A stretch of DNA of 64,000 nt, taken from assembly GCF_020164455.1 (NCBI RefSeq), contig NZ_JAIQWW010000001.1, positions 62,001 to 126,000 on the forward strand. The letters run 5' to 3'. Shown here piece by piece: positions 1 through 64,000 of this stretch. Position 1 is the first letter of the stretch. The number at the start of each line of letters is the position of its first letter. Source of the stretch: Phyllobacterium chamaecytisi (lineage in GTDB: Bacteria > Pseudomonadota > Alphaproteobacteria > Rhizobiales > Rhizobiaceae). Under the pieces are notes generated by a model that was not told the DNA's origin, made no database searches, and saw only the letters and a program-made list of their open reading frames with translations. Made by a program: the position numbers and the translations under genes.

Positions 1-1
1 C

Positions 2-421
2 GTCAAACGCGGCGGCAAATATGAATTTGCCGTGCATGCACCGAATGGCTATCTGAGTGAATTCCGGGGCGATGCCAACAATGCCAATCAGAAGCTGATC
101 GCGGATATTGTCGATGTGCAATCGGCCGACGACGCAACAAAGGTCCGCTTCGATTTCGGTGCTTGGCCGACGGCCAATGGCGATCTGACGATGATCAATG
201 CCTATACGGGGGAGAGCGAGACTGTTGCCGCACAAACCACGTCGGTCAGCGCTGCCACCAGGGATGGCTGGTACGATGTGGCTTTCGTCGACAAGGCGGG
301 CACCGGCTATCTGCGGCGTTATGCCGGCCATCTCGAAAACGGCAAGCTCAGCAAGACCGATCCTGCCATCGGCATTCGATACGATGTGACAAAACGAATT
401 TACGATTGGGCGGGCGCTTAG
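2..421 (+). CDS. Phospholipase C-like protein, C-terminal fragment cut by the window edge
   Basis: The frame is open from the first bases and ends at a TAG, giving the last 139 residues of a larger protein. These match the end of the complete phospholipase C at 1107-3437: shared stretches include HAPNGYL/HGPNGYL, DGWYDVA and LRRYAGHLENGK followed by SK.DPAIG. They therefore cover the end of one and all of a second bacterial phospholipase C C-terminal domain (DUF756 type), a beta-sandwich module behind the phosphoesterase domain. The catalytic part lies outside the window, so substrate is unknown. It is one of two tandem paralogues separated by a small lipoprotein gene. Confidence 0.8.
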   Translation, partial: VKRGGKYEFAVHAPNGYLSEFRGDANNANQKLIADIVDVQSADDATKVRFDFGAWPTANGDLTMINAYTGESETVAAQTTSVSAATRDGWYDVAFVDKAGTGYLRRYAGHLENGKLSKTDPAIGIRYDVTKRIYDWAGA

Positions 422-488
422 CCCGAAATCCGAGTGCATTCAAATATTGATTTTTAAAATTTACAACTTTTACTTTGGAGTATTTATT

Positions 489-1013
489 TTGAAAAAGAAT
501 CTATTGTTGGTATTTCCGTTGATCCTGCTTTCCGCATGTAATGGATCGGATTCAAATTCAGACAAGGTTGCCAAATCGACTTTCGATGCGGTGACGGCAG
601 AGCTTGAACAGGCAAACAAAGCCAAAGATGAACTGACCAAGAAAAATCAGGAACTTGCCGGTCAGCTCAATACCGCCAACGTGACCATTGTCGGACTTAC
701 CAGCGAACGCGAGGCCAGTTTGAAGAAAATCGCGGATCTGAACACCAGCATCGAAGCTGAAAAGCAAAATTATCTGACTTTGACGACAGACTATGATGCG
801 TTGCAGATAAAACACCAGAATGCGCTGAGCACCGGCAAGATCGGACCGGATGGCAAGACCGGGTTTGAAGGTGAACTCAAGGACAAGGCGGATGCACTGA
901 AAATTTCCGAAGATAACCTGACCAAGATGACATCGGAGCGCGACGCTGCAATCTTCGATCGTGACCGGTTAAACGCGGCGCTGGCAAAGCTCGTCGAAAA
1001 AGTCTGCAAATAA
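489..1013 (+). CDS. Small lipoprotein with coiled-coil periplasmic part
   Basis: A TTG start at 489 has GGAG eight bases upstream (477-480) and gives 174 residues. The start encodes MKKNLLLVFPLILLSAC, a lipoprotein signal with lipobox LSAC, so Cys17 would be lipidated. The rest is rich in Glu, Lys, Asp and Gln with heptad-like spacing, predicting long coiled-coil helices, and ends with another Cys near the C-terminus (VCK). An ATG 42 bases upstream in frame would spoil the signal peptide. No enzyme motif is seen. It sits between two phospholipase C paralogues and may assist their export or anchoring, which is inference from position only. Confidence 0.7.
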   Translation: MKKNLLLVFPLILLSACNGSDSNSDKVAKSTFDAVTAELEQANKAKDELTKKNQELAGQLNTANVTIVGLTSEREASLKKIADLNTSIEAEKQNYLTLTTDYDALQIKHQNALSTGKIGPDGKTGFEGELKDKADALKISEDNLTKMTSERDAAIFDRDRLNAALAKLVEKVCK

Positions 1014-1106
1014 CGGTTGGCGCAGGGTCAGGCGGCGCTTGTTTGGCTGCCTTGACCCTTTCACTCCCAACATCCTTTGTCGTTCAAAAAATTTCAGGTA
1101 GCCATT

Positions 1107-3437
1107 ATGGATAGACGCGATTTCATCAAGATGCTGGGCCTTGCCGGCACCAGTGCCGCAGCTTACACCGCTTGTTCTGCCTATATGCAGGAGGCGCTGG
1201 CACAATCTACAACGATCCAGGACTTGCTGACCAGCGCTGCCGAGTGCCCGGGCGGTACGCTCGCTGACATCGAGCATGTGGTGATCCTGATGCAGGAGAA
1301 CCGCTCCTTCGATCACTATTTCGGCACGCTGCGCGGCGTGCGCGGCTTTGGCGACCCGCGGCCTTTGCGGTTACGCAACGGCAAACCGGTCTGGGAACAA
1401 TCGGATGGCGCAAGACCTTATCGGCTGCCCAAGATGAAAGCCCATGAATCGGGCATCGACGGGGAAACAATCCCGGCCAATAGCGCGGGGAGCGTCTTCC
1501 TCCAGGATCCGGCGCATGGATACGACACCGGCCTCTATGCCTGGAACGGCGGTTTGATGGATGAGTGGAAAGAACGGAAGGACTTCGTGTCCTTTGCTCA
1601 CTATACTGAAGCTGATATTCCGCTTTATTTTAAACTGGCAGAAGCCTTTACGCTCTGCGATGCCTATTTCTGCTCGCACAACGGCGCGACGGATTCCAAT
1701 CGCAGCTACTTTTGGAGCGGGACGTGTAATGGCCTGGCATCCAACGATTTCTTCAGCAGCAGATCAGGGCCGAGGCCTGAATGGAAAACCTATCCGGAGA
1801 AGCTGGAAGACCTGAAAATTGACTGGAAATTTTATCAGGACGGGCTGACCTGGACGGCTAACGATGCATTTGCCGGAAATTATGGTGACAACACGCTCGA
1901 ATTTTTCAAGCAGTACGAAGACAAAACGACTGCCCTTTACAAGAAAAACCAGAGTGTCAATTCGGTGTTGCGCACGGATGCCAACAAGCCGTCGCAGTTC
2001 GAACAGGACATTATCGACGACAAATTGCCGGAAGTATCCTGGATCGTGCCGGCGGAAGCCTTCACCGAACATCCGAAATATCCACCGCATTTCGGCGAAT
2101 ATTATGTGCATGAGATTTTGCGGGCGTTCGCTGCCAACAAGAAGGTTTGGCACAAGACCTTATTCCTGATCACCTATGATGAGAATGGCGGTTTCTTCGA
2201 TCACGTCCTGCCGCCAGTCCCTCCGCTGAATTCGAGTCTAGGCCAGGTTTCACCCGGAATCAAATTGACTTCGCCAGGTTTGCCTCGCGATTTCAATTCC
2301 GAGTATCCGGATAAGGTGTACGGTGACCCCGCGAAAGACGCACTCTATGTGGATGTCAAACCGAAAATCCCGCTCGGGATGGGTTCGCGCGTACCGATGC
2401 TGGTCATCTCGCCGTGGAGCGCGGGCGGCCGGGTCAATTCCGAGACGTTCGACCATACGTCGGTCATTCGCTTCCTCGACAAATGGCTGATTGCCCGGGG
2501 CAAGCAAGCCGCGGACACGCCCGTCTTTGCCAACATTTCCTCCTGGCGCCAGGCCATTGCCGGCGATCTGATCAGCACGTTCGATTTCAGCCGGACGCGG
2601 ACCGAAGGACTCGACAAACTCATCGCTCCTGGCGAAAAAGCGACGATGCTTACGGAAGCCAACCGAACAAGTGCAAGGGCGGCGGCGGCAAAGGGTGCCC
2701 ATTTCACACCGGGGATTGCAGACGTTAAGGCCGACGCTCATGCGGGCAGGCCGATCGGCAGCAAACAGGATAAAACACGCTGCGAAATCCTTCCCATCGG
2801 CTATGATTTTCAGGTGTGTTTCCGCTTCGGTACCCATGGTGATGGCAAGAAGCGCGTCGAATGGGTGATCCGCAACAGAGGGCCTCTCGGGGCGGCATTT
2901 TATGTCACCCCCTATTCGAGGACGGACGCGCCATCCTGGTATTACAGCGTCGAAGGAGTGAAGCCCGGCGGAAAGCCCATCGAGGTCGGGGATTATGCCC
3001 AGATTGCCAACGGCGTTTACGAGCATGCCATCCATGGGCCGAACGGCTATCTGTTCGAGTTTTCCGGAGACTCGCTGGACCCGTTGCAAACGCAACTTCC
3101 GAACATCATCGAGATGAAATCGGTGGATGACGGCAAGAAGCTGCAGATCGTCTTTGAGAAATGGCAAACGGCGAGCAGCAAGCTGAAACTGATCGATGCC
3201 TATTCGGGTACCGAACAGGCGATCGGCAAGGCGAAGGAAGTCAGTGGAACGACGACGGTCGAGATCGCGACAATGGATGGCTGGTACGATGTAGCCGTTG
3301 TCGATGGCGTTAACGGCAATAATTTTCTGCGCCGCTATGCCGGGCATCTGGAAAACGGCAAGATCAGCAAGAGCGATCCAGCTATTGGCCTGGAATACGA
3401 TCCGTTGAAGCGGGTGTATGTCGGTATGGTGGTGTAG
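1107..3437 (+). CDS. Tat-exported phospholipase C (phosphocholine-preferring family)
   Basis: 776 residues from an ATG at 1107. This start places a twin-arginine signal at the N-terminus (MDRRDFIKMLGLAG, then a hydrophobic stretch ending AQA-like around residue 33). The phosphoesterase domain carries the family motif ENRSFDHYFG at residues 64-73 and further blocks such as EHPKYPPHFGE, ITYDENGGFFDHVLPP and RVPMLVISPWS. Two C-terminal DUF756-type modules follow, about 570-660 and 665-770. The family hydrolyses phosphatidylcholine or sphingomyelin outside the cytoplasmic membrane, releasing phosphocholine; such enzymes also serve phosphate scavenging and lipid remodelling in rhizobia. No pho box was identified. 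A longer TTG start at 1077 would bury the Tat signal. Confidence 0.88.
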   Translation: MDRRDFIKMLGLAGTSAAAYTACSAYMQEALAQSTTIQDLLTSAAECPGGTLADIEHVVILMQENRSFDHYFGTLRGVRGFGDPRPLRLRNGKPVWEQSDGARPYRLPKMKAHESGIDGETIPANSAGSVFLQDPAHGYDTGLYAWNGGLMDEWKERKDFVSFAHYTEADIPLYFKLAEAFTLCDAYFCSHNGATDSNRSYFWSGTCNGLASNDFFSSRSGPRPEWKTYPEKLEDLKIDWKFYQDGLTWTANDAFAGNYGDNTLEFFKQYEDKTTALYKKNQSVNSVLRTDANKPSQFEQDIIDDKLPEVSWIVPAEAFTEHPKYPPHFGEYYVHEILRAFAANKKVWHKTLFLITYDENGGFFDHVLPPVPPLNSSLGQVSPGIKLTSPGLPRDFNSEYPDKVYGDPAKDALYVDVKPKIPLGMGSRVPMLVISPWSAGGRVNSETFDHTSVIRFLDKWLIARGKQAADTPVFANISSWRQAIAGDLISTFDFSRTRTEGLDKLIAPGEKATMLTEANRTSARAAAAKGAHFTPGIADVKADAHAGRPIGSKQDKTRCEILPIGYDFQVCFRFGTHGDGKKRVEWVIRNRGPLGAAFYVTPYSRTDAPSWYYSVEGVKPGGKPIEVGDYAQIANGVYEHAIHGPNGYLFEFSGDSLDPLQTQLPNIIEMKSVDDGKKLQIVFEKWQTASSKLKLIDAYSGTEQAIGKAKEVSGTTTVEIATMDGWYDVAVVDGVNGNNFLRRYAGHLENGKISKSDPAIGLEYDPLKRVYVGMVV

Positions 3438-3455
3438 GAAGTTCGGAACGACTGC

Positions 3456-3488
3456 AGGTGTGGGGTGCGCTTGTCGAACCACACACCT
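3456..3488. repeat. Hairpin after the phospholipase C gene, possibly a decayed palindromic repeat
   Basis: AGGTGTG at 3456-3462 can pair with CACACCT at 3482-3488. The loop holds CTTGTCGAACCAC (3470-3482), which also occurs in the arms of the inverted-repeat elements at 35382-35508 and 53857-53986. It may act as a terminator, but no T-run follows. Confidence 0.35.
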
Positions 3489-3567
3489 GAGGCCCGCAGT
3501 GCAATTGCTTGTCTCAGGCTGCGTTTGCGGTTAGCTCTTGCATGAGTCACAGCAACGCCAGGATACC

Positions 3568-4365
3568 ATGCGACCGCATATTCGACGCCGCCGATCGATT
3601 TCCGCCACATGGTCGGTACGCATCGCGTTTCTTGGCCTCATTCTGTTTGTTCTTTCGGGACTTGGCCATCGGTTCGAACGTATAGAAACGCCGGAGTTTC
3701 TCTGGCTGCTTGCCATTGTTGCTGGCCTCGCGCTGCTGGCGCTGTTGCTCAGTCTCAAGGGTTTCACCAGTGTCTGGCGCCGGGGCGATATGGGCTTTCC
3801 CAGTGCCTTTTGGGGTATGGTGATCGCGTTTGTGGTGCTGGCGCCCTTTGCCACGACGCTCTATCAGGCGTTGATGCTGCCGAGGATCTACGACGTTTCG
3901 ACCGACATCGCCGATCCGCCCGAACTGTTTGCGGCCGGGCAAAGGACCGAGCGCATGAACCCGGTCGTGAATGACGAGGACAGCCGCGCGCTTCAATCCA
4001 GCGCCTACCCGCAGGTGACAGGCCGCCGCTATGATGGCTCGCCTGATCGCATTCTGACCGCAATCAACAAGGTCATTGCGGCTAATGGCTGGACGGTTGT
4101 TGCCCAAAAAGGCGAGCCGGGCGTTGATGAGGAAATCCTGCTCGAAGTGGTGGCGCGAACCTTTTTGCTCGGTTTCACCAGCGATGCGGTTATCCGCCTT
4201 TCCGATGAGGGCGAAACCACCTATGTCGATATGCGCTCGGTCTCCCGCTACGGCATACATGATCTGGGCGAGAATGCCGACCGCATCATTGCCTTCATGG
4301 CGGCGCTCGACGCGGAAGTGCAAAGCGCCCAGCCAGAAGAAGAAACGACCGAGCCGGCGCAGTAG
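3568..4365 (+). CDS. DUF1499 family membrane protein
   Basis: 265 residues from the ATG at 3568, with AGGA just upstream (3560-3563). Three hydrophobic segments are visible at about 16-33, 43-62 and 79-98, preceded by a basic N-terminus (RRRR). The remainder is a soluble domain containing YPQVTGRRYDGSPDRILTAI and ending in an acidic Glu-rich tail, which matches DUF1499 proteins. The family has no established biochemical role; in eukaryotic and bacterial members it is membrane associated. It stands alone, followed by a 181 bp palindromic repeat. Function is unassigned. Confidence 0.75.
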   Translation: MRPHIRRRRSISATWSVRIAFLGLILFVLSGLGHRFERIETPEFLWLLAIVAGLALLALLLSLKGFTSVWRRGDMGFPSAFWGMVIAFVVLAPFATTLYQALMLPRIYDVSTDIADPPELFAAGQRTERMNPVVNDEDSRALQSSAYPQVTGRRYDGSPDRILTAINKVIAANGWTVVAQKGEPGVDEEILLEVVARTFLLGFTSDAVIRLSDEGETTYVDMRSVSRYGIHDLGENADRIIAFMAALDAEVQSAQPEEETTEPAQ

Positions 4366-4383
4366 GTTGCTTCACCGCTGCCC

Positions 4384-4564
4384 TTATCTCTCCCCTTGTG
4401 GGAGAGAAAGCGATTTCAGCATCTTAGCTTCTTTAGCTAAGTGCTAGAAATCGCCAGAGAGGGGATTTGCCTCACTCAACTACCCCCTCTCTTGGATTTT
4501 CTAAGGATTTAGCGAGGAGGCTAAATCCAAGAAAATCCTTTCTCCCCCACAAAGGGGGAGATAA
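4384..4564. repeat. Palindromic intergenic repeat, family R1, copy 1
   Basis: 181 bp bounded by near-perfect 27-base inverted ends: the left arm begins TTATCTCTCCCCTTGTGGGA and the right arm ends GGGGGAGATAA. Inside are two smaller stem-loops, one built on CGATTTCAGCATCTTAGC with its complement, the other on GGATTTTCTAAGGATTTAGC with its complement. The same layout recurs at 13713-13892 and, with the inner part flipped, at 34264-34439. It lies between convergent genes and could serve as a bidirectional terminator. Confidence 0.85.
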
Positions 4565-4599
4565 GCGGCATAGACCATTGGTGCTGTTACTGGGTACTT

Positions 4600-5502
4600 T
4601 CACGCCCAATAAACGCCATCGATTGCCGGGCTGCCTTCGGTCTGCACGAGGCCGCGCGCGACCATATCCTCAAGATGCGCCAGCACGGAGAGGGCGGCCG
4701 CGCCGTGCAAGCGCGGATCGGTCTCGCGGTAGATCACCTTGACCATAGCAGGAATGGTGCGGTCTCCGGCGCGCACCCGTTCCAGAATTGCGCGCTCGCG
4801 CATTTTCCTGTGCGCTTTCAGACCGCGCATGAAGGTTTTCGGCTTGGTAACCGGGCCGCCGTGGCCAGGAAAGTAGACGCGGTCATGCCGTGCGAGCAGC
4901 CGATCCAGCGACGCCATATAGTCGGACATCGAGCCATCGGGCGGCGCGACGATGGACGTTGCCCAAGCCATGACGTGATCTGCGGAAAACAGGATATCCG
5001 TACCTTCGAGCGCGAAGACCACGTGATTTGCCGTGTGGCCAGGAGTATGGATGCTTCGAAGCGCCCAGCCATCGCCCTCGATGATGGAATCGTCTGGTGC
5101 GATGATGTCCGGCATGAACTCCGTGTCGCCGCTCGCATCGAGAAAGTTGATCTCTCCCGTGTGCAACGGGCGGGAGGGGCGGTGCGGCCCTTCTGCCACC
5201 AGAATGGCGCCGAGTTCATCCTTCAACACGCTTGCCAGGGGCGAATGATCGCGGTGCGTGTGGCTGATGAAAATATGGCTGACCGGGCGCCCGGCTATGG
5301 CACGCAGGAGCGTCGCCTTGTGCGCTTCGTCGATGGGACCTGGATCGATCAGCGCGAGGGTATCTTTACCGATCAGGTAGGAGTTCGTGCCGTGAAAGGT
5401 AAAGGGGCTCGGATTGTTGACTGTGATACGCTGTATATTCGGCGCAATATCGATGGCTTCGCCATAGTGCGGCGTAAATACCTTGTCGAAAACGAGGTTC
5501 AT
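4600..5502 (-). CDS. MBL-fold metallo-hydrolase
   Basis: 300 residues from the ATG at 5502. The metallo-beta-lactamase signature HTHRDH lies at residues 81-86, preceded by the strand NSYLIGKDTLALIDPG and followed by IHTPGHT and FPGHGGPV, which supply the remaining zinc ligands. A C-terminal winged-helix-like segment (ERAILERVRAGDRTIPAMVK) is typical of the LACTB2/glyoxalase-II-like branch. The members hydrolyse thioesters, RNA or phosphoesters, so the substrate cannot be named. An in-frame start 66 bases upstream exists but adds a segment without family resemblance and has no better ribosome binding site. It is transcribed away from bioY. Confidence 0.8.
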   Translation of the reverse strand: MNLVFDKVFTPHYGEAIDIAPNIQRITVNNPSPFTFHGTNSYLIGKDTLALIDPGPIDEAHKATLLRAIAGRPVSHIFISHTHRDHSPLASVLKDELGAILVAEGPHRPSRPLHTGEINFLDASGDTEFMPDIIAPDDSIIEGDGWALRSIHTPGHTANHVVFALEGTDILFSADHVMAWATSIVAPPDGSMSDYMASLDRLLARHDRVYFPGHGGPVTKPKTFMRGLKAHRKMRERAILERVRAGDRTIPAMVKVIYRETDPRLHGAAALSVLAHLEDMVARGLVQTEGSPAIDGVYWA

Positions 5503-5636
5503 TGATCGGGATTTACCTTTTGTGCGGCTTTCGACGTATTGCAGTGCGGCATGATCCTCAATATACATTTTTCATGAAATGGTGAAAGCTTGAGGCGTGA
5601 ATTTGCAGGGTTCACGACCTTCCGGAGGATAAGAAC

Positions 5637-6224
5637 ATGATTGCTGCCCAGACTCGTTCTCTTGCCGAGACGTTCCAGCCGGAAGGCCAGCTCGCCAAAG
5701 CCGTGTGGTTTGTTTCGCTCGCCCTCGTCGGCACTGCGTTGATGACGCTTGCCGCCAAGACCAAGGTCGACATGGTCTTTGTCAACGTGACGATGCAGAC
5801 ATTTGCGGTGTTCGCGATATCGGCGGCTTTTGGTTCCCGGCTTGCCGTTGCGACGATGGCGCTTTACCTGCTCGAGGGTGCGCTCGGCATGCCGGTATTC
5901 ACCGGAACACCGGAAAAGGGCATCGGGCTCGCCTATATGGTCGGTCCGACAGGCGGCTATCTCCTGTCCTATATTGCTGCCGCCTGGATCGTCGGCCGCG
6001 CTGCCGACAACGGCTTTACCCGCAATCCGATTGTCCTTGGCCTCGCCATGCTGGCCGCCGAGGTGACTATTCTCGGCATGGGCTTCCTGTGGATGGCCTA
6101 TCTCTTCGGCTTCGAAAAGGCGCTCGCCTATGGCGTTGGCGTTTTCATCGTCGGCGATATGCTGAAGCTTGCACTGGCTGCCGCGATCGTTCCGGCCGTT
6201 GGATCTTTGCTCAAGCGCCGGTAA
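5637..6224 (+). CDS. bioY: BioY biotin transporter subunit
   Basis: 195 residues, start ATG with CCGGAGG about nine bases upstream. Six hydrophobic segments and the BioY motifs are visible: AAFGSRLAVATMALYLLEGA, GMPVFTG and YMVGPTGGYLLSY. BioY is the S-component of an energy-coupling factor transporter and binds biotin in the cytoplasmic membrane. In rhizobia it often sits with bioM and bioN; neither is next to it here, so it may be a solitary transporter or share ECF modules encoded elsewhere. I looked for a BioR-type operator upstream and did not find one. Confidence 0.9.
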   Translation: MIAAQTRSLAETFQPEGQLAKAVWFVSLALVGTALMTLAAKTKVDMVFVNVTMQTFAVFAISAAFGSRLAVATMALYLLEGALGMPVFTGTPEKGIGLAYMVGPTGGYLLSYIAAAWIVGRAADNGFTRNPIVLGLAMLAAEVTILGMGFLWMAYLFGFEKALAYGVGVFIVGDMLKLALAAAIVPAVGSLLKRR

Positions 6225-6277
6225 TACCGGCGCTCCAGTTCGCTGTTTTCATTATGTGTTTTTTGTAATTTCCTGTT

Positions 6278-6523
6278 TTGACCGGTGTCATATTGGATAT
6301 TCCGACTAGCGTTCAAAATGAGCGAACGAAGCTGACTGCTACTTGGCTGAATGGGGCATCTGTTGCACTTTATGCCGTTGGAGGATTGGCGCCGTTAACG
6401 TCCAGTATTTATAATGAAAAGGCCCCGACTGCGTTGATCGCAGCGGGGGCGAGTATTTGTATTATGGCGGCCATTGCACTACATTGGATAGCAAGACAGA
6501 CGCTGAAAGGGTTAAAACCGTGA
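6278..6523 (+). CDS. Small two-helix membrane protein, unrecognised
   Basis: 81 codons from a TTG; another TTG at 6293 is equally possible, and no convincing ribosome binding site precedes either. Two hydrophobic stretches, around VALYAVGGLAPLTSSIY and ALIAAGASICIMAAIALHW, predict two membrane helices. The gene looks AT-richer than its neighbours by eye. Its stop overlaps the start of the next small gene (GTGA at 6520-6523), which supports both being real. I do not recognise a family. Confidence 0.5.
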   Translation: MTGVILDIPTSVQNERTKLTATWLNGASVALYAVGGLAPLTSSIYNEKAPTALIAAGASICIMAAIALHWIARQTLKGLKP

Positions 6524-6645
6524 CATTGGAACAGTTTATGCTCTTTATGATTATGCCAGTAGGTGGGCTCCTGATGGGTGCCTTTGCGTTGTTTATTACG
6601 CGCAAGGATCGCTCAGACAATAATAAGCCGCGCCAATCCCACTGA
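6520..6645 (+). CDS. 41-residue single-pass membrane protein coupled to the preceding gene
   Basis: The GTG start at 6520 overlaps the upstream stop as GTGA, and AAAGGG lies eight bases before it. The peptide has one hydrophobic helix (FMLFMIMPVGGLLMGAFALF) followed by a charged tail with Lys, Arg and Asp. The overlap plus ribosome binding site suggest translational coupling to the 81-residue membrane protein. It is too short for a family assignment. Confidence 0.5.
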   Translation: MTLEQFMLFMIMPVGGLLMGAFALFITRKDRSDNNKPRQSH

Positions 6646-6657
6646 TAAGTACGTTCC

Positions 6658-7563
6658 TTGGCAGACTATCCCCGCAATCTGATTGGCTATGGCCGTAATC
6701 CACCTGATCCGAAATGGCCGGGTGGCGCGAAGCTCGCCGTGCAATTCGTTGTCAACTACGAAGAGGGCGGAGAGAGCTCGATCCTCGACAATGATCCGGC
6801 ATCCGAGTGCCTGCTGTCGGAGATAGTCGGGGCGCAACCCTGGCCGGGCCAGCGCAATCTCAACATGGAATCGATCTATGAATACGGGTCACGCGCCGGT
6901 TTCTGGCGGCTGTGGCGCATCTTCACGCGCCGCAATCTGCCGGTGACTGTCTACGGCGTGACACTCGCCATGGCGCGCAATCCGGAAGCGGTTGCAGCCA
7001 TGAAAGAGGCTGATTGGGAGATCGCCAGCCATGGCCTGCGCTGGCTTGAATACAAGGATTTCCCAGAAGAGTTGGAGCGCCAGCACATCCTCGAGGCTGT
7101 GCGCTTGCACACGGAAATCACCGGATCGCGTCCGCTTGGCATCTATCAGGGCAAGCCTTCCGATAACACGCTGAAGATTGTCATGGAGGAGGGCGGGTTT
7201 GTCTATTCCGCCGATAGCTATGCCGACGAACTGCCTTACTGGGTGCAAGGTCCGAAGGGACCGCACCTGATCGTGCCCTATACGCTCGACGCCAATGACA
7301 TGCGCTTTGCAACGCCGCAGGGGTTCAACTCCGGCGATCAGTTCTTTACTTATCTGAAAGATACGTTCGATTGCCTGCTTCGCGAGGGCAAGGACGGCGC
7401 GCCAAAGATGATGTCGGTCGGGTTGCATTGCCGGTTGGTAGGGCGCCCGGGACGAGCGGCGGCGCTGGAACGGTTTCTCGATTACATCCAGCACCACGAG
7501 GATGTGTGGATCACACGCCGCATAGATATTGCAAGGCACTGGCATGAAAATCACGGGCCTTGA
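6658..7563 (+). CDS. puuE: Allantoinase of the polysaccharide-deacetylase type (PuuE)
   Basis: 301 residues. The sequence carries the PuuE signature stretch ([19 protein letters not shown], then [10 protein letters not shown]) and the deacetylase-fold blocks EIASHGLRW and [11 protein letters not shown]. PuuE hydrolyses allantoin to allantoate in the cytosol without the metal centre of classical allantoinases, downstream of urate oxidation. The TTG at 6658 is the only start giving a complete N-terminus, but its ribosome binding site is weak. The 3' end overlaps allA by 20 bases, and xdhAB, uraD and uraH follow, forming a purine-degradation block. Confidence 0.9.
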
Positions 7564-8044
7564 TGTCCGAGCGCTGACCAAGGCAGCGTTTGCGCGGTTC
7601 GGCGATGTGATCGAGACGCAAGGCGCGGAATTGCGCCTGATCAATGGAGGCACGACAGAGCGCTACCACGATCTCGCCAATATCGACCTAACGGGCGAAG
7701 GCGCGCGGATGCTGGTCAATATCTTCCGGGGCAAGCCCTTTGCGCTGCCTGTCGATATCAGCATGTTGGAACGTCATCCACTTGGCAGCCAGGCATTCAT
7801 ACCGCTGCAGAACCGCCGGTTTCTGGTTGTGGTGGCTGAGGACGACGGCGGTAAGCCGGGAATGCCTGTCGCCTTTCTGTGCCAAGGCAATCAGGGCGTC
7901 AACTACGCCCGCAATGCCTGGCATCACCCGCTGATCTCACTGGACGAAGCGTCGGATTTTCTCGTCGTTGATCGTGGCGGCGGGGGTGATAACCTCGAAG
8001 AGTATTTCTTTGACGATGTGATCTACAGGATTGAAAAACTCTAG
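7544..8044 (+). CDS. allA: Ureidoglycolate lyase
   Basis: 166 residues from the ATG at 7544 inside the end of puuE. The family blocks [37 protein letters not shown] and [11 protein letters not shown] are visible; the last includes the cupin-like metal-binding His residues. AllA splits ureidoglycolate into glyoxylate and urea, the end of the allantoate branch. The overlap with puuE implies co-translation. An upstream in-frame ATG at 7529 adds only five residues. Confidence 0.9.
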
Positions 8045-8046
8045 GT

Positions 8047-8580
8047 CTATGCAGCTTGATCGTCTCGCCCGGCAAAGAAGATTGCAAACCCAACCAGAAT
8101 AAGACTGAGTGCGCTGAACGCGGTTCGCAAACTATTCCACCAGGTCCAGGGATCGGAATAATCGGTCCATATTTTGTCCGGTTGCGAAGCAGTCGAGAGA
8201 TTCACTCCGGCAAGTTCATTGTTCATGGGGACATTGACCGCAAAGGTCGGCACGAATGCTCCACCAATGTATATAGCTGCCGCCGCCAGCATCGCGAGGC
8301 CAGCGCGTTTGCGTCCCAGAATCAGAAAGACGGCGCCAGCAGCAATCCCGGCGACAGGCGTACCAAAAAATGCTGGAGCAAACATGGCGTTGCGAACCGT
8401 CGCATTGATTCCCTGCATGGCGACAATTGCACTTTGTGGAGCAATGGCATCAAGACCCCGCATCACGGAAACGGAATAGGCGTAAAAAAAGCCGGTGATT
8501 GCTCCGGTGAGCACAAGCGTTGTTGCGGACAGGAGAAACGCGATGGATATCCATGATGACCTGTTCTTGGGTTGCGTCAT
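8047..8580 (-). CDS. DUF1772 (anthrone oxygenase-like) membrane protein
   Basis: 177 residues from the ATG at 8580. Four hydrophobic segments are seen, with the spaced motifs GAITGFFYAYSVSVMRGLD, AMQGINATVRNAMF and NVPMNNEL, followed by DPWTWWNSLRT, all characteristic of DUF1772. Fungal relatives act as anthrone oxygenases; the bacterial role is unknown. It faces away from xdhA and points toward allA, so it interrupts the purine cluster on the other strand. The in-frame extension to 8724 lacks resemblance to the family and was not used. Confidence 0.75.
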   Translation of the reverse strand: MTQPKNRSSWISIAFLLSATTLVLTGAITGFFYAYSVSVMRGLDAIAPQSAIVAMQGINATVRNAMFAPAFFGTPVAGIAAGAVFLILGRKRAGLAMLAAAAIYIGGAFVPTFAVNVPMNNELAGVNLSTASQPDKIWTDYSDPWTWWNSLRTAFSALSLILVGFAIFFAGRDDQAA

Positions 8581-8771
8581 GAAATGCTCGCGAGCGCTTG
8601 AGATGGCCAAATCTCGTTGACCGGAAGGTCGAAATCTATGCAACCACCATAAGCGAATTCCGCCTGAAAATTCAAACAGAATAATTGCTGGCCGAGACGG
8701 ATAGACAACATTGCCGCCTCCCATTCATCGTCCCCCTTGACGCCCAAGCCCAGCCGGTTGAAGCTGGCAAC

Positions 8772-10259
8772 ATGTCACAAACGATACGTTTTTTTCTGAA
8801 TGGTCAAAAGCAGGAAGCCTCGGTTCGGCCGGATACGACAGTACTGGACTGGCTGCGCAGCGGGCCTCGGCTGACCGGCACCAAGGAGGGCTGCGCCGAG
8901 GGCGATTGTGGGGCCTGCTCGGTGCTGATCGGCGACCCTTGGTTCGACGACGCTCACCATGAGGGGGCCGTGCACTATCAAGCGGCCAACAGCTGCATTC
9001 TCGCCATGGGCCAGATCGACGGCCGCGCCGTCGTGACGGTCGAGGGTTTGAAGACGGAGCAGTTGCACCCGGTACAAGCGGCGATGGCGGAAAACGGTTC
9101 GTCCCAGTGCGGCTTTTGCACGCCGGGTATCGTGATTTCGTTAGCCGGCCTTGCAGCGCAAAGAAGCGCTGCGGGAGCCGGTCTTGCAGCCCAAGAAAGC
9201 GCGGCGGGAGCAGGTCTTGCTCACAAGGCGGAAGTAACGGATTCCGACATCCACGATGCACTGGCGGGCAATCTGTGCCGTTGTACCGGCTACCGGCCGA
9301 TCGTCGAGGCCGCGCGCAAGGTTGGAAATGCGACGATTGCGGGCCCGCATGTCGCCGCCTTTGCCAAGATCGAACCACGCACGACGATTTCGGCGTCCGG
9401 TTCGACATTTCATCAACCACAGTCGCTGAACGATCTGCTGCAACTGCGCAAGGAAAAGCCCGATGCGATATTGCTTGGTGGCGGCACCGATCTTGGCGTC
9501 GCACTGGCGGACTATCATTCCGACTGGAACGAGGTGATTTCGCTTGCCCGTGTCCGCGAACTGCGTGCCATTGGCGAGACCGGAAATCATTTGAGCTTTG
9601 GCGCGGCAGTAACGTGGGAAGAGATTCTCGCGAGCGTCATCGAATATTACCCCTCTTTTGCGACCTTGATCCGCCGTTTTGGTTCGACCCAGATACGCTC
9701 TATGGGAACGATCGGCGGTAATATCGGCACCGCAAGCCCGATCGGCGACGGCCCGCCTGCGTTGATTGCGCTCGGAGCCGAGATTGAACTTGCTTCGACG
9801 GGCGGCCACCGTTTTCTGGCGCTCGAAGACTTCTTCCTCGACTATCGCAAGACCGAACTGCGCGCCGATGAGGTGATTGCTTCGGTATCGATCCCGAAGC
9901 CCGCCGAGGGCCAGGAGTTCCGCGTCTACAAGATTTCCAAGCGCTATGATCAGGATATATCGACTGTCTGTGCGGCGTTTTCCATTGTCCGCGAAGAAGG
10001 TCAGGTTCGCAGCGCTCGCATCGCATTCGGCGGCATGGCGGCAACGCCGCAGCGCGCCGCAAAGGCTGAACAAGCATTGGTCGGCAGCACGTTTGACCAT
10101 AGAGCCATCGAAGCATGCGCAAGTGCCATCACTGCGCAGTTTAAACCGCTGAGCGATTGGCGCGGCAGTGCCGAATATCGTTTGCAGGTTGCCGCGAACC
10201 TCGCTGAACGATTCTGGCGCGACGTTGCGGGCGAGACAGTGGAGGTCGTGGCGCTATGA
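8772..10259 (+). CDS. xdhA: Xanthine dehydrogenase small subunit (2Fe-2S and FAD)
   Basis: 495 residues from the ATG at 8772. The first cluster has Cys41, Cys46, Cys49 (CAEGDCGAC) and Cys75; the second has Cys113 and Cys116 (CGFCTPG) and Cys169 and Cys171 (CRCTGYRP). The FAD domain follows, with LLGGGTDLGV and STQIRSMGTIGGNIGTASPIGD. Together with XdhB it oxidises hypoxanthine and xanthine to urate. The linker between the two halves of the second cluster contains an unusual in-frame tandem repeat at 9144-9227. The stop lies in ATGA at 10256-10259, a relic of coupling to xdhB, now separated by a palindromic insertion. Confidence 0.93.
   Translation: MSQTIRFFLNGQKQEASVRPDTTVLDWLRSGPRLTGTKEGCAEGDCGACSVLIGDPWFDDAHHEGAVHYQAANSCILAMGQIDGRAVVTVEGLKTEQLHPVQAAMAENGSSQCGFCTPGIVISLAGLAAQRSAAGAGLAAQESAAGAGLAHKAEVTDSDIHDALAGNLCRCTGYRPIVEAARKVGNATIAGPHVAAFAKIEPRTTISASGSTFHQPQSLNDLLQLRKEKPDAILLGGGTDLGVALADYHSDWNEVISLARVRELRAIGETGNHLSFGAAVTWEEILASVIEYYPSFATLIRRFGSTQIRSMGTIGGNIGTASPIGDGPPALIALGAEIELASTGGHRFLALEDFFLDYRKTELRADEVIASVSIPKPAEGQEFRVYKISKRYDQDISTVCAAFSIVREEGQVRSARIAFGGMAATPQRAAKAEQALVGSTFDHRAIEACASAITAQFKPLSDWRGSAEYRLQVAANLAERFWRDVAGETVEVVAL
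9144..9227 (+). repeat. 33-base in-frame tandem repeat inside xdhA
   Basis: Two full 33-base units (9144-9176 and 9177-9209) and a partial third (9210-9227) begin with GC[CA]GG[CT]CTTGC. They encode AGLAAQ[RE]SAAG twice and then AGLA, residues 125-151. Homologous enzymes usually have a short linker here between CGFCTPG and CRCTGY. Length is a multiple of three, so the frame is kept. Unit differences are mostly third-position. Confidence 0.85.
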
Positions 10260-10321
10260 ATGTCGATGACATCGCATCAGGAGGCAACCCGCTTGAGATA
10301 ATGGTGCGACGTGACCGCGTC

Positions 10322-10458
10322 TTACCCTCCCCCTTGTGGGGAGGGACGGAGCGAAGCGACGGGGAGGGGTTCTTTCTCTGTCACGGTGCAAAATTCTATG
10401 CCTCAAAAGACCCCTCCCTGCTGCTGCGCAGCCTCCCTCCCCACAAGGGGGAGGGTAA
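10322..10458. repeat. 137 bp palindromic element between xdhA and xdhB (family R3)
   Basis: A perfect 24-base inverted repeat bounds the element: the left arm (10322-10345) begins TTACCCTCCCCCTTGTGG and the right arm (10435-10458) is its complement. Inside are smaller complementary stretches, GGGGAGGGGT against ACCCCTCCCT. It sits between two genes that normally overlap. The bases ggcgctatgaat occur on both sides, at 10250-10261 and 10495-10506. Confidence 0.85.
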
Positions 10459-10500
10459 GGCGGCAACGTCGGAATCCTTCGATCGACGCGGGAGGGCGCT

Positions 10501-12822
10501 ATGAATATTGACGCCAAGATCGTCCAGCGCAGCATTGTCGGCAAAGGCATCGCGCATGATTCCGCCGCGCGCCATGTGGCGGGTGAGGCGAATTACATCG
10601 ACGATATGCCGGAACTGCCTGGCACGCTGCATGCGGCTTTCGTCCTTTCGCCGGTGGCGCACGGGAAGCTGAACGGCTTCGATGCCTCCGAAGCGCTGGC
10701 GATGGATGGCGTTGCCGGTGTCTGGGCAGCGCAAGATGTGCCCGGCCACAACGAAGTCGGGCCAATTCTCCATGGTGAGACGCTTTTTGCCGAAGATATT
10801 GTCGATCACGAAGGACGGGTGATCGCGGTCGTTGCCGCCCGGGATTTCGAAACGGCGTATCGCGCCGCGAAAAAGGTAAGGCTCGATATCGAGACGCTCG
10901 AGCCCGTGCTGGATATCGAAGAGGCACACCGGCGGAAAAGCTATGTTCTGCCGCCGCAGGAGGTCATCGAGGGCGATGTCGAAACGGCTCTTGCAGGCGC
11001 GCCACACGTCATTTCCGGCAAGCTGCACATCGGCGGGCAGGACCATTTCTACCTCGAAACCCATATCGCCTATGCCATTCCCGGCGAGAACGGTGAAATG
11101 CTGGTGCATTCCTCGACCCAGCACCCGACCGAGGTACAGCACCATGTTGCCGGTATTCTCGGCATACACGCCAACGCTGTGGAATGTCAGGTGCGCCGCA
11201 TGGGCGGCGGATTTGGCGGCAAGGAAAGTCAGCCGACGATCATTGCCGGGGCTGCGGCACTGGTTGCGGCCAAGACCGGCAAACCTTGCAAGATGCGGCT
11301 GAAACGCCGCGATGACATGGTAGCGACTGGCAAGCGCCACGATTACATCGCCAACTGGAAGGCCGGTGTGGACAACAGGGGCCGCATTCTCGGTCTCGAT
11401 GTCGAATATCTGGCGCGGGCGGGCAATCTGCCAGATTTGACGGGACCGGTTATCACGCGGACACTGACTCACACGGACAATTCCTATTTTATCCCGAACG
11501 CGCGCTTTATCGGCCACGCATGCAAGACCAATACCGTATCAAACACGGCGTTTCGCGGCTTTGGCGGCCCGCAGGGAATTATCACCATCGAGGCCGTTAT
11601 CGATACGATCGCCCGCGAATTGAAGCTTGACCCCAATGCGGTCCGGGCGGTCAATTATTATGGCGACGAGACCGGCGACATGACGCCCTATGGCCAGCAG
11701 GTCGAGGATAATCGTCTGGTCGAGGTGACGGATGCGGTGCTTGGCTCCGCCGAGTGGGACTATCGCCGCGCTGAAATCGACGCGCACAATGCTGCCAATC
11801 CTGTTATCCGGCGCGGCCTGGCGATGATGCCGATCAAATTTGGCATCTCGTTCAATCTGACCTCGCTCAATCAGGCGGGTGCGCTGGTCCACGTCTATCT
11901 GGATGGGTCGATCTTCCTCAATCATGGCGGCACCGAAATGGGGCAGGGCCTGTTTGTGAAGGTCGCGCAGGTAGTGGCCGAGGTGTTTCAGGTTGAGCTC
12001 GACATGGTCCGCATTTCGTCCACCGCGACGGGCAAGGTGCCGAACACCAGTGCAACTGCGGCTTCTACCGGCTCGGACCTCAACGGTATGGCGGCGTTCA
12101 AGGCCGCGATGGCCATCAAGGCGCGCATGACACGGGTGGCAGCCGAGCATTTCGATGTCGAAGAAGACGTGATCGTCTATCGCGAAGGCCGTGTCCACGC
12201 CGACAATCGTTCCGTATCCTTCGGTGAACTGGCGAAAATGGCCTGGGCCAAGCGCATCCAGCTCTCGGAAGCCGGACATTATGCAACGCCGAAGATTCAT
12301 TGGGACGGCAAGACGATGAAAGGCCGGCCTTTCTTCTATTTCAGCTATGGCGCAGCCGTTGCGGAAGTTGCTGTCGACACGCTTACGGGCGAGACGCGTT
12401 GCCTGCGCGCCGATATCTTGCAGGACGTCGGCTCGCCGCTCAATCCTGCCATTGACCTTGGCCAGATCGAGGGCGCCTTCGTGCAGGGGATGGGCTGGGT
12501 AACTTGCGAGGAGCTTTGGTGGGATAAATCCGGACGGCTGCGGACTGTCGGGCCATCGACCTACAAGATACCCGGATCGCGCGACGTACCGCCTGAGTTC
12601 AATGTGCGCATTCTCGACAATATGCCCAACAGGGAAGAAACAGTGTTTCGCTCCAAAGCGATCGGTGAGCCCCCATTGATGCTTGGCATCTCGGTCTGGC
12701 TGGCCATTCGCGATGCAATCGCTTCGATCCGTGGCGGGGTGCCGCAGCTCGATGCGCCTGCCACCCCCGAGGCGGTTTTGCGGGCTGTGCAGGCCGCACG
12801 AGGGGAAATGAATGACACTTGA
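10501..12822 (+). CDS. xdhB: Xanthine dehydrogenase molybdopterin-binding subunit
   Basis: 773 residues. It begins VGKGIAHDSAARHVAGEANYIDD-like after the ATG at 10501, and contains the molybdenum-cofactor blocks MGGGFGGKESQ, NTAFRGFGGPQG, NHGGTEMGQGL and the C-terminal catalytic-region motif KAIGEPPLMLG. It forms the catalytic half of xanthine dehydrogenase with XdhA. No xdhC chaperone gene is adjacent. Its end overlaps uraD by 11 bases. The ribosome binding region (GGGAGGGCGCT) now derives from the flank of the inserted palindromic element. Confidence 0.93.
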   Translation: MNIDAKIVQRSIVGKGIAHDSAARHVAGEANYIDDMPELPGTLHAAFVLSPVAHGKLNGFDASEALAMDGVAGVWAAQDVPGHNEVGPILHGETLFAEDIVDHEGRVIAVVAARDFETAYRAAKKVRLDIETLEPVLDIEEAHRRKSYVLPPQEVIEGDVETALAGAPHVISGKLHIGGQDHFYLETHIAYAIPGENGEMLVHSSTQHPTEVQHHVAGILGIHANAVECQVRRMGGGFGGKESQPTIIAGAAALVAAKTGKPCKMRLKRRDDMVATGKRHDYIANWKAGVDNRGRILGLDVEYLARAGNLPDLTGPVITRTLTHTDNSYFIPNARFIGHACKTNTVSNTAFRGFGGPQGIITIEAVIDTIARELKLDPNAVRAVNYYGDETGDMTPYGQQVEDNRLVEVTDAVLGSAEWDYRRAEIDAHNAANPVIRRGLAMMPIKFGISFNLTSLNQAGALVHVYLDGSIFLNHGGTEMGQGLFVKVAQVVAEVFQVELDMVRISSTATGKVPNTSATAASTGSDLNGMAAFKAAMAIKARMTRVAAEHFDVEEDVIVYREGRVHADNRSVSFGELAKMAWAKRIQLSEAGHYATPKIHWDGKTMKGRPFFYFSYGAAVAEVAVDTLTGETRCLRADILQDVGSPLNPAIDLGQIEGAFVQGMGWVTCEELWWDKSGRLRTVGPSTYKIPGSRDVPPEFNVRILDNMPNREETVFRSKAIGEPPLMLGISVWLAIRDAIASIRGGVPQLDAPATPEAVLRAVQAARGEMNDT

Positions 12823-13315
12823 TGAGTTGAACAAGGTAAGCGCCACGGATTTCGTTGCAGCGCTAGGCGGCATATTCGAGCACTCGCCTTGGGTTCCGGA
12901 GGCTGTGGCGAAGTTGCGGCCTTTTGCCAGCACCGAGAATCTGCACGCCGCGATGGTCAATGCGGTGAACGCGTCAGGGCAGGTGGCGCAACTCGGCTTG
13001 ATACGGGCACATCCCAGTCTCGCGGGTAAGGCGGCGCGGCAGGGCAATCTAACCGCGGAATCGACGAGTGAGCAGAAGGGCGCCGGTCTCGACAGGTTGA
13101 CGAACGCTGAGTTCGATGAATTTCACCGGTTGAACAACGCTTACCAGAGCCGTTTCGGCTTCCCGTTTATTCTTGCGGTCCGGGGACACGACAAGCATTC
13201 TATCATGGCGGCGTTCCGCCAACGCCTGAACCACAATTCGGGCGAAGAGGTGATCGAAGCGCTGCGGCAGATCGCTTTGATCGCACGCTTTCGTCTCGAC
13301 GATTTATTTGCATGA
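12812..13315 (+). CDS. uraD: OHCU decarboxylase
   Basis: 167 residues. The catalytic His67 lies in RAHPSLAGK, and the downstream [14 protein letters not shown] block is the UraD signature. It decarboxylates 2-oxo-4-hydroxy-4-carboxy-5-ureidoimidazoline to S-allantoin, the third step of urate breakdown. The ATG at 12812 lies within the end of xdhB, and uraH follows after ten bases, so xdhB, uraD and uraH are probably one transcript. Confidence 0.93.
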
Positions 13316-13325
13316 GGAGCTTTTG

Positions 13326-13679
13326 ATGGGAAAGTTATCCACACATGTGCTCGATACGGCGGCGGGAAGGCCGGCCGCGGGCATGGCTTTGACACTGCAC
13401 CGGATCGACGAAACCGGCCGTCATTTGCTCAAGACTGCGGTTACGAATGCCGATGGCAGGACAGATGCGCTGCTGCTATCGCCGGATGAGATGATGGCTG
13501 GTCAGTACGAGTTGACGTTCTTCATAGAGGATTATTTCAAGGCATCGCAAATTGCGCGTGACGAGCCTCCGTTCCTTGACGATATTCCTCTCCGGTTTTC
13601 AATAGCCAATGCCGATGGCAATTATCATGTGCCTCTGCTCGTAACGCCGTGGGGGTATTCCACCTACAGAGGGAGCTAG
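13326..13679 (+). CDS. uraH: 5-hydroxyisourate hydrolase (transthyretin-like)
   Basis: 117 residues from the ATG at 13326, with GAGGAG at 13315-13320. It opens with [17 protein letters not shown], including the conserved His7, and ends in the diagnostic YRGS tetrapeptide. It hydrolyses 5-hydroxyisourate, the product of urate oxidation, supplying UraD. A uricase gene (uaZ, or the membrane-bound puuD-type) is not in the window and must lie elsewhere. The gene ends just before an R1 repeat. Confidence 0.95.
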
Positions 13680-13712
13680 CGATTTCCATTTTAAGTCGGC
13701 GGCTGATGCCGG

Positions 13713-13892
13713 TTATCTCTCCCCTTGCGGGAGAGAAAGCGATTTCAGCATCTTAGCCCTTGCTAAGTGCTAGAATCGCCAAAGAGGGGATTTCAAATTT
13801 ATGGGTTCAAATCCCCTCACTTGGATTTTCTAAGAATTTAGCAAAGGGCTAAATTCAAGAAAATCCTTTCTCTCCCGCAAGGGGAGAGATAA
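13713..13892. repeat. Palindromic intergenic repeat, family R1, copy 2
   Basis: 180 bp in the same orientation as the copy at 4384-4564: inverted ends TTATCTCTCCCCTTGCGGGA and TCCCGCAAGGGGAGAGATAA, with the same two inner stem-loops (CGATTTCAGCATCTTAGC and GGATTTTCTAAGAATTTAGC with complements). It lies between the convergent uraH and DUF2793 genes. Confidence 0.85.
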
Positions 13893-13905
13893 TCGGCATC
13901 AAAAC

Positions 13906-15105
13906 TTATCCATAAATCCCGATCACGCTGAAGCTACGAGCTTCATCGCTCTTGAAGTAAACGAGATTGGATGCGGATGTAGGGGACTGATCCGTGCAGG
14001 TGACGGTGATAGTCCCGGTGTTGCCTGCATCGAGCAGAATTCCATTCTGCCGGAATTCGCTTCCCAACATCTTCTGCATCAGCGGCGAGACATCAATGGC
14101 AATGAGGTTGGTAACCGGATCGCCAAGCTGGATCGTATCGCCCGCAGACCATAGCTTGATGTCCTCGACGTTGCTCACTTGCAGCTGATTGGCCGCCGTA
14201 TCCCATTTGGCAAAGGCTGGTAGCGCGGGTGTTTTAGTTACATTCCAGATGCGAACCATCGATAGGCCGCGTATGGCAGCGCCGAAGAATTCGCCGGCGG
14301 TATTGTTGGTGAAAGTCACGATATCAGCGCTGATCGAAGCCAGTTTGGCGGTCTTCAGGGCTTGGGCGCGAACCCCCAGCGGCTGGAAAATCACCGTGCC
14401 GCTGTCGCTTGGCGGGAGGAAAATCAGACCGGACTGCTTCTTGCCGGTGGCCGAATGAGCAATGCCTGAGGGAAAACGGATAATCCCTGTAGCACTATCG
14501 ACGACCACGGCCTCTTGCCAATGATCGCCGTCGGAGCTGGTCTTGATACGAAAATCACGACCCGACATGGTGCCCATCTCGGCCCGGCCCTGATAATTGG
14601 ACTGGAAAAGCAGCGAGGCGGTATGGCCGTCATCCACCTTGTTTATTTTCAGCTGATGCCCCCCGCCAACATGATCGAATAACGAGGCAGGGCTTTTTAA
14701 CGCCAGCCGGTTGTTCACGTCGGCGACCGTATTGATACCGATCAACGCAGCCGGGTTGGTTCCGCCAGCTACCCTGCTCCAGGAATTGCGATCGAAAACG
14801 ACGAAGGTTTGCTCTTCTGCAACCCAGGCATGCCAGCCCTCCTGAGGCTGGAAGAACACCCAGGCGTCATCCTGCCACGCGGCGATCTGGTCCGTCTTCC
14901 CCGCCCACGGCGTGACGGCCTCGGACGCGACGATGTAACGGTCGCCTTCTGAGGGCTCCGGCGGGGCATTCTTCAATTTGCGGCTCATCACCGAGAGCTG
15001 CACCAGCGCATCGAGCGCACGGATAGCCTCGTTGTGGGTGACATGTTTCTGCGCCTGCGACGGCGCAATATAAGGTAATTTGAGGTTTGTCGTCGTCTGG
15101 TCCAT
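13906..15105 (-). CDS. DUF2793 family protein (phage/tail-associated type)
   Basis: 399 residues. The N-terminus has the DUF2793 signature TTTNLKLPYIAPSQAQKHVT followed by HNEAIRALDALVQLSV. A segment GDRYIVASEAVTPWAGKTDQIAAW and a later WHAWVAEEQTF follow. The C-terminal half is beta-rich. DUF2793 proteins occur in phage tail loci and as lone genes in many rhizobia and their exact role is not established. No other phage structural gene is nearby, so this may be a domesticated tail-fibre-like protein. The start is the first ATG with full family N-terminus. Confidence 0.8.
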   Translation of the reverse strand: MDQTTTNLKLPYIAPSQAQKHVTHNEAIRALDALVQLSVMSRKLKNAPPEPSEGDRYIVASEAVTPWAGKTDQIAAWQDDAWVFFQPQEGWHAWVAEEQTFVVFDRNSWSRVAGGTNPAALIGINTVADVNNRLALKSPASLFDHVGGGHQLKINKVDDGHTASLLFQSNYQGRAEMGTMSGRDFRIKTSSDGDHWQEAVVVDSATGIIRFPSGIAHSATGKKQSGLIFLPPSDSGTVIFQPLGVRAQALKTAKLASISADIVTFTNNTAGEFFGAAIRGLSMVRIWNVTKTPALPAFAKWDTAANQLQVSNVEDIKLWSAGDTIQLGDPVTNLIAIDVSPLMQKMLGSEFRQNGILLDAGNTGTITVTCTDQSPTSASNLVYFKSDEARSFSVIGIYG

Positions 15106-15229
15106 CTGGCTGTCCTTTCAGCAATCGATCAAGACCAGAGACTTTAAGGCCACCCCATAGGTGGTGGATAAACCGCCAGCTGGAAGTGGCTGGCCGTAAC
15201 AACCTCGCAGCGTGTTTCGGGCGCGTCGA

Positions 15230-15250
15230 TGCAACCCTGCATTCGTTGCA
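15230..15250. promoter_or_regulatory. Inverted repeat upstream of RNA/microprotein element copy 1
   Basis: TGCAAC and GTTGCA flank CCTGCATTC. The same layout occurs upstream of copy 3 (28307-28327), at the same distance of 136 bases from the microprotein ATG. The repeated position and sequence suggest an operator or a promoter-linked site. Nothing equivalent is seen at copy 2. Confidence 0.45.
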
Positions 15251-15287
15251 CACGGTGAACAATCCAACCATGGTTTGAAGGTTTTCA

Positions 15288-15510
15288 GGTGAAAGCAGCA
15301 GCATTGAGCCAGCCGGTGCATTCGAAGGGGATAGGCCGCTTCGACCGAGGCGAGGGCCTCGCCAGGAAACCGGAGGTGAAAGCGATATGTGGTATCTACC
15401 ACTGAGCATCACCCTAGAAATGAAAAAGACCCGGACGAGCTGGCAACTCACGATCCGGGTCCATTTCATCAACTAGGAAAGGAGGGCGGGCGCAAGCCTG
15501 CCCTCTCTCC
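15288..15510 (+). ncRNA. Structured RNA/microprotein element, copy 1
   Basis: In order: a conserved GTGAAAGCAGCAGCA; the block GCCAGCCGGTG (15308-15318); hairpin H1 (TCGAAG/CTTCGA, 15322-15344) with GATAGGCC in its loop; hairpin H2 (GGCGA/TCGCC, 15349-15363) with loop GGGCC; a Shine-Dalgarno GGAGG; the short ORF 15387-15476 containing hairpin H3 (GACCCGGA/TCCGGGTC, with lower stem ATGAAA/TTTCAT); and hairpin H4 (15483-15504) closed by a GCAA tetraloop. Copies 2 and 3 have the same order with different but still pairing stems. It fills most of the gap between the DUF2793 gene and the polysaccharide dehydratase gene. I do not recognise the family. Confidence 0.6.
15387..15476 (+). CDS. 29-residue microprotein, element copy 1
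   Basis: ATG at 15387 preceded by GGAGG at 15372-15376, ten bases away, and ended by TAG. The peptide begins MWYLPLSITLEMKKTRTSW and ends IRVHFIN after QLT. Copies at 18620-18712 and 28084-28170 encode almost the same peptide; several differences between copies are synonymous. Alternating hydrophobic residues (ITLE and IRVHF) on either side of KKTRTS suggest a short beta-hairpin. No signal peptide or membrane helix is seen. The ORF also holds a covarying RNA stem, so coding and RNA constraint coincide. Confidence 0.55.
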   Translation: MWYLPLSITLEMKKTRTSWQLTIRVHFIN

Positions 15511-15636
15511 GACACCCAATATATCGAGTTTTCTGTTGATTTCCAAGCACGTCCCGGTTGATCGATAGACGAGCATTGCATTTATGATGCCCTATGCTAC
15601 TGGTCTTGCGTTTTTTGCCTTGAACCTTGAGGATTA

Positions 15637-17505
15637 ATGAAATTGGAAATCTTTCGGCAAAGCGTCTCGATGATGCCGCGTCGTTACAAGCAGATACTCC
15701 TTGTCATTTTTGACATGGTTACGCTGACTTTCGCTATTTGGCTCAGCTATTTGCTGAGATTCGGTGAATTTTTTATCCCGAACAGCGAGCAAGCTTTGTT
15801 GATGGTCGCTGCGCCGCTGATTGGTCTGCCGGTGTTCGTGCGCTTCGGGCTGTATCGGTCTGTCATCCGCTACCTTCCTGACAAGGCAATCTGGACGATG
15901 ATTCAGGCCGTGACGATCTCCGTCATTCTCTGGGTCTGCCTCGCCTTCCTGACGCTAATGACCGGCGCAGAAGGCGTGCCGCGCGCCATACCATTTCTCT
16001 ATTGGGTGCTGAGCATCGGTCTCATCTGCGGCAGCCGTTTTGCCGCAAAATGGCTGCTGTGGAGCCCCTTGCGTGAAAAGCTGCTGGCGCGGCAGTGTCT
16101 TATATTCGGGGCGGGCGATGCTGGCCGCCAATTGGCCAACGCTTTGAGGTCGCAAAACGAAGTCTTCGTCGCGGGTTTTGTCGATGACGACAAGAGCCTG
16201 CATGGCATGGATATTCTTGGTATCCGTGTTTACCCGACATCGCAGCTCGAGACTCTCATCGACAATTTCGGCATCAACGAGATGATCGTGACGACCTCGT
16301 CACTGAGCGGCATTCAGCGCCGCCGCCTGATCGGCAGGTTGAAGTCTCTCGATGTCAAGGTTCGTATCCTCCCGGCGATTTCAGATCTGACCGCAGGAAA
16401 ATACCTGATCAGCCATCTGCGCGACATCGATATCGATGACCTGTTAGGCCGCTCGCCAGTGCCGGCCGATCCTATCCTGCTCGACAAGACCGTGGAAGAC
16501 CGCGCCATTCTCGTGACTGGCGCTGGCGGATCGATCGGGTCGGAGCTTTGCCGCACTATCGTCAAGCTGGCACCGGCGAAGCTGGTCATTTTCGATGTCA
16601 ATGAGCACAGCATCTATCAGCTCCATCGCGAGCTCGCCGCGGTCAGCGATTGTCTGATCGTACCGGTGCTCGGTTCGATCGCCGATGCGCCGTTGATCAG
16701 AAGCGTACTTGCAGCGCATAAGATCGAGAATGTCTATCATTGTGCCGCCTATAAGCATGTGCCGCTGGTGGAGGAAAATGTTGTCGAGGGCGCGCGAAAC
16801 AATGTGATCGGTACGGAGGTGCTGGCCGCATTGTCGCGCGAGGCAGGGGTCAGAAATTTCGTCCTCATTTCGTCCGATAAAGCCGTGCGGCCATCGAATG
16901 TCATGGGCGCGACCAAACGATGGGCCGAGCTCATCGTACGCTATCATGGCGATGAGGCGAGCAGGCAGGGCAGCGGGCAGATATTCGCGTCGGTTCGCTT
17001 CGGCAATGTGATCGGTTCCAGCGGTTCGGTCGTGCCGCTGTTTCGCGAGCAAATTGCCCATGGCGGTCCGTTGACGGTTACCCATGACGATATGACCCGC
17101 TATTTCATGTCGGTGCGCGAAGCTGCGGAACTGATCATTCAGGCGGGAGCGCTTTCCGGGGGCGGGGATATTCTGCTCTTGGAAATGGGCGAAGCCGTGC
17201 GCATTCGCGATCTTGCAGAAAACATGATTCTTCTTGCCGGCCTTTCGATCAAGGACAGCCTCCATCCGGAGGGTGATATCGAAATCGTCACAGTCGGCAT
17301 ACGCGATGGCGAGAAACTGCATGAAGAGCTGTTCTACGATCCGACTGGTGTGTCGCCGACGAACCACTCCAAAATCCTGCGCGCCAAGCGCGGCGCCAAT
17401 TCCGTAAACCATTTGCCCGAAGCGATCGCAGAGTTGCGGCAGCTGATCGAAAGGCAGGAAGCCGATGCTGTACGCAAGCTTCTGTTCGAGTACGCAACGT
17501 CCTAG
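15637..17505 (+). CDS. Polysaccharide biosynthesis nucleotide-sugar 4,6-dehydratase (CapD/WbpM/FlaA1 family)
   Basis: 622 residues. The first 140 hold four membrane helices; a first nucleotide-binding fold has GAGDAG at 158-163; the catalytic extended-SDR domain has GAGGSIG at 293-299 and the family block SSDKAVRPSNVMGATKR, where MGATKR supplies the Met-Lys pair used by this family in place of Tyr-Lys. Members convert UDP-GlcNAc-type sugars to 4-keto-6-deoxy intermediates for surface glycans, at the inner membrane. It is convergent with a WecA/WbpL-like transferase just three bases away, so both probably serve one glycan pathway. Confidence 0.88.
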   Translation: MKLEIFRQSVSMMPRRYKQILLVIFDMVTLTFAIWLSYLLRFGEFFIPNSEQALLMVAAPLIGLPVFVRFGLYRSVIRYLPDKAIWTMIQAVTISVILWVCLAFLTLMTGAEGVPRAIPFLYWVLSIGLICGSRFAAKWLLWSPLREKLLARQCLIFGAGDAGRQLANALRSQNEVFVAGFVDDDKSLHGMDILGIRVYPTSQLETLIDNFGINEMIVTTSSLSGIQRRRLIGRLKSLDVKVRILPAISDLTAGKYLISHLRDIDIDDLLGRSPVPADPILLDKTVEDRAILVTGAGGSIGSELCRTIVKLAPAKLVIFDVNEHSIYQLHRELAAVSDCLIVPVLGSIADAPLIRSVLAAHKIENVYHCAAYKHVPLVEENVVEGARNNVIGTEVLAALSREAGVRNFVLISSDKAVRPSNVMGATKRWAELIVRYHGDEASRQGSGQIFASVRFGNVIGSSGSVVPLFREQIAHGGPLTVTHDDMTRYFMSVREAAELIIQAGALSGGGDILLLEMGEAVRIRDLAENMILLAGLSIKDSLHPEGDIEIVTVGIRDGEKLHEELFYDPTGVSPTNHSKILRAKRGANSVNHLPEAIAELRQLIERQEADAVRKLLFEYATS

Positions 17506-17508
17506 AGC

Positions 17509-18504
17509 CTAGCGCAATTTGGCTCGAAACCGGAGCAAGACGAACCCGACGCCAATCAGCGCTACGACAATGCCTGCGGCACGAAATAGACCGTGTTGTG
17601 CCGCTGCAATGGCGCAGGCTCCAAGTATGACATTGAGCACGCCAACGCTGATGACGATGCCCCAGATCGACCAGCCGGAGCGCTTCGCCACCTGATAGGC
17701 GTGCTTGGAATGCGCGGCGAAAATATTGTCGCCGACCGCAAGCCGCATAAACAGCGTCGATGTTGCATCGGCGATAAAAAACAGCGGGAGGATCAGCCCG
17801 GCCCAGATCGACAGATCATGACCAAGCCGAAAGAAGGCAAGGCCACTGAGCAAGCCGATGGGCAAGCTGCCGGAATCACCGAGAAACACGCTCGCTTTCG
17901 GCCGGTTGAAGACGGCAAAGCCTAACAGCCCTCCTGCAATCGAAGCGGCAAGGCTGCCGGTCCCGAGCGTGGCAAGTCCGAAGATCGCAAAGCCGGCAAG
18001 GAGGGCGAGAGGAATACCGAGGCCTGAGACGACCATCAGGTCGAGCCCGTCCATGAAATTGGTCAGGTTGATGAAATAGACGAGGGCGAGAACGAGAAGG
18101 CCTCGCTCCACAAGGAAAGGCATGAGTTCCGGCAGCAGACGAAAGTCTGCCCCGAGCCCATGGACTGCAACCGCCGAGGCTGCGAGTTGCGATGCCAGCC
18201 GGATTGTCTCGGGCAGATGACGGCGGTCATCTAGGAAACCCACAACCCATAGCACGGCGGCTGCAATGGTTGTTGCGCTGAGAAACTGCGGGTCAAGGCC
18301 TGACGACGGGCCGAATATCCACAGCGAAACGATGATGACTGGAACGATGGCGAGGCCGCCCAATTGCCGCGCCGCCTGCGTATGATTGGAGCGCTCGGTC
18401 ACCGCCGCGCCGAGGAAATCTGCGGGAAGCGCCCGCATTATGATCGCCAGCAAGAGGGCACTTGCGACGGCAGCGGCAAGAAAAGGAGCGATGATGGCGG
18501 CCAA
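17509..18504 (-). CDS. Undecaprenyl-phosphate sugar-1-phosphate transferase (WecA/WbpL-like, GT4)
   Basis: 331 residues with about ten hydrophobic segments. Catalytic-region motifs of the MraY/WecA superfamily are visible: the DDRRHLPE loop (FLDDRR) and NLTNFMDGLD, then FLGDSGSLPIG. The enzyme would load a HexNAc-1-phosphate onto undecaprenyl phosphate at the inner membrane, the first step of an O-antigen or exopolysaccharide unit. It converges on the CapD-like dehydratase gene. The precise donor sugar is not readable from sequence. Confidence 0.85.
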   Translation of the reverse strand: MAAIIAPFLAAAVASALLLAIIMRALPADFLGAAVTERSNHTQAARQLGGLAIVPVIIVSLWIFGPSSGLDPQFLSATTIAAAVLWVVGFLDDRRHLPETIRLASQLAASAVAVHGLGADFRLLPELMPFLVERGLLVLALVYFINLTNFMDGLDLMVVSGLGIPLALLAGFAIFGLATLGTGSLAASIAGGLLGFAVFNRPKASVFLGDSGSLPIGLLSGLAFFRLGHDLSIWAGLILPLFFIADATSTLFMRLAVGDNIFAAHSKHAYQVAKRSGWSIWGIVISVGVLNVILGACAIAAAQHGLFRAAGIVVALIGVGFVLLRFRAKLR

Positions 18505-18591
18505 TGCTGATTCCCGTAATTATACGACCTCGGAGCGGTCACTTAGCACTCTTGGAAAATTTCTGAGAAGTGTTATATTTTAGCTTGGACA

Positions 18592-18815
18592 GGAGGCAGG
18601 CCGAAGCCCACCTCCGATCCTAGAGTAATGCAAATGAGACCCGCACCTTGAGTGTCCAGCTCGTGCGGGTCTTTTGCAGTTCTAGGGTGATGCTCAGCGG
18701 TAGATACCACATTCGCTTCACTCCAAGTTTTGACAGCATATTGGCCGTATGCCTCAGCCAGGGAGGCCCATCCCCCTGATCGCACCGGCTGGCACGGTGC
18801 TGCTGCTTCGCCGTC
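18592..18815 (-). ncRNA. Structured RNA/microprotein element, copy 2
   Basis: On the minus strand, in order: GGCGAAGCAGCAGCA, the block GCCAGCCGGTG (18783-18793), H1 (CAGGG/CCCTG, 18759-18778) with loop GGATGGGCCT, H2 (GCATA/TATGC, 18736-18752) with GGCC in the loop, the ORF 18712-18620 containing H3 (GACCCGCAC/GTGCGGGTC with lower stem TGCAAA/TTTGCA), and H4 (18592-18615) closed by a TTCG tetraloop. Relative to copies 1 and 3 the H3 stem has a compensatory G-C to C-G swap, and H1, H2 and H4 stems differ but still pair. Confidence 0.6.
18620..18712 (-). CDS. 30-residue microprotein, element copy 2
   Basis: ATG at 18712, GGAG upstream with spacing of about nine bases, stop TAG. The peptide begins MWYLPLSITLELQKTRTSW and ends VRVSFALL after TLK. 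It aligns without gaps to the other two copies through VRV/IRV, then the C-terminus varies. Longer in-frame extension upstream exists but covers the conserved hairpins H1 and H2 and is unlikely to be translated. Confidence 0.55.
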   Translation of the reverse strand: MWYLPLSITLELQKTRTSWTLKVRVSFALL

Positions 18816-19025
18816 AAAACGCAATACTGCTCCAGCCTAGCGATATGCATTTCTGAACAGAACCCCGACTTAAGTTCAATGCCCCGCTCCTTGGGTATTG
18901 GTCATGAAAACGCGGAAACAATTGTGAAGAGCACAAACTCTCCAATCATTCACATTGCACAAGCTGGAACCAGAGGTTATAAGGCCGCGCTGTCACGCCG
19001 AATATTCTGATTGGCGCTGGCATTT
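18816..19025. other. Intergenic stretch between element copy 2 and tRNA-Gln
   Basis: About 210 bases with no supportable ORF. It should hold the promoters of tRNA-Gln (plus strand) and of element copy 2 (minus strand). A small quasi-palindrome TTCTGAACAGAA lies at about 18851-18862. Nothing else is seen. Confidence 0.4.
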
Positions 19026-19100
19026 TGGGGCGTAGCCAAGTGGTAAGGCAGCGGTTTTTGGTACCGCCATTCGGAGGTTCGAACCCTCCCGCCCCAGCCA
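19026..19100 (+). tRNA. tRNA-Gln (anticodon TTG)
   Basis: Cloverleaf: acceptor TGGGGCG pairs with CGCCCCA, the anticodon arm GCGGT/ACCGC holds loop TTTTGGT with anticodon TTG, the T arm has GGTTCGAACC, and CCA is encoded at 19098-19100. Confidence 0.96.
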
Positions 19101-19182
19101 GTCATTTCATGACAAGACCTGTTCCTTTCCGGCCAATCATTGCTATAGATCATTGGCAAAAGACTATTGAGAGGAAACAGAT

Positions 19183-20112
19183 ATGGCACGTCGCATCGCG
19201 GTCGTTGGTAGCAACATGACCGATCTCGTCACATCGATCATCCGCATGCCTGCGCCGGGAGAAACTTTGGAAGCGCCGGCATTTTCGATGGGATTTGGCG
19301 GTAAGGGCGCCAATCAGGCGGTCGCTGCGGCAAGACTTGGTGCCGACGTGATGATGGTCACCAAGGTTGGCGACGACGTTTTCGGTCAAAGCACCATCGA
19401 CAACCTCAAGAGCAACGGCATCGACGTCTCGCATGTCGGAACCGTCACGGGCAAATCGAGCGGCGTTGCGCCGATCTTTGTCGATGAAAGCGGCGAGAAC
19501 TCGATCTTTATCATCAAGGGCGCGAACAATGATCTGAAGCCCGCCGATATCGATGCTGCTGCAGAAGATTTGAAGCGCTGTGACCTCATCCTGATGCAAT
19601 TGGAAGTGCCGCTCGAGACAGTCTACTACACGATTACCTTCGCTGATCGGCATGGCATCGAAACGATCCTCAATCCGGCACCCGCTGCGCCTGATCTCGA
19701 TCCGAAACAGGTCACCAAGGCAACCTTCGTCGTTCCCAACGAAACCGAACTGGCCCTGCTGACGGGTATGCTGACCGGGACAGATGCCGAGATTGAAACG
19801 GCGGCGCGTTCCCTGATCGACAAGGGCATCCGCACGGTCATCGTTACGCTCGGCTCGCGCGGCGCGCGCCTGATCACAGCAAGTTCTTCGACATTGATCG
19901 AGCCGCTCAAAGTCAAGCCGAAAGACACGACAGGCGCCGGCGATGCTTTCATTGGCAGCTTCGCTCGCTATTACGTGGAGGGCCGGGAGCTCGAGGCCTC
20001 GCTCAGGAAAGCGGCGCTCTATGCCGCTGACTCGATTACCCGTGAAGGCACACAGAAGTCCTATGCAACAGCCGCAGAATTCGATCAATTCCTGCAAAAT
20101 CACACGAAATAA
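19183..20112 (+). CDS. rbsK: Ribokinase (PfkB family)
   Basis: 309 residues from the ATG at 19183, with GAGAGGAAA upstream. The ribokinase N-terminal block FGGKGANQAVAAARLGADV and the PfkB C-terminal signature DTTGAGDAFIGSFARY with the catalytic Asp in GAGD are present. It phosphorylates ribose or a related pentose at O5 in the cytosol. The next gene, 21 bases on, is a RbsD/FucU mutarotase, consistent with a small sugar-salvage operon. No ribose ABC transporter is adjacent; the sugar importer at 43339-47891 is distant and on the other strand. Confidence 0.9.
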   Translation: MARRIAVVGSNMTDLVTSIIRMPAPGETLEAPAFSMGFGGKGANQAVAAARLGADVMMVTKVGDDVFGQSTIDNLKSNGIDVSHVGTVTGKSSGVAPIFVDESGENSIFIIKGANNDLKPADIDAAAEDLKRCDLILMQLEVPLETVYYTITFADRHGIETILNPAPAAPDLDPKQVTKATFVVPNETELALLTGMLTGTDAEIETAARSLIDKGIRTVIVTLGSRGARLITASSSTLIEPLKVKPKDTTGAGDAFIGSFARYYVEGRELEASLRKAALYAADSITREGTQKSYATAAEFDQFLQNHTK

Positions 20113-20133
20113 TCAGACGTACCGGGAGGAAAC

Positions 20134-20592
20134 ATGCTCAAGAATCTGGATCCATTGCTGAATGCGGATGTGCTCTACGCTCTGAGAGCTATGGGCCATG
20201 GCGATCGGCTGGTCATATGCGATACGAATTTTCCGGGGGATTCCATTGCGCGCCAGACACGGCTCGGCCGGCTGTTGCGCATTGACGCTGTGACCGCGCC
20301 GAGAGCCGCGCGTGCCATTCTCTCGGTCATGCCGCTCGACACGTTCATCGATGACGCCGCCGCGCGCATGGAAATCGTTGGCAGTCCCGACGAGATCCCT
20401 GATGTGCAGGTAGAAATGCAGGCGGAGATCGACGCCGCCGAAGGCAAGCATTGGCCAATGGTCTCGATCGACCGGATGGATTTCTATGAACATGCGAAGA
20501 ATGCCTATTGCGTCATCGCCACCGGTGAGCGGCGGTTTTATGGGTGTTTTATCCTGACGAAGGGCGTGATCCCACCGGAAGACCTTCGATAA
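20134..20592 (+). CDS. RbsD/FucU family sugar mutarotase
   Basis: 152 residues, ATG with GGGAGGA about eight bases upstream. The family blocks NADVLYALRAMGHGDRLVI and DTNFP (near the N-terminus) and the C-terminal YGCFILTKGVI match FucU/RbsD proteins; length is closer to FucU. These enzymes interconvert anomers of fucose or ribose and form decamers or octamers in the cytosol. Pairing with a ribokinase favours a pentose, while sequence length favours the FucU branch, so the substrate is left open. Confidence 0.85.
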   Translation: MLKNLDPLLNADVLYALRAMGHGDRLVICDTNFPGDSIARQTRLGRLLRIDAVTAPRAARAILSVMPLDTFIDDAAARMEIVGSPDEIPDVQVEMQAEIDAAEGKHWPMVSIDRMDFYEHAKNAYCVIATGERRFYGCFILTKGVIPPEDLR

Positions 20593-20809
20593 TCCACCTG
20601 ACGGCCATCTGATGCGATTTTCTGTGCTTCCGGTGCTCATGGACGAGAATGTCCACTGCGCCCCGGTTCTCGAAAACCACACCAGCTGTCTCATCAAGCT
20701 GAATTCTCAATAGGTCTTCCAAAGTCGCCCAAAATCCGGGATCAATTTTCCACGGATTGTATGTTTTAAAAAAGCTGGACTCCGGCGTTGCACTGCTATG
20801 GAATCGCAT
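20549..20809 (-). CDS. Possible 86-residue hypothetical protein, convergent with the mutarotase gene
   Basis: An ORF from an ATG at 20809 runs convergently and overlaps the end of the mutarotase gene by 44 bases. The peptide has protein-like composition (FWATLEDLLRIQLDETAGVV) but no recognised domain. No clear ribosome binding site is seen upstream. It may be a real small gene or chance; its location in the ~400-base gap before cysD is the main support. Confidence 0.25.
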   Translation of the reverse strand: MRFHSSATPESSFFKTYNPWKIDPGFWATLEDLLRIQLDETAGVVFENRGAVDILVHEHRKHRKSHQMAVRWIIEGLPVGSRPSSG

Positions 20810-20993
20810 TCTGATAAAATGTCGTTCACGGCAATAAATTGGCGCGTATTTCGTATCCCTTGTGAAACCATCCTTTCCTTAAATATCGCCCTTCCACTAT
20901 GTTGCCGCGAGCAATGGCGATATTGATACGCCGCGTGATTCAGTTGATATTCGTTGCGCCTGATGCTGGCAGCGAGAGTGGATAGTAATTTTC
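20593..20993. other. 400-base gap before cysD
   Basis: Apart from the uncertain minus-strand ORF at 20549-20809, the stretch 20810-20993 is AT-richer and should carry the cysD promoter. No clear operator or riboswitch was recognised. Confidence 0.4.
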
Positions 20994-21899
20994 ATGACCA
21001 AGAACCTGACGCATCTCCAGCGTCTTGAAGCCGAAGCAATCCATATTTTTCGTGAGGTCGCGGCGACGTTCTCCAATCCCGTGATGCTTTATTCGATCGG
21101 CAAGGATTCGTCCGTCATGCTGCATCTGGCGATGAAGGCCTTCTATCCGGCCAAGCCGCCATTTCCATTCCTCCACGTCGATAGCACGTGGAAATTCAAG
21201 GAGATGATCGCATTTCGTGATTCAGAAGCTCAGCGACTTGGCTTCGATCTTCTGGTTCACAGCAATCAGGAAGGCATCGAGCAGGGCATCGGTCCCTTCA
21301 CGCATGGCTCCAACACGCATACGCACATCATGAAAACCGTCGCACTGCGGCAGGCACTCGACAAATACGGGTTCGATGCGGCCTTTGGTGGCGCACGCCG
21401 TGACGAAGAAAAGTCTCGGGCCAAGGAGCGGATTTTCTCGTTCCGCAATGCGCAGCATTCCTGGGACCCGAAGAACCAGCGGCCGGAAATGTGGAAGATC
21501 TACAATACCCGCGTCGCCAAAGGTGAATCCATCCGCGTGTTTCCAATCTCCAACTGGACCGAACTCGATATCTGGCAATATGTCATGCAGGAGGAAATTC
21601 CGATCGTTCCGCTGTACTTTGCCGCGAGGCGTCCGGTTGTCGAGCGTGACGGCATGCTGATCATGCGCGACGATGAAAGGATGCAACTGCTTCCCGGCGA
21701 AGTGCTGCAGCAGAAAATGGTGCGGTTCCGCACGCTTGGCTGCTATCCTCTGACGGGGGCTGTTGAGTCCGAGGCGGCAACGCTGCCGGAAATCGTGAGC
21801 GAAATGCTCGTCTCGCGCACCTCCGAGCGGCAGGGACGCATGATTGACAAGGACGAGGCGGGCTCCATGGAGAAGAAGAAGCGTGAGGGCTATTTCTGA
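20994..21899 (+). CDS. cysD: Sulfate adenylyltransferase subunit 2
   Basis: 301 residues. The PP-motif [19 protein letters not shown] near residues 37-55 and the C-terminal block [22 protein letters not shown] identify CysD. With CysN it makes adenosine 5'-phosphosulfate from ATP and sulfate in the cytosol. The stop overlaps the cysNC start by one base (TGATG at 21897-21901), so the subunits are coupled. Confidence 0.96.
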
Positions 21900-23848
21900 T
21901 GTCTAAGCTAGGACAGATCAAGATTTCGCCTGCAGCTTCAGCCGCCGAAGAAATCAGCGCCTATATGGTCGAGCAGGAAAAGAAATCGCTGCTGCGGTTT
22001 CTCACTTGCGGCTCCGTGGACGATGGCAAATCCACGCTCATCGGACGTCTGCTTTACGATACCAAGCTGATCTTCGAGGACCAGCTGGCAGCGCTGACCA
22101 AGGATAGCCGCAAGCATGGCACCAATGGCGAAGATATTGATTTCGCCCTATTGGTAGACGGGCTGGAAGCTGAACGCGAGCAAGGCATCACCATCGACGT
22201 CGCCTATCGCTTCTTCTCGACGCCGAAGCGCAAGTTCATCGTCGCCGACACACCTGGCCATGAACAATACACGCGCAACATGGCGACTGGGGCTTCGACT
22301 GCGGACCTCGCAATTGTGCTGGTCGATGCGCGGCAGGGCATCCTGCGCCAGACGCGGCGCCACAGTTTCATCGCGTCTCTGCTTGGTATTCGCAACATCA
22401 TTCTTGCCGTCAACAAGATCGATCTCGTGGATTATTCACAGGACGTCTTCGACAAGATTGTTGCGGATTATCAGGAGTTTGCCAGCAAACTCGGATTCAA
22501 GACAATACAGGCCATCCCGCTTTCGGCGCGCTTTGGCGACAATGTCATTGGGCCATCGGCCAATCTGCCCTGGTACAAGGGACCGGCGCTGTTGCAGCAT
22601 CTGGAGAACGTGCCGTTGGAAAGCGCGGATGACGCACGTCCGTTCCGCTTTCCGGTTCAGTTCGTCAACCGGCCCAACCTCGACTTCCGCGGTTTTTCCG
22701 GCACCATTGCCTCGGGCAGCGTTGCGCCGGGCGACGAAGTCGTCGTCGCCAAATCCGGCAAGTCTTCGCGGGTCAAGCGTATCGTCACTTGGGACGGCGA
22801 CCTCAAGTCTGCAGGCGAGGGCGAAGCGGTCACGATCGTTCTCGATGACGAGATCGAGGTTTCGCGCGGCAATATGCTGGTCGCACCCGAAGCTCGGCCT
22901 GACGTTGCGGACCAGTTCGCCGCCAACGTCGTGTGGTTCGCCGAGCATGCGCTGATCCCGGGGCGATCCTATATCCTGCGGACGGAAACCGATCAGGTCA
23001 CTGCGACGATTACCGATCTCAAATATCGAATCGATATCAATAGTTTCGCGCAGGAAGCAGCCAAATCGCTTGACCTGAATGAAGTTGGCGTCGTCAATAT
23101 CTCGACGCAGGAGCCAATCGCCTTCGATCCCTACAAGTCGAACCGCTCGACAGGTTCGTTCATCCTAATCGACCGCCTGACCAATGCGACGGTCGGCGCC
23201 GGCATGATCGACTTTGCGCTACGCCGTGCTTCCAATGTGCATTGGCAGGCGCTCGACGTCGACAAGGCATCACGCGCCGCTCAAAAAGACCAGAAACCCG
23301 CGGTCGTGTGGTTTACCGGCCTATCGGGTTCCGGCAAATCGACGATCGCCAATCTGGTCGAGAAGCGCCTGTCGTCACTCGGAAAGCACACCTATATTCT
23401 CGATGGCGACAATGTCCGTCATGGTCTCAATCGCGATCTTGGCTTTACCGAAGAAGACCGCGTCGAGAACATCCGCCGTGTCGGCGAGGTGGCCAAGCTG
23501 ATGGCGGACGCCGGATTGATTGTGCTCGTATCGTTCATTTCGCCGTTCGCTTCCGAGCGCCGCATGGTGCGCGAACTGCTCGGTGAAGGCGAATTTCTCG
23601 AGGTCTTTGTCGATACGCCGTTTGAGGAATGTGCGAAGCGCGATCCCAAGGGATTGTATGCCAAGGCACTGCGTGGTGAGATCAAGAACTTCACCGGCGT
23701 GGACTCGCCCTATGAAGCGCCTGAGAATCCGGAACTGCATTTGAAGACAGTTGGCCGGACGACGGAAGAGCTGGCGTCAGAGGTTGAAAAGCTTCTTGTA
23801 GAGCACGGTATTATCTTCAACTACGATCAAAGTTCGTGGTCGATCTAG
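21899..23848 (+). CDS. cysNC: Bifunctional sulfate adenylyltransferase subunit 1 / APS kinase
   Basis: 649 residues. The N-terminal GTPase domain has P-loop GSVDDGKS (38-45), [17 protein letters not shown] and NKID. Translation-factor-like beta domains follow. The C-terminal APS kinase begins about residue 465, with GLSGSGKST at 474-482 and [10 protein letters not shown]. The fusion matches rhizobial CysNC/NodQ proteins. It couples GTP hydrolysis to APS formation and then phosphorylates APS to PAPS. Lack of nod genes nearby favours the housekeeping version. cysQ follows after a 58-base gap containing a short palindrome. Confidence 0.95.
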
Positions 23849-23855
23849 CTCTGGC

Positions 23856-23882
23856 TATCTCTTCCCCACAAGGGGGGAGATA
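23856..23882. repeat. Short palindrome resembling one arm of the R1 repeat
   Basis: A hairpin of CTATCTCTTCCCC paired with GGGGGGAGATA around ACAA, between cysNC and cysQ. Sequence and loop match the outer arms of the 176-181 bp R1 repeats, so this is probably a solo arm or deletion product. Confidence 0.6.
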
Positions 23883-23906
23883 AACAGCGCAACAACTGGA
23901 AATCCC

Positions 23907-24716
23907 GTGACAATGCTCTCGCAATTCAATTATTCCGCTCTTCTCACGACCTTTGAATCCACAGCGATCGCCGCTGGACGCGAAATTCTGCGCATCTACA
24001 TAGAAGGCTGCGATGTCGCGTTGAAAGACGACAATTCGCCGGTCACGGCGGCAGACCGCGCCGCGGAAGTGATCATCCTCGAAGCGCTGCGCCAGGCAAC
24101 GCCCGACATTCCGATCGTGGCGGAGGAAGAGATTTCCGGCGGGCATGTGCCAGGTGATCTCGGCGACCGTTTTTATCTGGTCGACCCCCTCGATGGCACA
24201 CGTGAGTTCGTCAATCGCAATGGTGACTTCACTGTAAACATCGCCCTGATCGAAGGCGGCGTTCCGGTGCTGGGCATCGTCTATGCTCCGGTACGCGGGT
24301 GGCTGTTTACCGGCGGCCCGAACGGCGCGCAGGAAGTGACCGTCGATTCCACCGGAAGCGTGACCACGCGCAACAGCATTTCGTGCCGGACTGCGCCGAC
24401 GGAAATGATTGCCGTCGCCAGCCGCTCGCATCGTACGCCGGAAACCGATGAATACTTGAAGGATTTCGCCATCGCCGATTGCGTCTCGGTTGGCTCATCG
24501 ATCAAGTTCGGGCTGTTGGCGCGCGGCGAAGCGGACATCTATCCGCGGCTCAGCCGGACGATGGAATGGGACACGGCGGCAGGTGACGCGGTTCTGCGCG
24601 CCGCGGGCGGCATCACGCTGACCCTTGACGGCAAGCCGCTGACCTATGGCCGCCGCAACCAGACCAATGATGCGGATTTCGCCAATCCCAGCTTCGTGGC
24701 ACGCGGCAGGCTCTAG
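23907..24716 (+). CDS. cysQ: 3'(2'),5'-bisphosphate nucleotidase
   Basis: 269 residues from GTG at 23907; an ATG two codons later is equally possible. The inositol-monophosphatase-type metal sites are visible: DDNSPVTAADRAAE, VAEEE, DPLDGTREFVNRNGDF and near the end MEWDTAAGDAVLRAAGG. CysQ removes the 3'-phosphate from PAP (and PAPS), protecting the cell during sulfate assimilation, matching its position after cysDNC. Its last four bases overlap the convergent btuC gene. Confidence 0.92.
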   Translation: MTMLSQFNYSALLTTFESTAIAAGREILRIYIEGCDVALKDDNSPVTAADRAAEVIILEALRQATPDIPIVAEEEISGGHVPGDLGDRFYLVDPLDGTREFVNRNGDFTVNIALIEGGVPVLGIVYAPVRGWLFTGGPNGAQEVTVDSTGSVTTRNSISCRTAPTEMIAVASRSHRTPETDEYLKDFAIADCVSVGSSIKFGLLARGEADIYPRLSRTMEWDTAAGDAVLRAAGGITLTLDGKPLTYGRRNQTNDADFANPSFVARGRL

Positions 24717-25726
24717 CCCGACCGCTTGCGCAACAGCAGCGTCACCACGAAGAACGCCCCGACGGAGCTCGTAACGATGCCGATCGGCAGTTCCTGCGGC
24801 GCGAGCAGGAGCCGTGCGGCAAGGTCGCTAAGGAGGATCAACGTTGCGCCGAGCAGTGCGCAGGTGAGGATCAGGCCCGCATGAAGCTGACCGGCAAAAC
24901 GCCGGGCGATGTGCGGAATCATCAGGCCGACAAAACCGATGACGCCTGCGACCGAAACGAAGATCGCTGTTGAAAATGCGCAGACGATGAAGACTGTGTT
25001 GCGTGTACGGTTGACGCGGACGCCCAGGCTTTCGGCCGTATTTTCGCCGGCGAGAAACGCATCGAGGTTGCGATGGTTATAGAGCGCGTGGATGAGAATT
25101 GCGGTTAGGCCTAGCAATGCCAGCGGCAGGTTTTCCCAGCGTGCGAGGCCGAGCCCTCCAAGCGTCCAGAACAGGACGGAATGGGCGGCGCGCTGATCAC
25201 CCGAAAACACCATGTAGTTGGTGAGTGCGGCAAACAGGAACGAGACGGCAAGGCCGGCAAGGATCATGCGTTCCGGCCCCTGACCCTGGACGCGGCGCAC
25301 CAGCAACAGCACAATGATCGCAGCGAGCATGCCGCCAATGAAGGCAGCGATTGGCAGCGTCCAGATGCCGAAGCGGTCGCCGAAAATGCTGATTACCGAA
25401 ACCGCACCGGCTGCGGCACCCGATGATAGCCCGAACAGGAATGGGTCGGCGAGATCGTTACGCGTTACCGTCTGCAACATCGCGCCGACAATGCCGAGCC
25501 CAGCGCCGACGCAGATGGCCAGTATGACGCGCGGCAAGCGCAGATCGACGACAATGCGTTCGATTGGTATCGTTGTGTTCAGATCGCTGAGACCAGCCGC
25601 ATGAGAGAAGGCATTCAGCACATCACCCAAGGGTATAACAGTCGAGCCGTAGGCGATGGATAGCAGAGCGAGGGCGATGACCAGCATCACCCCTGCCACG
25701 AGCGAAATGCGTTGTCGGGCTTGCAC
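24713..25726 (-). CDS. btuC: B12-type ABC importer, membrane permease (FecCD family)
   Basis: 337 residues from a GTG that directly follows the stop of the binding-protein gene (TGAGTG). About ten hydrophobic segments are present, with the FecCD hallmarks LPRVILAICVGAGLGIVGA, ITRNDLADPFLFGLSSGAAAG-like and VGFVGLMIPHIARRFAG. It would form the channel dimer of a cobalamin or siderophore importer. The cobalamin riboswitch ahead of the operon favours cobalamin or a cobamide precursor. Confidence 0.85.
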   Translation of the reverse strand: MQARQRISLVAGVMLVIALALLSIAYGSTVIPLGDVLNAFSHAAGLSDLNTTIPIERIVVDLRLPRVILAICVGAGLGIVGAMLQTVTRNDLADPFLFGLSSGAAAGAVSVISIFGDRFGIWTLPIAAFIGGMLAAIIVLLLVRRVQGQGPERMILAGLAVSFLFAALTNYMVFSGDQRAAHSVLFWTLGGLGLARWENLPLALLGLTAILIHALYNHRNLDAFLAGENTAESLGVRVNRTRNTVFIVCAFSTAIFVSVAGVIGFVGLMIPHIARRFAGQLHAGLILTCALLGATLILLSDLAARLLLAPQELPIGIVTSSVGAFFVVTLLLRKRSG

Positions 25727-26677
25727 TCAGAAAGCTTCCGGATGCATGGCCTTGGCGATCTTTCCGATGGCTTCGATATTGGCCGGACCCGGCGTGAGCT
25801 CGGCATAGCGCAGTGCCACGAAACGCACATTCTTCACCGCATCGGTTTCTTTCATCGCGGGATGCGATTTGAGGAAGTCGAGCAGCTTCTGATAGCCTGC
25901 ACCATCCTGATAATCGAGCAGGATAAGGAATTGCGGGTTGCGCGCCGCGACGGTTTCCCATGACGTCGTGCCCCAACTCGTCTCCATGTCGGACATGATG
26001 TTGGTACCGCCGGCCTCGCTGATGAGTGCCGTCGGCATTGCGAACTTGCCTGCAGTGAAGGGCTTGTCCTCGCCGGAATCATAAAGGAAAACACGGGTTT
26101 CGCCGCTGCTGCTGATTCTCTTTTTGATCTCCGCGAGCTGTGTCTTCCAGCCGGAAACCAGTGCCTCAGCCTGGTGTTCCTTGCCGAAAATCTTGCCGAG
26201 TTTTGTTATGTCGCCATAGAGCAGATCCATCGAGGCGGCCGGGCGATTCTTGTCGAGGTGCACGCAGCTCTCGGTCAAGACGAGGGTCTTGATGCCGTAG
26301 GGCAAAAGCGTATCCGGCGTCACATCGCCGCCGGGTTTCATCCCATAGTACCAGCCGGCAAAGAAGAAATCGGGGTTGGCGGCGACGAGGTTTTCCACCG
26401 TCGGTTCCTTGGAAGCGAGCTCCGGGATTGCACCAAGCTGCTTCTTGAAGGCGTCATCCACCTTGTACCAGCCTGTGATGCCGGTCACACCGACCATTGA
26501 CGATTGCAGGCCGAGTGCGAAGGCCATCTCGCTCATATTGAGATCCTGAATCACGGCTCGTTTTGGTGCTGCATCGAAAGTCAGCGGTTTACCGCAATTG
26601 TCGACAGTGACGGGGAACGCGAACGCGGGCGTCGACAATATGGTGAGTGCGAGGACGAGAATTGTCTTTTTCATCAA
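25727..26677 (-). CDS. btuF: B12-type ABC importer, periplasmic binding protein
   Basis: 316 residues. A signal peptide (MMKKTILVLALTILSTPAFA) is followed by class III binding-protein motifs: PKRAVIQDLNMSEMAFALGL, a mid-protein EPTVENLVAANPDFFFAGW and the C-terminal helical lobe. It captures substrate in the periplasm for BtuC/BtuD-like partners. Its ATG overlaps the stop of the ATPase gene (26674-26677) and its own stop abuts btuC. Sequence alone would also allow a siderophore; the upstream riboswitch decides for cobalamin. Confidence 0.82.
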   Translation of the reverse strand: MMKKTILVLALTILSTPAFAFPVTVDNCGKPLTFDAAPKRAVIQDLNMSEMAFALGLQSSMVGVTGITGWYKVDDAFKKQLGAIPELASKEPTVENLVAANPDFFFAGWYYGMKPGGDVTPDTLLPYGIKTLVLTESCVHLDKNRPAASMDLLYGDITKLGKIFGKEHQAEALVSGWKTQLAEIKKRISSSGETRVFLYDSGEDKPFTAGKFAMPTALISEAGGTNIMSDMETSWGTTSWETVAARNPQFLILLDYQDGAGYQKLLDFLKSHPAMKETDAVKNVRFVALRYAELTPGPANIEAIGKIAKAMHPEAF

Positions 26678-27480
26678 ATGCTCCGTGCGTGGGGGTGGAC
26701 TGATGGCGATGGTTCTGGCGTCTCGAACACCATGAGGTCGCGGTTCTGCGATGGATGGCGCAGGCGAAGCACGTCGAGGTCGAACACATCGCCGACAATG
26801 CGCGGCGTCAGCGTTTCATCGGGGGTGCCGGTGGCCACTACCCGGGCGTTGTGCATGACTGCGACATGCGTTGCAAAGGGCGCGACCAAAGGCAGATCGT
26901 GCAAGACCGCGATCGTCGTCACGTCAAGTCCGGCGACCAGTGACAGCAACTCGCTGCGCGCCCTGGGGTCGAGATGGTTGGTTGGTTCATCAAGGAATAG
27001 CACAGCCGGTTGTTGGGCAATGGCCCGCGCCAACTGTACGCGCTGACGCTCGCCGCCCGACAGCGATCCGATGGCGCGTCGCGAAAACTGCGCGATCTTC
27101 GCGCGATGCAATGCTTCGGCCACGATCTCGCGTTCCCGTGCCTTGCTAAAGGCGCCGATATGCGGAATACGGCCGAGAGAGACATAATCCTCGACGGAAA
27201 GTTGCAGCGCCGGCGTGTCGTTCTGGCCGACAAAGGCAAACTGCCGGGCACGCTCAAGCGGTGTCAAATGGCTGACGCTTCTGCCACGGAGTGTGATATC
27301 GCCGAAAGCCGGCTGGAGAAGACCTGCCAGCATGCGTAACAAGGTCGACTTGCCGGCGCCGTTCGGTCCGATGATCGCCAGGCGTGCACCGCATTCGATC
27401 GTCAAGGATGCCTTGTCGACCAGGGTCTCGCCGGCGATGCGATAAGTCACGACCTCGGCGTTGAGCACGATATGACTCAT
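26674..27480 (-). CDS. btuD: B12-type ABC importer, ATPase
   Basis: 268 residues from the ATG at 27480, with GGAGGA eight bases upstream. Walker A is GPNGAGKST (38-46), the signature is LSGGERQRVQLARA, Walker B is VLFLDEPTNH. It belongs to the FepC/BtuD group. It is the first gene of the operon btuD, btuF, btuC, preceded by a ~270-base leader that begins with the riboswitch. An in-frame start at 27513 lacks a binding site and was not used. Confidence 0.87.
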   Translation of the reverse strand: MSHIVLNAEVVTYRIAGETLVDKASLTIECGARLAIIGPNGAGKSTLLRMLAGLLQPAFGDITLRGRSVSHLTPLERARQFAFVGQNDTPALQLSVEDYVSLGRIPHIGAFSKAREREIVAEALHRAKIAQFSRRAIGSLSGGERQRVQLARAIAQQPAVLFLDEPTNHLDPRARSELLSLVAGLDVTTIAVLHDLPLVAPFATHVAVMHNARVVATGTPDETLTPRIVGDVFDLDVLRLRHPSQNRDLMVFETPEPSPSVHPHARSI

Positions 27481-27544
27481 GAGTGAAGTCCTCCGGATGC
27501 TGAAACGCGGCAAAAGTCGCAGCGCGCAGCACCTCCATTACGTA

Positions 27545-27556
27545 ACGTTATAACGT
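27545..27556. promoter_or_regulatory. Perfect 12-base palindrome upstream of the btu operon start
   Basis: ACGTTATAACGT lies between the riboswitch and btuD. GTTATA..TATAAC-type palindromes resemble alphaproteobacterial Zur/Fur-class boxes, so a metal-dependent repressor is possible; this is inference from resemblance. A related GTTATA/TATAAC site lies upstream of the AbrB-Doc pair. Confidence 0.35.
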
Positions 27557-27749
27557 ATGTAAAGAGCGGCGATGTGATGAAGGCAAGAACTGGCCTGACG
27601 CGGGAGAAAATCTTTGGGGTGCTCATTCCCGTCCATCTGCTAGCGACGGGATCAGGGAACGGACAATGTAGCCATCAGGCACGGACCCGCGAAGGGGACC
27701 GTTGCAGCGGGAAACATCGCATCGCTCCCGGCACACCCCGTCCGGTTCG

Positions 27750-27945
27750 AATTTCAGTATTGATGGCAGGTCTCCTGGCTCGCGGGTCTCGGTTTGGCCC
27801 GGCCTTCCCGGTTTTCACCAGTGGCGCTATTGAGCCTCACTCACCGCTTACAGTTGCGGGGGCAGCCACGGTCTCGGTCCCTTTTGGGTACGCCTCACCG
27901 TGTTCCCTTTTCATCTCCAGCGTTGTCTTGCCGGAGAAACCATCA
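27750..27945 (-). promoter_or_regulatory. Cobalamin riboswitch
   Basis: On the minus strand the core elements appear in order: AAAAGGGAACACGGTGAGGC, CCCCCGCAACTG (27862-27851), the B12 box GCCACTGGTGAAAACCGGGA (27825-27802) followed by AGGC, and GCGAGCCAGGAGACCTGCC (about 27776-27758). These are the universally conserved positions of the class-I cobalamin riboswitch. It precedes the btuD-btuF-btuC operon in the correct orientation and should repress it when cobalamin is bound. The downstream leader 27481-27749 holds the expression platform. Confidence 0.93.
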
Positions 27946-28045
27946 CAATAACCAGTAGAGGAAAGAACGTTCGAAGGGAACCTCTTTCGCTGAAACACAT
28001 AGAGCTTGGAAAAAAGTCGAGAAATGCTATGTTTGGGAAGGGAGT

Positions 28046-28270
28046 GGAAGGCAAGCTTTCGCCTGCCTTCCGTTTTCCTGGTTTTATTGAAAGTGGACCC
28101 GGACCGTTATTGACCAACTCGTCCGGGTCTTTTTCAATTCCAGGGTGATACGCAGTGGTAGAAACCACATAGCGTCACCTCCTGTCTTGCGAGCAAGGCC
28201 CTTGCTCTAGCTCGGAGAGGCCTATCATCTCCGATACACCGGCTGGCTCGGTTGTTTTCTGCTTCACTCA
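28046..28270 (-). ncRNA. Structured RNA/microprotein element, copy 3
   Basis: On the minus strand, in order: GTGAAGCAG, the block GCCAGCCGGTG (28237-28247), H1 (TCGGAG/CTCCGA, 28212-28234) with GATAGGCC in the loop, H2 (GAGCAA/TTGCTC, 28191-28207) with loop GGGCC, Shine-Dalgarno AGGAGG, ORF 28170-28084 with H3 (GACCCGGAC/GTCCGGGTC, lower stem TTGAAA/TTTCAA), and H4 (28046-28071), an 11-pair stem closed by a GAAA tetraloop. The inverted repeat at 28307-28327 lies upstream at the same distance as in copy 1. The element sits between the cobalamin riboswitch and the DUF2126 gene, divergent from the latter. Confidence 0.6.
28084..28170 (-). CDS. 28-residue microprotein, element copy 3
   Basis: ATG at 28170 with AGGAGG seven bases upstream, the strongest binding site of the three copies; stop TAA. 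The peptide begins MWFLPLRITLELKKTRTSW and ends VRVHFQ after SIT. Conserved with copies 1 and 2 at 20 or more positions. Synonymous differences such as CTA/CTG and AGC/AGT support coding. Confidence 0.55.
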   Translation of the reverse strand: MWFLPLRITLELKKTRTSWSITVRVHFQ

Positions 28271-28306
28271 CAAAACTCGACGAAGGTGCCTGTGATCGAC
28301 CTTGGC

Positions 28307-28327
28307 GGCAACGGATGCAGGGTTGCA
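28307..28327. promoter_or_regulatory. Inverted repeat upstream of RNA/microprotein element copy 3
   Basis: Minus-strand TGCAAC and GTTGCC flank CCTGCATCC, matching the site at 15230-15250 in sequence and in distance (136 bases) to the microprotein start. The rest of the gap, 28328-28485, shows nothing recognisable apart from the start region of the DUF2126 gene. Confidence 0.45.
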
Positions 28328-28485
28328 TTCGTCAGGTCGCGACGGCGTTCCAAGTTGTGTGGCCAAGCCCGTTTATGCGGCAACGGTCTGATGTGCTAAA
28401 ATAATTGGCAGGGACATTTAACAAAGGCGTGGAGTAGGCTACGGTTCTTCGGGGACAAGCATTTCAGAAAAAAATTTGAGGCGAC

Positions 28486-31400
28486 ATGGCAATTCACGCA
28501 GCAGTCTATCATCTGACCCATTACAAATATGACCGCCCGATCATGCTCGGGCCGCAAGTGATCCGCCTGCAACCTGCGCCTCATTCCCGGACCAAAGTTC
28601 TCAGCCATTCGTTGAAGGTCAGTCCGGCCAATCATTTCGTCAATCTGCAGCAGGACCCCTACGGCAATTTCCTGGCGCGCTTCGTTTTCCCGGAGCCGGT
28701 GACGGAACTCAAGATCGAAGTCGACCTCATCGCCGACATGACGGTCTACAATCCATTCGACTTTTTCGTAGAACCCGTCGCCGAGACCTGGCCCTTCGCT
28801 TACCCTGACGACATAAAAGATGACCTGTCGATCTATCTGAAACCGGACCCGATCGGTCCGCTGCTCTCGAATTTTCTTGCGACTGTCGATCGTACTCCGA
28901 CAAACACCGTGAATTTCGTCGTGGATCTCAATGCACGTATCCAGCGCGAAGTTGGCTATGTCATTCGAATGGAAACCGGCGTGCAGGAGCCGGAAGTGAC
29001 GCTGGACGTGCGTACAGGCTCCTGCCGTGATTCGAGCTGGTTGCTGGTGCAGGCGTTACGCCATTTAGGTCTCGCTGCTCGGTTTGTTTCCGGTTACCTG
29101 ATCCAGTTGAAGCCCGATCTTGTTTCGCTGGACGGGCCCGCCGGCACGAGCCAGGATTTCACCGATCTCCATGCCTGGTGCGAGGTCTATCTGCCGGGTG
29201 CCGGCTGGATCGGCCTTGATCCGACATCCGGTCTTTTGACTGGCGAAAGCCACGTGCCGCTTGCTGCCACGCCGCATTATCGCAATGCGGCGCCGATCTC
29301 GGGGATGGCAGAACCCGCGAATGTCGAATTCGGCTTCGATATGCGTGTTACACGCGTCTCCGAACACCCGCGCATCACCAAGCCATTCTCCGATGAATCG
29401 TGGACAGCGCTGGATGAACTCGGTGAAAAGGTCGACGCGTTCCTCAAAGAGCGCGACGTGCGCCTGACGATGGGCGGCGAGCCGACATTCGTATCGATCG
29501 ACGATTTCGAATCCGGCGAGTGGAATACCGATGCTGTCGGCCCGACCAAACGCGAAAAGGCCGACAAACTCATACGCCGCCTGCGCGAGCGTTTCGCTCC
29601 GGGCGGGTTCCTGCATTACGGGCAGGGGAAGTGGTATCCCGGCGAAAGCCTTCCGCGCTGGACGTTCTCCCTCTACTGGCGCAAGGACGGCAAGCCGATC
29701 TGGGTCAATCCGGATCTGATTGCAGCCGAGAACAGCGTGGCAAAGATTAAACCGGACGATGCGGGCAAGCTTCTGACCGGCATGGCGGAGGTGCTCGGGG
29801 TCGAGAACGAGATGGTCACACCTGCCTACGAAGACCCGGCTGAATGGATCGTCAAGGAAGGCAATCTGCCTGCCAACGTCGATCCCTCCAATTCCAAGCT
29901 TAAGGACCCGGAAGAGCGCAGTCGCATGGCCCGCGTCTTCGAGCGCGGACTGACCGAACCCACAGGTTTCGTACTCCCCGTGCAGCGCTGGAACAGCCAG
30001 GCTGCCACGGGTCCGCGCTGGCGCAGCGAAAAATGGACGACGCGCCGTGGCAAGCTTTTTCTGGTGCCGGGTGATTCGCCCGTTGGCTATCGCCTGCCGC
30101 TCGGCTCCTTGCCGCATGTTCCCCCATCTGAATATCCGTTTATCGTGCCGGTAGACCCATCTGTCGAGCGCGGCCCTCTGCCGGATTCGGTTGCTCAGCC
30201 TGGAGTCGCTCCCCGAGATGCGCCGCAGACTGTGGCCTCGTTCACCGCGGCCGAGGGTAATCAACAGGAGCGTGTCGAACAGGAACTCGGTGAGATCGGC
30301 GGGGCGGTGCGCACGGCCATTTCGGTTGAACCGCGCAATGGCCGATTAAGCGTTTTCATGCCGCCGGTTGAGGCGCTGGAAGACTATCTCGAACTTGTTG
30401 GCGCGGCGGAAGCTGCGGCGGCAAGCCTGGGCCTGCCGGTCCATATCGAAGGTTACGGGCCTCCGCAGGACCCTCGCATCAATGTCATTCGCGTTGCGCC
30501 AGATCCCGGTGTCATCGAGGTGAATATCCACCCGGCGTCGAACTGGCGCGAATGCGTCGAGATAACGACGGCGATCTATGAAGAGGCGCGGCAGACTCGG
30601 CTTGGAGCCGACAAGTTCATGATCGACGGCCGCCATACCGGTACAGGCGGCGGCAATCACGTGGTGGTCGGCGGCGAGACACCGAACAACAGCCCGTTCC
30701 TGCGGCGGCCTGATCTGCTGAAAAGCCTCGTTTTACATTGGCAGCGTCACCCGTCACTGTCGTATCTGTTCTCGGGGATGTTTATCGGGCCGACCAGCCA
30801 AGCGCCGCGATTCGATGAAGCGCGCCATGACAGTCTTTACGAGCTCGAGATCGCCATGGCGCAAGTGCCGTTACCCGGCAAGGGCACGCCGCCACTGCCT
30901 TGGCTCGTCGACCGCCTGTTCCGCAATCTGCTGGTCGACGTGACGGGCAATACGCATCGCTCGGAAATATGCATCGACAAGCTGTTTTCTCCCGATGGTC
31001 CGACCGGAAGGCTGGGTTTGGTCGAGTTTCGTGGATTCGAGATGCCGCCCAATGCCCGTATGAGCCTCGCGCAGCAATTGCTGGTGCGGGCATTGATCGC
31101 GCGGTTCTGGAATACGCCGATCGAGGGGAGTTTTGTGCGCTGGGGCACCACGTTGCATGACCGCTTCATGCTGCCGGCGTTCGTCTGGCAGGACTTTCTG
31201 GATGTTTTGGCCGATCTGCGCCAGAACGGCTTTGATTTCCGCCCGGAATGGTTCGAGGCGCAACTTGAATTCCGCTTCCCATTCTGCGGCGAAATCGAGA
31301 ACGAAGGCGTCAAGCTTGAACTGCGCCAGGCGCTGGAGCCTTGGCACGTCATGGGAGAGCAGGGCGCGATTGGCGGTACGGTGCGTTTCGTCGATAGCTC

Positions 31401-31821
31401 GGTCGAGCGGCTTCAGGTCAAGGTCGAAGGCTTCAATCCTGCCCGCCACAGCGTCGCCTGCAATGGTCGCGAAGTACCGCTGAAAATGACCGACGTGCAA
31501 GGCACGGCCGTCGCCGGCGTCCGCTACAAGGCGTGGCAGCCCCGATCCGGTCTCCACCCGATGATCCCGGTCAATACGCCGCTGGTGTTCGACCTCTACG
31601 ATCAATGGTCGGGACGTGCTATCGGCGGTTGCGTCTATCATGTCGCACATCCGGGCGGGCGTAGCTATGATACGTTTCCGGTGAATTCAAACGAGGCGGA
31701 AGCACGCAGGCTTACCCGGTTTGAGCCGCGCGGGCACACAGCCGGAGCTTACGAGCTCAGAAGGGAACAGCCCGCAGCGGAGTTTCCAATGACACTTGAT
31801 CTGCGAAGGCCACGCGTGTGA
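28486..31821 (+). CDS. Transglutaminase-like protease domain fused to DUF2126
   Basis: 1111 residues. The N-terminal third is a bacterial transglutaminase-like domain with catalytic triad Cys180 (GSCRDSSW), His229 ([15 protein letters not shown]) and Asp245 (GLDPTSG). The remainder is DUF2126, recognisable by [30 protein letters not shown] and [14 protein letters not shown]. Comparative genomics of such clusters links the large transglutaminase/DUF2126 proteins to circularly permuted ATP-grasp and alpha-E proteins in a predicted peptide-ligation/cleavage pathway. No substrate is proven. The next gene begins 23 bases after its stop. Confidence 0.88.
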
Positions 31822-31843
31822 ACACAGGTATCGAAAAGCGACG

Positions 31844-34246
31844 ATGTCAAAGGTGAGCCAAGCTCCGTCCCTCGTCAGTACCGGCCTGCTTGCAAGCTAT
31901 AAGCCCCTGCCTGATGTAGCCGATGAGATGATCGATCCATCGGGCGCGGTGCGCCCTGGCTGGGAAACGCTGCTCCATACGCTCGACCAGATTGGTCCTG
32001 AAAAGCTCGCGACGCGTTTTGCCCGCGCCAACCAGTACTTGCTCGATGCCGGTGTGTTTTACCGCGTCTACGATGAGAACGGCACGCAGGAACGCGAGTG
32101 GCCGCTGGCGCATATACCGATTCTGATCAATGAGGCGGATTGGCAGACAATCACTGCCGGTCTCACACAGCGAGCCGACCTCCTGGAGGAGATCGTCGCG
32201 GATATCTATGGTGAGACCAAGTTGATCCGCGATGGAGTATTGCCGCCTGACCTTATTGCGTCCAATCCGGAATTCCTGCATCCGCTGGCAGGCGTAAAAC
32301 CGGCGAGCGGCCATTTCCTGCATTTCTGCGCATTCGAACTTGGGCGTGCGCCTGATGGCCGGTGGTGGGTGCTGGGTGATCGCACCCAAGCCGCTTCCGG
32401 TGCCGGTTTCGCGCTCGAAAACAGGGTGGCGACGACACGCGCACTTTCGGATATTTCCGGCGCCATGAACGTGCACCGTCTAGCGGGGTTCTTCAAGGAT
32501 TTCCGCGATTCGCTGCAGAGCCTCGTCACCGATCCACAGGGACGTGCCGCGATCCTGACACCTGGACCCAACAACGAGACCTATTTCGAACATGCCTATA
32601 TTGCCCGGTATCTCGGCTTCATGCTTCTGGAAGGCGATGACCTGACAGTCAGCAAGGGCAGGGTGATGGTGCGCACTGTCTCCGGTCTCAAGCCTATCGA
32701 CGTTCTATGGCGGCGGATGGATGCCGCATATATGGACCCGCTCGAGCTTAAAACCGACTCGTGGATCGGCACGCCCGGCATTGTCGGCGCACTCCGTCAG
32801 CAATCGGTCTCGCTGGTCAACGCGCTCGGCTCCGGAATACTCGAAACGCGTGCGCTGCTAGCGTTTCTGCCGGCAATTTCCAAAGCCTTGCATAATCGCG
32901 ATCTCGCGCTGCCGAGCATCGCCACGTGGTGGTGCGGGCAGGAAAAGGAACGTAAGCATGTCATGGACCGGCTCGACCAGATGATGGTTGGCCCGGCACT
33001 TTCGACGCGTCTTCCTTTCGAGGATGTGGACGCGACAATGCTTGGCTCATCGCTCGATGCCGATGCGAAGGCTGCGCTTCTCGCCCGGCTGGAGAAGGAT
33101 GGGCGCGGACTGGTCGGCCAGGAAAAAGTCAAGCTTTCGACCACGCCGGTTTATGTCAATGGCAAGCTGGAACCGCGGCCATTCGTGCTGCGCGTTTTTG
33201 CGGCACGCCACAAGGACGGCTGGAGCTTCATGCCCGGCGGCTTTGCCCGGGTCGGACGCACGATGGACACGGCGGCTATTGCCATGCAGCGGGGTGGACA
33301 GGCCGCCGACGTCTGGATTACCAGCAGTGGATCCGTGCCCAAGGATACATTGCTGCCACGCGAGGATGACACATTCCGGCGTAATGTGCCGGGCACGCTA
33401 CCTAGCCGCGCTGCCGAAAATTTGATGTGGATGGGACGCTATATAGAACGCGCTGAAGGAACGGCGCGGATCCTGCGCGCCTGCCATGCACGCTATGCCG
33501 AAGCGGCCAACATGGAAATTCCGCTGCTAGTGGAAATGCGCGCTTACCTGAAACCGCTTGGCGTCAATCTAGATACGGCAATTCCAAAGGGATTACAGCG
33601 CTCCATTGACGGCGCCATGCTCAGCGCAGGCCGCGTCCGTGACCGCTTCTCACCCGATGGCTGGCTGGCATTGCGCGACCTGTCCAAGACGATTCACCGT
33701 TTTAACGATGCAGTTTCGCCGGGCGATGACGCCACGCGTGCCATGACGATTATCCTGCGCAAGCTTGCCGGGTTCTCCGGCCTTGTGCATGAAAACATGT
33801 ATCGTTTCACAGGATGGCGCTTCCTCGAAATCGGCCGCCGCCTGGAGCGTGGCATCCAGATGACGCGCATTCTGGCGACGCTGTCGCGGGATGATGCGGC
33901 CGAGGGTGCGCTGGAAATGCTGCTCGAGATCGGCGACAGTGTCATGACCCATCGGCGCCAGTACAGCGTCTATTCGGGCCGTCTCAGCGTGCTCGACCTT
34001 CTGGGGCTCGATCCGCTCAATCCGCGCTCGATCATCTTCCAGCTTGACGCGCTTAAGACGGAGTTTGGTCTGCTGCCCGCGCGCGATACGGACACCCACA
34101 TGCCTGTATTTTCCAAGGAAGTGCTGCGTCTGCATACGGAGCTTGCGATTATGGAGGCAAACGACCTCACGCCTGAAAAGCTCGAGACAATAGAATTCGA
34201 ATTGGGCAATCTTTCCAACATGATTTCCGACACCTATTTCGCGTGA
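31844..34246 (+). CDS. Circularly permuted ATP-grasp protein fused to an alpha-E domain
   Basis: 800 residues from the ATG at 31844. The N-terminal ~470 residues match circularly permuted ATP-grasp ligases (blocks PLAHIPILINEADWQTITAGL and RVMVRTVSGLKPIDVLWRR, with later RPFVLRVFAARHKDGW and MPGGFARVG). The last ~310 residues are the helical alpha-E domain, starting LPSRAAENLMWMGRYIERAEG. These are often separate genes; here they are fused. A peptide-bond-forming ligase is the expected activity, from family knowledge. It forms a module with the transglutaminase genes on both sides. Confidence 0.87.
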   Translation: MSKVSQAPSLVSTGLLASYKPLPDVADEMIDPSGAVRPGWETLLHTLDQIGPEKLATRFARANQYLLDAGVFYRVYDENGTQEREWPLAHIPILINEADWQTITAGLTQRADLLEEIVADIYGETKLIRDGVLPPDLIASNPEFLHPLAGVKPASGHFLHFCAFELGRAPDGRWWVLGDRTQAASGAGFALENRVATTRALSDISGAMNVHRLAGFFKDFRDSLQSLVTDPQGRAAILTPGPNNETYFEHAYIARYLGFMLLEGDDLTVSKGRVMVRTVSGLKPIDVLWRRMDAAYMDPLELKTDSWIGTPGIVGALRQQSVSLVNALGSGILETRALLAFLPAISKALHNRDLALPSIATWWCGQEKERKHVMDRLDQMMVGPALSTRLPFEDVDATMLGSSLDADAKAALLARLEKDGRGLVGQEKVKLSTTPVYVNGKLEPRPFVLRVFAARHKDGWSFMPGGFARVGRTMDTAAIAMQRGGQAADVWITSSGSVPKDTLLPREDDTFRRNVPGTLPSRAAENLMWMGRYIERAEGTARILRACHARYAEAANMEIPLLVEMRAYLKPLGVNLDTAIPKGLQRSIDGAMLSAGRVRDRFSPDGWLALRDLSKTIHRFNDAVSPGDDATRAMTIILRKLAGFSGLVHENMYRFTGWRFLEIGRRLERGIQMTRILATLSRDDAAEGALEMLLEIGDSVMTHRRQYSVYSGRLSVLDLLGLDPLNPRSIIFQLDALKTEFGLLPARDTDTHMPVFSKEVLRLHTELAIMEANDLTPEKLETIEFELGNLSNMISDTYFA

Positions 34247-34263
34247 GAGTGTGAGAGTGCTGG

Positions 34264-34439
34264 TTATCTCTCCCCTTGCGGGAGAGAAAGGATTTTCCTG
34301 GATTTAGCCTCTTTGCTAAATCCTTGGAAAATCCAAGAGAGGGTAGTTCAGTGAGGCAAACCCCCTCTCTGGCGATTTCTAGCACTTAGCAAGGGCTAAG
34401 ATGCTGAAATCGCTTTCTCCCCCACAAGGGGGGAGATAA
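34264..34439. repeat. Palindromic intergenic repeat, family R1, copy 3 (inverted core)
   Basis: 176 bp with the same outer arms as the other R1 copies (TTATCTCTCCCCTTGCGGGA left, GGGGGGAGATAA right). The two inner stem-loops occur in reversed order and orientation: GGATTTTCC..GGATTTAGC first and the TTAGC..GCTAAG stem with GAAATCGC second. It lies between the ATP-grasp and second transglutaminase genes. Confidence 0.85.
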
Positions 34440-34484
34440 TCGGCGCTCTCGATCAACTACTTCTAAAGGCAAGAAAACAGGTAC

Positions 34485-35363
34485 ATGCTCTACAATATCC
34501 GCCTTCATCTTCACTACGATTACGAGCGGTCTGCTGCGGGTGGGCGGCACCACGTCCGGGTCATGCCGCAGGCGATGCCCGGCATTCAACGCATTGTCGC
34601 TTCCAGCCTTTCGTTCGATCCGGTTTCGGCGGAGCGCTCCGAATTTACGGACTTTTTCTCCACCAGCGTGACCTCGATCGTCTATCGCAATCCGCACGAG
34701 ACGCTGGATGTGACGATGATGGCACGGGTGAATGTGACGCGGCCGCAGAATATGCTCGATGTTTCGCCCGATCTTGCCGGACTTCGGAAGGAGATACGCA
34801 GCGTCTGGTCGATTGCCGCCGATGCGCCGCACCATTTCCTGGCCACGAGCGCTCATGCAGCGATCGACCCGGATATCACGGCCTACGCCGCGCAAAGCCT
34901 TGTCGATGCGCGGACGGTGATGGAAGTGGTCAATGATCTCAACAAGCGCATCCATGCGGACTTCACCTATGACGGTGACGCGACAGACGTGCGCACGACC
35001 GCGCGCCAGGCATTCGATCTGAAGGCGGGTGTGTGCCAGGATTTCAGCCACGTGATGATTGCAGGGCTGCGCGGACTGGGCATTCCGGCCGGTTACGTCA
35101 GCGGTTTTCTGCGAACAATCCCGCGGCCGGGCAAGGAGCGGCTGGAGGGTGCTGACGCGATGCACGCGTGGGTGCGCGCATGGTGCGGACGGGAAGCCGG
35201 ATGGCAGGAATTGGATCCGACCAACAATATGGTTGCGGGGAACGATCACATTACCATTGGCTATGGCCGCGACTACTCCGATGTGTCACCCATTGTGGGC
35301 GTGCTCAAGACAAGCGGCTCGCAAAAGGGGAAGCAGTCTGTCGATGTGATCCCGCTGGAGTGA
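34485..35363 (+). CDS. Transglutaminase family protein
   Basis: 292 residues. An N-terminal beta-rich domain (MLYNIRLHLHYDYERSAAGG) precedes the catalytic domain with Cys184 (AGVCQDFSHVM), His227 (DAMHAWVRAWCG) and Asp244 (WQELDPTNN). It completes a three-gene cluster with the DUF2126/transglutaminase and ATP-grasp/alpha-E proteins. Such enzymes are predicted to act as peptidases or transamidases on the ligase product. An R1 repeat lies upstream, so its transcription may be partly separate. Confidence 0.87.
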   Translation: MLYNIRLHLHYDYERSAAGGRHHVRVMPQAMPGIQRIVASSLSFDPVSAERSEFTDFFSTSVTSIVYRNPHETLDVTMMARVNVTRPQNMLDVSPDLAGLRKEIRSVWSIAADAPHHFLATSAHAAIDPDITAYAAQSLVDARTVMEVVNDLNKRIHADFTYDGDATDVRTTARQAFDLKAGVCQDFSHVMIAGLRGLGIPAGYVSGFLRTIPRPGKERLEGADAMHAWVRAWCGREAGWQELDPTNNMVAGNDHITIGYGRDYSDVSPIVGVLKTSGSQKGKQSVDVIPLE

Positions 35364-35381
35364 AATTGAGCGCAATGCTGC

Positions 35382-35508
35382 TGTGCGTGGTTCGACAAGC
35401 TCACCATGAGGAAGGTGGGCTGGTTTGCAAGCCAACCGGTGACGTTGCAGTGTAGATCTCCCTGCCATACGCAGCATCCCTTATGGTGAGCTTGTCGAAC
35501 CACGCACA
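35382..35508. repeat. Inverted-repeat element, family R2, copy 1
   Basis: 127 bp with 30-base inverted ends (35382-35411 and 35479-35508, 29 of 30 matching) containing GTGGTTCGACAAGCTCACCA. The inner part shares CTCCCTGCCAT with the second copy at 53857-53986. No coding capacity, so a non-autonomous palindromic repeat. Confidence 0.85.
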
Positions 35509-35573
35509 ATGAATTTGCTGACCGGATAGGATGATTGAAACGGTTTTTCTTGGTTTCTGGAAATCCCGAGAAT

Positions 35574-36701
35574 ATGGTCTGCACCATGCTTCCCATTCCG
35601 GCCCTGATGCTGACCACTGGTCCCGTTCCTGCCTATCCTGAAGTCCTTGCGGCGCTGGGATCGCCGGTGCTCTATGACTATCACCCGGCATTTCAAATCT
35701 TCTATGCGGACGTCACCGAAAAGCTGCGACAGGCGCTTCGCTGCGATACTGCGCCGGTGATCATGCAGGGTGAGGCTATTCTAGGTATCGAGGCGGCGGC
35801 AGGCGCGTTGATTTCGAAAAGCGATGTCGTCCTTAATCTTGTTTCCGGCGCTTACGGCAAAGGTTTTGCCATCTGGGCATCACGCTATGGCAAGGAAGTC
35901 ATCGAACTCGCTGTACCCTATGATGATGTCATCGATCCGCAGGCTATTCGCGAGGCATTGAGAAAGCGGCCCGATATCTCGGTTGTGGCGGTATGCCACC
36001 ACGATACGCCGTCCGGCACGCTCAATCCTTTGAACGAAATCGGGGCGGTGGTCGCCGAGCATGGCGCCTGCCTCATTGTCGATGCCGTGTCATCCTTCGG
36101 CGGCATGAACGTGCATCCACAGGATGCGCATGCCGATATCTTCATCACGTCGCCGTCGAAATGTCTTGGCAGCACGCCGGGATTGAGCCTGATTGCGTTG
36201 AGCGCGCGCGCCTGGCAAAAGATCGAAACCAATCCGGACGCGCCAATGGGCTCATTCCTCAGTCTCCTTGTCTGGAAGGATGCATCGGAGCCCGGAAAGC
36301 CTTTTCCGGTTACGCCGTCCATTGCCGAGATTTATGCGCTGAACGCCGCGCTCGACCGCCATGTGGAGGAGGGCCCCGAAAACGTGTGGGCCCGCCATGC
36401 GCTGACCGCGGCGATCACGCGAAAGGGCCTGTTCGAGCTTGGGCTGCCCTTGTGGCCAAAGGACGAAGCTTTCTGTTCTCCGACGGCGACCGTTTTCAAG
36501 GTGCCGGAAAACATCAGCGACGTGGCGCTGCGCGATCGCCTGTTGCACGACCATGGCATTCTTGTCTCGCTCGGGCGCGGGGAGACAGCGGGCAAGGTGC
36601 TCCGTGTTGGCCATATGGGCGCTTCGGCACAGCCTGACTTCGCCCGACAATTCATTGCCGCCTTGAGCGGGATTCTATCCGAACCATTTTTTGCTGATTG
36701 A
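35574..36701 (+). CDS. Class V PLP aminotransferase resembling pyridoxamine-pyruvate transaminase
   Basis: 375 residues from the ATG at 35574. It closely resembles Mesorhizobium pyridoxamine-pyruvate transaminase: AYPEVLAALGSPVLYDYHPA, GEAILGIEAAAGALIS, NLVSGAYGKGF, CHHDTPSG, IVDAVSSFGGM and the C-terminal GRGETAGKVLRVGHMG. The PLP lysine is expected in SPSKCLG. The reference enzyme converts pyridoxamine and pyruvate to pyridoxal and alanine in vitamin B6 degradation; alanine-glyoxylate transaminases are the alternative. The substrate-binding gene of an ABC importer begins 13 bases later, suggesting uptake and use of one substrate. Confidence 0.78.
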   Translation: MVCTMLPIPALMLTTGPVPAYPEVLAALGSPVLYDYHPAFQIFYADVTEKLRQALRCDTAPVIMQGEAILGIEAAAGALISKSDVVLNLVSGAYGKGFAIWASRYGKEVIELAVPYDDVIDPQAIREALRKRPDISVVAVCHHDTPSGTLNPLNEIGAVVAEHGACLIVDAVSSFGGMNVHPQDAHADIFITSPSKCLGSTPGLSLIALSARAWQKIETNPDAPMGSFLSLLVWKDASEPGKPFPVTPSIAEIYALNAALDRHVEEGPENVWARHALTAAITRKGLFELGLPLWPKDEAFCSPTATVFKVPENISDVALRDRLLHDHGILVSLGRGETAGKVLRVGHMGASAQPDFARQFIAALSGILSEPFFAD

Positions 36702-36714
36702 GAGGATTGCAACA

Positions 36715-38331
36715 ATGTCCCGTATCCTGTTGAACAGGCGCAGTTTTCTCGCGACGACCGCGAGCGTCGGAGCGATGATGGTTTTGCCCAAATGGGCTCG
36801 TGCGCAGACTGCTACACCTGTCAAAGGCGGGCGTCTCGTCGTTGCCGGGGATAGCGAACCGGCAAACCTCAATCCCGCCATCGTCGCTTCAAATGGTGTG
36901 TTCTTCGTCGCCAGCAAGGTCATCGAGCCGCTGGCCGAACAATCCTACGAAGGACAGGATGGGCTTGCCCCGCGTCTCGCTGTTTCTTGGGAAGGATCGG
37001 CCGACGGACGTACCGCGACCTTCAAGCTGCGCGAAGGCGTTACCTGGCACGATGGCAAGCCATTCACCTCGGCGGATGTGGCGTTTTCCGCGCTGGAAGT
37101 CTGGAAGAAGTTGCAAAATCTGGGGCGGGTGGTGTTCAAGAACCTCGAAAGTGTCGAGACGCCGGACGATCACACCGTTGTCTTCAAATTTTCCCAACCG
37201 ACGCCATTCCAGCTAGTCCGCAACGCCCTGCCTGTGGTCACATCAGTCGTGCCGAAGCACCTTTATGAGGGCACGGATATTGCCAAGAATCCTGCCAATC
37301 AAAAACTGGTCGGCACCGGGCCATTCAAGTTCGGCGAATACAAACCTGGTGAATATTACCTGCTGAAGCGCAATGACGCCTATTGGCGACAAGACGAGCC
37401 GCTCCTCGACGAGATTGTCTATCAGTTCTTGCCGGACCGCGCGGCGGCAGGCAATGCGCTCGAAGCCGAGGAGATCCAGCTGGCTGCATTCTCCGCTGTT
37501 CCGCTCGCGGACCTCGAACGCATCTCCAAGGTGCCGGGGCTGAAGGTCTACTCCAACGGTTATGAAGGACTTACCTATCAGTTGATTGTCGAAATCAACC
37601 ATCGCCGCAAGGAACTCGCTGACGTCAAGGTGCGTCAGGCGCTGGCGCATGCGATCGATCATGATTTTGTCGTCAAGACGATCTTCCTTGGCTACGCGAA
37701 GTCCTCGACGGGACCGGTGCCAGCCTACGACAAGACATTCTTCGAACCCGATGTGACGAAGTACGCTTTCGATCCGGCCAAAGCGGAGGCATTGCTGGAT
37801 GAGGCTGGCTACAAACGCGGTGCGGACGGCAACCGCTTCAAACTGAAGTTATTGCCGGCACCCTTCTTCAATGAAACCAAGCAGTTCGGCGATTATCTTC
37901 GGCAGGCGCTGGCCAAGATCGGCATCGATGCGCAGATCGTCAGCAACGACACCCCTGCGCATCTGAAGGCGGTCTATACGGACCATGATTTCGACATTAC
38001 CGTCGCGACGCCGGTCTATCGGTCCGATCCGGCGATCTCGACGACGATCCTGTTCGAAAGCGGTCTGCCAGCGGGTGTGCCTTTCTCCAACCAGTATGGT
38101 TATGCAAACGCGGAAGTCGACAAGCTGATCAAGGATGCCGCCTCCGAGATCGATGCCGACAAGCGCGCCGGGCTTTACAAAGAGTTGCAGAAGAAGGTGG
38201 CCGAGGACCTGCCGCTGATCAATGTCGCCGAATTCTCCTTCATCACCGTGGCGCGCGACAGCGTGCAGAACGTATCGAACAATCCGCGCTGGGCGGTTTC
38301 AAACTGGTCGGATGTGTGGTTGAAGGGGTAA
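36715..38331 (+). CDS. Peptide/nickel-type ABC importer substrate-binding protein (family 5)
   Basis: 538 residues from the ATG at 36715, AGAGG about nine bases upstream. A Tat-type signal (NRRSFLATTASVGAMM, cleavage near ARAQ) is followed by SBP_bac_5 blocks: EPANLNPAI, FKLREGVTWHDGKPFTSADV and VRQALAHAIDHD. It binds substrate in the periplasm. Cognate permeases and ATPases follow at 39119-42487, but a toxin-antitoxin pair on the other strand intervenes. The adjacent transaminase hints at an amine or amino substrate. Confidence 0.85.
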   Translation: MSRILLNRRSFLATTASVGAMMVLPKWARAQTATPVKGGRLVVAGDSEPANLNPAIVASNGVFFVASKVIEPLAEQSYEGQDGLAPRLAVSWEGSADGRTATFKLREGVTWHDGKPFTSADVAFSALEVWKKLQNLGRVVFKNLESVETPDDHTVVFKFSQPTPFQLVRNALPVVTSVVPKHLYEGTDIAKNPANQKLVGTGPFKFGEYKPGEYYLLKRNDAYWRQDEPLLDEIVYQFLPDRAAAGNALEAEEIQLAAFSAVPLADLERISKVPGLKVYSNGYEGLTYQLIVEINHRRKELADVKVRQALAHAIDHDFVVKTIFLGYAKSSTGPVPAYDKTFFEPDVTKYAFDPAKAEALLDEAGYKRGADGNRFKLKLLPAPFFNETKQFGDYLRQALAKIGIDAQIVSNDTPAHLKAVYTDHDFDITVATPVYRSDPAISTTILFESGLPAGVPFSNQYGYANAEVDKLIKDAASEIDADKRAGLYKELQKKVAEDLPLINVAEFSFITVARDSVQNVSNNPRWAVSNWSDVWLKG

Positions 38332-38338
38332 TCCGTTC

Positions 38339-38776
38339 TCAGACGGGTAGATCATCCATAAACGGATTGAGAAATCGGACACCGAGTGGGCCGAAATCTT
38401 TTGTATTCGCTGTCAGTACCGTCATGTTGTTGGCCGCAGCGATGGATGCGATAGCGATGTCGGCAAAGCCCACCGCATGACCTCTGGAGCGGTCCATTAT
38501 CTTCCCGGCGTGTCGCGCAGCTTCAACATCAAATGACAAAATCCGACCGGCATAGAGCCGTTCAACTGCGAATAGCCATGTGCGTAGCCTGTCTGCTTTG
38601 GCTGTGGCCTCGATTCGATCGAGGCGGGCAATACCACGTTCGATTTCGGCGATGGTCACGGCCGATGTGTAAAGCCGCGCGTCCATATGCTGCATCCACG
38701 CAATGAACCTCGACTCGGCCATGCGTTTGGTCGGGGCGTCGGCAGAAATGATGTTCGTGTCGACGAGAAACATCAC
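38339..38776 (-). CDS. vapC: VapC-type PIN-domain toxin
   Basis: 145 residues from a GTG overlapping the antitoxin stop (38773-38776); an ATG one codon later is possible. PIN acidic residues are visible: Asp6 (LVDTN), Glu44 (TIAEIERGI), Asp106 (GFADIAIA) and a late Asp127 (NTKDF). VapC toxins are magnesium-dependent ribonucleases cutting tRNA or rRNA. It ends eight bases after the convergent substrate-binding gene. Confidence 0.88.
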   Translation of the reverse strand: MMFLVDTNIISADAPTKRMAESRFIAWMQHMDARLYTSAVTIAEIERGIARLDRIEATAKADRLRTWLFAVERLYAGRILSFDVEAARHAGKIMDRSRGHAVGFADIAIASIAAANNMTVLTANTKDFGPLGVRFLNPFMDDLPV

Positions 38777-39015
38777 AGATCGGCATTCCGCCCGGGTACC
38801 TTGTTGCGTTCGGGAATGTCACTCGGTTCGCCTGGAAAGGCCAACAGTAGGTCTGCGAAACTGGGCACTTGGGAAATTCTTTGCCACTCATCGAACGCAA
38901 CCACAACAGCTTCCTTTCGTCCATGGCGCGTGATCACGGATGGCTCTCCGGCAACAGCCTGATCGACAACGGCAGACAAGGTCGCCTTCGCATCTTTCAG
39001 CTGGATTTCTTTCAT
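38773..39015 (-). CDS. Phd/YefM-type antitoxin
   Basis: 80 residues from the ATG at 39015, with AAGGG eight bases upstream. The N-terminal MKEIQLKDAKATLSAVVDQA and VITRHGRKEAVVV match Phd/YefM DNA-binding antitoxins; the C-terminus would wrap the toxin. Overlap with the vapC start implies coupled translation. A sigma-70-like promoter at 39047-39075 drives the pair. Confidence 0.86.
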   Translation of the reverse strand: MKEIQLKDAKATLSAVVDQAVAGEPSVITRHGRKEAVVVAFDEWQRISQVPSFADLLLAFPGEPSDIPERNKVPGRNADL

Positions 39016-39046
39016 GGCAATACCCTTCATATAACTATAGGTAGTC

Positions 39047-39075
39047 ATTATATATATTTCTGTTGACAGGGACAA
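39047..39075 (-). promoter_or_regulatory. Promoter of the vapC-type toxin-antitoxin pair
   Basis: Minus-strand -35 TTGTCC (39075-39070), 17-base spacer, -10 TATAAT (39052-39047), about 32 bases before the antitoxin start. Confidence 0.7.
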
Positions 39076-39118
39076 GTTGCGGGAACATCAAAAGCTTCAT
39101 CTGACGCCGGAGTTCTCC

Positions 39119-40099
39119 TTGCCGCCTCTCGTTTCCTTTTTCCTGAGACGTCTCGCAACGGCGCTTCCGGTTCTCGCGGTGGTGCTGGTTGGGAGCTTCC
39201 TCCTGCTTGAGGCTGCTTCCGGCGATGCGGTGGATTCCTATGTGGCGCGATCCGGCAGCATGGATGCGGAACAGATTGCACAACTGCGCCAGGAATGGGG
39301 CCTAGACCAAGGGCCAGCTTACCGCTTCAAGGCCTACGCATCGGCGCTCGCCCAAGGCGATCTTGGCTGGTCCACCGCCTTCGAACGGCCAGTTGCCTCG
39401 GTCATATTGGAACGCTTGCCCGTCACATTGATGCTCATGGGCGTGGCCACGGCGCTGGCCTTCTTCATCGGGTCGCTGCTCGGCGTGGTCGCCGGGGCAA
39501 ATCCTGGATCGTTTCGCGACCGCTTTTTGTCGACCGGTTCGCTCGCACTTTATGCGGTTCCGGGCTTCTGGCTAGGTCTGGTGCTCATCGTGATCTTTGC
39601 CGTGGATCTGCGCTGGCTGCCGATCGGCGGCATTGAATCAGTCGCGTCCGGGAAGACAGGTCTTGCACGCATGGCTGATATCGGCGCGCATCTGATCCTG
39701 CCGGTTGCCTCGCTCGCCATGGTCTACCTCGCCCTCTATCTACGCTTGATGCGCGACCGGATGAGCGAGATCTGGCGCGATCCTTTCGTCAAGGCACTGA
39801 AAGCGCGTGGATTGAGCAGGGGGCGGATCGTTTGGCGGCATGTGGCGCGCAATGCAGTCTTGCCTGTCATTACAATGCTTGGCTTGCAGGCGGCGGCGAT
39901 GCTTGGGGGCAGCGTCGTGGTGGAGAGTGTGTTTGCTATTCCGGGCTTCGGCCGATTGGCGGCAGAAGCAGTGGCGCGCCGCGATACGCCGCTGTTACTC
40001 GGGGTCATCCTGTGCAGTGCCATCACCGTGATCATCGTCAATCTCCTCGTCGATCTCGCCTATGGCAAGCTTGATCCGCGCGTAAGGGTTGGGCGATGA
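39119..40099 (+). CDS. Peptide/nickel-type ABC importer permease (DppB-like)
   Basis: 326 residues from TTG at 39119, which has GGAG six bases upstream (39109-39112); a TTG at 39077 would add 14 residues without a binding site. The DppB/OppB blocks are present: FFLRRLATALPVLAVVL, WGLDQGPAYRFKAY, and the EAA-like loop LKARGLSRGRIVWRHVARNA. Six membrane helices expected. It overlaps the second permease gene by four bases. Confidence 0.87.
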   Translation: MPPLVSFFLRRLATALPVLAVVLVGSFLLLEAASGDAVDSYVARSGSMDAEQIAQLRQEWGLDQGPAYRFKAYASALAQGDLGWSTAFERPVASVILERLPVTLMLMGVATALAFFIGSLLGVVAGANPGSFRDRFLSTGSLALYAVPGFWLGLVLIVIFAVDLRWLPIGGIESVASGKTGLARMADIGAHLILPVASLAMVYLALYLRLMRDRMSEIWRDPFVKALKARGLSRGRIVWRHVARNAVLPVITMLGLQAAAMLGGSVVVESVFAIPGFGRLAAEAVARRDTPLLLGVILCSAITVIIVNLLVDLAYGKLDPRVRVGR

Positions 40100-40911
40100 C
40101 GTTTTGGCGGATGCTCAACTGGGAGGGACGGGCAGGTGCGGCCGTGCTCGCGGTTCTCCTCCTCATGGCGTTGCTGGCGCCATGGATCGCACCGGGCGAT
40201 CCGCTGGCGATTACCGGCGAGCCCATGCTGCGCCCCTTCGCATCCGGTGCGCACATACTTGGTACCGATCGCCTTGGCCGCGACGTGTTTGCCGGACTGT
40301 TGCATGGCACGCGCACGACACTGCTGGTCGCCTGCTTCTCTGCGGCTGTCGCATTGGTTATCGGCAGCGTCGTTGGCACGCTTGCCGGATATTTGGGTGG
40401 TTTTGCCGACACGGTGCTGATGCGCATCACCGAAGCTTTCCAGACTGTGCCGGCATTCCTATTGGCACTTGCAGCAATCAGCGTCACTGGCCCAAGCGTT
40501 CCGACGCTGATCTTCGCCATCAGCCTTGGAACCTGGACACAGGCAGCCCGCGTAACGCGGGCCGAGGTGCTGTCACTGCACGAGCGCGATTTTGTTGCCG
40601 CAGCGCGCACACTCGGCATGCGCCCGCTCGAAATAGCCTTTCGCGAAGTGCTTCCCAACGCCTTCGGACCAACGGCATCGCTTGCGGCCATTTCCGTCGC
40701 CGCCGCGATTCTCATCGAGGCTGCACTGTCGTTTCTCGGTTTCGGTGACCCTAACCGAGTGACGTGGGGCAGCATGATCGCCGAGGGCCGCACAGTCTTG
40801 CGGGCGGCGCCATATCTTTCAATCGTTCCGGGTATCGCTCTGGTGGTCACTGTTCTGGGCGTACATTTGCTTGGGCGAGGGCTGTCACGGACCGAAAGAT
40901 TGCAGCCATGA
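40096..40911 (+). CDS. Peptide/nickel-type ABC importer permease (DppC-like)
   Basis: 271 residues. DppC blocks include HILGTDRLGRDVFAGLLHGT and the loop AARTLGMRPLEIAFREVLPN, with GFGDPNRVTWGSMIAEG near the end. It pairs with the DppB-like permease in the inner membrane. ATGA overlaps join it to genes on both sides (40096-40099, 40908-40911). Confidence 0.9.
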   Translation: MTFWRMLNWEGRAGAAVLAVLLLMALLAPWIAPGDPLAITGEPMLRPFASGAHILGTDRLGRDVFAGLLHGTRTTLLVACFSAAVALVIGSVVGTLAGYLGGFADTVLMRITEAFQTVPAFLLALAAISVTGPSVPTLIFAISLGTWTQAARVTRAEVLSLHERDFVAAARTLGMRPLEIAFREVLPNAFGPTASLAAISVAAAILIEAALSFLGFGDPNRVTWGSMIAEGRTVLRAAPYLSIVPGIALVVTVLGVHLLGRGLSRTERLQP

Positions 40912-41708
40912 CAGAGACTTATCTGCGTGTCCGGAATCTTTGTGTGAACTATGATCGGACCGCCGCCTTGCAGGACGTGTCTCTCGATTTTGCCAAGGGG
41001 GGTAGGCTGGCGGTCATTGGCGAGAGCGGCTCGGGAAAGTCCACGCTCGCCATGGCCATTGCCGGGCTTCTGCCCAAATCGGCAAGAACAGAGGGTGCAA
41101 TAGAATTTCCAGGATTCTCGCATGCGCCAAAGCTCGGCAAGGACATTGGCGTGCTGTTTCAGGACCCGAGCGGCAGTCTCGACCCGGTGATGAATATAGG
41201 CGACCAGATCGCCGAAGTGGTGATGACACATGAGGGCACAGGCTGGATATCGGCGCGCGTCAGGGCGGTGGAGCTACTTGAGCGTGTGCGCATCCCGAAA
41301 GCGCTGGCGCGGCTCAACAGCTATCCGCATGACTTCTCCGGTGGACAAAAGCAACGCATCGCGCTTGCCGCTGCCTTGGCGGGCAATCCCTCACTGTTGA
41401 TCGCCGACGAGCCAACCAGTGCTCTCGACACGGTCGTCCAGAGACACATCGTCAATCTGCTCGATGAACTGGTGCGCGATAGTGGCCTGACGCTGCTGTT
41501 CGTCACGCACGATATCGCGCTGGCTTCAGAGCGGGCCGACGAGATTGCCGTGCTTTACAACGGCAGGTTGGTGGAGTTCGGTTCGGCGGCCAAGGTGCTT
41601 GGCCAGCCAGAGCATCCTTATACGAAAGCTTTGATCGGCACGCATATCGGGCTAGATACACCACGGCGCAAGCGGCTTGCCGAAATCGATGCGAGCGAGC
41701 TGCAATGA
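40908..41708 (+). CDS. Peptide/nickel-type ABC importer ATPase (DppD-like)
   Basis: 266 residues from the ATG at 40908. Walker A GESGSGKST, signature FSGGQKQRIALAAALAGNP, Walker B LLIADEPTSALD. The C-terminal oligopeptide-transporter extension ends early (HPYTKALIGT...). It works with the DppF-like ATPase encoded next, with which it overlaps by four bases. Confidence 0.9.
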   Translation: MTETYLRVRNLCVNYDRTAALQDVSLDFAKGGRLAVIGESGSGKSTLAMAIAGLLPKSARTEGAIEFPGFSHAPKLGKDIGVLFQDPSGSLDPVMNIGDQIAEVVMTHEGTGWISARVRAVELLERVRIPKALARLNSYPHDFSGGQKQRIALAAALAGNPSLLIADEPTSALDTVVQRHIVNLLDELVRDSGLTLLFVTHDIALASERADEIAVLYNGRLVEFGSAAKVLGQPEHPYTKALIGTHIGLDTPRRKRLAEIDASELQ

Positions 41709-42487
41709 CGGAAACTTCGCGTGCACTGCCGGTATTGGAGGTCAACAATCTTGCCAAGCGCTTTGGCGATCGTGGCGCGGCAGGGCTGAAGGATGTGACT
41801 TTCGAGATCGCGCAAGGTGAGACCTTGGCGATCGTTGGCGCTTCGGGTTCCGGCAAGACGACACTGGCGCGGCTGATCATGCGTCTTGCAAACCCCGAGG
41901 CGGGTTCGATCCAACTTCATGGCCGGGATATCACGCGGTTGCATGGCGAGCCCCTGCGGCGCATGCGTCCCCAGTTCCAGATGGTGTTTCAGGATGCGCT
42001 GGCTGCGTTTAATCCGCGCGCCAGTGTCCGCCGCATTCTGGAAGACCCTTTGCGGATCCATGGACTTGCCGAACCAAAGGACTTTGACGCATCCATTGAT
42101 GCGATTCTCGAACGTGTTGGCCTTGGCACCGAATTCAAACAACGTTTGCCACTCGAACTTTCCGGTGGCCAGCGCCAACGAGTCGCTGTCGCCCGGGCAA
42201 TGCTGACCAAGCCTGATCTCATCGTGCTCGACGAACCTGTCTCGGCACTCGACGTTTCAGTACGGGCGCAAATCCTCAACCTTCTTCTCGATCTGCAGGA
42301 TGAGACGGGGGTCGCCTATCTCTTCATTTCACACGACCTTGCCGTCGTGCGGGCGTTCGCCGACCGGATGATCGTCATGGATGAGGGGCGTATCGTCGAA
42401 AACGGCACCACCGAAGGGGTGCTTGCCGCGCCACAAGCAGAAGCGACGCGGGTTTTGATCGAGGCTGTCCCCCGATTGATCAGATGA
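41705..42487 (+). CDS. Peptide/nickel-type ABC importer ATPase (DppF-like)
   Basis: 260 residues. Walker A GASGSGKTT, signature LSGGQRQRVAVARAM, Walker B LIVLDEPVSALD. It is the last gene of the importer operon and its end overlaps the convergent epimerase gene by eight bases (TCAGATGA). Confidence 0.9.
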   Translation: MTETSRALPVLEVNNLAKRFGDRGAAGLKDVTFEIAQGETLAIVGASGSGKTTLARLIMRLANPEAGSIQLHGRDITRLHGEPLRRMRPQFQMVFQDALAAFNPRASVRRILEDPLRIHGLAEPKDFDASIDAILERVGLGTEFKQRLPLELSGGQRQRVAVARAMLTKPDLIVLDEPVSALDVSVRAQILNLLLDLQDETGVAYLFISHDLAVVRAFADRMIVMDEGRIVENGTTEGVLAAPQAEATRVLIEAVPRLIR

Positions 42488-43334
42488 GACCGTACTGCTC
42501 CGCCTTGTTGCGCAGGAAGGGCAAGCCATTGCCCATGACTTCTGCCTCATCCTTGGCAACGGGGCGCCACACCGCCAGGCCGTAGGCAACTTCCGGCGGC
42601 ATATTGATGAAGCTTTCCATGGCTAGTCCGCCCTTGAAGCCTATGGCCGCGAGCGCCGCATAAATCTCGTCCCACGGACAGTTGCCGTAACCCGGCGTTC
42701 CGCGGTCGCTCTCGGAAAGGTGGATGTATTTCAGGTGTTCGCGCGCGTCGAGAATGCCATTGGCAGCGCCCTTTTCCTCAATATTCATGTGATACGTATC
42801 GAGGTGGACGAAGATGTTGTCGGCACCAACGCGCTCGATCATCTGCACCGCCTGCCAGCCGGTATTGATCAAATGGTTTTCATAGCGGTTGACCGCCTCT
42901 ACGCCAAGCTCGATGCCGAGTGTCTTGGCGCGTTTCGCCGCCGCGGTGAGCACCCGTGCGATGTTCTCATATTCGCCTTCCGTGGGCGGCACGCCTGTTC
43001 GTTCGCCGATGCCGCCGAAGATGACGCCTGACAGCGCGACAGCGCCCATTTCGGCGGTCTTATCGATGGCTACCCGCAGATGTTCGATTGCAGCATCCGG
43101 ACGAACGGATGCCCAGGCGGATTCAGGCAGACCGAGCGAGCAGACGGCCGGCAGTTCGTGCTTGTCCAAAAGCGCGCGTGTATGCGCTGCATCGACGGCG
43201 GGAGCGTTGAGCAGCGCAATCTCGATGAAATCCATCTTGTATTTCACCGCTGCCGCAATGGCTTTTTCGGCACCGGCGCGGTCCCAGTTCATCGTCCACA
43301 TGCTGGTGTGAACGCCAAATCCGTGAACAGACAT
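42480..43334 (-). CDS. Sugar phosphate isomerase/epimerase (TIM-barrel, tagatose 3-epimerase-like)
   Basis: 284 residues. AP-endonuclease-2-like TIM barrel: FGVHTSMWTMNWD at the start, then LGIELGVEAVNRYENHLINT, FVHLDTYHMNIEE and LKYIHLSESDRGTPGYG, whose Glu, Asp and His residues form the metal site seen in D-tagatose/D-psicose 3-epimerases. It is the last gene of the sugar importer operon (gap of four bases from the permease), so it probably acts on the imported sugar. The exact ketose is unknown. Confidence 0.85.
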   Translation of the reverse strand: MSVHGFGVHTSMWTMNWDRAGAEKAIAAAVKYKMDFIEIALLNAPAVDAAHTRALLDKHELPAVCSLGLPESAWASVRPDAAIEHLRVAIDKTAEMGAVALSGVIFGGIGERTGVPPTEGEYENIARVLTAAAKRAKTLGIELGVEAVNRYENHLINTGWQAVQMIERVGADNIFVHLDTYHMNIEEKGAANGILDAREHLKYIHLSESDRGTPGYGNCPWDEIYAALAAIGFKGGLAMESFINMPPEVAYGLAVWRPVAKDEAEVMGNGLPFLRNKAEQYGLI

Positions 43335-43338
43335 TTTC

Positions 43339-44334
43339 CTATCCTTTTCTGCGATTGAAAATCATGAGCTGAGCGGCGAGCCAACGCAGGATCATGACGG
43401 CGATGAGGAGGATTCCCCAGACCGCGGTTGCCAGATGTTGGTTGGCTCCCATGAGGTTGAGCCCCGACGAAAGAAGCTGGAGCACCACCAGGGCGACGAA
43501 AACCGGGATCACGCGTCCGAACCCGCCGAACGGATTAACGCCGCCGAGGAAACAGGCGAGCACAGTAATCAAAAGGTAAGACTCCCCGTGGCCGACGCGC
43601 ACGGAATTGAACCGCGCCAGCATGATGATGCCTGCGACCGCGGACATGGCGCCAGAGAGGGTATAGACCAGCACAAGCACCTTGCGGGTATTGACACCGG
43701 AATAGCGTGCTGCGTCGATATTGGAGCCGATCATGTAGGTGTTGAAGCCGAGCTTCAGCCGCGTCAACAGCACATGCCAGACGAGCACGCACACGATGAA
43801 TATCAGGAGTGGTATGGGAATGCCCGCAAGGCTGCCGTGACCTATTGGCTGCAGGAAGGCAGGAAATCCCGAAATATCGCCACCACGGGTCAAGAACTCA
43901 CCGAGACCACGAACAAAGATCATCATCGACAGCGAGACGAGAATGGGATGAGCGCGCGTATAGGCAATGACCAGACCCATCACGACACCTGTCGCAGCGC
44001 CCACGGCGATTGCCAGGATGCATCCAAGGACAAACGAAGCCATGCTTGCGTCCACGCCGCCATTGGCCTGAAGCACCCAGGCGACAGTGAGACCCGCGAG
44101 GTTCGCCGTGAAAGTAATTGCGAGGTTGAGGCCGCCGGTCAAAACCGGAAGCAACATTGCGAGGGTGAGCAGGCCGAGTTCAGGCAGCTGGAACGCCACC
44201 GATCCGAACGTTGCAGAGCTGAGAAATTGCGGAGACGCGAGACTGAAGAACAGCATCACGGCCACGAAGGCCAAGCCCGGCCCCGCTATCTCGGGGCCGA
44301 GAAACTCTTTGATGCGGTTGACGGCCGTATTCAT
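43339..44334 (-). CDS. Sugar ABC importer permease (RbsC/LsrD-like), second
   Basis: 331 residues from the ATG at 44334, which overlaps the stop of the first permease (ATGA). Multiple hydrophobic segments and the family stretch VLVYTLSGAMSAVAGIIMLARFNSVRVGHGESYLL identify a ribose/AI-2-type permease. Together with the first permease it forms a heterodimeric channel. The much longer in-frame extension runs through the neighbouring gene and is spurious. Confidence 0.88.
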   Translation of the reverse strand: MNTAVNRIKEFLGPEIAGPGLAFVAVMLFFSLASPQFLSSATFGSVAFQLPELGLLTLAMLLPVLTGGLNLAITFTANLAGLTVAWVLQANGGVDASMASFVLGCILAIAVGAATGVVMGLVIAYTRAHPILVSLSMMIFVRGLGEFLTRGGDISGFPAFLQPIGHGSLAGIPIPLLIFIVCVLVWHVLLTRLKLGFNTYMIGSNIDAARYSGVNTRKVLVLVYTLSGAMSAVAGIIMLARFNSVRVGHGESYLLITVLACFLGGVNPFGGFGRVIPVFVALVVLQLLSSGLNLMGANQHLATAVWGILLIAVMILRWLAAQLMIFNRRKG

Positions 44335-45326
44335 CGGCGGGCTCCTCGCATGAACGGCAACAGCTTTTCGATGCTTGTGTTCGACAGCGTAATGGCGACG
44401 AGGATGATCGCGCCGACGATCATCTTGAAGGCGAATGGCGATACGCCGAGGAGGTTCAATCCATTCTGGGTGATGGCGATGAGAAGGACGCCGAGGACGC
44501 AGCCCAGAACCGATCCCTTGCCGCCGCCAAGCCTTGCGCCGCCAAGAACGACCGCTGCCAATACGTCGAGTTCCCGCCCGTAAAGGGCATTGGGCACGAC
44601 CTCCTGCGCATAATGCGCCTGGATCAGACCCGCGATCCCTGCCATCATCCCGAGCCATCCGAACGCGATGAATTGCATCGCACCGATATTGATGCCGAAG
44701 CGGCGGGCGCCTTCAGGATTGTCACCGAAGGCGTATAGCTGCCGTCCGGTCGTGGTTCGGGTTATGAACAGCCATGTCGCAGCGACGCAGATCACCATGA
44801 CAAGGACAGGCAAGGTTATCTCTGCCCACGTTCCATCGGCCATCTCGTGTTCGAACAACACCACCCTGTCAGTCAGCCAGTCGGGCAGATCGTAGATCGA
44901 TACGCCTTGCGTGAAGAACATCAGCAGCCCGAAGTAGATGTTGAAGGTGGCGATGGTGGCGACGATGGAAATGATGCGGAAACGGTGAATCAGGAAGGCG
45001 TTGAATGCCCCGAGCAATATGCCGAGGCTGCCGGCGATGAGGAGCCCGCTGATCCAGCCGCCACCACCGATGTAGCCAAGGATCAGGGCCGTAACATATT
45101 GCACGACGGACGCGGCAACCGCGAAGGAAATGTCGATGCCGCCCGCAATCAGAACGACCAGAAGCCCGACGGCGAAGATGATGTTGACGGAACTCGTGTT
45201 CAGCAGATCGAATGCATTGCCCAGGGAAAAGAAGCTATCCGTGGTCAGCGAAAGAACAACACAGATGGCCGCTATGACGGCGAGGAGCGCGAATTCGGTC
45301 GCGTGGGATTGAACGAGCTTACGCAT
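44331..45326 (-). CDS. Sugar ABC importer permease (RbsC/LsrC-like), first
   Basis: 331 residues from the ATG at 45326, overlapping the end of the ATPase gene. Blocks LIAGGIDISFAVAASVVQYV and GLIQAHYAQEVVPNALYGRE, then LDVLAAVVLGGARLGGGKGS, are typical for the RbsC/AI-2 permease family (DISV-type helix and conserved GG loop). Same length as its partner permease. Confidence 0.88.
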   Translation of the reverse strand: MRKLVQSHATEFALLAVIAAICVVLSLTTDSFFSLGNAFDLLNTSSVNIIFAVGLLVVLIAGGIDISFAVAASVVQYVTALILGYIGGGGWISGLLIAGSLGILLGAFNAFLIHRFRIISIVATIATFNIYFGLLMFFTQGVSIYDLPDWLTDRVVLFEHEMADGTWAEITLPVLVMVICVAATWLFITRTTTGRQLYAFGDNPEGARRFGINIGAMQFIAFGWLGMMAGIAGLIQAHYAQEVVPNALYGRELDVLAAVVLGGARLGGGKGSVLGCVLGVLLIAITQNGLNLLGVSPFAFKMIVGAIILVAITLSNTSIEKLLPFMRGARR

Positions 45327-46827
45327 AGACGGCGGCCTCGATCTCCTGGAGGCTGCACGACTGCGGATCAAACCATCCTGCAATCTGGCCTTGCGCCATG
45401 TGCAGGACCCGGTCCGCGTTGAAATAGACTTCAGGAACCTCATCCGAGATCAGGATGATGGCAAGACCACTCTCGGCGAGCTTCGCCACGATTTCGAAGA
45501 TTCCGGCGCGCGCGCCCACATCGACGCCGACGGTCGGCGCATCGAGGATGAGGAGCTTCGGGTCAGTGGCGAGCCATTTGGCGATCGCAATGCGCTGCTG
45601 ATTGCCACCGGACAAGGTCGAGACCGCATCGCTCTGTCTGCCGATCTTCACGCCGAGATCGGCAATCCACCGCGCAACCAGCTGGCGTTTTCGGTCGTCG
45701 GACAAGAGCCCGCCCGATTTGATGCTATCAAGCGAGGCTATCACCAGATTGTCAGCGATTGACTGCGGCTGAATAAGTCCAAGCGACAGGCGGTCTTCGG
45801 AGAGATAGGCGATGCCTGCCTTGATCGCGTCGCGGTTCGACGAAAAGCGTACCGGTTTTCCATGCAGCGAAACGGACCCGGACCGGGGCTTCAGCATGCC
45901 GAAGAGCGCGAGCGCAAGTTCCGTGCGTCCTGCGCCGAGCAGGCCGGTTATGCCGAGCGTTTCACCGCTGCGTACGTTGAACGAAATATCGTGAAATTGA
46001 CCCGGGCGCGAAAGCCTCTTGACCTCGAGAACGATCGGATTATCGCGAACTGACTTTGCCCGCACCTGCTGATCGAAATTCTTGCCGGTCATCAGCTCGG
46101 TAACGCGTGATTGCGTCATTCCTTCCACGGGGTAAACGCCGACCAGGGCGCCATCACGCAGCACAGTGAGACGGTTGGAGATTTCCAGCACTTCAGCCAG
46201 ACGGTGACTGACGAACACGACTGCGACACCGGAAGCTGACAACGAGCGCACGATCTCGATCAAATGGTCGGTTTCGGACTGCGTGAGGGAAGCTGTCGGT
46301 TCATCCATGAAGACGAGCTTCGCTTCGCCGACAAGCGCGCGGGCAATAGCCACGATCTGGCGCTGCGCAATCGAATAGTCCTTGAGCGGTGCATCGACAT
46401 CCAGTGCGACGCCGAGGCGCTTGAGCGCTTTGACCGCGATATCATGCATAGTGCGATAGTTGACGAACCGCGGCCAGCGGCCGATCACGGTCTGGAAAGC
46501 GATGTTCTCCGCAACGGTCATTTCAGGAAACAAGGCAAGATCCTGCCAGATCACCTGAATTCCGCTGGCTTGGGCAGTAACGGGAGACATATGCGAATAG
46601 GTTTGCCCGTCATATTCGATGACGGCGCCGTCCTCCGGACGATAGACTCCGGTTATGATCTTGATGAGCGTACTCTTGCCGGACCCGTTTTCGCCGGCAA
46701 GACAATGGACCTCGCCAGGCAGCACTTCGAAGCTCACGTTCTTGAGCGCCTTGATGCCGCCGAAGGTCATATTGATATTGTGCAACGACAAGAGGGGCTT
46801 CGCGCCCGTGCCCGGAATGTCTGCCAT
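45319..46827 (-). CDS. Sugar ABC importer ATPase (RbsA-type, double domain)
   Basis: 502 residues with two ABC domains: first Walker A GENGSGKST, second domain degenerate at that site (GLLGAGRTE), with signature LSGGNQQRIAIAKWLA in the second half and LDAPTVGVDVGARAGIF. This pattern is usual in ribose, rhamnose and AI-2 importers. It is coupled to the permease downstream by eight overlapping bases and follows the binding-protein gene. Confidence 0.92.
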   Translation of the reverse strand: MADIPGTGAKPLLSLHNINMTFGGIKALKNVSFEVLPGEVHCLAGENGSGKSTLIKIITGVYRPEDGAVIEYDGQTYSHMSPVTAQASGIQVIWQDLALFPEMTVAENIAFQTVIGRWPRFVNYRTMHDIAVKALKRLGVALDVDAPLKDYSIAQRQIVAIARALVGEAKLVFMDEPTASLTQSETDHLIEIVRSLSASGVAVVFVSHRLAEVLEISNRLTVLRDGALVGVYPVEGMTQSRVTELMTGKNFDQQVRAKSVRDNPIVLEVKRLSRPGQFHDISFNVRSGETLGITGLLGAGRTELALALFGMLKPRSGSVSLHGKPVRFSSNRDAIKAGIAYLSEDRLSLGLIQPQSIADNLVIASLDSIKSGGLLSDDRKRQLVARWIADLGVKIGRQSDAVSTLSGGNQQRIAIAKWLATDPKLLILDAPTVGVDVGARAGIFEIVAKLAESGLAIILISDEVPEVYFNADRVLHMAQGQIAGWFDPQSCSLQEIEAAVYA

Positions 46828-46901
46828 TATAAGTGCCTGTCAAAATCGGAGACTTGACGCTGCCGGCGTAGTGACACCGGCAGCAGAAGAACCAGGGCCG
46901 A

Positions 46902-47891
46902 TCAAAGACCCATCTTGGCCAGATCGGCCACGGTTTCCTTGTTGATCGGCACAAGCTGGTCGACGATGATGTTGTGGTTCTCGACGTCAGGGTGGATTAC
47001 ACCGAGACCTTCGATATCGTCACCATCTTTCAGTTTTTCACCCTTCATCAGCTTGTCAGCAAGCGTGACAAAGACTTCGCCGGCCTGCTTCGGATTCCAC
47101 ATGAAGCCGCCGGAAATAGCACCGGATTTGATCAGCTTCTGTCCCTGGCCCGGCGAGAACGGTCCAAGCACGAAGATTTCACCGGTCTTGCGCCGTTCTT
47201 CGATAGCCCGACCCGCACCGATCGGTCCCTGGCTGCCGAACGCCAGGAAGCCCTTGAGGTCGGGATGCGCTGAAATGAGATCGAGCGCCGTCGAGCGGCT
47301 CTTGTCCACGTCCTCGGCAACGCCATAGCGTTCGCCAACGAGCTTCATGTCTGGATAGTTCTTCTTGATATATTCATTGGCGGCATCGGCCCACGCGTTG
47401 TGCAGCGGAACGGTCAGAGATCCAACGAAAACGGCATATTCGCCCTTGCCGCCCATCTTTTCCGCGAGAAGCTTGGCGTGCGCTTCACCGAAGCCGGTCG
47501 CAGAGGCGAGTTCGAAATCCCAATCAGCGCCTTTTTGGCTCGGCGATTCGTGGGTGATGACGATGATGCCCTTTTCCTTGGCTTTGCTGAGCACCGGTTC
47601 AAGAACCTTCGCATCGTTCGGTACAACGCCGATGACCTTCACGCCTTGCGCAATCAGATCTTCGATGGCGCGAACCTGGAGTGCTGGATCGGCACTTGTC
47701 GGCCCAACCATGAAGGCGTCGACGCCGAGCTTTTTGCCCTGTTCCTTGATGCCTGCATCCATGGCGTTGAACCATGGAATACCGCCGATCTTGACGACGA
47801 TACCAACCTTGCCGCTGTCGGCTGCGAGAGCCGTGAAGGCGCCCGCCAAAGACAGCGATGCCGCAACGGCGGCGATTACAAATCTTTTCAT
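46902..47891 (-). CDS. Sugar ABC importer periplasmic binding protein (LsrB/RhaS-like)
   Basis: 329 residues from the ATG at 47891 with GGAGGAGGAAACA directly upstream. Signal peptide MKRFVIAAVAASLSLAGAF, then GIVVKIGGIPWFNAMDAGIK and VIGVVPNDAKVLEPVL, close to the rhamnose/autoinducer-2 binding group. It heads the operon of ATPase, two permeases and epimerase. The sugar is not resolved by sequence. Confidence 0.87.
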   Translation of the reverse strand: MKRFVIAAVAASLSLAGAFTALAADSGKVGIVVKIGGIPWFNAMDAGIKEQGKKLGVDAFMVGPTSADPALQVRAIEDLIAQGVKVIGVVPNDAKVLEPVLSKAKEKGIIVITHESPSQKGADWDFELASATGFGEAHAKLLAEKMGGKGEYAVFVGSLTVPLHNAWADAANEYIKKNYPDMKLVGERYGVAEDVDKSRSTALDLISAHPDLKGFLAFGSQGPIGAGRAIEERRKTGEIFVLGPFSPGQGQKLIKSGAISGGFMWNPKQAGEVFVTLADKLMKGEKLKDGDDIEGLGVIHPDVENHNIIVDQLVPINKETVADLAKMGL

Positions 47892-48013
47892 TGTTTCCTC
47901 CTCCATGTGCTCCCCACGGGAGCTTAACATCCAATCGGGCGGCGGTCATTGGCAGAACCGGAATGGTCCTGGAAAACCCGCGCTCGATCACCGCCTCCTC
48001 ACGCTGCGATGTC

Positions 48014-48053
48014 TGCACCACCGATGTTGCATTTTTGCACAATCGATGGTGCA
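48014..48053. promoter_or_regulatory. Two LacI-type operators between the sugar operon and its regulator
   Basis: Two 18-base quasi-palindromes, TGCACCACCGATGTTGCA (48014-48031) and TGCACAATCGATGGTGCA (48036-48053), separated by TTTT. Each is a half-mirrored site around a central CGAT and the two are also near inverted copies of each other (15 of 18). Their place in the divergent promoter region fits binding by the adjacent LacI protein. Confidence 0.8.
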
Positions 48054-48121
48054 ATGAATATCATTTAGTTTGCCACTTTCGTCAAGCGATGTTTGGCGGT
48101 AGAGCAGCCGGAGGAGAAATC

Positions 48122-49180
48122 ATGGAACATCAGCCGAAGAAAAAGGCGACCATCTACGACCTTTCGGTGCTTTCCGGAAGCTCGCCGTCTACTGTCAGCG
48201 CGGTTCTCAATGGCACCTGGCGCAAGCGCCGGATCAAGGAAAGTACGGCTGAGCTGATACGCGATCTGGCCGATCGGCATCAGTACACCGCGAACCTGCA
48301 AGCGCGGGGACTGCGCAGTTCAAGGTCTGGCCTTGTCGGCCTTCTGCTGCCTGTTCACGACAACCGTTATTTTTCATCAATGGCACAGTCGTTCGAAGCA
48401 CACGTTCGCAGTCGGGGGCAGTGTCCCATCGTCGTCAGTGCCTGCCGTGATCCGGAGGAGGAAAGGCGAACAGTGGAAACGCTGATTTCCTATTCCGTCG
48501 ACGAGCTGATCGTGGCCGGCGCCACCGATCCCGACGGTGTACATGCCGTCTGCATCGGGTCCGGCCTCAAGCACGTCAATATCGATCTGCCAGGCAGCAA
48601 GGCGCCCTCCGTGATCAGCGATAATTATCAGGGTGCACGCATGCTGACGGAGGCGATAATTCGCCATTTCAGCGATGATCTGAAGCTTGGCCCCGACGAA
48701 CTTTATCTATTTGGCGGCCGCGACGATCACGCGAGCCGGGAACGTATTCGCGGATTTCGTGCCATCAAGCGCGAGCTGATGCAGGGCGATTCAGACAAGT
48801 GCATAGAACCGACCGGCTACTCCCCCAACATGGCACAGATTGCTTTCGAGCGTTTCTACGAGCGGGAAGGCAAGCTGCCGCGAGGATTGTTCATCAATTC
48901 GTCCATCAATTTCGAAGGCCTTCTGCGTTTCATGGCCCAGCACCCGAATGAAGCGTTCCTCGACATCGTCGTTGGCTGCTATGATTATGATCCGTTCGGG
49001 TCGTTCCTGCCGTTTCCGGTTATCATGATCCGTCAGGATATCGAAGGGATGATCACGAAGGCGTTCGAGATCATGGCGGAGAACCGCCCGTCAGTGCAGA
49101 CTTACCTCATTCAGCCGGAACTTGTACCGCCGCGCACCGCACTCAAGGGACCTCTCGACGCCATCAAGGATATAGCGTAG
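48122..49180 (+). CDS. LacI family transcriptional regulator of the divergent sugar operon
   Basis: 352 residues from the ATG at 48122, with GGAGGAGAAATC upstream. The N-terminal helix-turn-helix (ATIYDLSVLSGSSPSTVSAV then LNG) is followed by a periplasmic-binding-protein-like sensor domain (GLVGLLLPVHDNRYFSSMAQ and ISDNYQGARMLTEA). It would repress the sugar importer and itself, released by the transported sugar or its phosphate. The longer in-frame ORF reading back to 47858 covers the operators and is not used. Confidence 0.9.
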   Translation: MEHQPKKKATIYDLSVLSGSSPSTVSAVLNGTWRKRRIKESTAELIRDLADRHQYTANLQARGLRSSRSGLVGLLLPVHDNRYFSSMAQSFEAHVRSRGQCPIVVSACRDPEEERRTVETLISYSVDELIVAGATDPDGVHAVCIGSGLKHVNIDLPGSKAPSVISDNYQGARMLTEAIIRHFSDDLKLGPDELYLFGGRDDHASRERIRGFRAIKRELMQGDSDKCIEPTGYSPNMAQIAFERFYEREGKLPRGLFINSSINFEGLLRFMAQHPNEAFLDIVVGCYDYDPFGSFLPFPVIMIRQDIEGMITKAFEIMAENRPSVQTYLIQPELVPPRTALKGPLDAIKDIA

Positions 49181-49303
49181 GCGGGCGGCTACGACCGTGT
49201 GAACGAATAACGCCCCACCGAAGCAGGGCGTCAAAGTCTTGATGAAGAGTGTTTAGGCAGCTCGGATTAGCGTCGCTGAGAAAATAACCCCCGTTATCGG
49301 GAA

Positions 49304-49549
49304 CTACCTGCAACGGGCTGTATAGATATGACCGCGACTGTTACGATATTGACAGTTGCCGTTTCGCAGATTTCGAACCAACAGTCCGCCAAGAGCGCCG
49401 GCCCCGGCGCCAATCAAAGCCCCTCTGCCGCCACCAGCGATTCCGCCGATTGCCGCGCCTGCCACCGTGCCTATACTGAGATCTTTTTCTGTCGTCGTGC
49501 AGGCCGAAAGCATAAACAATGCCGCCACAGCAGCAATTAATGTTCGCAT
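49304..49549 (-). CDS. Glycine-zipper lipoprotein
   Basis: 81 residues from the ATG at 49549, with GGGGGA about nine bases upstream. Lipobox LSAC (Cys17 region in ALFMLSACTTTEKD) and a glycine zipper (GTVAGAAIGGIAGGGRGALI, then GAGAGALGGLL). Such small outer-membrane lipoproteins resemble the 17 kDa antigen family and insert via the zipper. Two Cys residues near the C-terminus may form a disulfide. Confidence 0.8.
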   Translation of the reverse strand: MRTLIAAVAALFMLSACTTTEKDLSIGTVAGAAIGGIAGGGRGALIGAGAGALGGLLVRNLRNGNCQYRNSRGHIYTARCR

Positions 49550-49824
49550 GTCAACAATCCCCCTTTGCGATTCCACAATTTTGCTTGGCCCCCACGCTGG
49601 AATAGCGAAGCCGTAAATATCTTACGTCGCAAAAACCAGGTTAGGCAATAGTGCTGAAATCCGCGGCGCAATGGGGCGAGCGGCGTTCAGCTGAGACGTT
49701 TGAACGTTAGCGTAGTACGAGCGGTGAAAGGGTTGACGATCCAGCCAATGGCGCGCCCCACGCAGGCGGAAATGAACAATCGTTGCTGTGGGATGAAAGT
49801 GGGTAGCCAGCTACCCGATTTCAC

Positions 49825-49901
49825 TGGTCGGAGTGAGAGGATTCGAACCTCCGACCCCGTCGTCCCGAACGACGTGCGCTACCAGGCTGCGCTACACTCC
49901 G
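49825..49901 (-). tRNA. tRNA-Pro (anticodon CGG)
   Basis: Minus-strand cloverleaf: acceptor CGGAGTG with CACTCCG, anticodon arm CGTCG/CGACG with loop TTCGGGA giving CGG, T arm GGTTCGAATCC, encoded CCA at 49827-49825. Confidence 0.96.
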
Positions 49902-50087
49902 TGACCAGTACGCGGGGTATATAACGTCCGGTTTCAGCGCCTGCAAGTTGTTTCCTGCGCCCGTTTTTAATTATGGCGGCAGGAACTACGGGTGACATGC
50001 GAAACAGCCGATTTATGCACTGTGATCGGGGCGGAAAGTCTAGTATCCATTCGAAAAGCATAGTTTTGAGGCACTTGAGCAGCGGGA

Positions 50088-52343
50088 ATGCGATCGATGG
50101 CGGCGAAAAAGCAAAAGATCATCAGCTTTGTCATGAGTGGCGGTGTTGGTTCCCGACTCTGGCCGCTATCGCGAGAGGATTTCCCCAAGCAATTCCACAA
50201 TATTTCCGGGCAGGGCTCGATGCTGCTGCGCACCGTCAAGCGTATGGGCGCCCGGATCGAAGGGAGTGCCGTGCCGGTTTATCTGCTGGCGTCGGAGCGT
50301 CATTCGGATCACATCAACCAGGATCTGGCAGGGGTCGACCTCGGCGGCGGCAGGCCTATCCTCGAACCGATGGGCCGCAATACCGCGTCTGCAGTTGCAT
50401 TGGCAACGGAGATAACGTTGCGCGAGCATGGCGATGAACTCGTGCTCGTGGTTCCGTCCGATCATGAGATAACCACCGATCGGGATTTCTGGAACACCAT
50501 CGAATCCGGCATCAGTGCCGCTAACGAAGGCCGGATCGTTGTCTTCGGTATCCAGCCGGATCGCGCAGAAACCGGATACGGCTATATCGAGACCAGCCTG
50601 CAGACTGGAGATATCCGCGACGTCGTGCGTTTTGTCGAGAAGCCAAACGAACAGACTGCGAAACAATATCTGGAATCCGGGAATTTCCTCTGGAATGCAG
50701 GCATTTTCTTTTTTCGGGCGAGTGTCATGCGCGACGTCTTCAAGTCGCATGCCGCTGAAATCTGGGATGGTGCGATTGCCGCGCTCGACAAGGCGGATAC
50801 GAACATATCCGGCACGTATCTGCCGCATGACCTTTACGCCGCTGTGCCATCCATTTCGGTTGATTATGCCATCATGGAGCGGGCCTCGGACATTGCACTC
50901 GTTCCGGCAAAATTCCGCTGGAATGATCTTGGTTCCTGGCAATCCCTTTTGGAAGTCGGTTCCGTCGATGGCAACGGCAATGTGATCGTTGGTGATGTGG
51001 TGGCGATCGATTGCGAGCATAGCTATCTGCGGAGTGACGGCCGTCTGCTTTCCGCAGTCGGGCTGCGCGATACGGCTGTGGTCGCCACGGCGGATGCCAC
51101 TTTCGTTGCGCCGGTGAGCGAGAGTCAGAATGTTCGCAAGATTGTCGAACAACTGGAGAAAACCGGGCGGCTGGAGACCAAATTCACGCCCGCACAAGAC
51201 CGGCTCCCGCATGTCGGAGCCTACGGTAACAGGGTTCGTCACTGGCTCTTCGATGAAACACTGCCGCTATGGTCCACAGTGGGTGTCGATGACAGACACG
51301 GTGGTTTCCACGAGGCCCTTTCCTTCGATGCGATTCCCATCAAGAAGACCAAGCGCATGCGCACGATGGCCCGGCAGATCTACGCATTTGCCGTTGCGCA
51401 TGAGATGGGCTGGGATGGACCAGCCAACGCGCTGATCGACCACGGAATCAGCTACATCAAAAAGGGCCGCACTGACCGTGGCGGCTGGACCAAGACATTC
51501 AACGAGGATGGCAGTGTTTTGGATCCTACCGAGGATGCCTATGATCAGTCATGTGTATTGCTAGCGTTGGCCCACGCACACAAGGCGGGCCACAAGGAGG
51601 CATTGGCGCTCGGTACTGAAACCTTTGTGTTTATCGACGATTATCTGGCCGACGCCCGCCTGACGGGTTTCCTCGAGACACCGGGCGACACGGGCCTGCG
51701 GCGGGCCAACCCGCATATGCATCTGCTTGAAGCTTTTCTCGCCTGGCATGAAGCGACCGGCAATCGCGACTATCTTCAAAGGGCCGCGCGAATCGTTGAT
51801 CTCTTCCGGCACCACATGTTCGATGCCGAGACCTGGACGCTGGGCGAATATTTCAGCAATGATTGGTCCCGCGCACCCGGCGAACAGGGGGAATGGACGG
51901 AACCTGGCCATCATTTCGAATGGGCTTCGCTCCTGTCCGACTTTGCCCGCGTTACGGGTCAGAAAGATGTCATGCGCTATGGACGCAAACTCTATGCGTC
52001 GGCGATCGCGAACGGCCTCAACCGCTCGACAGAACTTGCCTACAATGCTGTGTCGCGTCACGGTTTGCCGCTGGACACCAATTCACGCAGCTGGCCGCAG
52101 ACCGAAGCCGTCAAGGCCGCCATTGCGCTTGATGGCAATGGGGGACCGGACCTGAAGCCTGAGGTAGAAGCCCGGGTAGGCCGTCTCTTTCGCTGGCACA
52201 TAGAACCCGCACCAAAGGGGCTGTGGATCGACCTCATCGATGAAACGGGAAAGGCCAAAGCCGAGGATGTCCCGGCCTCGATCTTCTATCATCTGGTGTG
52301 CGCGCTGACGCAGTATGTGGCTTACGTCGGCAAGAAGGCTTAG
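50088..52343 (+). CDS. Mannose-1-phosphate guanylyltransferase fused to an AGE-type epimerase/isomerase domain
   Basis: 751 residues; an ATG three codons later is also possible. The first ~350 residues are a nucleotidyltransferase with the ManC signature GGVGSRLWPLSREDFPKQF, then GRNTASAVALA, VPSDHEI and FVEKPN. The last ~380 residues are an alpha/alpha-barrel of the N-acylglucosamine 2-epimerase/mannose isomerase family (blocks WGWDGPANALIDHG-like and PNPHMHLLEAFLAW-like, seen as RANPHMHLLEAFLAWHEATG). ManC normally carries a cupin phosphomannose isomerase; here an AGE barrel may supply mannose-6-phosphate isomerisation. GDP-mannose would feed surface glycans. Confidence 0.87.
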   Translation: MRSMAAKKQKIISFVMSGGVGSRLWPLSREDFPKQFHNISGQGSMLLRTVKRMGARIEGSAVPVYLLASERHSDHINQDLAGVDLGGGRPILEPMGRNTASAVALATEITLREHGDELVLVVPSDHEITTDRDFWNTIESGISAANEGRIVVFGIQPDRAETGYGYIETSLQTGDIRDVVRFVEKPNEQTAKQYLESGNFLWNAGIFFFRASVMRDVFKSHAAEIWDGAIAALDKADTNISGTYLPHDLYAAVPSISVDYAIMERASDIALVPAKFRWNDLGSWQSLLEVGSVDGNGNVIVGDVVAIDCEHSYLRSDGRLLSAVGLRDTAVVATADATFVAPVSESQNVRKIVEQLEKTGRLETKFTPAQDRLPHVGAYGNRVRHWLFDETLPLWSTVGVDDRHGGFHEALSFDAIPIKKTKRMRTMARQIYAFAVAHEMGWDGPANALIDHGISYIKKGRTDRGGWTKTFNEDGSVLDPTEDAYDQSCVLLALAHAHKAGHKEALALGTETFVFIDDYLADARLTGFLETPGDTGLRRANPHMHLLEAFLAWHEATGNRDYLQRAARIVDLFRHHMFDAETWTLGEYFSNDWSRAPGEQGEWTEPGHHFEWASLLSDFARVTGQKDVMRYGRKLYASAIANGLNRSTELAYNAVSRHGLPLDTNSRSWPQTEAVKAAIALDGNGGPDLKPEVEARVGRLFRWHIEPAPKGLWIDLIDETGKAKAEDVPASIFYHLVCALTQYVAYVGKKA

Positions 52344-52352
52344 TCCGGACCC

Positions 52353-53816
52353 TTAATAAGGGCTCTCTACCTTGCCGGTTTCGACATAGACCGACTTGAT
52401 CTGGCTGTAGTGATAAAGCGCGGCAAGGCCGTTCTCGCGGCCGACGCCGGATTGCTTGAAGCCACCGAACGGCATTTCTACCGGTGCAAGATTATAGGTA
52501 TTGATCCAGCAAGTGCCTGCCTTGAGCTGGCTGATCACGCGGTGCGCGCGTGACAGGTCCTTGGTGAATACACCGGCTGACAAGCCGAATTCAGTATCGT
52601 TGGCACGGGCGATGACTTCGTCCTCCTCCTGAAAATCAAGGACTGCCATCACGGGGCCAAAGATTTCTTCCCGGGCGATGACCATATTGTCAGTTACGTT
52701 GGTGAAGATGGTCGGTTCGACGAAGCACCCGCCCTCGAAACCCTGCATCTGAGGGACGCCGCCACCGAAATGCAGCGTCGCACCCTCGGCTTTGCCCTTT
52801 TCGATGTAGGACACGACCTTGTCGCGCTGGGAAGCGTTGACCAGTGGTCCGAGGTGAATTTCCGGATCGAGCGGATCCCCGAGGCGAATGGCCTTGGTGC
52901 GCGTGGTCAGGCGGTCGAGGAACTGCTCCTTGATGCCACCCTGTACGAAGACGCGCGTGCCATTGGAGCACACTTGGCCGGTCGAATAGAAATTGCCGAG
53001 GAGCGCGCCGCCGACAGCATTTTCCACGTCGGCGTCGTCGAAAATGATCAAGGGAGATTTGCCGCCGAGTTCCATGGTCGCGTGCTTCATATGCGAGCCC
53101 GCCTGTGCCAGCACGCGCTTGCCTGTCGGAACCGAGCCGGTCAGCGAGACCTTGGCGACGAGCGGATGATCCACCAGCTGCGAGCCGACATCGCCGAAAC
53201 CCTGCAACACGTTGAACAGACCATCGGGCAGGCCAGCTTCCTTGTAGACTTCAGCCAAGGCAAGGGCCGACAGCGGTGTGTTTTCGGACGGCTTGAAGAT
53301 CATGGCATTGCCGGCAGCAAGCGCTGGAGCGGACTTCCAGCCCGCACCTTGAATTGGATAATTCCATGCGCCGATGCCGACGCAAACGCCCAAAGCCTCG
53401 CGGCGCGTGTAGGCATAGGATCCGCCAAGCTCGATCATCTCGCCATTGAACCCGGCGATGATGCCGCCATAGAATTCCAGTGCATCGGCGGCGGATGCGG
53501 GATCGGCAACCAGCGTTTCCTGAATAGCCTTGCCGGTATCGAGTGTTTCGAGTTCAGCGATTTCGGCATTGCGGGCACGCAGGATATCGGCAGCGCGGCG
53601 CAGGATACGGCCGCGTTCCACCGGCTTTAGCGCAGCCCAGGCCGGTTGCGCGGCGGCGGCAGCCTGCACCGCCTGCTCGATCAGCGCCGGTGTCGCGCCA
53701 AAGAGCCTGGCGATGATCTCCCCCGTTGCAGGATAGATTACATCAAGCGGCTTGCCGTCCTTGTCCTCGACGAAGCGGCCATTGATGAAATGCGATGCCT
53801 TGGGCTGCGCGCGCAT
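52353..53816 (-). CDS. betB: Betaine aldehyde dehydrogenase
   Basis: 487 residues. Aldehyde dehydrogenase features: [20 protein letters not shown], catalytic Glu in [14 protein letters not shown], catalytic Cys in [15 protein letters not shown]. The N-terminal [16 protein letters not shown] is typical of BetB. It oxidises betaine aldehyde to glycine betaine with NAD(P). It is downstream of betA on the same strand, separated by an R2 repeat element, which may affect read-through. Confidence 0.93.
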
Positions 53817-53856
53817 GGTGTGTTCTCCTGGGTTCTAACATTTATCAGCATAGGCG

Positions 53857-53986
53857 CTGTGCGTGGTTCGACAAGCTCACCATGAGGGTGGTGAATTGAT
53901 TGCAGAAATTAACTACCGACGGCGTTGTTCTTGGCTCCCTGCCATCAACAACATCCCTCATGGTGAGCTTGTCGAACCACGCACAG
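53857..53986. repeat. Inverted-repeat element, family R2, copy 2
   Basis: 130 bp with perfect 31-base inverted ends (53857-53887 and 53956-53986) containing GTGGTTCGACAAGCTCACCA. Its inner part shares CTCCCTGCCAT with the copy at 35382-35508. Located between betA and betB. Confidence 0.87.
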
Positions 53987-54022
53987 CGGCGACGCAAGCA
54001 GAAAAAGTCGAAGCATGGCCAT

Positions 54023-55684
54023 TCATCGATCACTCACCTGCCAGCGCGGATTGATCCACGGCTCCTGATTGGAGCGAGGCAAGGGATCGCGGTCAAGAAT
54101 ATGATCGGCAGCCTTTTCGCCGGCCATGATCGAAGGGCCGTTGAGGTTGCCATTGGTAACGCGCGGGAAGATCGAACTATCCGCAATACGAAGACCTTCG
54201 ACGCCGATCACCCGGCAGTGCGGATCGACCACCGCCATCGGATCGTTTGCCGAGCCCATTTTACAGGTGCCACAGGGGTGAAAAGCGCTCTCTGCGTGTT
54301 CGCGCAGGAAATCATCGATCTCATCATCCGACTGCACATGCGCACCCGGGGAAATCTCCTTGCCGCGATAGGGATCTAGTGCTGCCTGTCCGAAAATCTC
54401 GCGCGTCAATCGTACGGCGTGGCGGAAATCCACCCAGTCGTCGGGATGCGACATATAATTGAAAACGATCTTGGGTTTCTCGAACGGATCAGATGAGCGA
54501 AGCGTCACACTCCCGCGCGACTTCGACCGCATCGGACCGACATGCGCCTGGAAACCATGACCCTTTACCGCGGCCCGGCCATCGTAACGGATAGCTGCGG
54601 GCAGGAAATGATACTGGATGTCCGGATAGTCTACGCCGGGTTTTGAACGGACGAAAGCTGCGGATTCGAAATGGTTGGTCGCGCCATGGCCGGTCTTGAA
54701 GAACAGCCATTCGGCGCCGATCATGGCCTTTGAGAAGAGCCCAAGTTTGGAATTCAGAGTGATCGGTTTCAGGCTTTCCTGCTGGATATAGACCTCCATA
54801 TGATCCTGCAGATTCTGGCCGACACCGGGCCGGTCGGCAACGACGTCGATTCCATGCTCTTTCAGATGGGAGGCGGGGCCGATACCTGACAGCATCAGCA
54901 GCTTGGGTGAATTGATGGACGAGGCGGCGACGATCACTTCGCGCCGGGCGCGTATCACCTCTGTCTTGCCGCGCCGGGTGATTTCGACACCGACCGCTCG
55001 CCCACTCTCAATGATCACACGCCGGGCGAAACCATTGACCAGATTCATGTTTTTGCGTTTTAACGCCGGGCGAAGATAGGCATTGGCCGCGGACCAGCGG
55101 CGGCCATTGTGGATGGTTTGCTCCATGGCCCCGAAACCTTCCTGCTTCGAACCATTATAGTCTTCGGTAACTTCGAAACCCGCTTGTTGGCCGGCATCGA
55201 CAAAGGCGTGGAACAATGGATTGTCCCGGCGCCCGCGTTGTATATGCATGGGTCCATCCGTGCCGCGCCATCCCGGTTCGCCGCCGTGCGAGTGTTCCAT
55301 GCGTTTGAAATAGGGCAGCACGTCTGCATAGGACCAGCCGCTCGCGCCACTTTCCGCCCAATGGTCGAAATCATGTGCATGGCCGCGCACATAGACCATG
55401 CCGTTGATCGAGGAGGAGCCGCCGATGACTTTGCCGCGAGGCGTGACCAAACGGCGCCCGCCAAGGTGCGGCTCGGGTTCGGACATAAAGCCCCAATCAT
55501 AGGTGCTCATATTCATCGGGAAGGACAGTGCCGCCGGCATCTGGATAAATGGGCCGATATCGGTGCCGCCGAATTCGATGACAATCACCGAATATTTGCC
55601 GTCCTCCGACAGGCGGTAAGCCATCGCGGAACCCGCAGAACCAGAACCGATGATGACGAAATCTGCTTCCATAATGCTCTTCAT
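54023..55684 (-). CDS. betA: Choline dehydrogenase
   Basis: 553 residues from the ATG at 55684, two bases after the betC stop. GMC oxidoreductase: FAD motif [37 protein letters not shown], and the C-terminal catalytic region HPCGTCKMG with [18 protein letters not shown]. It oxidises choline to betaine aldehyde at the membrane. The tight junction with betC implies one transcript. Upstream in-frame sequence overlapping betC was excluded. Confidence 0.93.
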
Positions 55685-55686
55685 GC

Positions 55687-57207
55687 TCACTCGCCGCGCG
55701 GGTAGCGGGCGTTCTCTTCCAGAACGTTCAGGTCCATATGATTGCGCATGTAACGCTCGGAAGCCTTCTGCAGTGGCTGATAGTCCCATGGATAGTATGA
55801 GCCGTTGCGCAGCGCTTCATAGACGACCCAGCGCCGCGCCTGGCTTTCGCGCACCGCGGCATCGAACCGTGCCATATCCCAGCGGCTCCGGGCTTTCGCC
55901 GTGAAATCTGCGACCAGCTTGGCATGCGCCGGATTGGTCGCGAGGTTGGTCAGTTCATCCGGATCCGATTCAAGATCAAAGAGTTGCGGCGGATCGATCT
56001 CGCAATGCACGAACTTGTAGGCGCCTTCGCGGATGCAGACGAGCGGGGCGTTCGAGCCTTCCGCCGCATATTCCATCAGAACGGGACCGGCGCGCGCCTT
56101 GCCTTGCATGACAGGGGTCAAATCCTCGCCATCGGTCCATGGCAGGATTTCGGCGATATCGATACCTGCAAGCGCCCCGAGCGTCGGATTGACATCGAGT
56201 GTCGACACGGGGTCCGAGATCAATTGTGGAGAAATACCTTTGCCCGCGATCATCAGCGGAACGCGAGCGGAACCTTCGAAGAAGTTCATCTTGAACCAAA
56301 GTCCGCGCTCGCCCAGCATGTCGCCGTGATCTGATGTGAACACGATGATCGTGTCGTCCAGCATTCGTGTGGACTGCAGGACTTCGAGAATTTCGCCGAC
56401 CTTGTCGTCGACATAGGAAATGTTGGCGAGATAGCCCTGCCGCGCCCGCCGAACCTCTTCGGGCGTTATATCGAAGCAATGATGCTCGCATGCTTCGAGT
56501 AGCCGCTTCGAATGCGGGTCCTGTTTTTCAAACGGAATGGCACTGACCTTTGGATCGAGCGCAGGCGACCCCTCATAAAGGTCCCAATATTTGCGCCGCG
56601 CCACATAAGGATCGTGCGGATGCGTGAAGGAGACTGTCAGGCACCATGGCCGGCGCGATGCATCATCCGATTCACGCGATAGCTGGTAGAGCTTTTGCCG
56701 TGCGTGGAAAGCGACCTCGTCGTCATATTCCATCTGGTTGGTGATCTCGGCAACGCCCGCGCCAGTGACCGAGCCAAGATTGTGATACCACCAGTCGATG
56801 CGTTCTCCCGGCTTGCGATAGTCCGGTGTCCAGCCGAAATCCGCGGGGTAGATATCCGTGGTCAGGCGTTCTTCAAGGCCATGCAATTGGTCCGGGCCGA
56901 CGAAATGCATCTTGCCGGAGAGACCGGTGTAGTAACCAGCACGGCGCAGATGATGTGCGTAAGTCGGGATATCCGAGACAAACTCCGCCGCATTGTCATA
57001 GACGCGGGTGCGCGATGGTAGCTGACCCGACATCAGAGAAGCACGGGCAGGGGCACAGAGCGGCGAGGCAGTATACGTATTCGCAAAGCGGGCCGAACGC
57101 TTGGCCAATGCCTTCAGGTGTGGTGCATGGATGAATTCCGCCGGACCGTCTGGAAAAAGTGTTCCATTCAGCTGATCAACCATTAAAATAAGTATGTTCG
57201 GTCTCAT
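55687..57207 (-). CDS. betC: Choline-sulfatase
   Basis: 506 residues from the ATG at 57207 with GGAG about seven bases upstream. Sulfatase: [13 protein letters not shown] at the start, and formylglycine site Cys51 in CAPAR (51-55) with [15 protein letters not shown]. Later [17 protein letters not shown]. It releases choline from choline-O-sulfate, supplying betA. Length is near the Sinorhizobium enzyme. The order betC, betA, betB lacks the regulator betI seen in the sinorhizobial cluster. Confidence 0.94.
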
Positions 57208-57391
57208 GCAGGCTCCGGCAGGGGCAAAATTCGTCCTCATAGCATTTTCCATATGGCAATGATGGTCGCTGTTTCAGTTACGCCATTGCGCACCGCATGA
57301 CGACCGATATTTCTGGCCGTCCATGCAGGTTCGCCTTGAATCGCGCGGGTTTCATGGTTAGCTCAAGAGAAAGAGATTTGGAGGAATGGAA

Positions 57392-58558
57392 ATGACTGCC
57401 TGTATCGTTGGATGGTCACATCTGCCGTTTGGAAAGCTGGAAGGCGAAACTGTCGAAAGCCTGATCGTCAAAGCTGCGTTAGGGGCACTCGATCACGCCG
57501 GCATTGGTCCTGAAGACGTAGACGAGATTGTGCTGGGTCATTTCAATGCGGGTTTCTCTCCCCAGGATTTCACCGCCAGCCTGGTTCTGCAGGCGAGTGA
57601 TGCCTTTCGCTTCAAGCCCGCGACGCGTGTTGAAAACGCTTGTGCAACCGGCTCGGCAGCCGTGCATCAGGGCATCAAGACTATTAGTGCGGGCAGCGCC
57701 AAGGTCGTACTGGTCGTGGGTGTCGAGAAGATGACATCGACGCCCGGTCCGGAAATCGGCAAGAATTTGCTCAAAGCGTCTTATCTGCCGGAAGAGGGCG
57801 AGATTCCCGCCGGTTTTGCCGGAGTCTTCGGCCAGATCGCAGCCGCCTATTTCCAGAAATACGGTGATCAATCCGACGCCTTGGCGATGATCGCTGCCAA
57901 GAACCACAAGAACGGCGTCAATAATCCCTATGCGCAGATGCGCAAGGATCTCGGCTATGATTTCTGCCGGCAGGAGAGCGAGAAGAACCCATTCGTTGCG
58001 GGTCCGTTGAAGCGTACCGATTGTTCTCTCGTCTCCGACGGTGCGGCAGCGCTGGTGCTGACCGATACGCAGACTGCGCTGAAGATGAAGCGTGCCGTGG
58101 CATTTCGTGCAGCCGCGCACGTTCAGGATTTCTTGCCGATCTCCAAGCGCGATATCCTGCTGTTTGAGGGTTGTTCGGAAGGCTGGAAGCGCGCGCTGGA
58201 GCAAGCCGGCGTGACCATCGATGACCTGTCCTTCGTTGAGACGCATGACTGCTTCACCATCGCCGAACTGATCGAGTATGAGGCAATGGGACTGGCGAAG
58301 CCGGGCGAGGGCGCCAAGATAGTGCTCGAAGGCCAGACCGAGATGGGCGGTCGCCTGCCGGTCAATCCTTCCGGCGGCCTCAAGGCCAAGGGGCATCCGA
58401 TCGGCGCCAGCGGTGTTTCGATGCACGTGCTGTCATCGATGCAGTTGACCGGGGAGGCCGGCGGCATACAGGTGCCGGGCGCCAAGATTGCGGGCATTTT
58501 CAACATGGGCGGCGCAGCGGTCGCCAATTATGTTTCGGTGCTGGAGCGGATAAAATAA
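57392..58558 (+). CDS. Thiolase family protein (acetyl-CoA acetyltransferase-like)
   Basis: 388 residues from the ATG at 57392, six bases after GGAGGA; an ATG at 57386 abuts the binding site and is less likely. Catalytic Cys84 is in ENACATGSAAV; later blocks are ETHDCFTIAELIEYEAMGLA and GHPIGASGVSM. The HDCFT arrangement is typical of the SCP-x/thiolase-like group rather than biosynthetic PhaA. Acetyl-CoA C-acyltransferase activity is expected; the pathway is not indicated by neighbours. Confidence 0.85.
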   Translation: MTACIVGWSHLPFGKLEGETVESLIVKAALGALDHAGIGPEDVDEIVLGHFNAGFSPQDFTASLVLQASDAFRFKPATRVENACATGSAAVHQGIKTISAGSAKVVLVVGVEKMTSTPGPEIGKNLLKASYLPEEGEIPAGFAGVFGQIAAAYFQKYGDQSDALAMIAAKNHKNGVNNPYAQMRKDLGYDFCRQESEKNPFVAGPLKRTDCSLVSDGAAALVLTDTQTALKMKRAVAFRAAAHVQDFLPISKRDILLFEGCSEGWKRALEQAGVTIDDLSFVETHDCFTIAELIEYEAMGLAKPGEGAKIVLEGQTEMGGRLPVNPSGGLKAKGHPIGASGVSMHVLSSMQLTGEAGGIQVPGAKIAGIFNMGGAAVANYVSVLERIK

Positions 58559-58584
58559 CGCTGGTAGCATCACAAGCAAAGCTG

Positions 58585-58608
58585 TGATAGGTTACATGTA
58601 ACCTATCA
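58585..58608. promoter_or_regulatory. Perfect 24-base palindrome upstream of mazEF
   Basis: The half-site TGATAGGTTACA is followed directly by its complement. It ends ten bases before the mazE start, and AGGAG overlaps its edge (58608-58612). This is the expected autoregulatory operator of the antitoxin complex. Confidence 0.85.
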
Positions 58609-58618
58609 GGAGCATGAC

Positions 58619-58861
58619 ATGCGTTCATCCGCCCAACCGAAAAAGACCTCTCAGCAGAAGGTCAAGGAGCATCGTGAGCGTTTGCGGGCACAGGGCTTGC
58701 GTCCAGTCCAGTTTTGGCTGCCGGATGTAAATTCGAAGGAATTTAAGGAAGAAGCTCACAGGCAGTCGCTGGCGATTGCCAATAGTCCGACTGAGGCAGA
58801 CGATCAGGCATTTATTGATTCAATTTCTGACTTTGATGACAATGACGATGAAACGCGGTGA
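58619..58861 (+). CDS. mazE: MazE-type antitoxin (DUF3018 family)
   Basis: 80 residues, ATG with AGGAG six bases upstream. The DUF3018 pattern KVKEHRERLRAQGLRPVQFW then LPDV is clear, and the C-terminus is acidic (SISDFDDNDDE), as expected for a toxin-binding tail. It overlaps the toxin gene by 14 bases. Confidence 0.9.
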   Translation: MRSSAQPKKTSQQKVKEHRERLRAQGLRPVQFWLPDVNSKEFKEEAHRQSLAIANSPTEADDQAFIDSISDFDDNDDETR

Positions 58862-59207
58862 TGTTTGGACGGTCGCCGGGGGCAAAGACTATGCAGGAGA
58901 GCCTCGACCTGTGGTCATTGTTCAAAATGATAGTTTTGACGGGACGAATTCGATCGTTATATGCACGTTGACGAGCATCGACCTTCAGGTACCATTTGCC
59001 CGGCCAATGATAGATCCAAATCCTGATAATGGCTTGCGCCATCAATCCTGGGTCATGGTGGATAAAATTTCATCCGTGCCGAAATCCAAAATCGGGATGT
59101 TTATCGGACGATTGAGTGATGACGATCTTGTTCGTCTGAATCTAGCAATGCTGGTGTTTCTTGGCTTAGCGTCGTCACCACGCACACATATGGAACCGTC
59201 GACATGA
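58848..59207 (+). CDS. mazF: MazF-type endoribonuclease toxin
   Basis: 119 residues from the ATG at 58848 (an ATG at 58842 is also in frame). PemK/MazF features: MKRGDVWTVAGG near the start, RPVVIVQNDSFDGTNSIVIC, then RHQSWVMVDKISSVPKSKIG. MazF enzymes cut mRNA at short motifs. Its stop overlaps the asparaginase start (ATGA at 59204-59207), joining the two genes. Confidence 0.9.
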   Translation: MKRGDVWTVAGGKDYAGEPRPVVIVQNDSFDGTNSIVICTLTSIDLQVPFARPMIDPNPDNGLRHQSWVMVDKISSVPKSKIGMFIGRLSDDDLVRLNLAMLVFLGLASSPRTHMEPST

Positions 59208-60223
59208 GCAATCCGGTACTGGTTGAAGTTTTTCGCGGCGAAACGGTGGAGAGCCGTCATCGTGGCACGGTGATCGTGACCGATGGCGACGGCAAGATCG
59301 TCTTCTCGCTCGGCGACATCGAGCGACCGACCTTTCCGCGCTCTGCGATCAAGGCAATTCAGGCGCTGCCGCTGGTCGAAAGCGGCGCGGCGGATGCCTA
59401 TGGCTTCGGCGATGAGGAACTCGCCATGGCCTGTGCCTCGCATTCGGGCGAGCCGCAACATGTGGCGAAGGCCGCCGATATGCTGGGCCGCGCCGGGCTC
59501 GATGTTTCGGCACTTGAGTGCGGCTCGCATTGGCCGACGCAGCAACCCGTGCTGATCGCGCTGGCGAAAAGTGGCCAGGAGCCGACGCCGCTGCATAATA
59601 ATTGTTCCGGCAAACATGCAGGATTCCTGTGCACGTGCCGGCATCTTGGCATCGAAACGCACGGCTATTCTGCCTTGGGCTCACCCGAACAGGATATGGT
59701 GCGCGATGCCATGCAGAGCGTCACCGGCGCACCGCACACGCTGGATCGTTGCGGGACAGATGGTTGTTCTATCCCGACCTATGCCATTCCATTGAAAAAC
59801 CTGGCGCATGGCTTCGCCCGCATGGCGACGGGGGTTGGATTCGAGCCGGTTCGTGCCGCTGCGGCGCGGCGCCTTGTCGATGCGGCGATGGCAGCACCAT
59901 ACTATGTCGCGGGTACCAATCGCGCCTGTACGGTTTTAATGGAGATGGCTCCAAACCGCATCTTCGTAAAGGGTGGTGCCGAAGGCGTCTACGCCGGGGC
60001 ATTGCCGGAACTCGGGCTCGGGATCGCTATCAAGTGCGATGACGGGAGCGCGCGGGCATCCGAGGCAATCATCGCCACGGTTCTCGCCCGGATCTATCGC
60101 AACGAGGACGAACTGGAATCGAAGCTCGACCGGTTTGCTGACCGCGAAATGCGCAACTGGAACGGCATCACTTATGGCGTCATCAGCCCGACAGAAGCGT
60201 TGACGGACGCCGATATCAATTGA
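59204..60223 (+). CDS. Rhizobial-type L-asparaginase (AnsA-like, type II of Rhizobium)
   Basis: 339 residues. It matches the thermolabile rhizobial asparaginase group: LVEVFRGETVESRHRGTVIV near the start, ACASHSGEPQHV, HNNCSGKHAGFL and RCGTDGCSIPTYAIP. These serine-lysine hydrolases differ from the threonine type of E. coli. It converts asparagine to aspartate and ammonia. Overlap with mazF suggests co-transcription; its end overlaps the convergent beta-helix gene by eight bases. Confidence 0.9.
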   Translation: MSNPVLVEVFRGETVESRHRGTVIVTDGDGKIVFSLGDIERPTFPRSAIKAIQALPLVESGAADAYGFGDEELAMACASHSGEPQHVAKAADMLGRAGLDVSALECGSHWPTQQPVLIALAKSGQEPTPLHNNCSGKHAGFLCTCRHLGIETHGYSALGSPEQDMVRDAMQSVTGAPHTLDRCGTDGCSIPTYAIPLKNLAHGFARMATGVGFEPVRAAAARRLVDAAMAAPYYVAGTNRACTVLMEMAPNRIFVKGGAEGVYAGALPELGLGIAIKCDDGSARASEAIIATVLARIYRNEDELESKLDRFADREMRNWNGITYGVISPTEALTDADIN

Positions 60224-61559
60224 CGATATTCCGCTCGACAGTAAGGTTTGGATAGATCTGGGCGCTCTTCTGGGTCAAATCCTTGACCGTGACGTCAGTC
60301 CAGCTATGACCAACAATGCCGCCGTTCCTGGAACCCTGGATAATGTTGTCAGAAATGATAGCCGAGCCGACACCCTCGACGACACTGACATAGATACCTT
60401 CGCCTGACGTGCGGACGATGTTTCCAGTCGCAATCACATTGCGCATGTAAGCGCCCCAGCCGAGCTGTATGCCGTAAATTGGGGCGTTTTCAACCACATT
60501 GCCGGTAACCGAGATGTCGGCTTCGACGCTGATGCCGATGCCGAAGGTGCCGGGATACGGGCCCTTGGTCGAGAGGTTGCGCACCAAATTGCCGCTGCAG
60601 GTTCCGAGCCGGCCTCCGCTGTCGAAATTGACCATCGATATGCCGTTTGCAGCACCATCGACGAGATTGTTGGCGATGACCGCGCCTTCGAAAGCGAACT
60701 CCGAATAAATCGCGGTTTCGCCGCTCGCACTGCAATTGTTCCCGGTGATCTGCAAATTGCTGGCACTATTGCCGCGGATCGCGGTAAAGGCGCTGTCGTT
60801 GATGACATTGTTGGAAACGATGACATTGTTCGCGCGAAAGATATTGATGGCGTTTCCGTTCTGACCGGTGCCGCCTGCATCCGCCCTGGTCTTGCTAATG
60901 CGGTTGCCCGTAACGATCGTGCCGTCTCGGCCTTGCTCGTAGCGCTGAACGAGAATGCCGCCATTACCACAATCGTGGATCTCATTGCCGGTGATCTCTA
61001 GTCCGGTGGAGTCCGCAGCAAATATGGCCGCATCGCTGGCGCCCGAGATACGCGTCCCCTCGATACGCCCACCGCATTTGAAGAGATCCACGGCATTCTT
61101 GCGCGCACCGACAATCTGGCAATCATCCAGTACGAGATGAGCGACGTTACTGGCTTCGAATAGCCCTCGAATGCTCTCGCCTAGAGGCCTGCCGTCGCCG
61201 TCGATCACAAGGCCGTTGAGCCGAATATGGCTGGAACCATTGGCCCCTATCAGACCAGATTTTCCTCCGAACAGAAGACGCGACTTGCCGGAAACACCGA
61301 GCAGATTGACATAGGCGGGAAACTGCACACCCGAGACAATATAGGCTCCAGGTGGCAGGAATATCTGCTGACCGGACGAACTTGCTTTGGTTAGCAACGC
61401 ATTCAGCTTGAATGTCTGATCGTCCGGGCCCCCCGGGTTCAACCCGAATTCCACAGCGTTGATTATTCCTGATGCGGTCTGGGCTTGCGTGGTGCGCGGC
61501 AGAATGCCGACGCCGGCAAGCGAGGCCAGACCAGTCAGGACGAAGCGTCGGTTGATCAT
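60216..61559 (-). CDS. Tat-exported parallel beta-helix protein (TIGR03808-like)
   Basis: 447 residues from the ATG at 61559. A twin-arginine signal (MINRRFVLTGLASLAGVG, cleavage near TQA) precedes repeated beta-helix turns with Asn-rich motifs such as ITGNEIHDCGNGG and VTGNRIS, then VIVSNNVIND and ITGNNC. The family is common in rhizobia and has no proven activity; the fold resembles polysaccharide lyases and pectin-acting enzymes. An extension to 61775 overlaps the GreA-like gene region and was excluded. Confidence 0.85.
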   Translation of the reverse strand: MINRRFVLTGLASLAGVGILPRTTQAQTASGIINAVEFGLNPGGPDDQTFKLNALLTKASSSGQQIFLPPGAYIVSGVQFPAYVNLLGVSGKSRLLFGGKSGLIGANGSSHIRLNGLVIDGDGRPLGESIRGLFEASNVAHLVLDDCQIVGARKNAVDLFKCGGRIEGTRISGASDAAIFAADSTGLEITGNEIHDCGNGGILVQRYEQGRDGTIVTGNRISKTRADAGGTGQNGNAINIFRANNVIVSNNVINDSAFTAIRGNSASNLQITGNNCSASGETAIYSEFAFEGAVIANNLVDGAANGISMVNFDSGGRLGTCSGNLVRNLSTKGPYPGTFGIGISVEADISVTGNVVENAPIYGIQLGWGAYMRNVIATGNIVRTSGEGIYVSVVEGVGSAIISDNIIQGSRNGGIVGHSWTDVTVKDLTQKSAQIYPNLTVERNIVN

Positions 61560-61640
61560 ATTGTTATCCGCGGAAGAGAATGAGACGGGTGATGGAGGAT
61601 TGCACTTGCTGTAGGGCCTAGCAAGGCCTACCTTCGTTCG

Positions 61641-62114
61641 ATGAGCAGGGCCTTCACAAAGGAAGACGATAGCAACTCCTCGATCGATGTCGGCGAGCGC
61701 CCCATAAGCCCGCACCGAAATCTGGTGACGGAAAAGGGCCTCGCTCACATACATGCCGAACTCGCAGCGGCGCATGAGGCGCTGGCCAAAGGCAACGCCG
61801 AGGCTGACCGCGATCTGATCGCGCGGGCCTCACGCGACCTGCGGTACTGGAACGCACGCAGGGAATCGGCCGAAGTCTCACGCCCCGATCCGCGTAGCGA
61901 TGTGGTCCGGTTCGGCATGACAGTCACAATCGCCGACGAAGACGACAAATCACAAACCTGGGCAATTGTCGGCGAGGACGAAGCGGACGCCAGCCATGGC
62001 AAGATCTCGCATGTGTCACCTATGGCCAAGGCGATGTTCGGTAAATCCATTGGCGACAGTTTCGTGCTGAATGATCGCGAGTGGGAGATAACGGCGATCG
62101 ATACTGCACCTTGA
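61641..62114 (+). CDS. GreA/GreB-like transcript cleavage factor
   Basis: 157 residues. A helical N-terminal part (TEKGLAHIHAELAAAHEAL, with many charged residues) precedes the C-terminal FKBP-like domain (VRFGMTVTIADEDDKSQTWA, ISHVSPMAKAMFGKSIGDSF). It resembles GreA/GreB-fold RNA polymerase secondary-channel factors, shortened in the coiled coil compared with GreA. It may act on paused polymerase or be a Gre-like regulator. Confidence 0.8.
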   Translation: MSRAFTKEDDSNSSIDVGERPISPHRNLVTEKGLAHIHAELAAAHEALAKGNAEADRDLIARASRDLRYWNARRESAEVSRPDPRSDVVRFGMTVTIADEDDKSQTWAIVGEDEADASHGKISHVSPMAKAMFGKSIGDSFVLNDREWEITAIDTAP

Positions 62115-62169
62115 AGTTGAAATCTCAATTTAAGCAGTGAGACGCAAGAGATTCAATTTAAAGCGCTTT

Positions 62170-62553
62170 TCATACCGGCTCGATGTGATCGCGGAAGAAG
62201 GCCGCCGCGCCAGTTTCGTCAATTTCGCCAGCGGCGACGTTCATCACAAACGTGTAAAGTGTACCGGGATCGGCAGTCGGCACGTAGCCGTTGATCACGA
62301 GGAAGGCGAGGGCTGCAGCGAGCGCCGTACGCTTGTTTCCATCGACAAAGGCATGGTTTCTGGCCAAGCCAAACATGTAAGCTCCGGCTAGCTCTGCTAT
62401 GTCTGGATCGCCATAATTAGATTTGTTTTCGGCGCGAGCCAAAGCCGATTCGAGGGCATTTTCGTCTCTCAAACCGTGAGCTCCGCCATGACGATGCAAC
62501 TGCTCCGCATGCATTGCTTCCACTGACAAGCGGGAAAGGAATTCCCAACTCAT
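62170..62553 (-). CDS. doc: Doc-type Fic-fold toxin (death-on-curing)
   Basis: 127 residues. The Fic/Doc motif HAFVDGNKRT is at residues 67-76. Doc toxins phosphorylate EF-Tu and stop translation. Its start overlaps the antitoxin stop (62550-62553). The antitoxin is AbrB-like rather than Phd-like, a less usual pairing. Confidence 0.9.
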   Translation of the reverse strand: MSWEFLSRLSVEAMHAEQLHRHGGAHGLRDENALESALARAENKSNYGDPDIAELAGAYMFGLARNHAFVDGNKRTALAAALAFLVINGYVPTADPGTLYTFVMNVAAGEIDETGAAAFFRDHIEPV

Positions 62554-62771
62554 TCAGCAAGCTTTTGAAAAACGGTCTTGTACTTGTCCATCATTTTGCG
62601 TGCGGCTTCCATCTGACGTTCGAACGAATCGTCAGTAGGCTTCAAAATTATGCCGTCGGCAGTTTGAATGACTTCCAGCTGATCTCCGGCCTTCAGATGG
62701 TTCCTCTCAAGCACATCCTTCGGCAGGATAACCCCTTCCGAATTTCCGATTTTCCTCACGGTTACGTTCAT
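62550..62771 (-). CDS. AbrB/SpoVT-type antitoxin
   Basis: 73 residues. The swapped-hairpin AbrB fold is shown by VTVRKIGNSEGVILPKDVLE then KAGDQLEVI. The C-terminal helix (EAARKMMDKYKTVFQKLAE) would bind Doc. An inverted repeat (GTTATA and TATAAC, 62787-62806) lies just upstream and is the probable operator. Confidence 0.88.
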   Translation of the reverse strand: MNVTVRKIGNSEGVILPKDVLERNHLKAGDQLEVIQTADGIILKPTDDSFERQMEAARKMMDKYKTVFQKLAE

Positions 62772-62786
62772 GGCCTTAACTCCGAT

Positions 62787-62806
62787 GTTATAACGCGAGG
62801 TATAAC
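62787..62806. promoter_or_regulatory. Inverted repeat upstream of the AbrB-Doc pair
   Basis: GTTATA and TATAAC separated by ACGCGAGG, fifteen bases before the antitoxin start. Expected autoregulatory operator; it resembles the palindrome upstream of the btu operon. Confidence 0.6.
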
Positions 62807-62843
62807 GTAAGTGTACGACACATACAAGCTGGAGATTGTGGTC

Positions 62844-63836
62844 TTACAGCCAGCCCTTTTTGCGGAAGATCAGGAGCGGGATAACGGCTGAGGCAATCAT
62901 CAGGGCGATGGCCATCGGATAGCCCCAGACCTCATCAAGTTCGGGCATGAAATGAAAGTTCATGCCGTAAATCGATGCGACGAGCGTCGGCGGCATGAAG
63001 GCGACAGCGGCGACGGAGAAGATCTTGATGATAGCGTTCTGCTCGATTGAGATGAGCCCAACGACCGTATCAAGCAGAAAGGTCACCTTGTTGGAAAGGA
63101 AATCGACATAGGTGCTCAACGATTGCGTGTCGCGCTCCAGCGACTTGATCGTGGCCCGTATATCCTTTTTGCCCAGGGCCTCTTCCGGAATGGCAGCCGT
63201 ATAAACGAGGAGGCGGCTGACGCCGGCGATGCTTTCCCGAATTTTGGAAAGAAACGCACCTTGAATACCGATATTGTTGAGACTGTCCCTGAAGTTCTTC
63301 GTTGTCATCGGCTTGTCATTTTCCGATCGCCGGAAGATCGCGTGGGAATTCACATCAATTTCACCAGCTACACCTTCGAGAATGTCTGCGATCCGGTCAG
63401 TCACGGCTTCGATCAATCCCAGCAGAATGCTGATGCCGCTGCATTTGGGTGTAATGAGACCGTTCCCCGGCTTGGTCGCGCGGCCAATGAACAGAATGAA
63501 AGCCTTCGGATCGGTATAGCGGACAGTGACAAGCAGCTTTCCTGTGAGAATGAAAGATACCGGAGCGATACCGTGATGTTTCAATTCGGTAGAGTGCAGG
63601 ATGGAGGCCGTCAGATATTGCGCGCCATTCTCAGCGTAGAAACGGCTGGATTCCTCGATCTCGATCATATCCTCGTGGGTCGGTATGGTCGCCTTGGTCC
63701 AGTTCTCAACCTGGACGTCCTCTTCATGGGTCGGGTTGATAAGGTCGATCCAGACTGCATTGGGTGGCAGATCGGCCCCCGCAAGAGCAGCACTAGGCAT
63801 CAGATAATCATCTTGCAGCGCGTAGACATAAATCAT
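62844..63836 (-). CDS. corA: CorA-type magnesium transporter
   Basis: 330 residues. The large N-terminal cytoplasmic domain is followed by two C-terminal membrane helices with the selectivity loop YGMNF (GMN motif) and the terminal basic segment FRKKGWL. It forms a pentameric Mg2+/Co2+ channel in the inner membrane. A B12-dependent mutase gene ends two bases upstream, so transcription may be shared. Confidence 0.93.
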   Translation of the reverse strand: MIYVYALQDDYLMPSAALAGADLPPNAVWIDLINPTHEEDVQVENWTKATIPTHEDMIEIEESSRFYAENGAQYLTASILHSTELKHHGIAPVSFILTGKLLVTVRYTDPKAFILFIGRATKPGNGLITPKCSGISILLGLIEAVTDRIADILEGVAGEIDVNSHAIFRRSENDKPMTTKNFRDSLNNIGIQGAFLSKIRESIAGVSRLLVYTAAIPEEALGKKDIRATIKSLERDTQSLSTYVDFLSNKVTFLLDTVVGLISIEQNAIIKIFSVAAVAFMPPTLVASIYGMNFHFMPELDEVWGYPMAIALMIASAVIPLLIFRKKGWL

Positions 63837-63837
63837 T

Positions 63838-64000
63838 TCACAATGAATCCAGCAAGGTATCGATCAGTTTCTCGGCGGCCTCGCCGATTACAGTGCCGGG
63901 AGGGAAAATAGCCGTTGCACCTGCCTTGAGGATCGCATCGAAGTCCTGCGGTGGTATGACACCGCCAACGATAATAAGAGTATCGTCCCGCTCGCGGCGT
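63838..64000 (-). CDS. C-terminal B12-binding domain of a methylmalonyl-CoA mutase-type enzyme, cut by the window edge
   Basis: 53 codons ending at TGA (63838-63840). The fragment RRERDDTLIIVGGVIPPQDF then AILKAGATAIFPPGTVIGEA matches the end of the cobalamin-binding domain of methylmalonyl-CoA mutase or a related mutase (GGVIPPQD...FGPGT pattern). Most of the gene lies beyond the window. The cobalamin importer in the same window fits a B12-using cell. Confidence 0.75.
   Translation of the reverse strand, partial: RRERDDTLIIVGGVIPPQDFDAILKAGATAIFPPGTVIGEAAEKLIDTLLDSL

Follow-up and report, generated by a model that had tools for sequence, protein, structure and literature searches.

Each of the three copies of a recurring element in a contig of Phyllobacterium chamaecytisi is probably a type I toxin-antitoxin-like module, and the toxin-antitoxin-like family to which they belong, found in rhizobia, their plasmids and their phages, looks like one that has so far been undescribed. 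The window, i.e. the whole stretch of DNA that was analysed, comprises 64,000 nt (GCF_020164455.1, NZ_JAIQWW010000001.1 positions 62,001-126,000, forward strand), and the coordinates below refer to it. Judged from sequence, the layout of the element is that of a type I toxin-antitoxin architecture, with aapA/IsoA as its closest counterpart and with a toxin that is putative. The initial annotation had described a structured RNA element at 15288-15510 (+), 18592-18815 (-) and 28046-28270 (-), in which GCCAGCCGGTG, a hairpin H1 with GAT[AG]GGCC, a hairpin H2 with GGCC, an ORF containing a hairpin H3, and a hairpin H4 with a GCAA, TTCG or GAAA loop follow each other; the positions, strands, order and all of the named elements were recovered. 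The structure was thus borne out, but the label is incomplete, since the element comprises a protein-coding mRNA and, running towards it, a predicted antisense RNA. That annotation made no mention of the closing helix P1, of the strong signal of coding in the ORF, of pairing over long range or of anything on the opposite strand.

The element recurs beyond chance. A covariance-model search for further copies, which had been put forward as a way to refute the structured element, brought the total in the genome to 12 copies and gave nothing weaker up to E = 1, and the claim survives; blastn found 11 (E < 1e-17). Matches were present in 20 of the 20 genomes searched at the level of the genus Phyllobacterium, in 31 of 151 at the family level, in 15 of 297 at the order level and in one of 289 at the class level, the last being the genome itself. 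Within the genus the matches include a single weak one of about 64 bases (G074) and a well-kept copy that is 94% identical (G079). The element is also carried by plasmids and by Rhizobium phages of 115-122 kb, and tandem copies occur, so that a wide spread of the family is supported by the sequences. None of the 4227 Rfam families matched the window or nine further loci above its gathering threshold (best match below threshold: BASRCII26 at copy 3, 18.7 bits versus 218 required), and identity with a known Rfam family was rejected on this basis. The peptide had no convincing match to a protein family.

In total, 219 matches were reduced to 211 distinct loci, 179 of which fit a strict peptide pattern. 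The other 32 comprise 12 loci that are frameshifted, stopped early or disrupted, five that run beyond the usual stop and 15 with a similar peptide (T to I in nine of these). An 85% identity filter reduced the 179 loci to 129, and 127 were used for the figures on antisense promoters and Shine-Dalgarno (SD) accessibility. A further set (L165-L244) holds the 80 matches listed out of at least 117 stretches and was taken by an H3 pattern with a fixed TGG and a fixed stem; it carries the 5' domain in 74 of the 80 and provides no independent evidence for H3 or for the pairing of the Trp codon. Among the viral loci one of 30 (L332) is without the 5' domain, and one of the 22 that were read (L305) has a shifted ORF. 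A pattern search of the own genome gave one match outside the family.

The small ORF (sORF) encodes 29 aa in copy 1 (MWYLPLSITLEMKKTRTSWQLTIRVHFIN, 15387-15476, +), 30 aa in copy 2 (MWYLPLSITLELQKTRTSWTLKVRVSFALL, 18620-18712, -) and 28 aa in copy 3 (MWFLPLRITLELKKTRTSWSITVRVHFQ, 28084-28170, -), well under the limit of about 60 aa for the coding gene of a type I system. The dN/dS ratio, calculated over the ten N-terminal codons, which lie outside the antisense RNA, for 113 non-redundant sequences (3725 non-independent pairs), is 0.30 in frame, while the other two frames give 0.77 and 1.81. The frames of the antisense strand yielded 0.68, 0.35 and 1.31, where the frame with 0.35 is taken to have its silent position in common with the coding frame. 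The in-frame ratio supports a protein-coding sORF under purifying selection, and a purely non-coding RNA was rejected by the same reading-frame test. The peptide is cationic, with alternating polar and non-polar residues and with P, R, W, R and V at its conserved positions. It is predicted to form an amphipathic beta-hairpin (strands 6-13 and 20-27, mean pLDDT 79, pTM 0.31). A hydrophobic, alpha-helical transmembrane peptide is not what the model predicts; the membrane type I toxins are described as having an alpha-helical transmembrane segment (PMC8309996).

The RNA of the coding strand appears to be an mRNA of approximately 235 nt that consists of a covarying 5' domain, an SD and the conserved ORF of 28-30 aa. 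With both ends presumed, it would run from P1 to the anti-SD at 15278-15512 (+) in copy 1, and at 18584-18822 (-) and 28040-28277 (-) in copies 2 and 3. Imperfect palindromes lie upstream of copy 1 (TGCAACCCTGCATTCGTTGCA, 15230-15250, a putative operator) and copy 3 (28308-28327). The 5' domain, a four-way junction, is highly constrained; it includes a loop-loop contact and an AGCAG strand that hardly varies. It spans 15280-15371 (+) in copy 1 (P1 15280-15291 with 15360-15371, Pa 15302-15318, H1 15321-15344, H2 15349-15363), 18727-18820 (-) in copy 2 (P1 18810-18820 with 18727-18737, Pa 18782-18800, H1 18758-18779, H2 18736-18753) and 28184-28276 (-) in copy 3 (P1 28266-28276 with 28184-28194, Pa 28237-28253, H1 28212-28234, H2 28192-28206). 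P1 and H2 have their 3' strand in common. The domain is followed by the SD (CCGGAGGTG, 15370-15378, +; TTGGAGTG, 18719-18726, -; CAGGAGGTG, 28176-28184, -).

The claim of a selected RNA structure with covarying stems is strongly supported by an alignment (A7; 104 rows, 101 distinct) fitted to model R1, in which 93.2% of the pair cells hold standard pairs versus 74.5% after shuffling and 488 cells are double-sided versus 128 (0 of 500 shuffles in both cases), with the pairs 80-147 and 129-150 lying outside R1 and chosen after a covariation scan of A7 itself. By a cruder measure 25 of 27 pairs are changed on both sides versus 22.1 in the shuffled alignments, 10 of 500 of which reach 25. The suggested contact between the GGCC loops of H1 and H2 gains support because 69 sequences have G-C as the loop-loop pair, 25 have A-U and five leave it unpaired. 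H3 (15423-15461, 18638-18675 and 28096-28134) indeed has a G-C pair that is swapped to C-G in copy 2. The covariation of H3 and of H4 (15481-15505, 18592-18615 and 28046-28071) is not evidence for the sense strand only, because the opposite strand has a terminator-like hairpin in H3 and the predicted antisense RNA's own hairpin in H4.

Three further covarying pairings are supported that would keep the message closed, and the permutation tests behind them remove the relatedness of the sequences in part. The SD pairs with an anti-SD located 3' of H4 (TCTCCG, 15506-15511, +; TGTCCAAG, 18584-18591, -; CCACTCCC, 28040-28047, -), at -10.7 kcal/mol with its own partner versus -9.2 with permuted partners (0 of 5000 permutations), and the signal is present both inside (n=61, z -6.4) and outside the genus (n=68, z -5.2). 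The predicted probability that the SD is unpaired is 0.044 in the full-length mRNA; removal of the anti-SD tail raises it to 0.647 and shuffling of the tail to 0.335 (no rise in four and in five of the 127 loci, respectively), and the minimum-free-energy fold of the copy 3 mRNA contains both P1 and the SD/anti-SD pairing. Covariation and predicted accessibility both point to sequestration of the SD by the 3' anti-SD in the full-length mRNA, as in aapA/IsoA. Among the 113 non-redundant loci whose residue 5 is Pro, the start-codon hairpin pairs in 100 (13 unpaired) versus 78.6 in permutations (0 of 5000), in the variants TGG/CCA, CGG/CCG, GGG/CCC and AGG/CCT. Finally, a 5' loop pairs over five positions with the Trp codon in 163 of 179 loci (1 of 5000 permutations); leaving aside the loci taken by the TGG pattern, 108 of 113 pair (98 Watson-Crick, 10 with G-U) and five do not. 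The loci with the compensated exceptions GCTAC/GTAGC, CGTGG/CCACG, GATGG/CCATC, CCTGG/CCAGG and GTTGG/CCAAC were obtained with blastn or the 5' model. A terminator of the sense RNA was not noticed, and the 3' end of the mRNA is therefore a guess.

On the opposite strand the element has a promoter-like 3' end, the H4 hairpin (which can form on both strands, as seen in copy 1) and a terminator-like H3 within the ORF, which in copy 1 forms a hairpin on the coding strand and the terminator-like end on the minus strand (TCCGGGTCTTTTT). These signals are supported by the sequences and predict an antisense RNA of about 90 nt, with presumed ends at 15421-15512 (-), 18585-18677 (+) and 28040-28136 (+). 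The consensus scan identified a promoter-like site at copy 1 (TTGGAA-17-TATATT, 15518-15546, -) and copy 2 (TTGGAA-16-TATATT with TG ahead of the second hexamer, 18552-18579, +); it made no call at copy 3, where a promoter-like region (TTGGAA ... TATGTT, 28005-28035, +) stays below its threshold. Among the 127 loci the best promoter score is 8.7 out of 12 versus 7.0 when shuffled, and 80 loci reach at least 9. The scan, which admits loops of 3-8, called none of the three H3 hairpins a terminator; the loop of H3 exceeds that limit. Behind H3 the T-run is short (longest A run on the sense side three or less in 53 of 129 loci), and since it sits on the antisense side, H3 was rejected as a terminator of the sense strand. 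The antisense stretch of copy 1 has a fold z of -5.3.

In the proposed mechanism, the sense gene would yield a short mRNA that starts at or near P1 and codes for the cationic peptide, presumably toxic. The full-length message would be kept closed by the four-way 5' domain, the start-codon hairpin, the pairing of the 5' loop with the Trp codon and, chiefly, the SD/anti-SD pairing, and it would open upon loss of its 3' tail by processing. The antisense RNA would start at the promoter at the 3' end and stop at the terminator inside the ORF, and, spanning the anti-SD and the second half of the ORF, it would block translation or provoke cleavage by RNase III. Because it covers the anti-SD it could also free the SD while blocking the ORF, and hence its net effect is not obvious.

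The element might instead encode a non-toxic small regulatory protein, wanted at times and controlled by the same locked mRNA and antisense RNA, whose beta-hairpin binds the ribosome, RNA or a membrane protein. Purifying selection on the peptide, the conserved P, R, W, R and V of a peptide predicted to be a beta-hairpin and not a transmembrane helix, and well-kept copies in related genomes such as G079 agree with this idea, but tandem copies, carriage by plasmids and phages and the damaged reading frame of 12 of the 211 loci are more typical of toxin-antitoxin loci, and we consider it unlikely. A riboswitch-like, non-coding RNA, in which the ORF acts as sensor or leader peptide and binding of a ligand or protein to the 5' domain opens the SD, would explain why the four-way junction, the loop-loop contact and the AGCAG strand exceed the needs of a translation lock, and a 3' strand common to P1 and H2 is what a switch would have. 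However, the peptide itself is conserved, a convergent promoter-like site lies 3' of the sORF, and at the loci that were read no ORF was noticed to recur in the approximately 200 nt after it; the ORF directly 3' of the 5' domain is the sORF itself. A riboswitch thus appears improbable. Least credible, and barely worth considering, is a repetitive selfish element, REP-like or insertion-derived, conserved through its own mobility: the many and tandem copies and their presence on plasmids and phages would fit, whereas a reading frame under purifying selection, compensatory pairing and conserved promoter- and terminator-like signals would not.

Among known systems the toxin-antitoxin-like module most resembles aapA/IsoA of Helicobacter pylori, described as a multi-copy chromosomal family with a peptide of 30 aa and an antisense RNA of 80 nt on the opposite strand, in which a 3' anti-SD sequesters the SD by a 5'-3' long-distance interaction and the truncated mRNA is the translated form (PMC6733600). 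Compared by description rather than by alignment, the two share peptide length, 3' anti-SD and multiple copies, and the antisense RNA has a predicted counterpart here. AapA1 is described as alpha-helical by NMR (PMC8309996), whereas a beta-hairpin is predicted here. Moreover, the Phyllobacterium antisense RNA would cover the 3' half and end inside the ORF, the covarying four-way 5' domain, the start-codon hairpin and the pairing of the 5' loop with the ORF are additional, and the element resides in Hyphomicrobiales, plasmids and phages.

In hok/sok and Fst/RNAII the full-length mRNA folds back 5' to 3', the antisense target is hidden in the inert form, and the systems are carried by plasmids. 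The fold-back and the hidden antisense target, both as predicted, and the plasmid carriage are shared with the Phyllobacterium element, set beside them by description only, and their peptides differ from its own. The bsrG/SR4 pair of Bacillus subtilis SP-beta resembles the element in the same way as yonT/SR6 does; both pairs have hydrophobic toxins and a 3' UTR overlap and, unlike the element, no terminator within the ORF. In yonT/SR6, from the SP-beta prophage, SR6 is described as an antisense RNA of 100 nt that overlaps the 3' end of yonT, as is predicted here, but yonT codes for 58 aa versus 28-30 aa (PMC5848175).

Antisense or multi-copy small RNAs have also been described in rhizobia: the antisense pair SmelC775/SmelC776 and the multi-copy families SmelB053, SmelB126 and SmelA003 of Sinorhizobium (PMC3927594). 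Unlike the Phyllobacterium element, the former shows complete microsynteny and has relatives in Sinorhizobium species, and SmelB053 resembles cold-shock 3' UTRs (PMC3927594). SmelB126 and SmelA003, known by description and not by sequence, may be the same family as ours. Among the titles and abstract openings of the papers listed from the open literature we found no report of a type I toxin-antitoxin in Alphaproteobacteria, where such systems seem little known; a transcript of this family may have been published under another name.

The evidence is about evenly balanced on the full proposal of a new type I toxin-antitoxin family across Hyphomicrobiales that moves among chromosomes, plasmids and phages of Rhizobium, whose toxin would be an amphipathic beta-hairpin and whose mRNA would be held by several independent covarying locks (start-codon hairpin, 5' loop/Trp codon, SD/anti-SD and H1-H2 kissing), some of them written in codons. 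If this holds true, base pairing would dictate residue 2 as well as those residues of H3 that are paired, and through the overlap of P1 and H2 the 5' domain would act as a switch sensing the completeness of its own 3' end. An unannotated family with matches in all 20 of the Phyllobacterium genomes searched, as well as in phages and many rhizobia, would be a natural system for the study of structure-locked toxin messages, of a possible beta-hairpin peptide toxin and of the exchange of modules between phage and host, and its gene of 29 residues would illustrate how RNA pairing guides the choice of codons.

The initial annotation had described three copies of a structured RNA element in the window (copy 1, 15288-15510, forward strand; copies 2 and 3, 18592-18815 and 28046-28270, reverse strand), and their positions, element order, stems and loops were all found as described. 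The covariance-model search proposed there yielded further copies, giving 12 in the P. chamaecytisi genome (seven on contig C1, five on contig C8) versus 11 by blastn (E < 1e-17). On C8, two pairs of copies stand in tandem, with a spacing of about 390-400 bp. Many copies within Phyllobacterium are preceded by an imperfect 18 bp palindrome, CAACCCTGCRTTCGTTGC (window 15230-15250 and 28308-28327; also loci L347-L359), which may be the operator of some regulator. In P. chamaecytisi, 9 of the 13 sites with at most two mismatches precede a copy, the backward control gave one site, and three of the 12 copies lack the palindrome upstream. A perfect site on a further contig (C10:110843) precedes an apparent decayed copy. 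Copy 1 adjoins the gene of a DUF2793 protein (13906-15105, reverse strand), a type of protein that is often phage-derived, and copy 3 is followed downstream, after about 80 bp, by a cobalamin riboswitch (RF00174, 131.5 bits; 27748-27959, reverse strand).

Matches were found in all 20 Phyllobacterium genomes, P. chamaecytisi included, at 1 to 11 per genome (DNA search, E <= 1e-6), that in genome G074 being short and weak only. A covariance model of 11 P. chamaecytisi copies found matches in 31 of 151 genomes (24 of 109 genera) at the family level and in 15 of 297 genomes, from six families, at the order level. At the class level a model of 104 sequences matched 1 of 289 genomes, that of P. chamaecytisi itself, so that this search doubles as a negative control; the large searches used strict filters, by which weak matches are lost. 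The H3-pattern matches listed include Rhizobium, Neorhizobium, Pararhizobium, Shinella, Brucella/Ochrobactrum species and Microvirga, and 74 of the 80 listed have the 5' domain. The family also occurs in 13 plasmid records (Sinorhizobium, Agrobacterium, Rhizobium, Microvirga, Ancylobacter; 5' domain in all three examined), in 30 IMG/VR stretches (5' domain in 29) and in 12 phage records, 10 of them named Rhizobium phage, two of these being the same phage RHEph10. In all four phage records examined the ORF is intact and the 5' domain present. In Rhizobium phage B1VFA (locus L343), the annotated genes within a few kb of the copy include those of a NadM-family adenylyltransferase, a nicotinamide phosphoribosyltransferase and a (p)ppGpp synthetase/hydrolase.

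The 5' domain (P1, Pa, H1, H1-loop/H2-loop contact, H2) was scored on alignment A7, with 101 distinct rows. Paired cells amounted to 93.2%, versus 74.5% after shuffling and 39-43% after sliding by one to three columns, and double-sided cells to 488 versus 128 shuffled. The loop-loop contact that the initial annotation had considered possible is supported by kissing pair 80-147 (G-C in 69, A-U in 25), with less support from outer pair 83-136, paired in 74%. Helices P1 and H2 have a common 3' strand (copy 1: 15349-15371; likewise in homologues) and cannot both be complete, yet both covary, which suggests alternation or a base triple.

The Shine-Dalgarno sequence (SD) pairs with the sequence immediately 3' of H4 (anti-SD), and the partners covary both inside and outside the genus, e.g. 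CUUGGAG/CUCCAAG, CGGAG/CUCCG, ACAGGAG/CUCCUGU and CGGAGGUG/CACCUCCG. Pairing energy was -10.70 kcal/mol with the own partner versus -9.18 with permuted ones (0 of 5000 permutations), the own partner not always being the best (median rank 0.19). The predicted unpaired probability of the SD was 0.044 at full length, 0.647 without the tail and 0.335 with a shuffled tail (127 of 129 loci); copy 3 folded alone contains P1 and the SD/anti-SD pairing (z -6.5). In addition, five bases of the Pa loop pair with the Trp-codon region of the ORF, by Watson-Crick pairs in 147 of 179 loci and in 163 when G-U is allowed; 16 are unpaired, and there are five kinds of compensated exceptions. Permutation gave 1 in 5000 overall and, of the two groups (copies of the genus and the others), 1 in 5000 in one and 9 in 5000 in the other.

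The ORF has 28-30 codons, with the consensus MW..P(L/F)S(I/V)TL..(K/R)(K/R)TRT(S/G)W...(V/I)RV.F. Over the first ten anchored codons the reading frame gave a dN/dS of 0.30, and the two alternative frames gave 0.77 and 1.81 (3725 non-independent pairs). The codons of the ORF also carry RNA pairing. The residue 2 codon forms a start-codon hairpin with the proline codon (TGG/CCA 61, CGG/CCG 18, GGG/CCC 2, AGG/CCT 2, the remainder wobble or unpaired), paired in 100 of 113 loci versus 78.6 permuted and in 11 of 11 P. chamaecytisi copies. In H3, threonine/valine pairs co-change to serine/leucine, asparagine/phenylalanine or isoleucine/isoleucine. A sub-family in the genus (loci L074, L079, L084, L087, L088, L094, L095, L112 and L118) has the peptide K(R/K)IR..W....RI.F, in which threonine to isoleucine is joined with valine to isoleucine, as H3 pairing requires.

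No solved structure was found by sequence for the peptide, and searches of Pfam, NCBIfam, PHROGs and PADLOC with 41 members gave nothing convincing (best profile E 0.014; each family hit was matched by one or two members, and PADLOC gave no hit). AlphaFold2, run on 41 sequences, predicts a beta-hairpin (strands 6-13 and 20-27, mean pLDDT 79, pTM 0.31), to be taken with caution for a 30-residue peptide; hydrophobic and polar residues alternate.

On the opposite strand, the conserved 3' end reads as a promoter-like sequence, then H4, then H3 with a short T-run. The first hexamer is most commonly TTGGAA (45), then TTGAAA (16), and the second is TATATT in 56 of 127. Promoter-like scores were at least 9 of 12 in 80 of 127, with a mean of 8.7 versus 7.0 shuffled; a consensus scan detected the promoter-like site at copies 1 and 2 and none at copy 3. 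These promoter- and terminator-like signals predict an antisense RNA of about 90 nt, ending inside the ORF; the corresponding stretch of copy 1 folds with z -5.3. Its predicted start is at the complement of the anti-SD, and its 5' end would therefore mimic the SD.

Among the titles listed, mostly of open-access papers, on type I toxin-antitoxin systems in Rhizobium, Agrobacterium, Sinorhizobium, Brucella, the alphaproteobacteria and Rhizobium phages, and on S. meliloti small proteins, none reported the present family. Its layout matches that of aapA/IsoA, for which PMC6733600 describes a 30 aa peptide, an 80-nt antisense RNA and a 3' anti-SD; the likeness is one of layout. Membrane type I toxins are described as alpha-helical in PMC8309996, whereas the present peptide is predicted to be a beta-hairpin. 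The family is most likely a type I toxin-antitoxin system with the peptide as its putative toxin, in which the 3' end of the sense mRNA would keep the message shut, 3' trimming would release it, and the antisense RNA would hold it in check. In the closed form, the Pa loop, paired with the Trp-codon loop, could hide the contact site of the antisense RNA.
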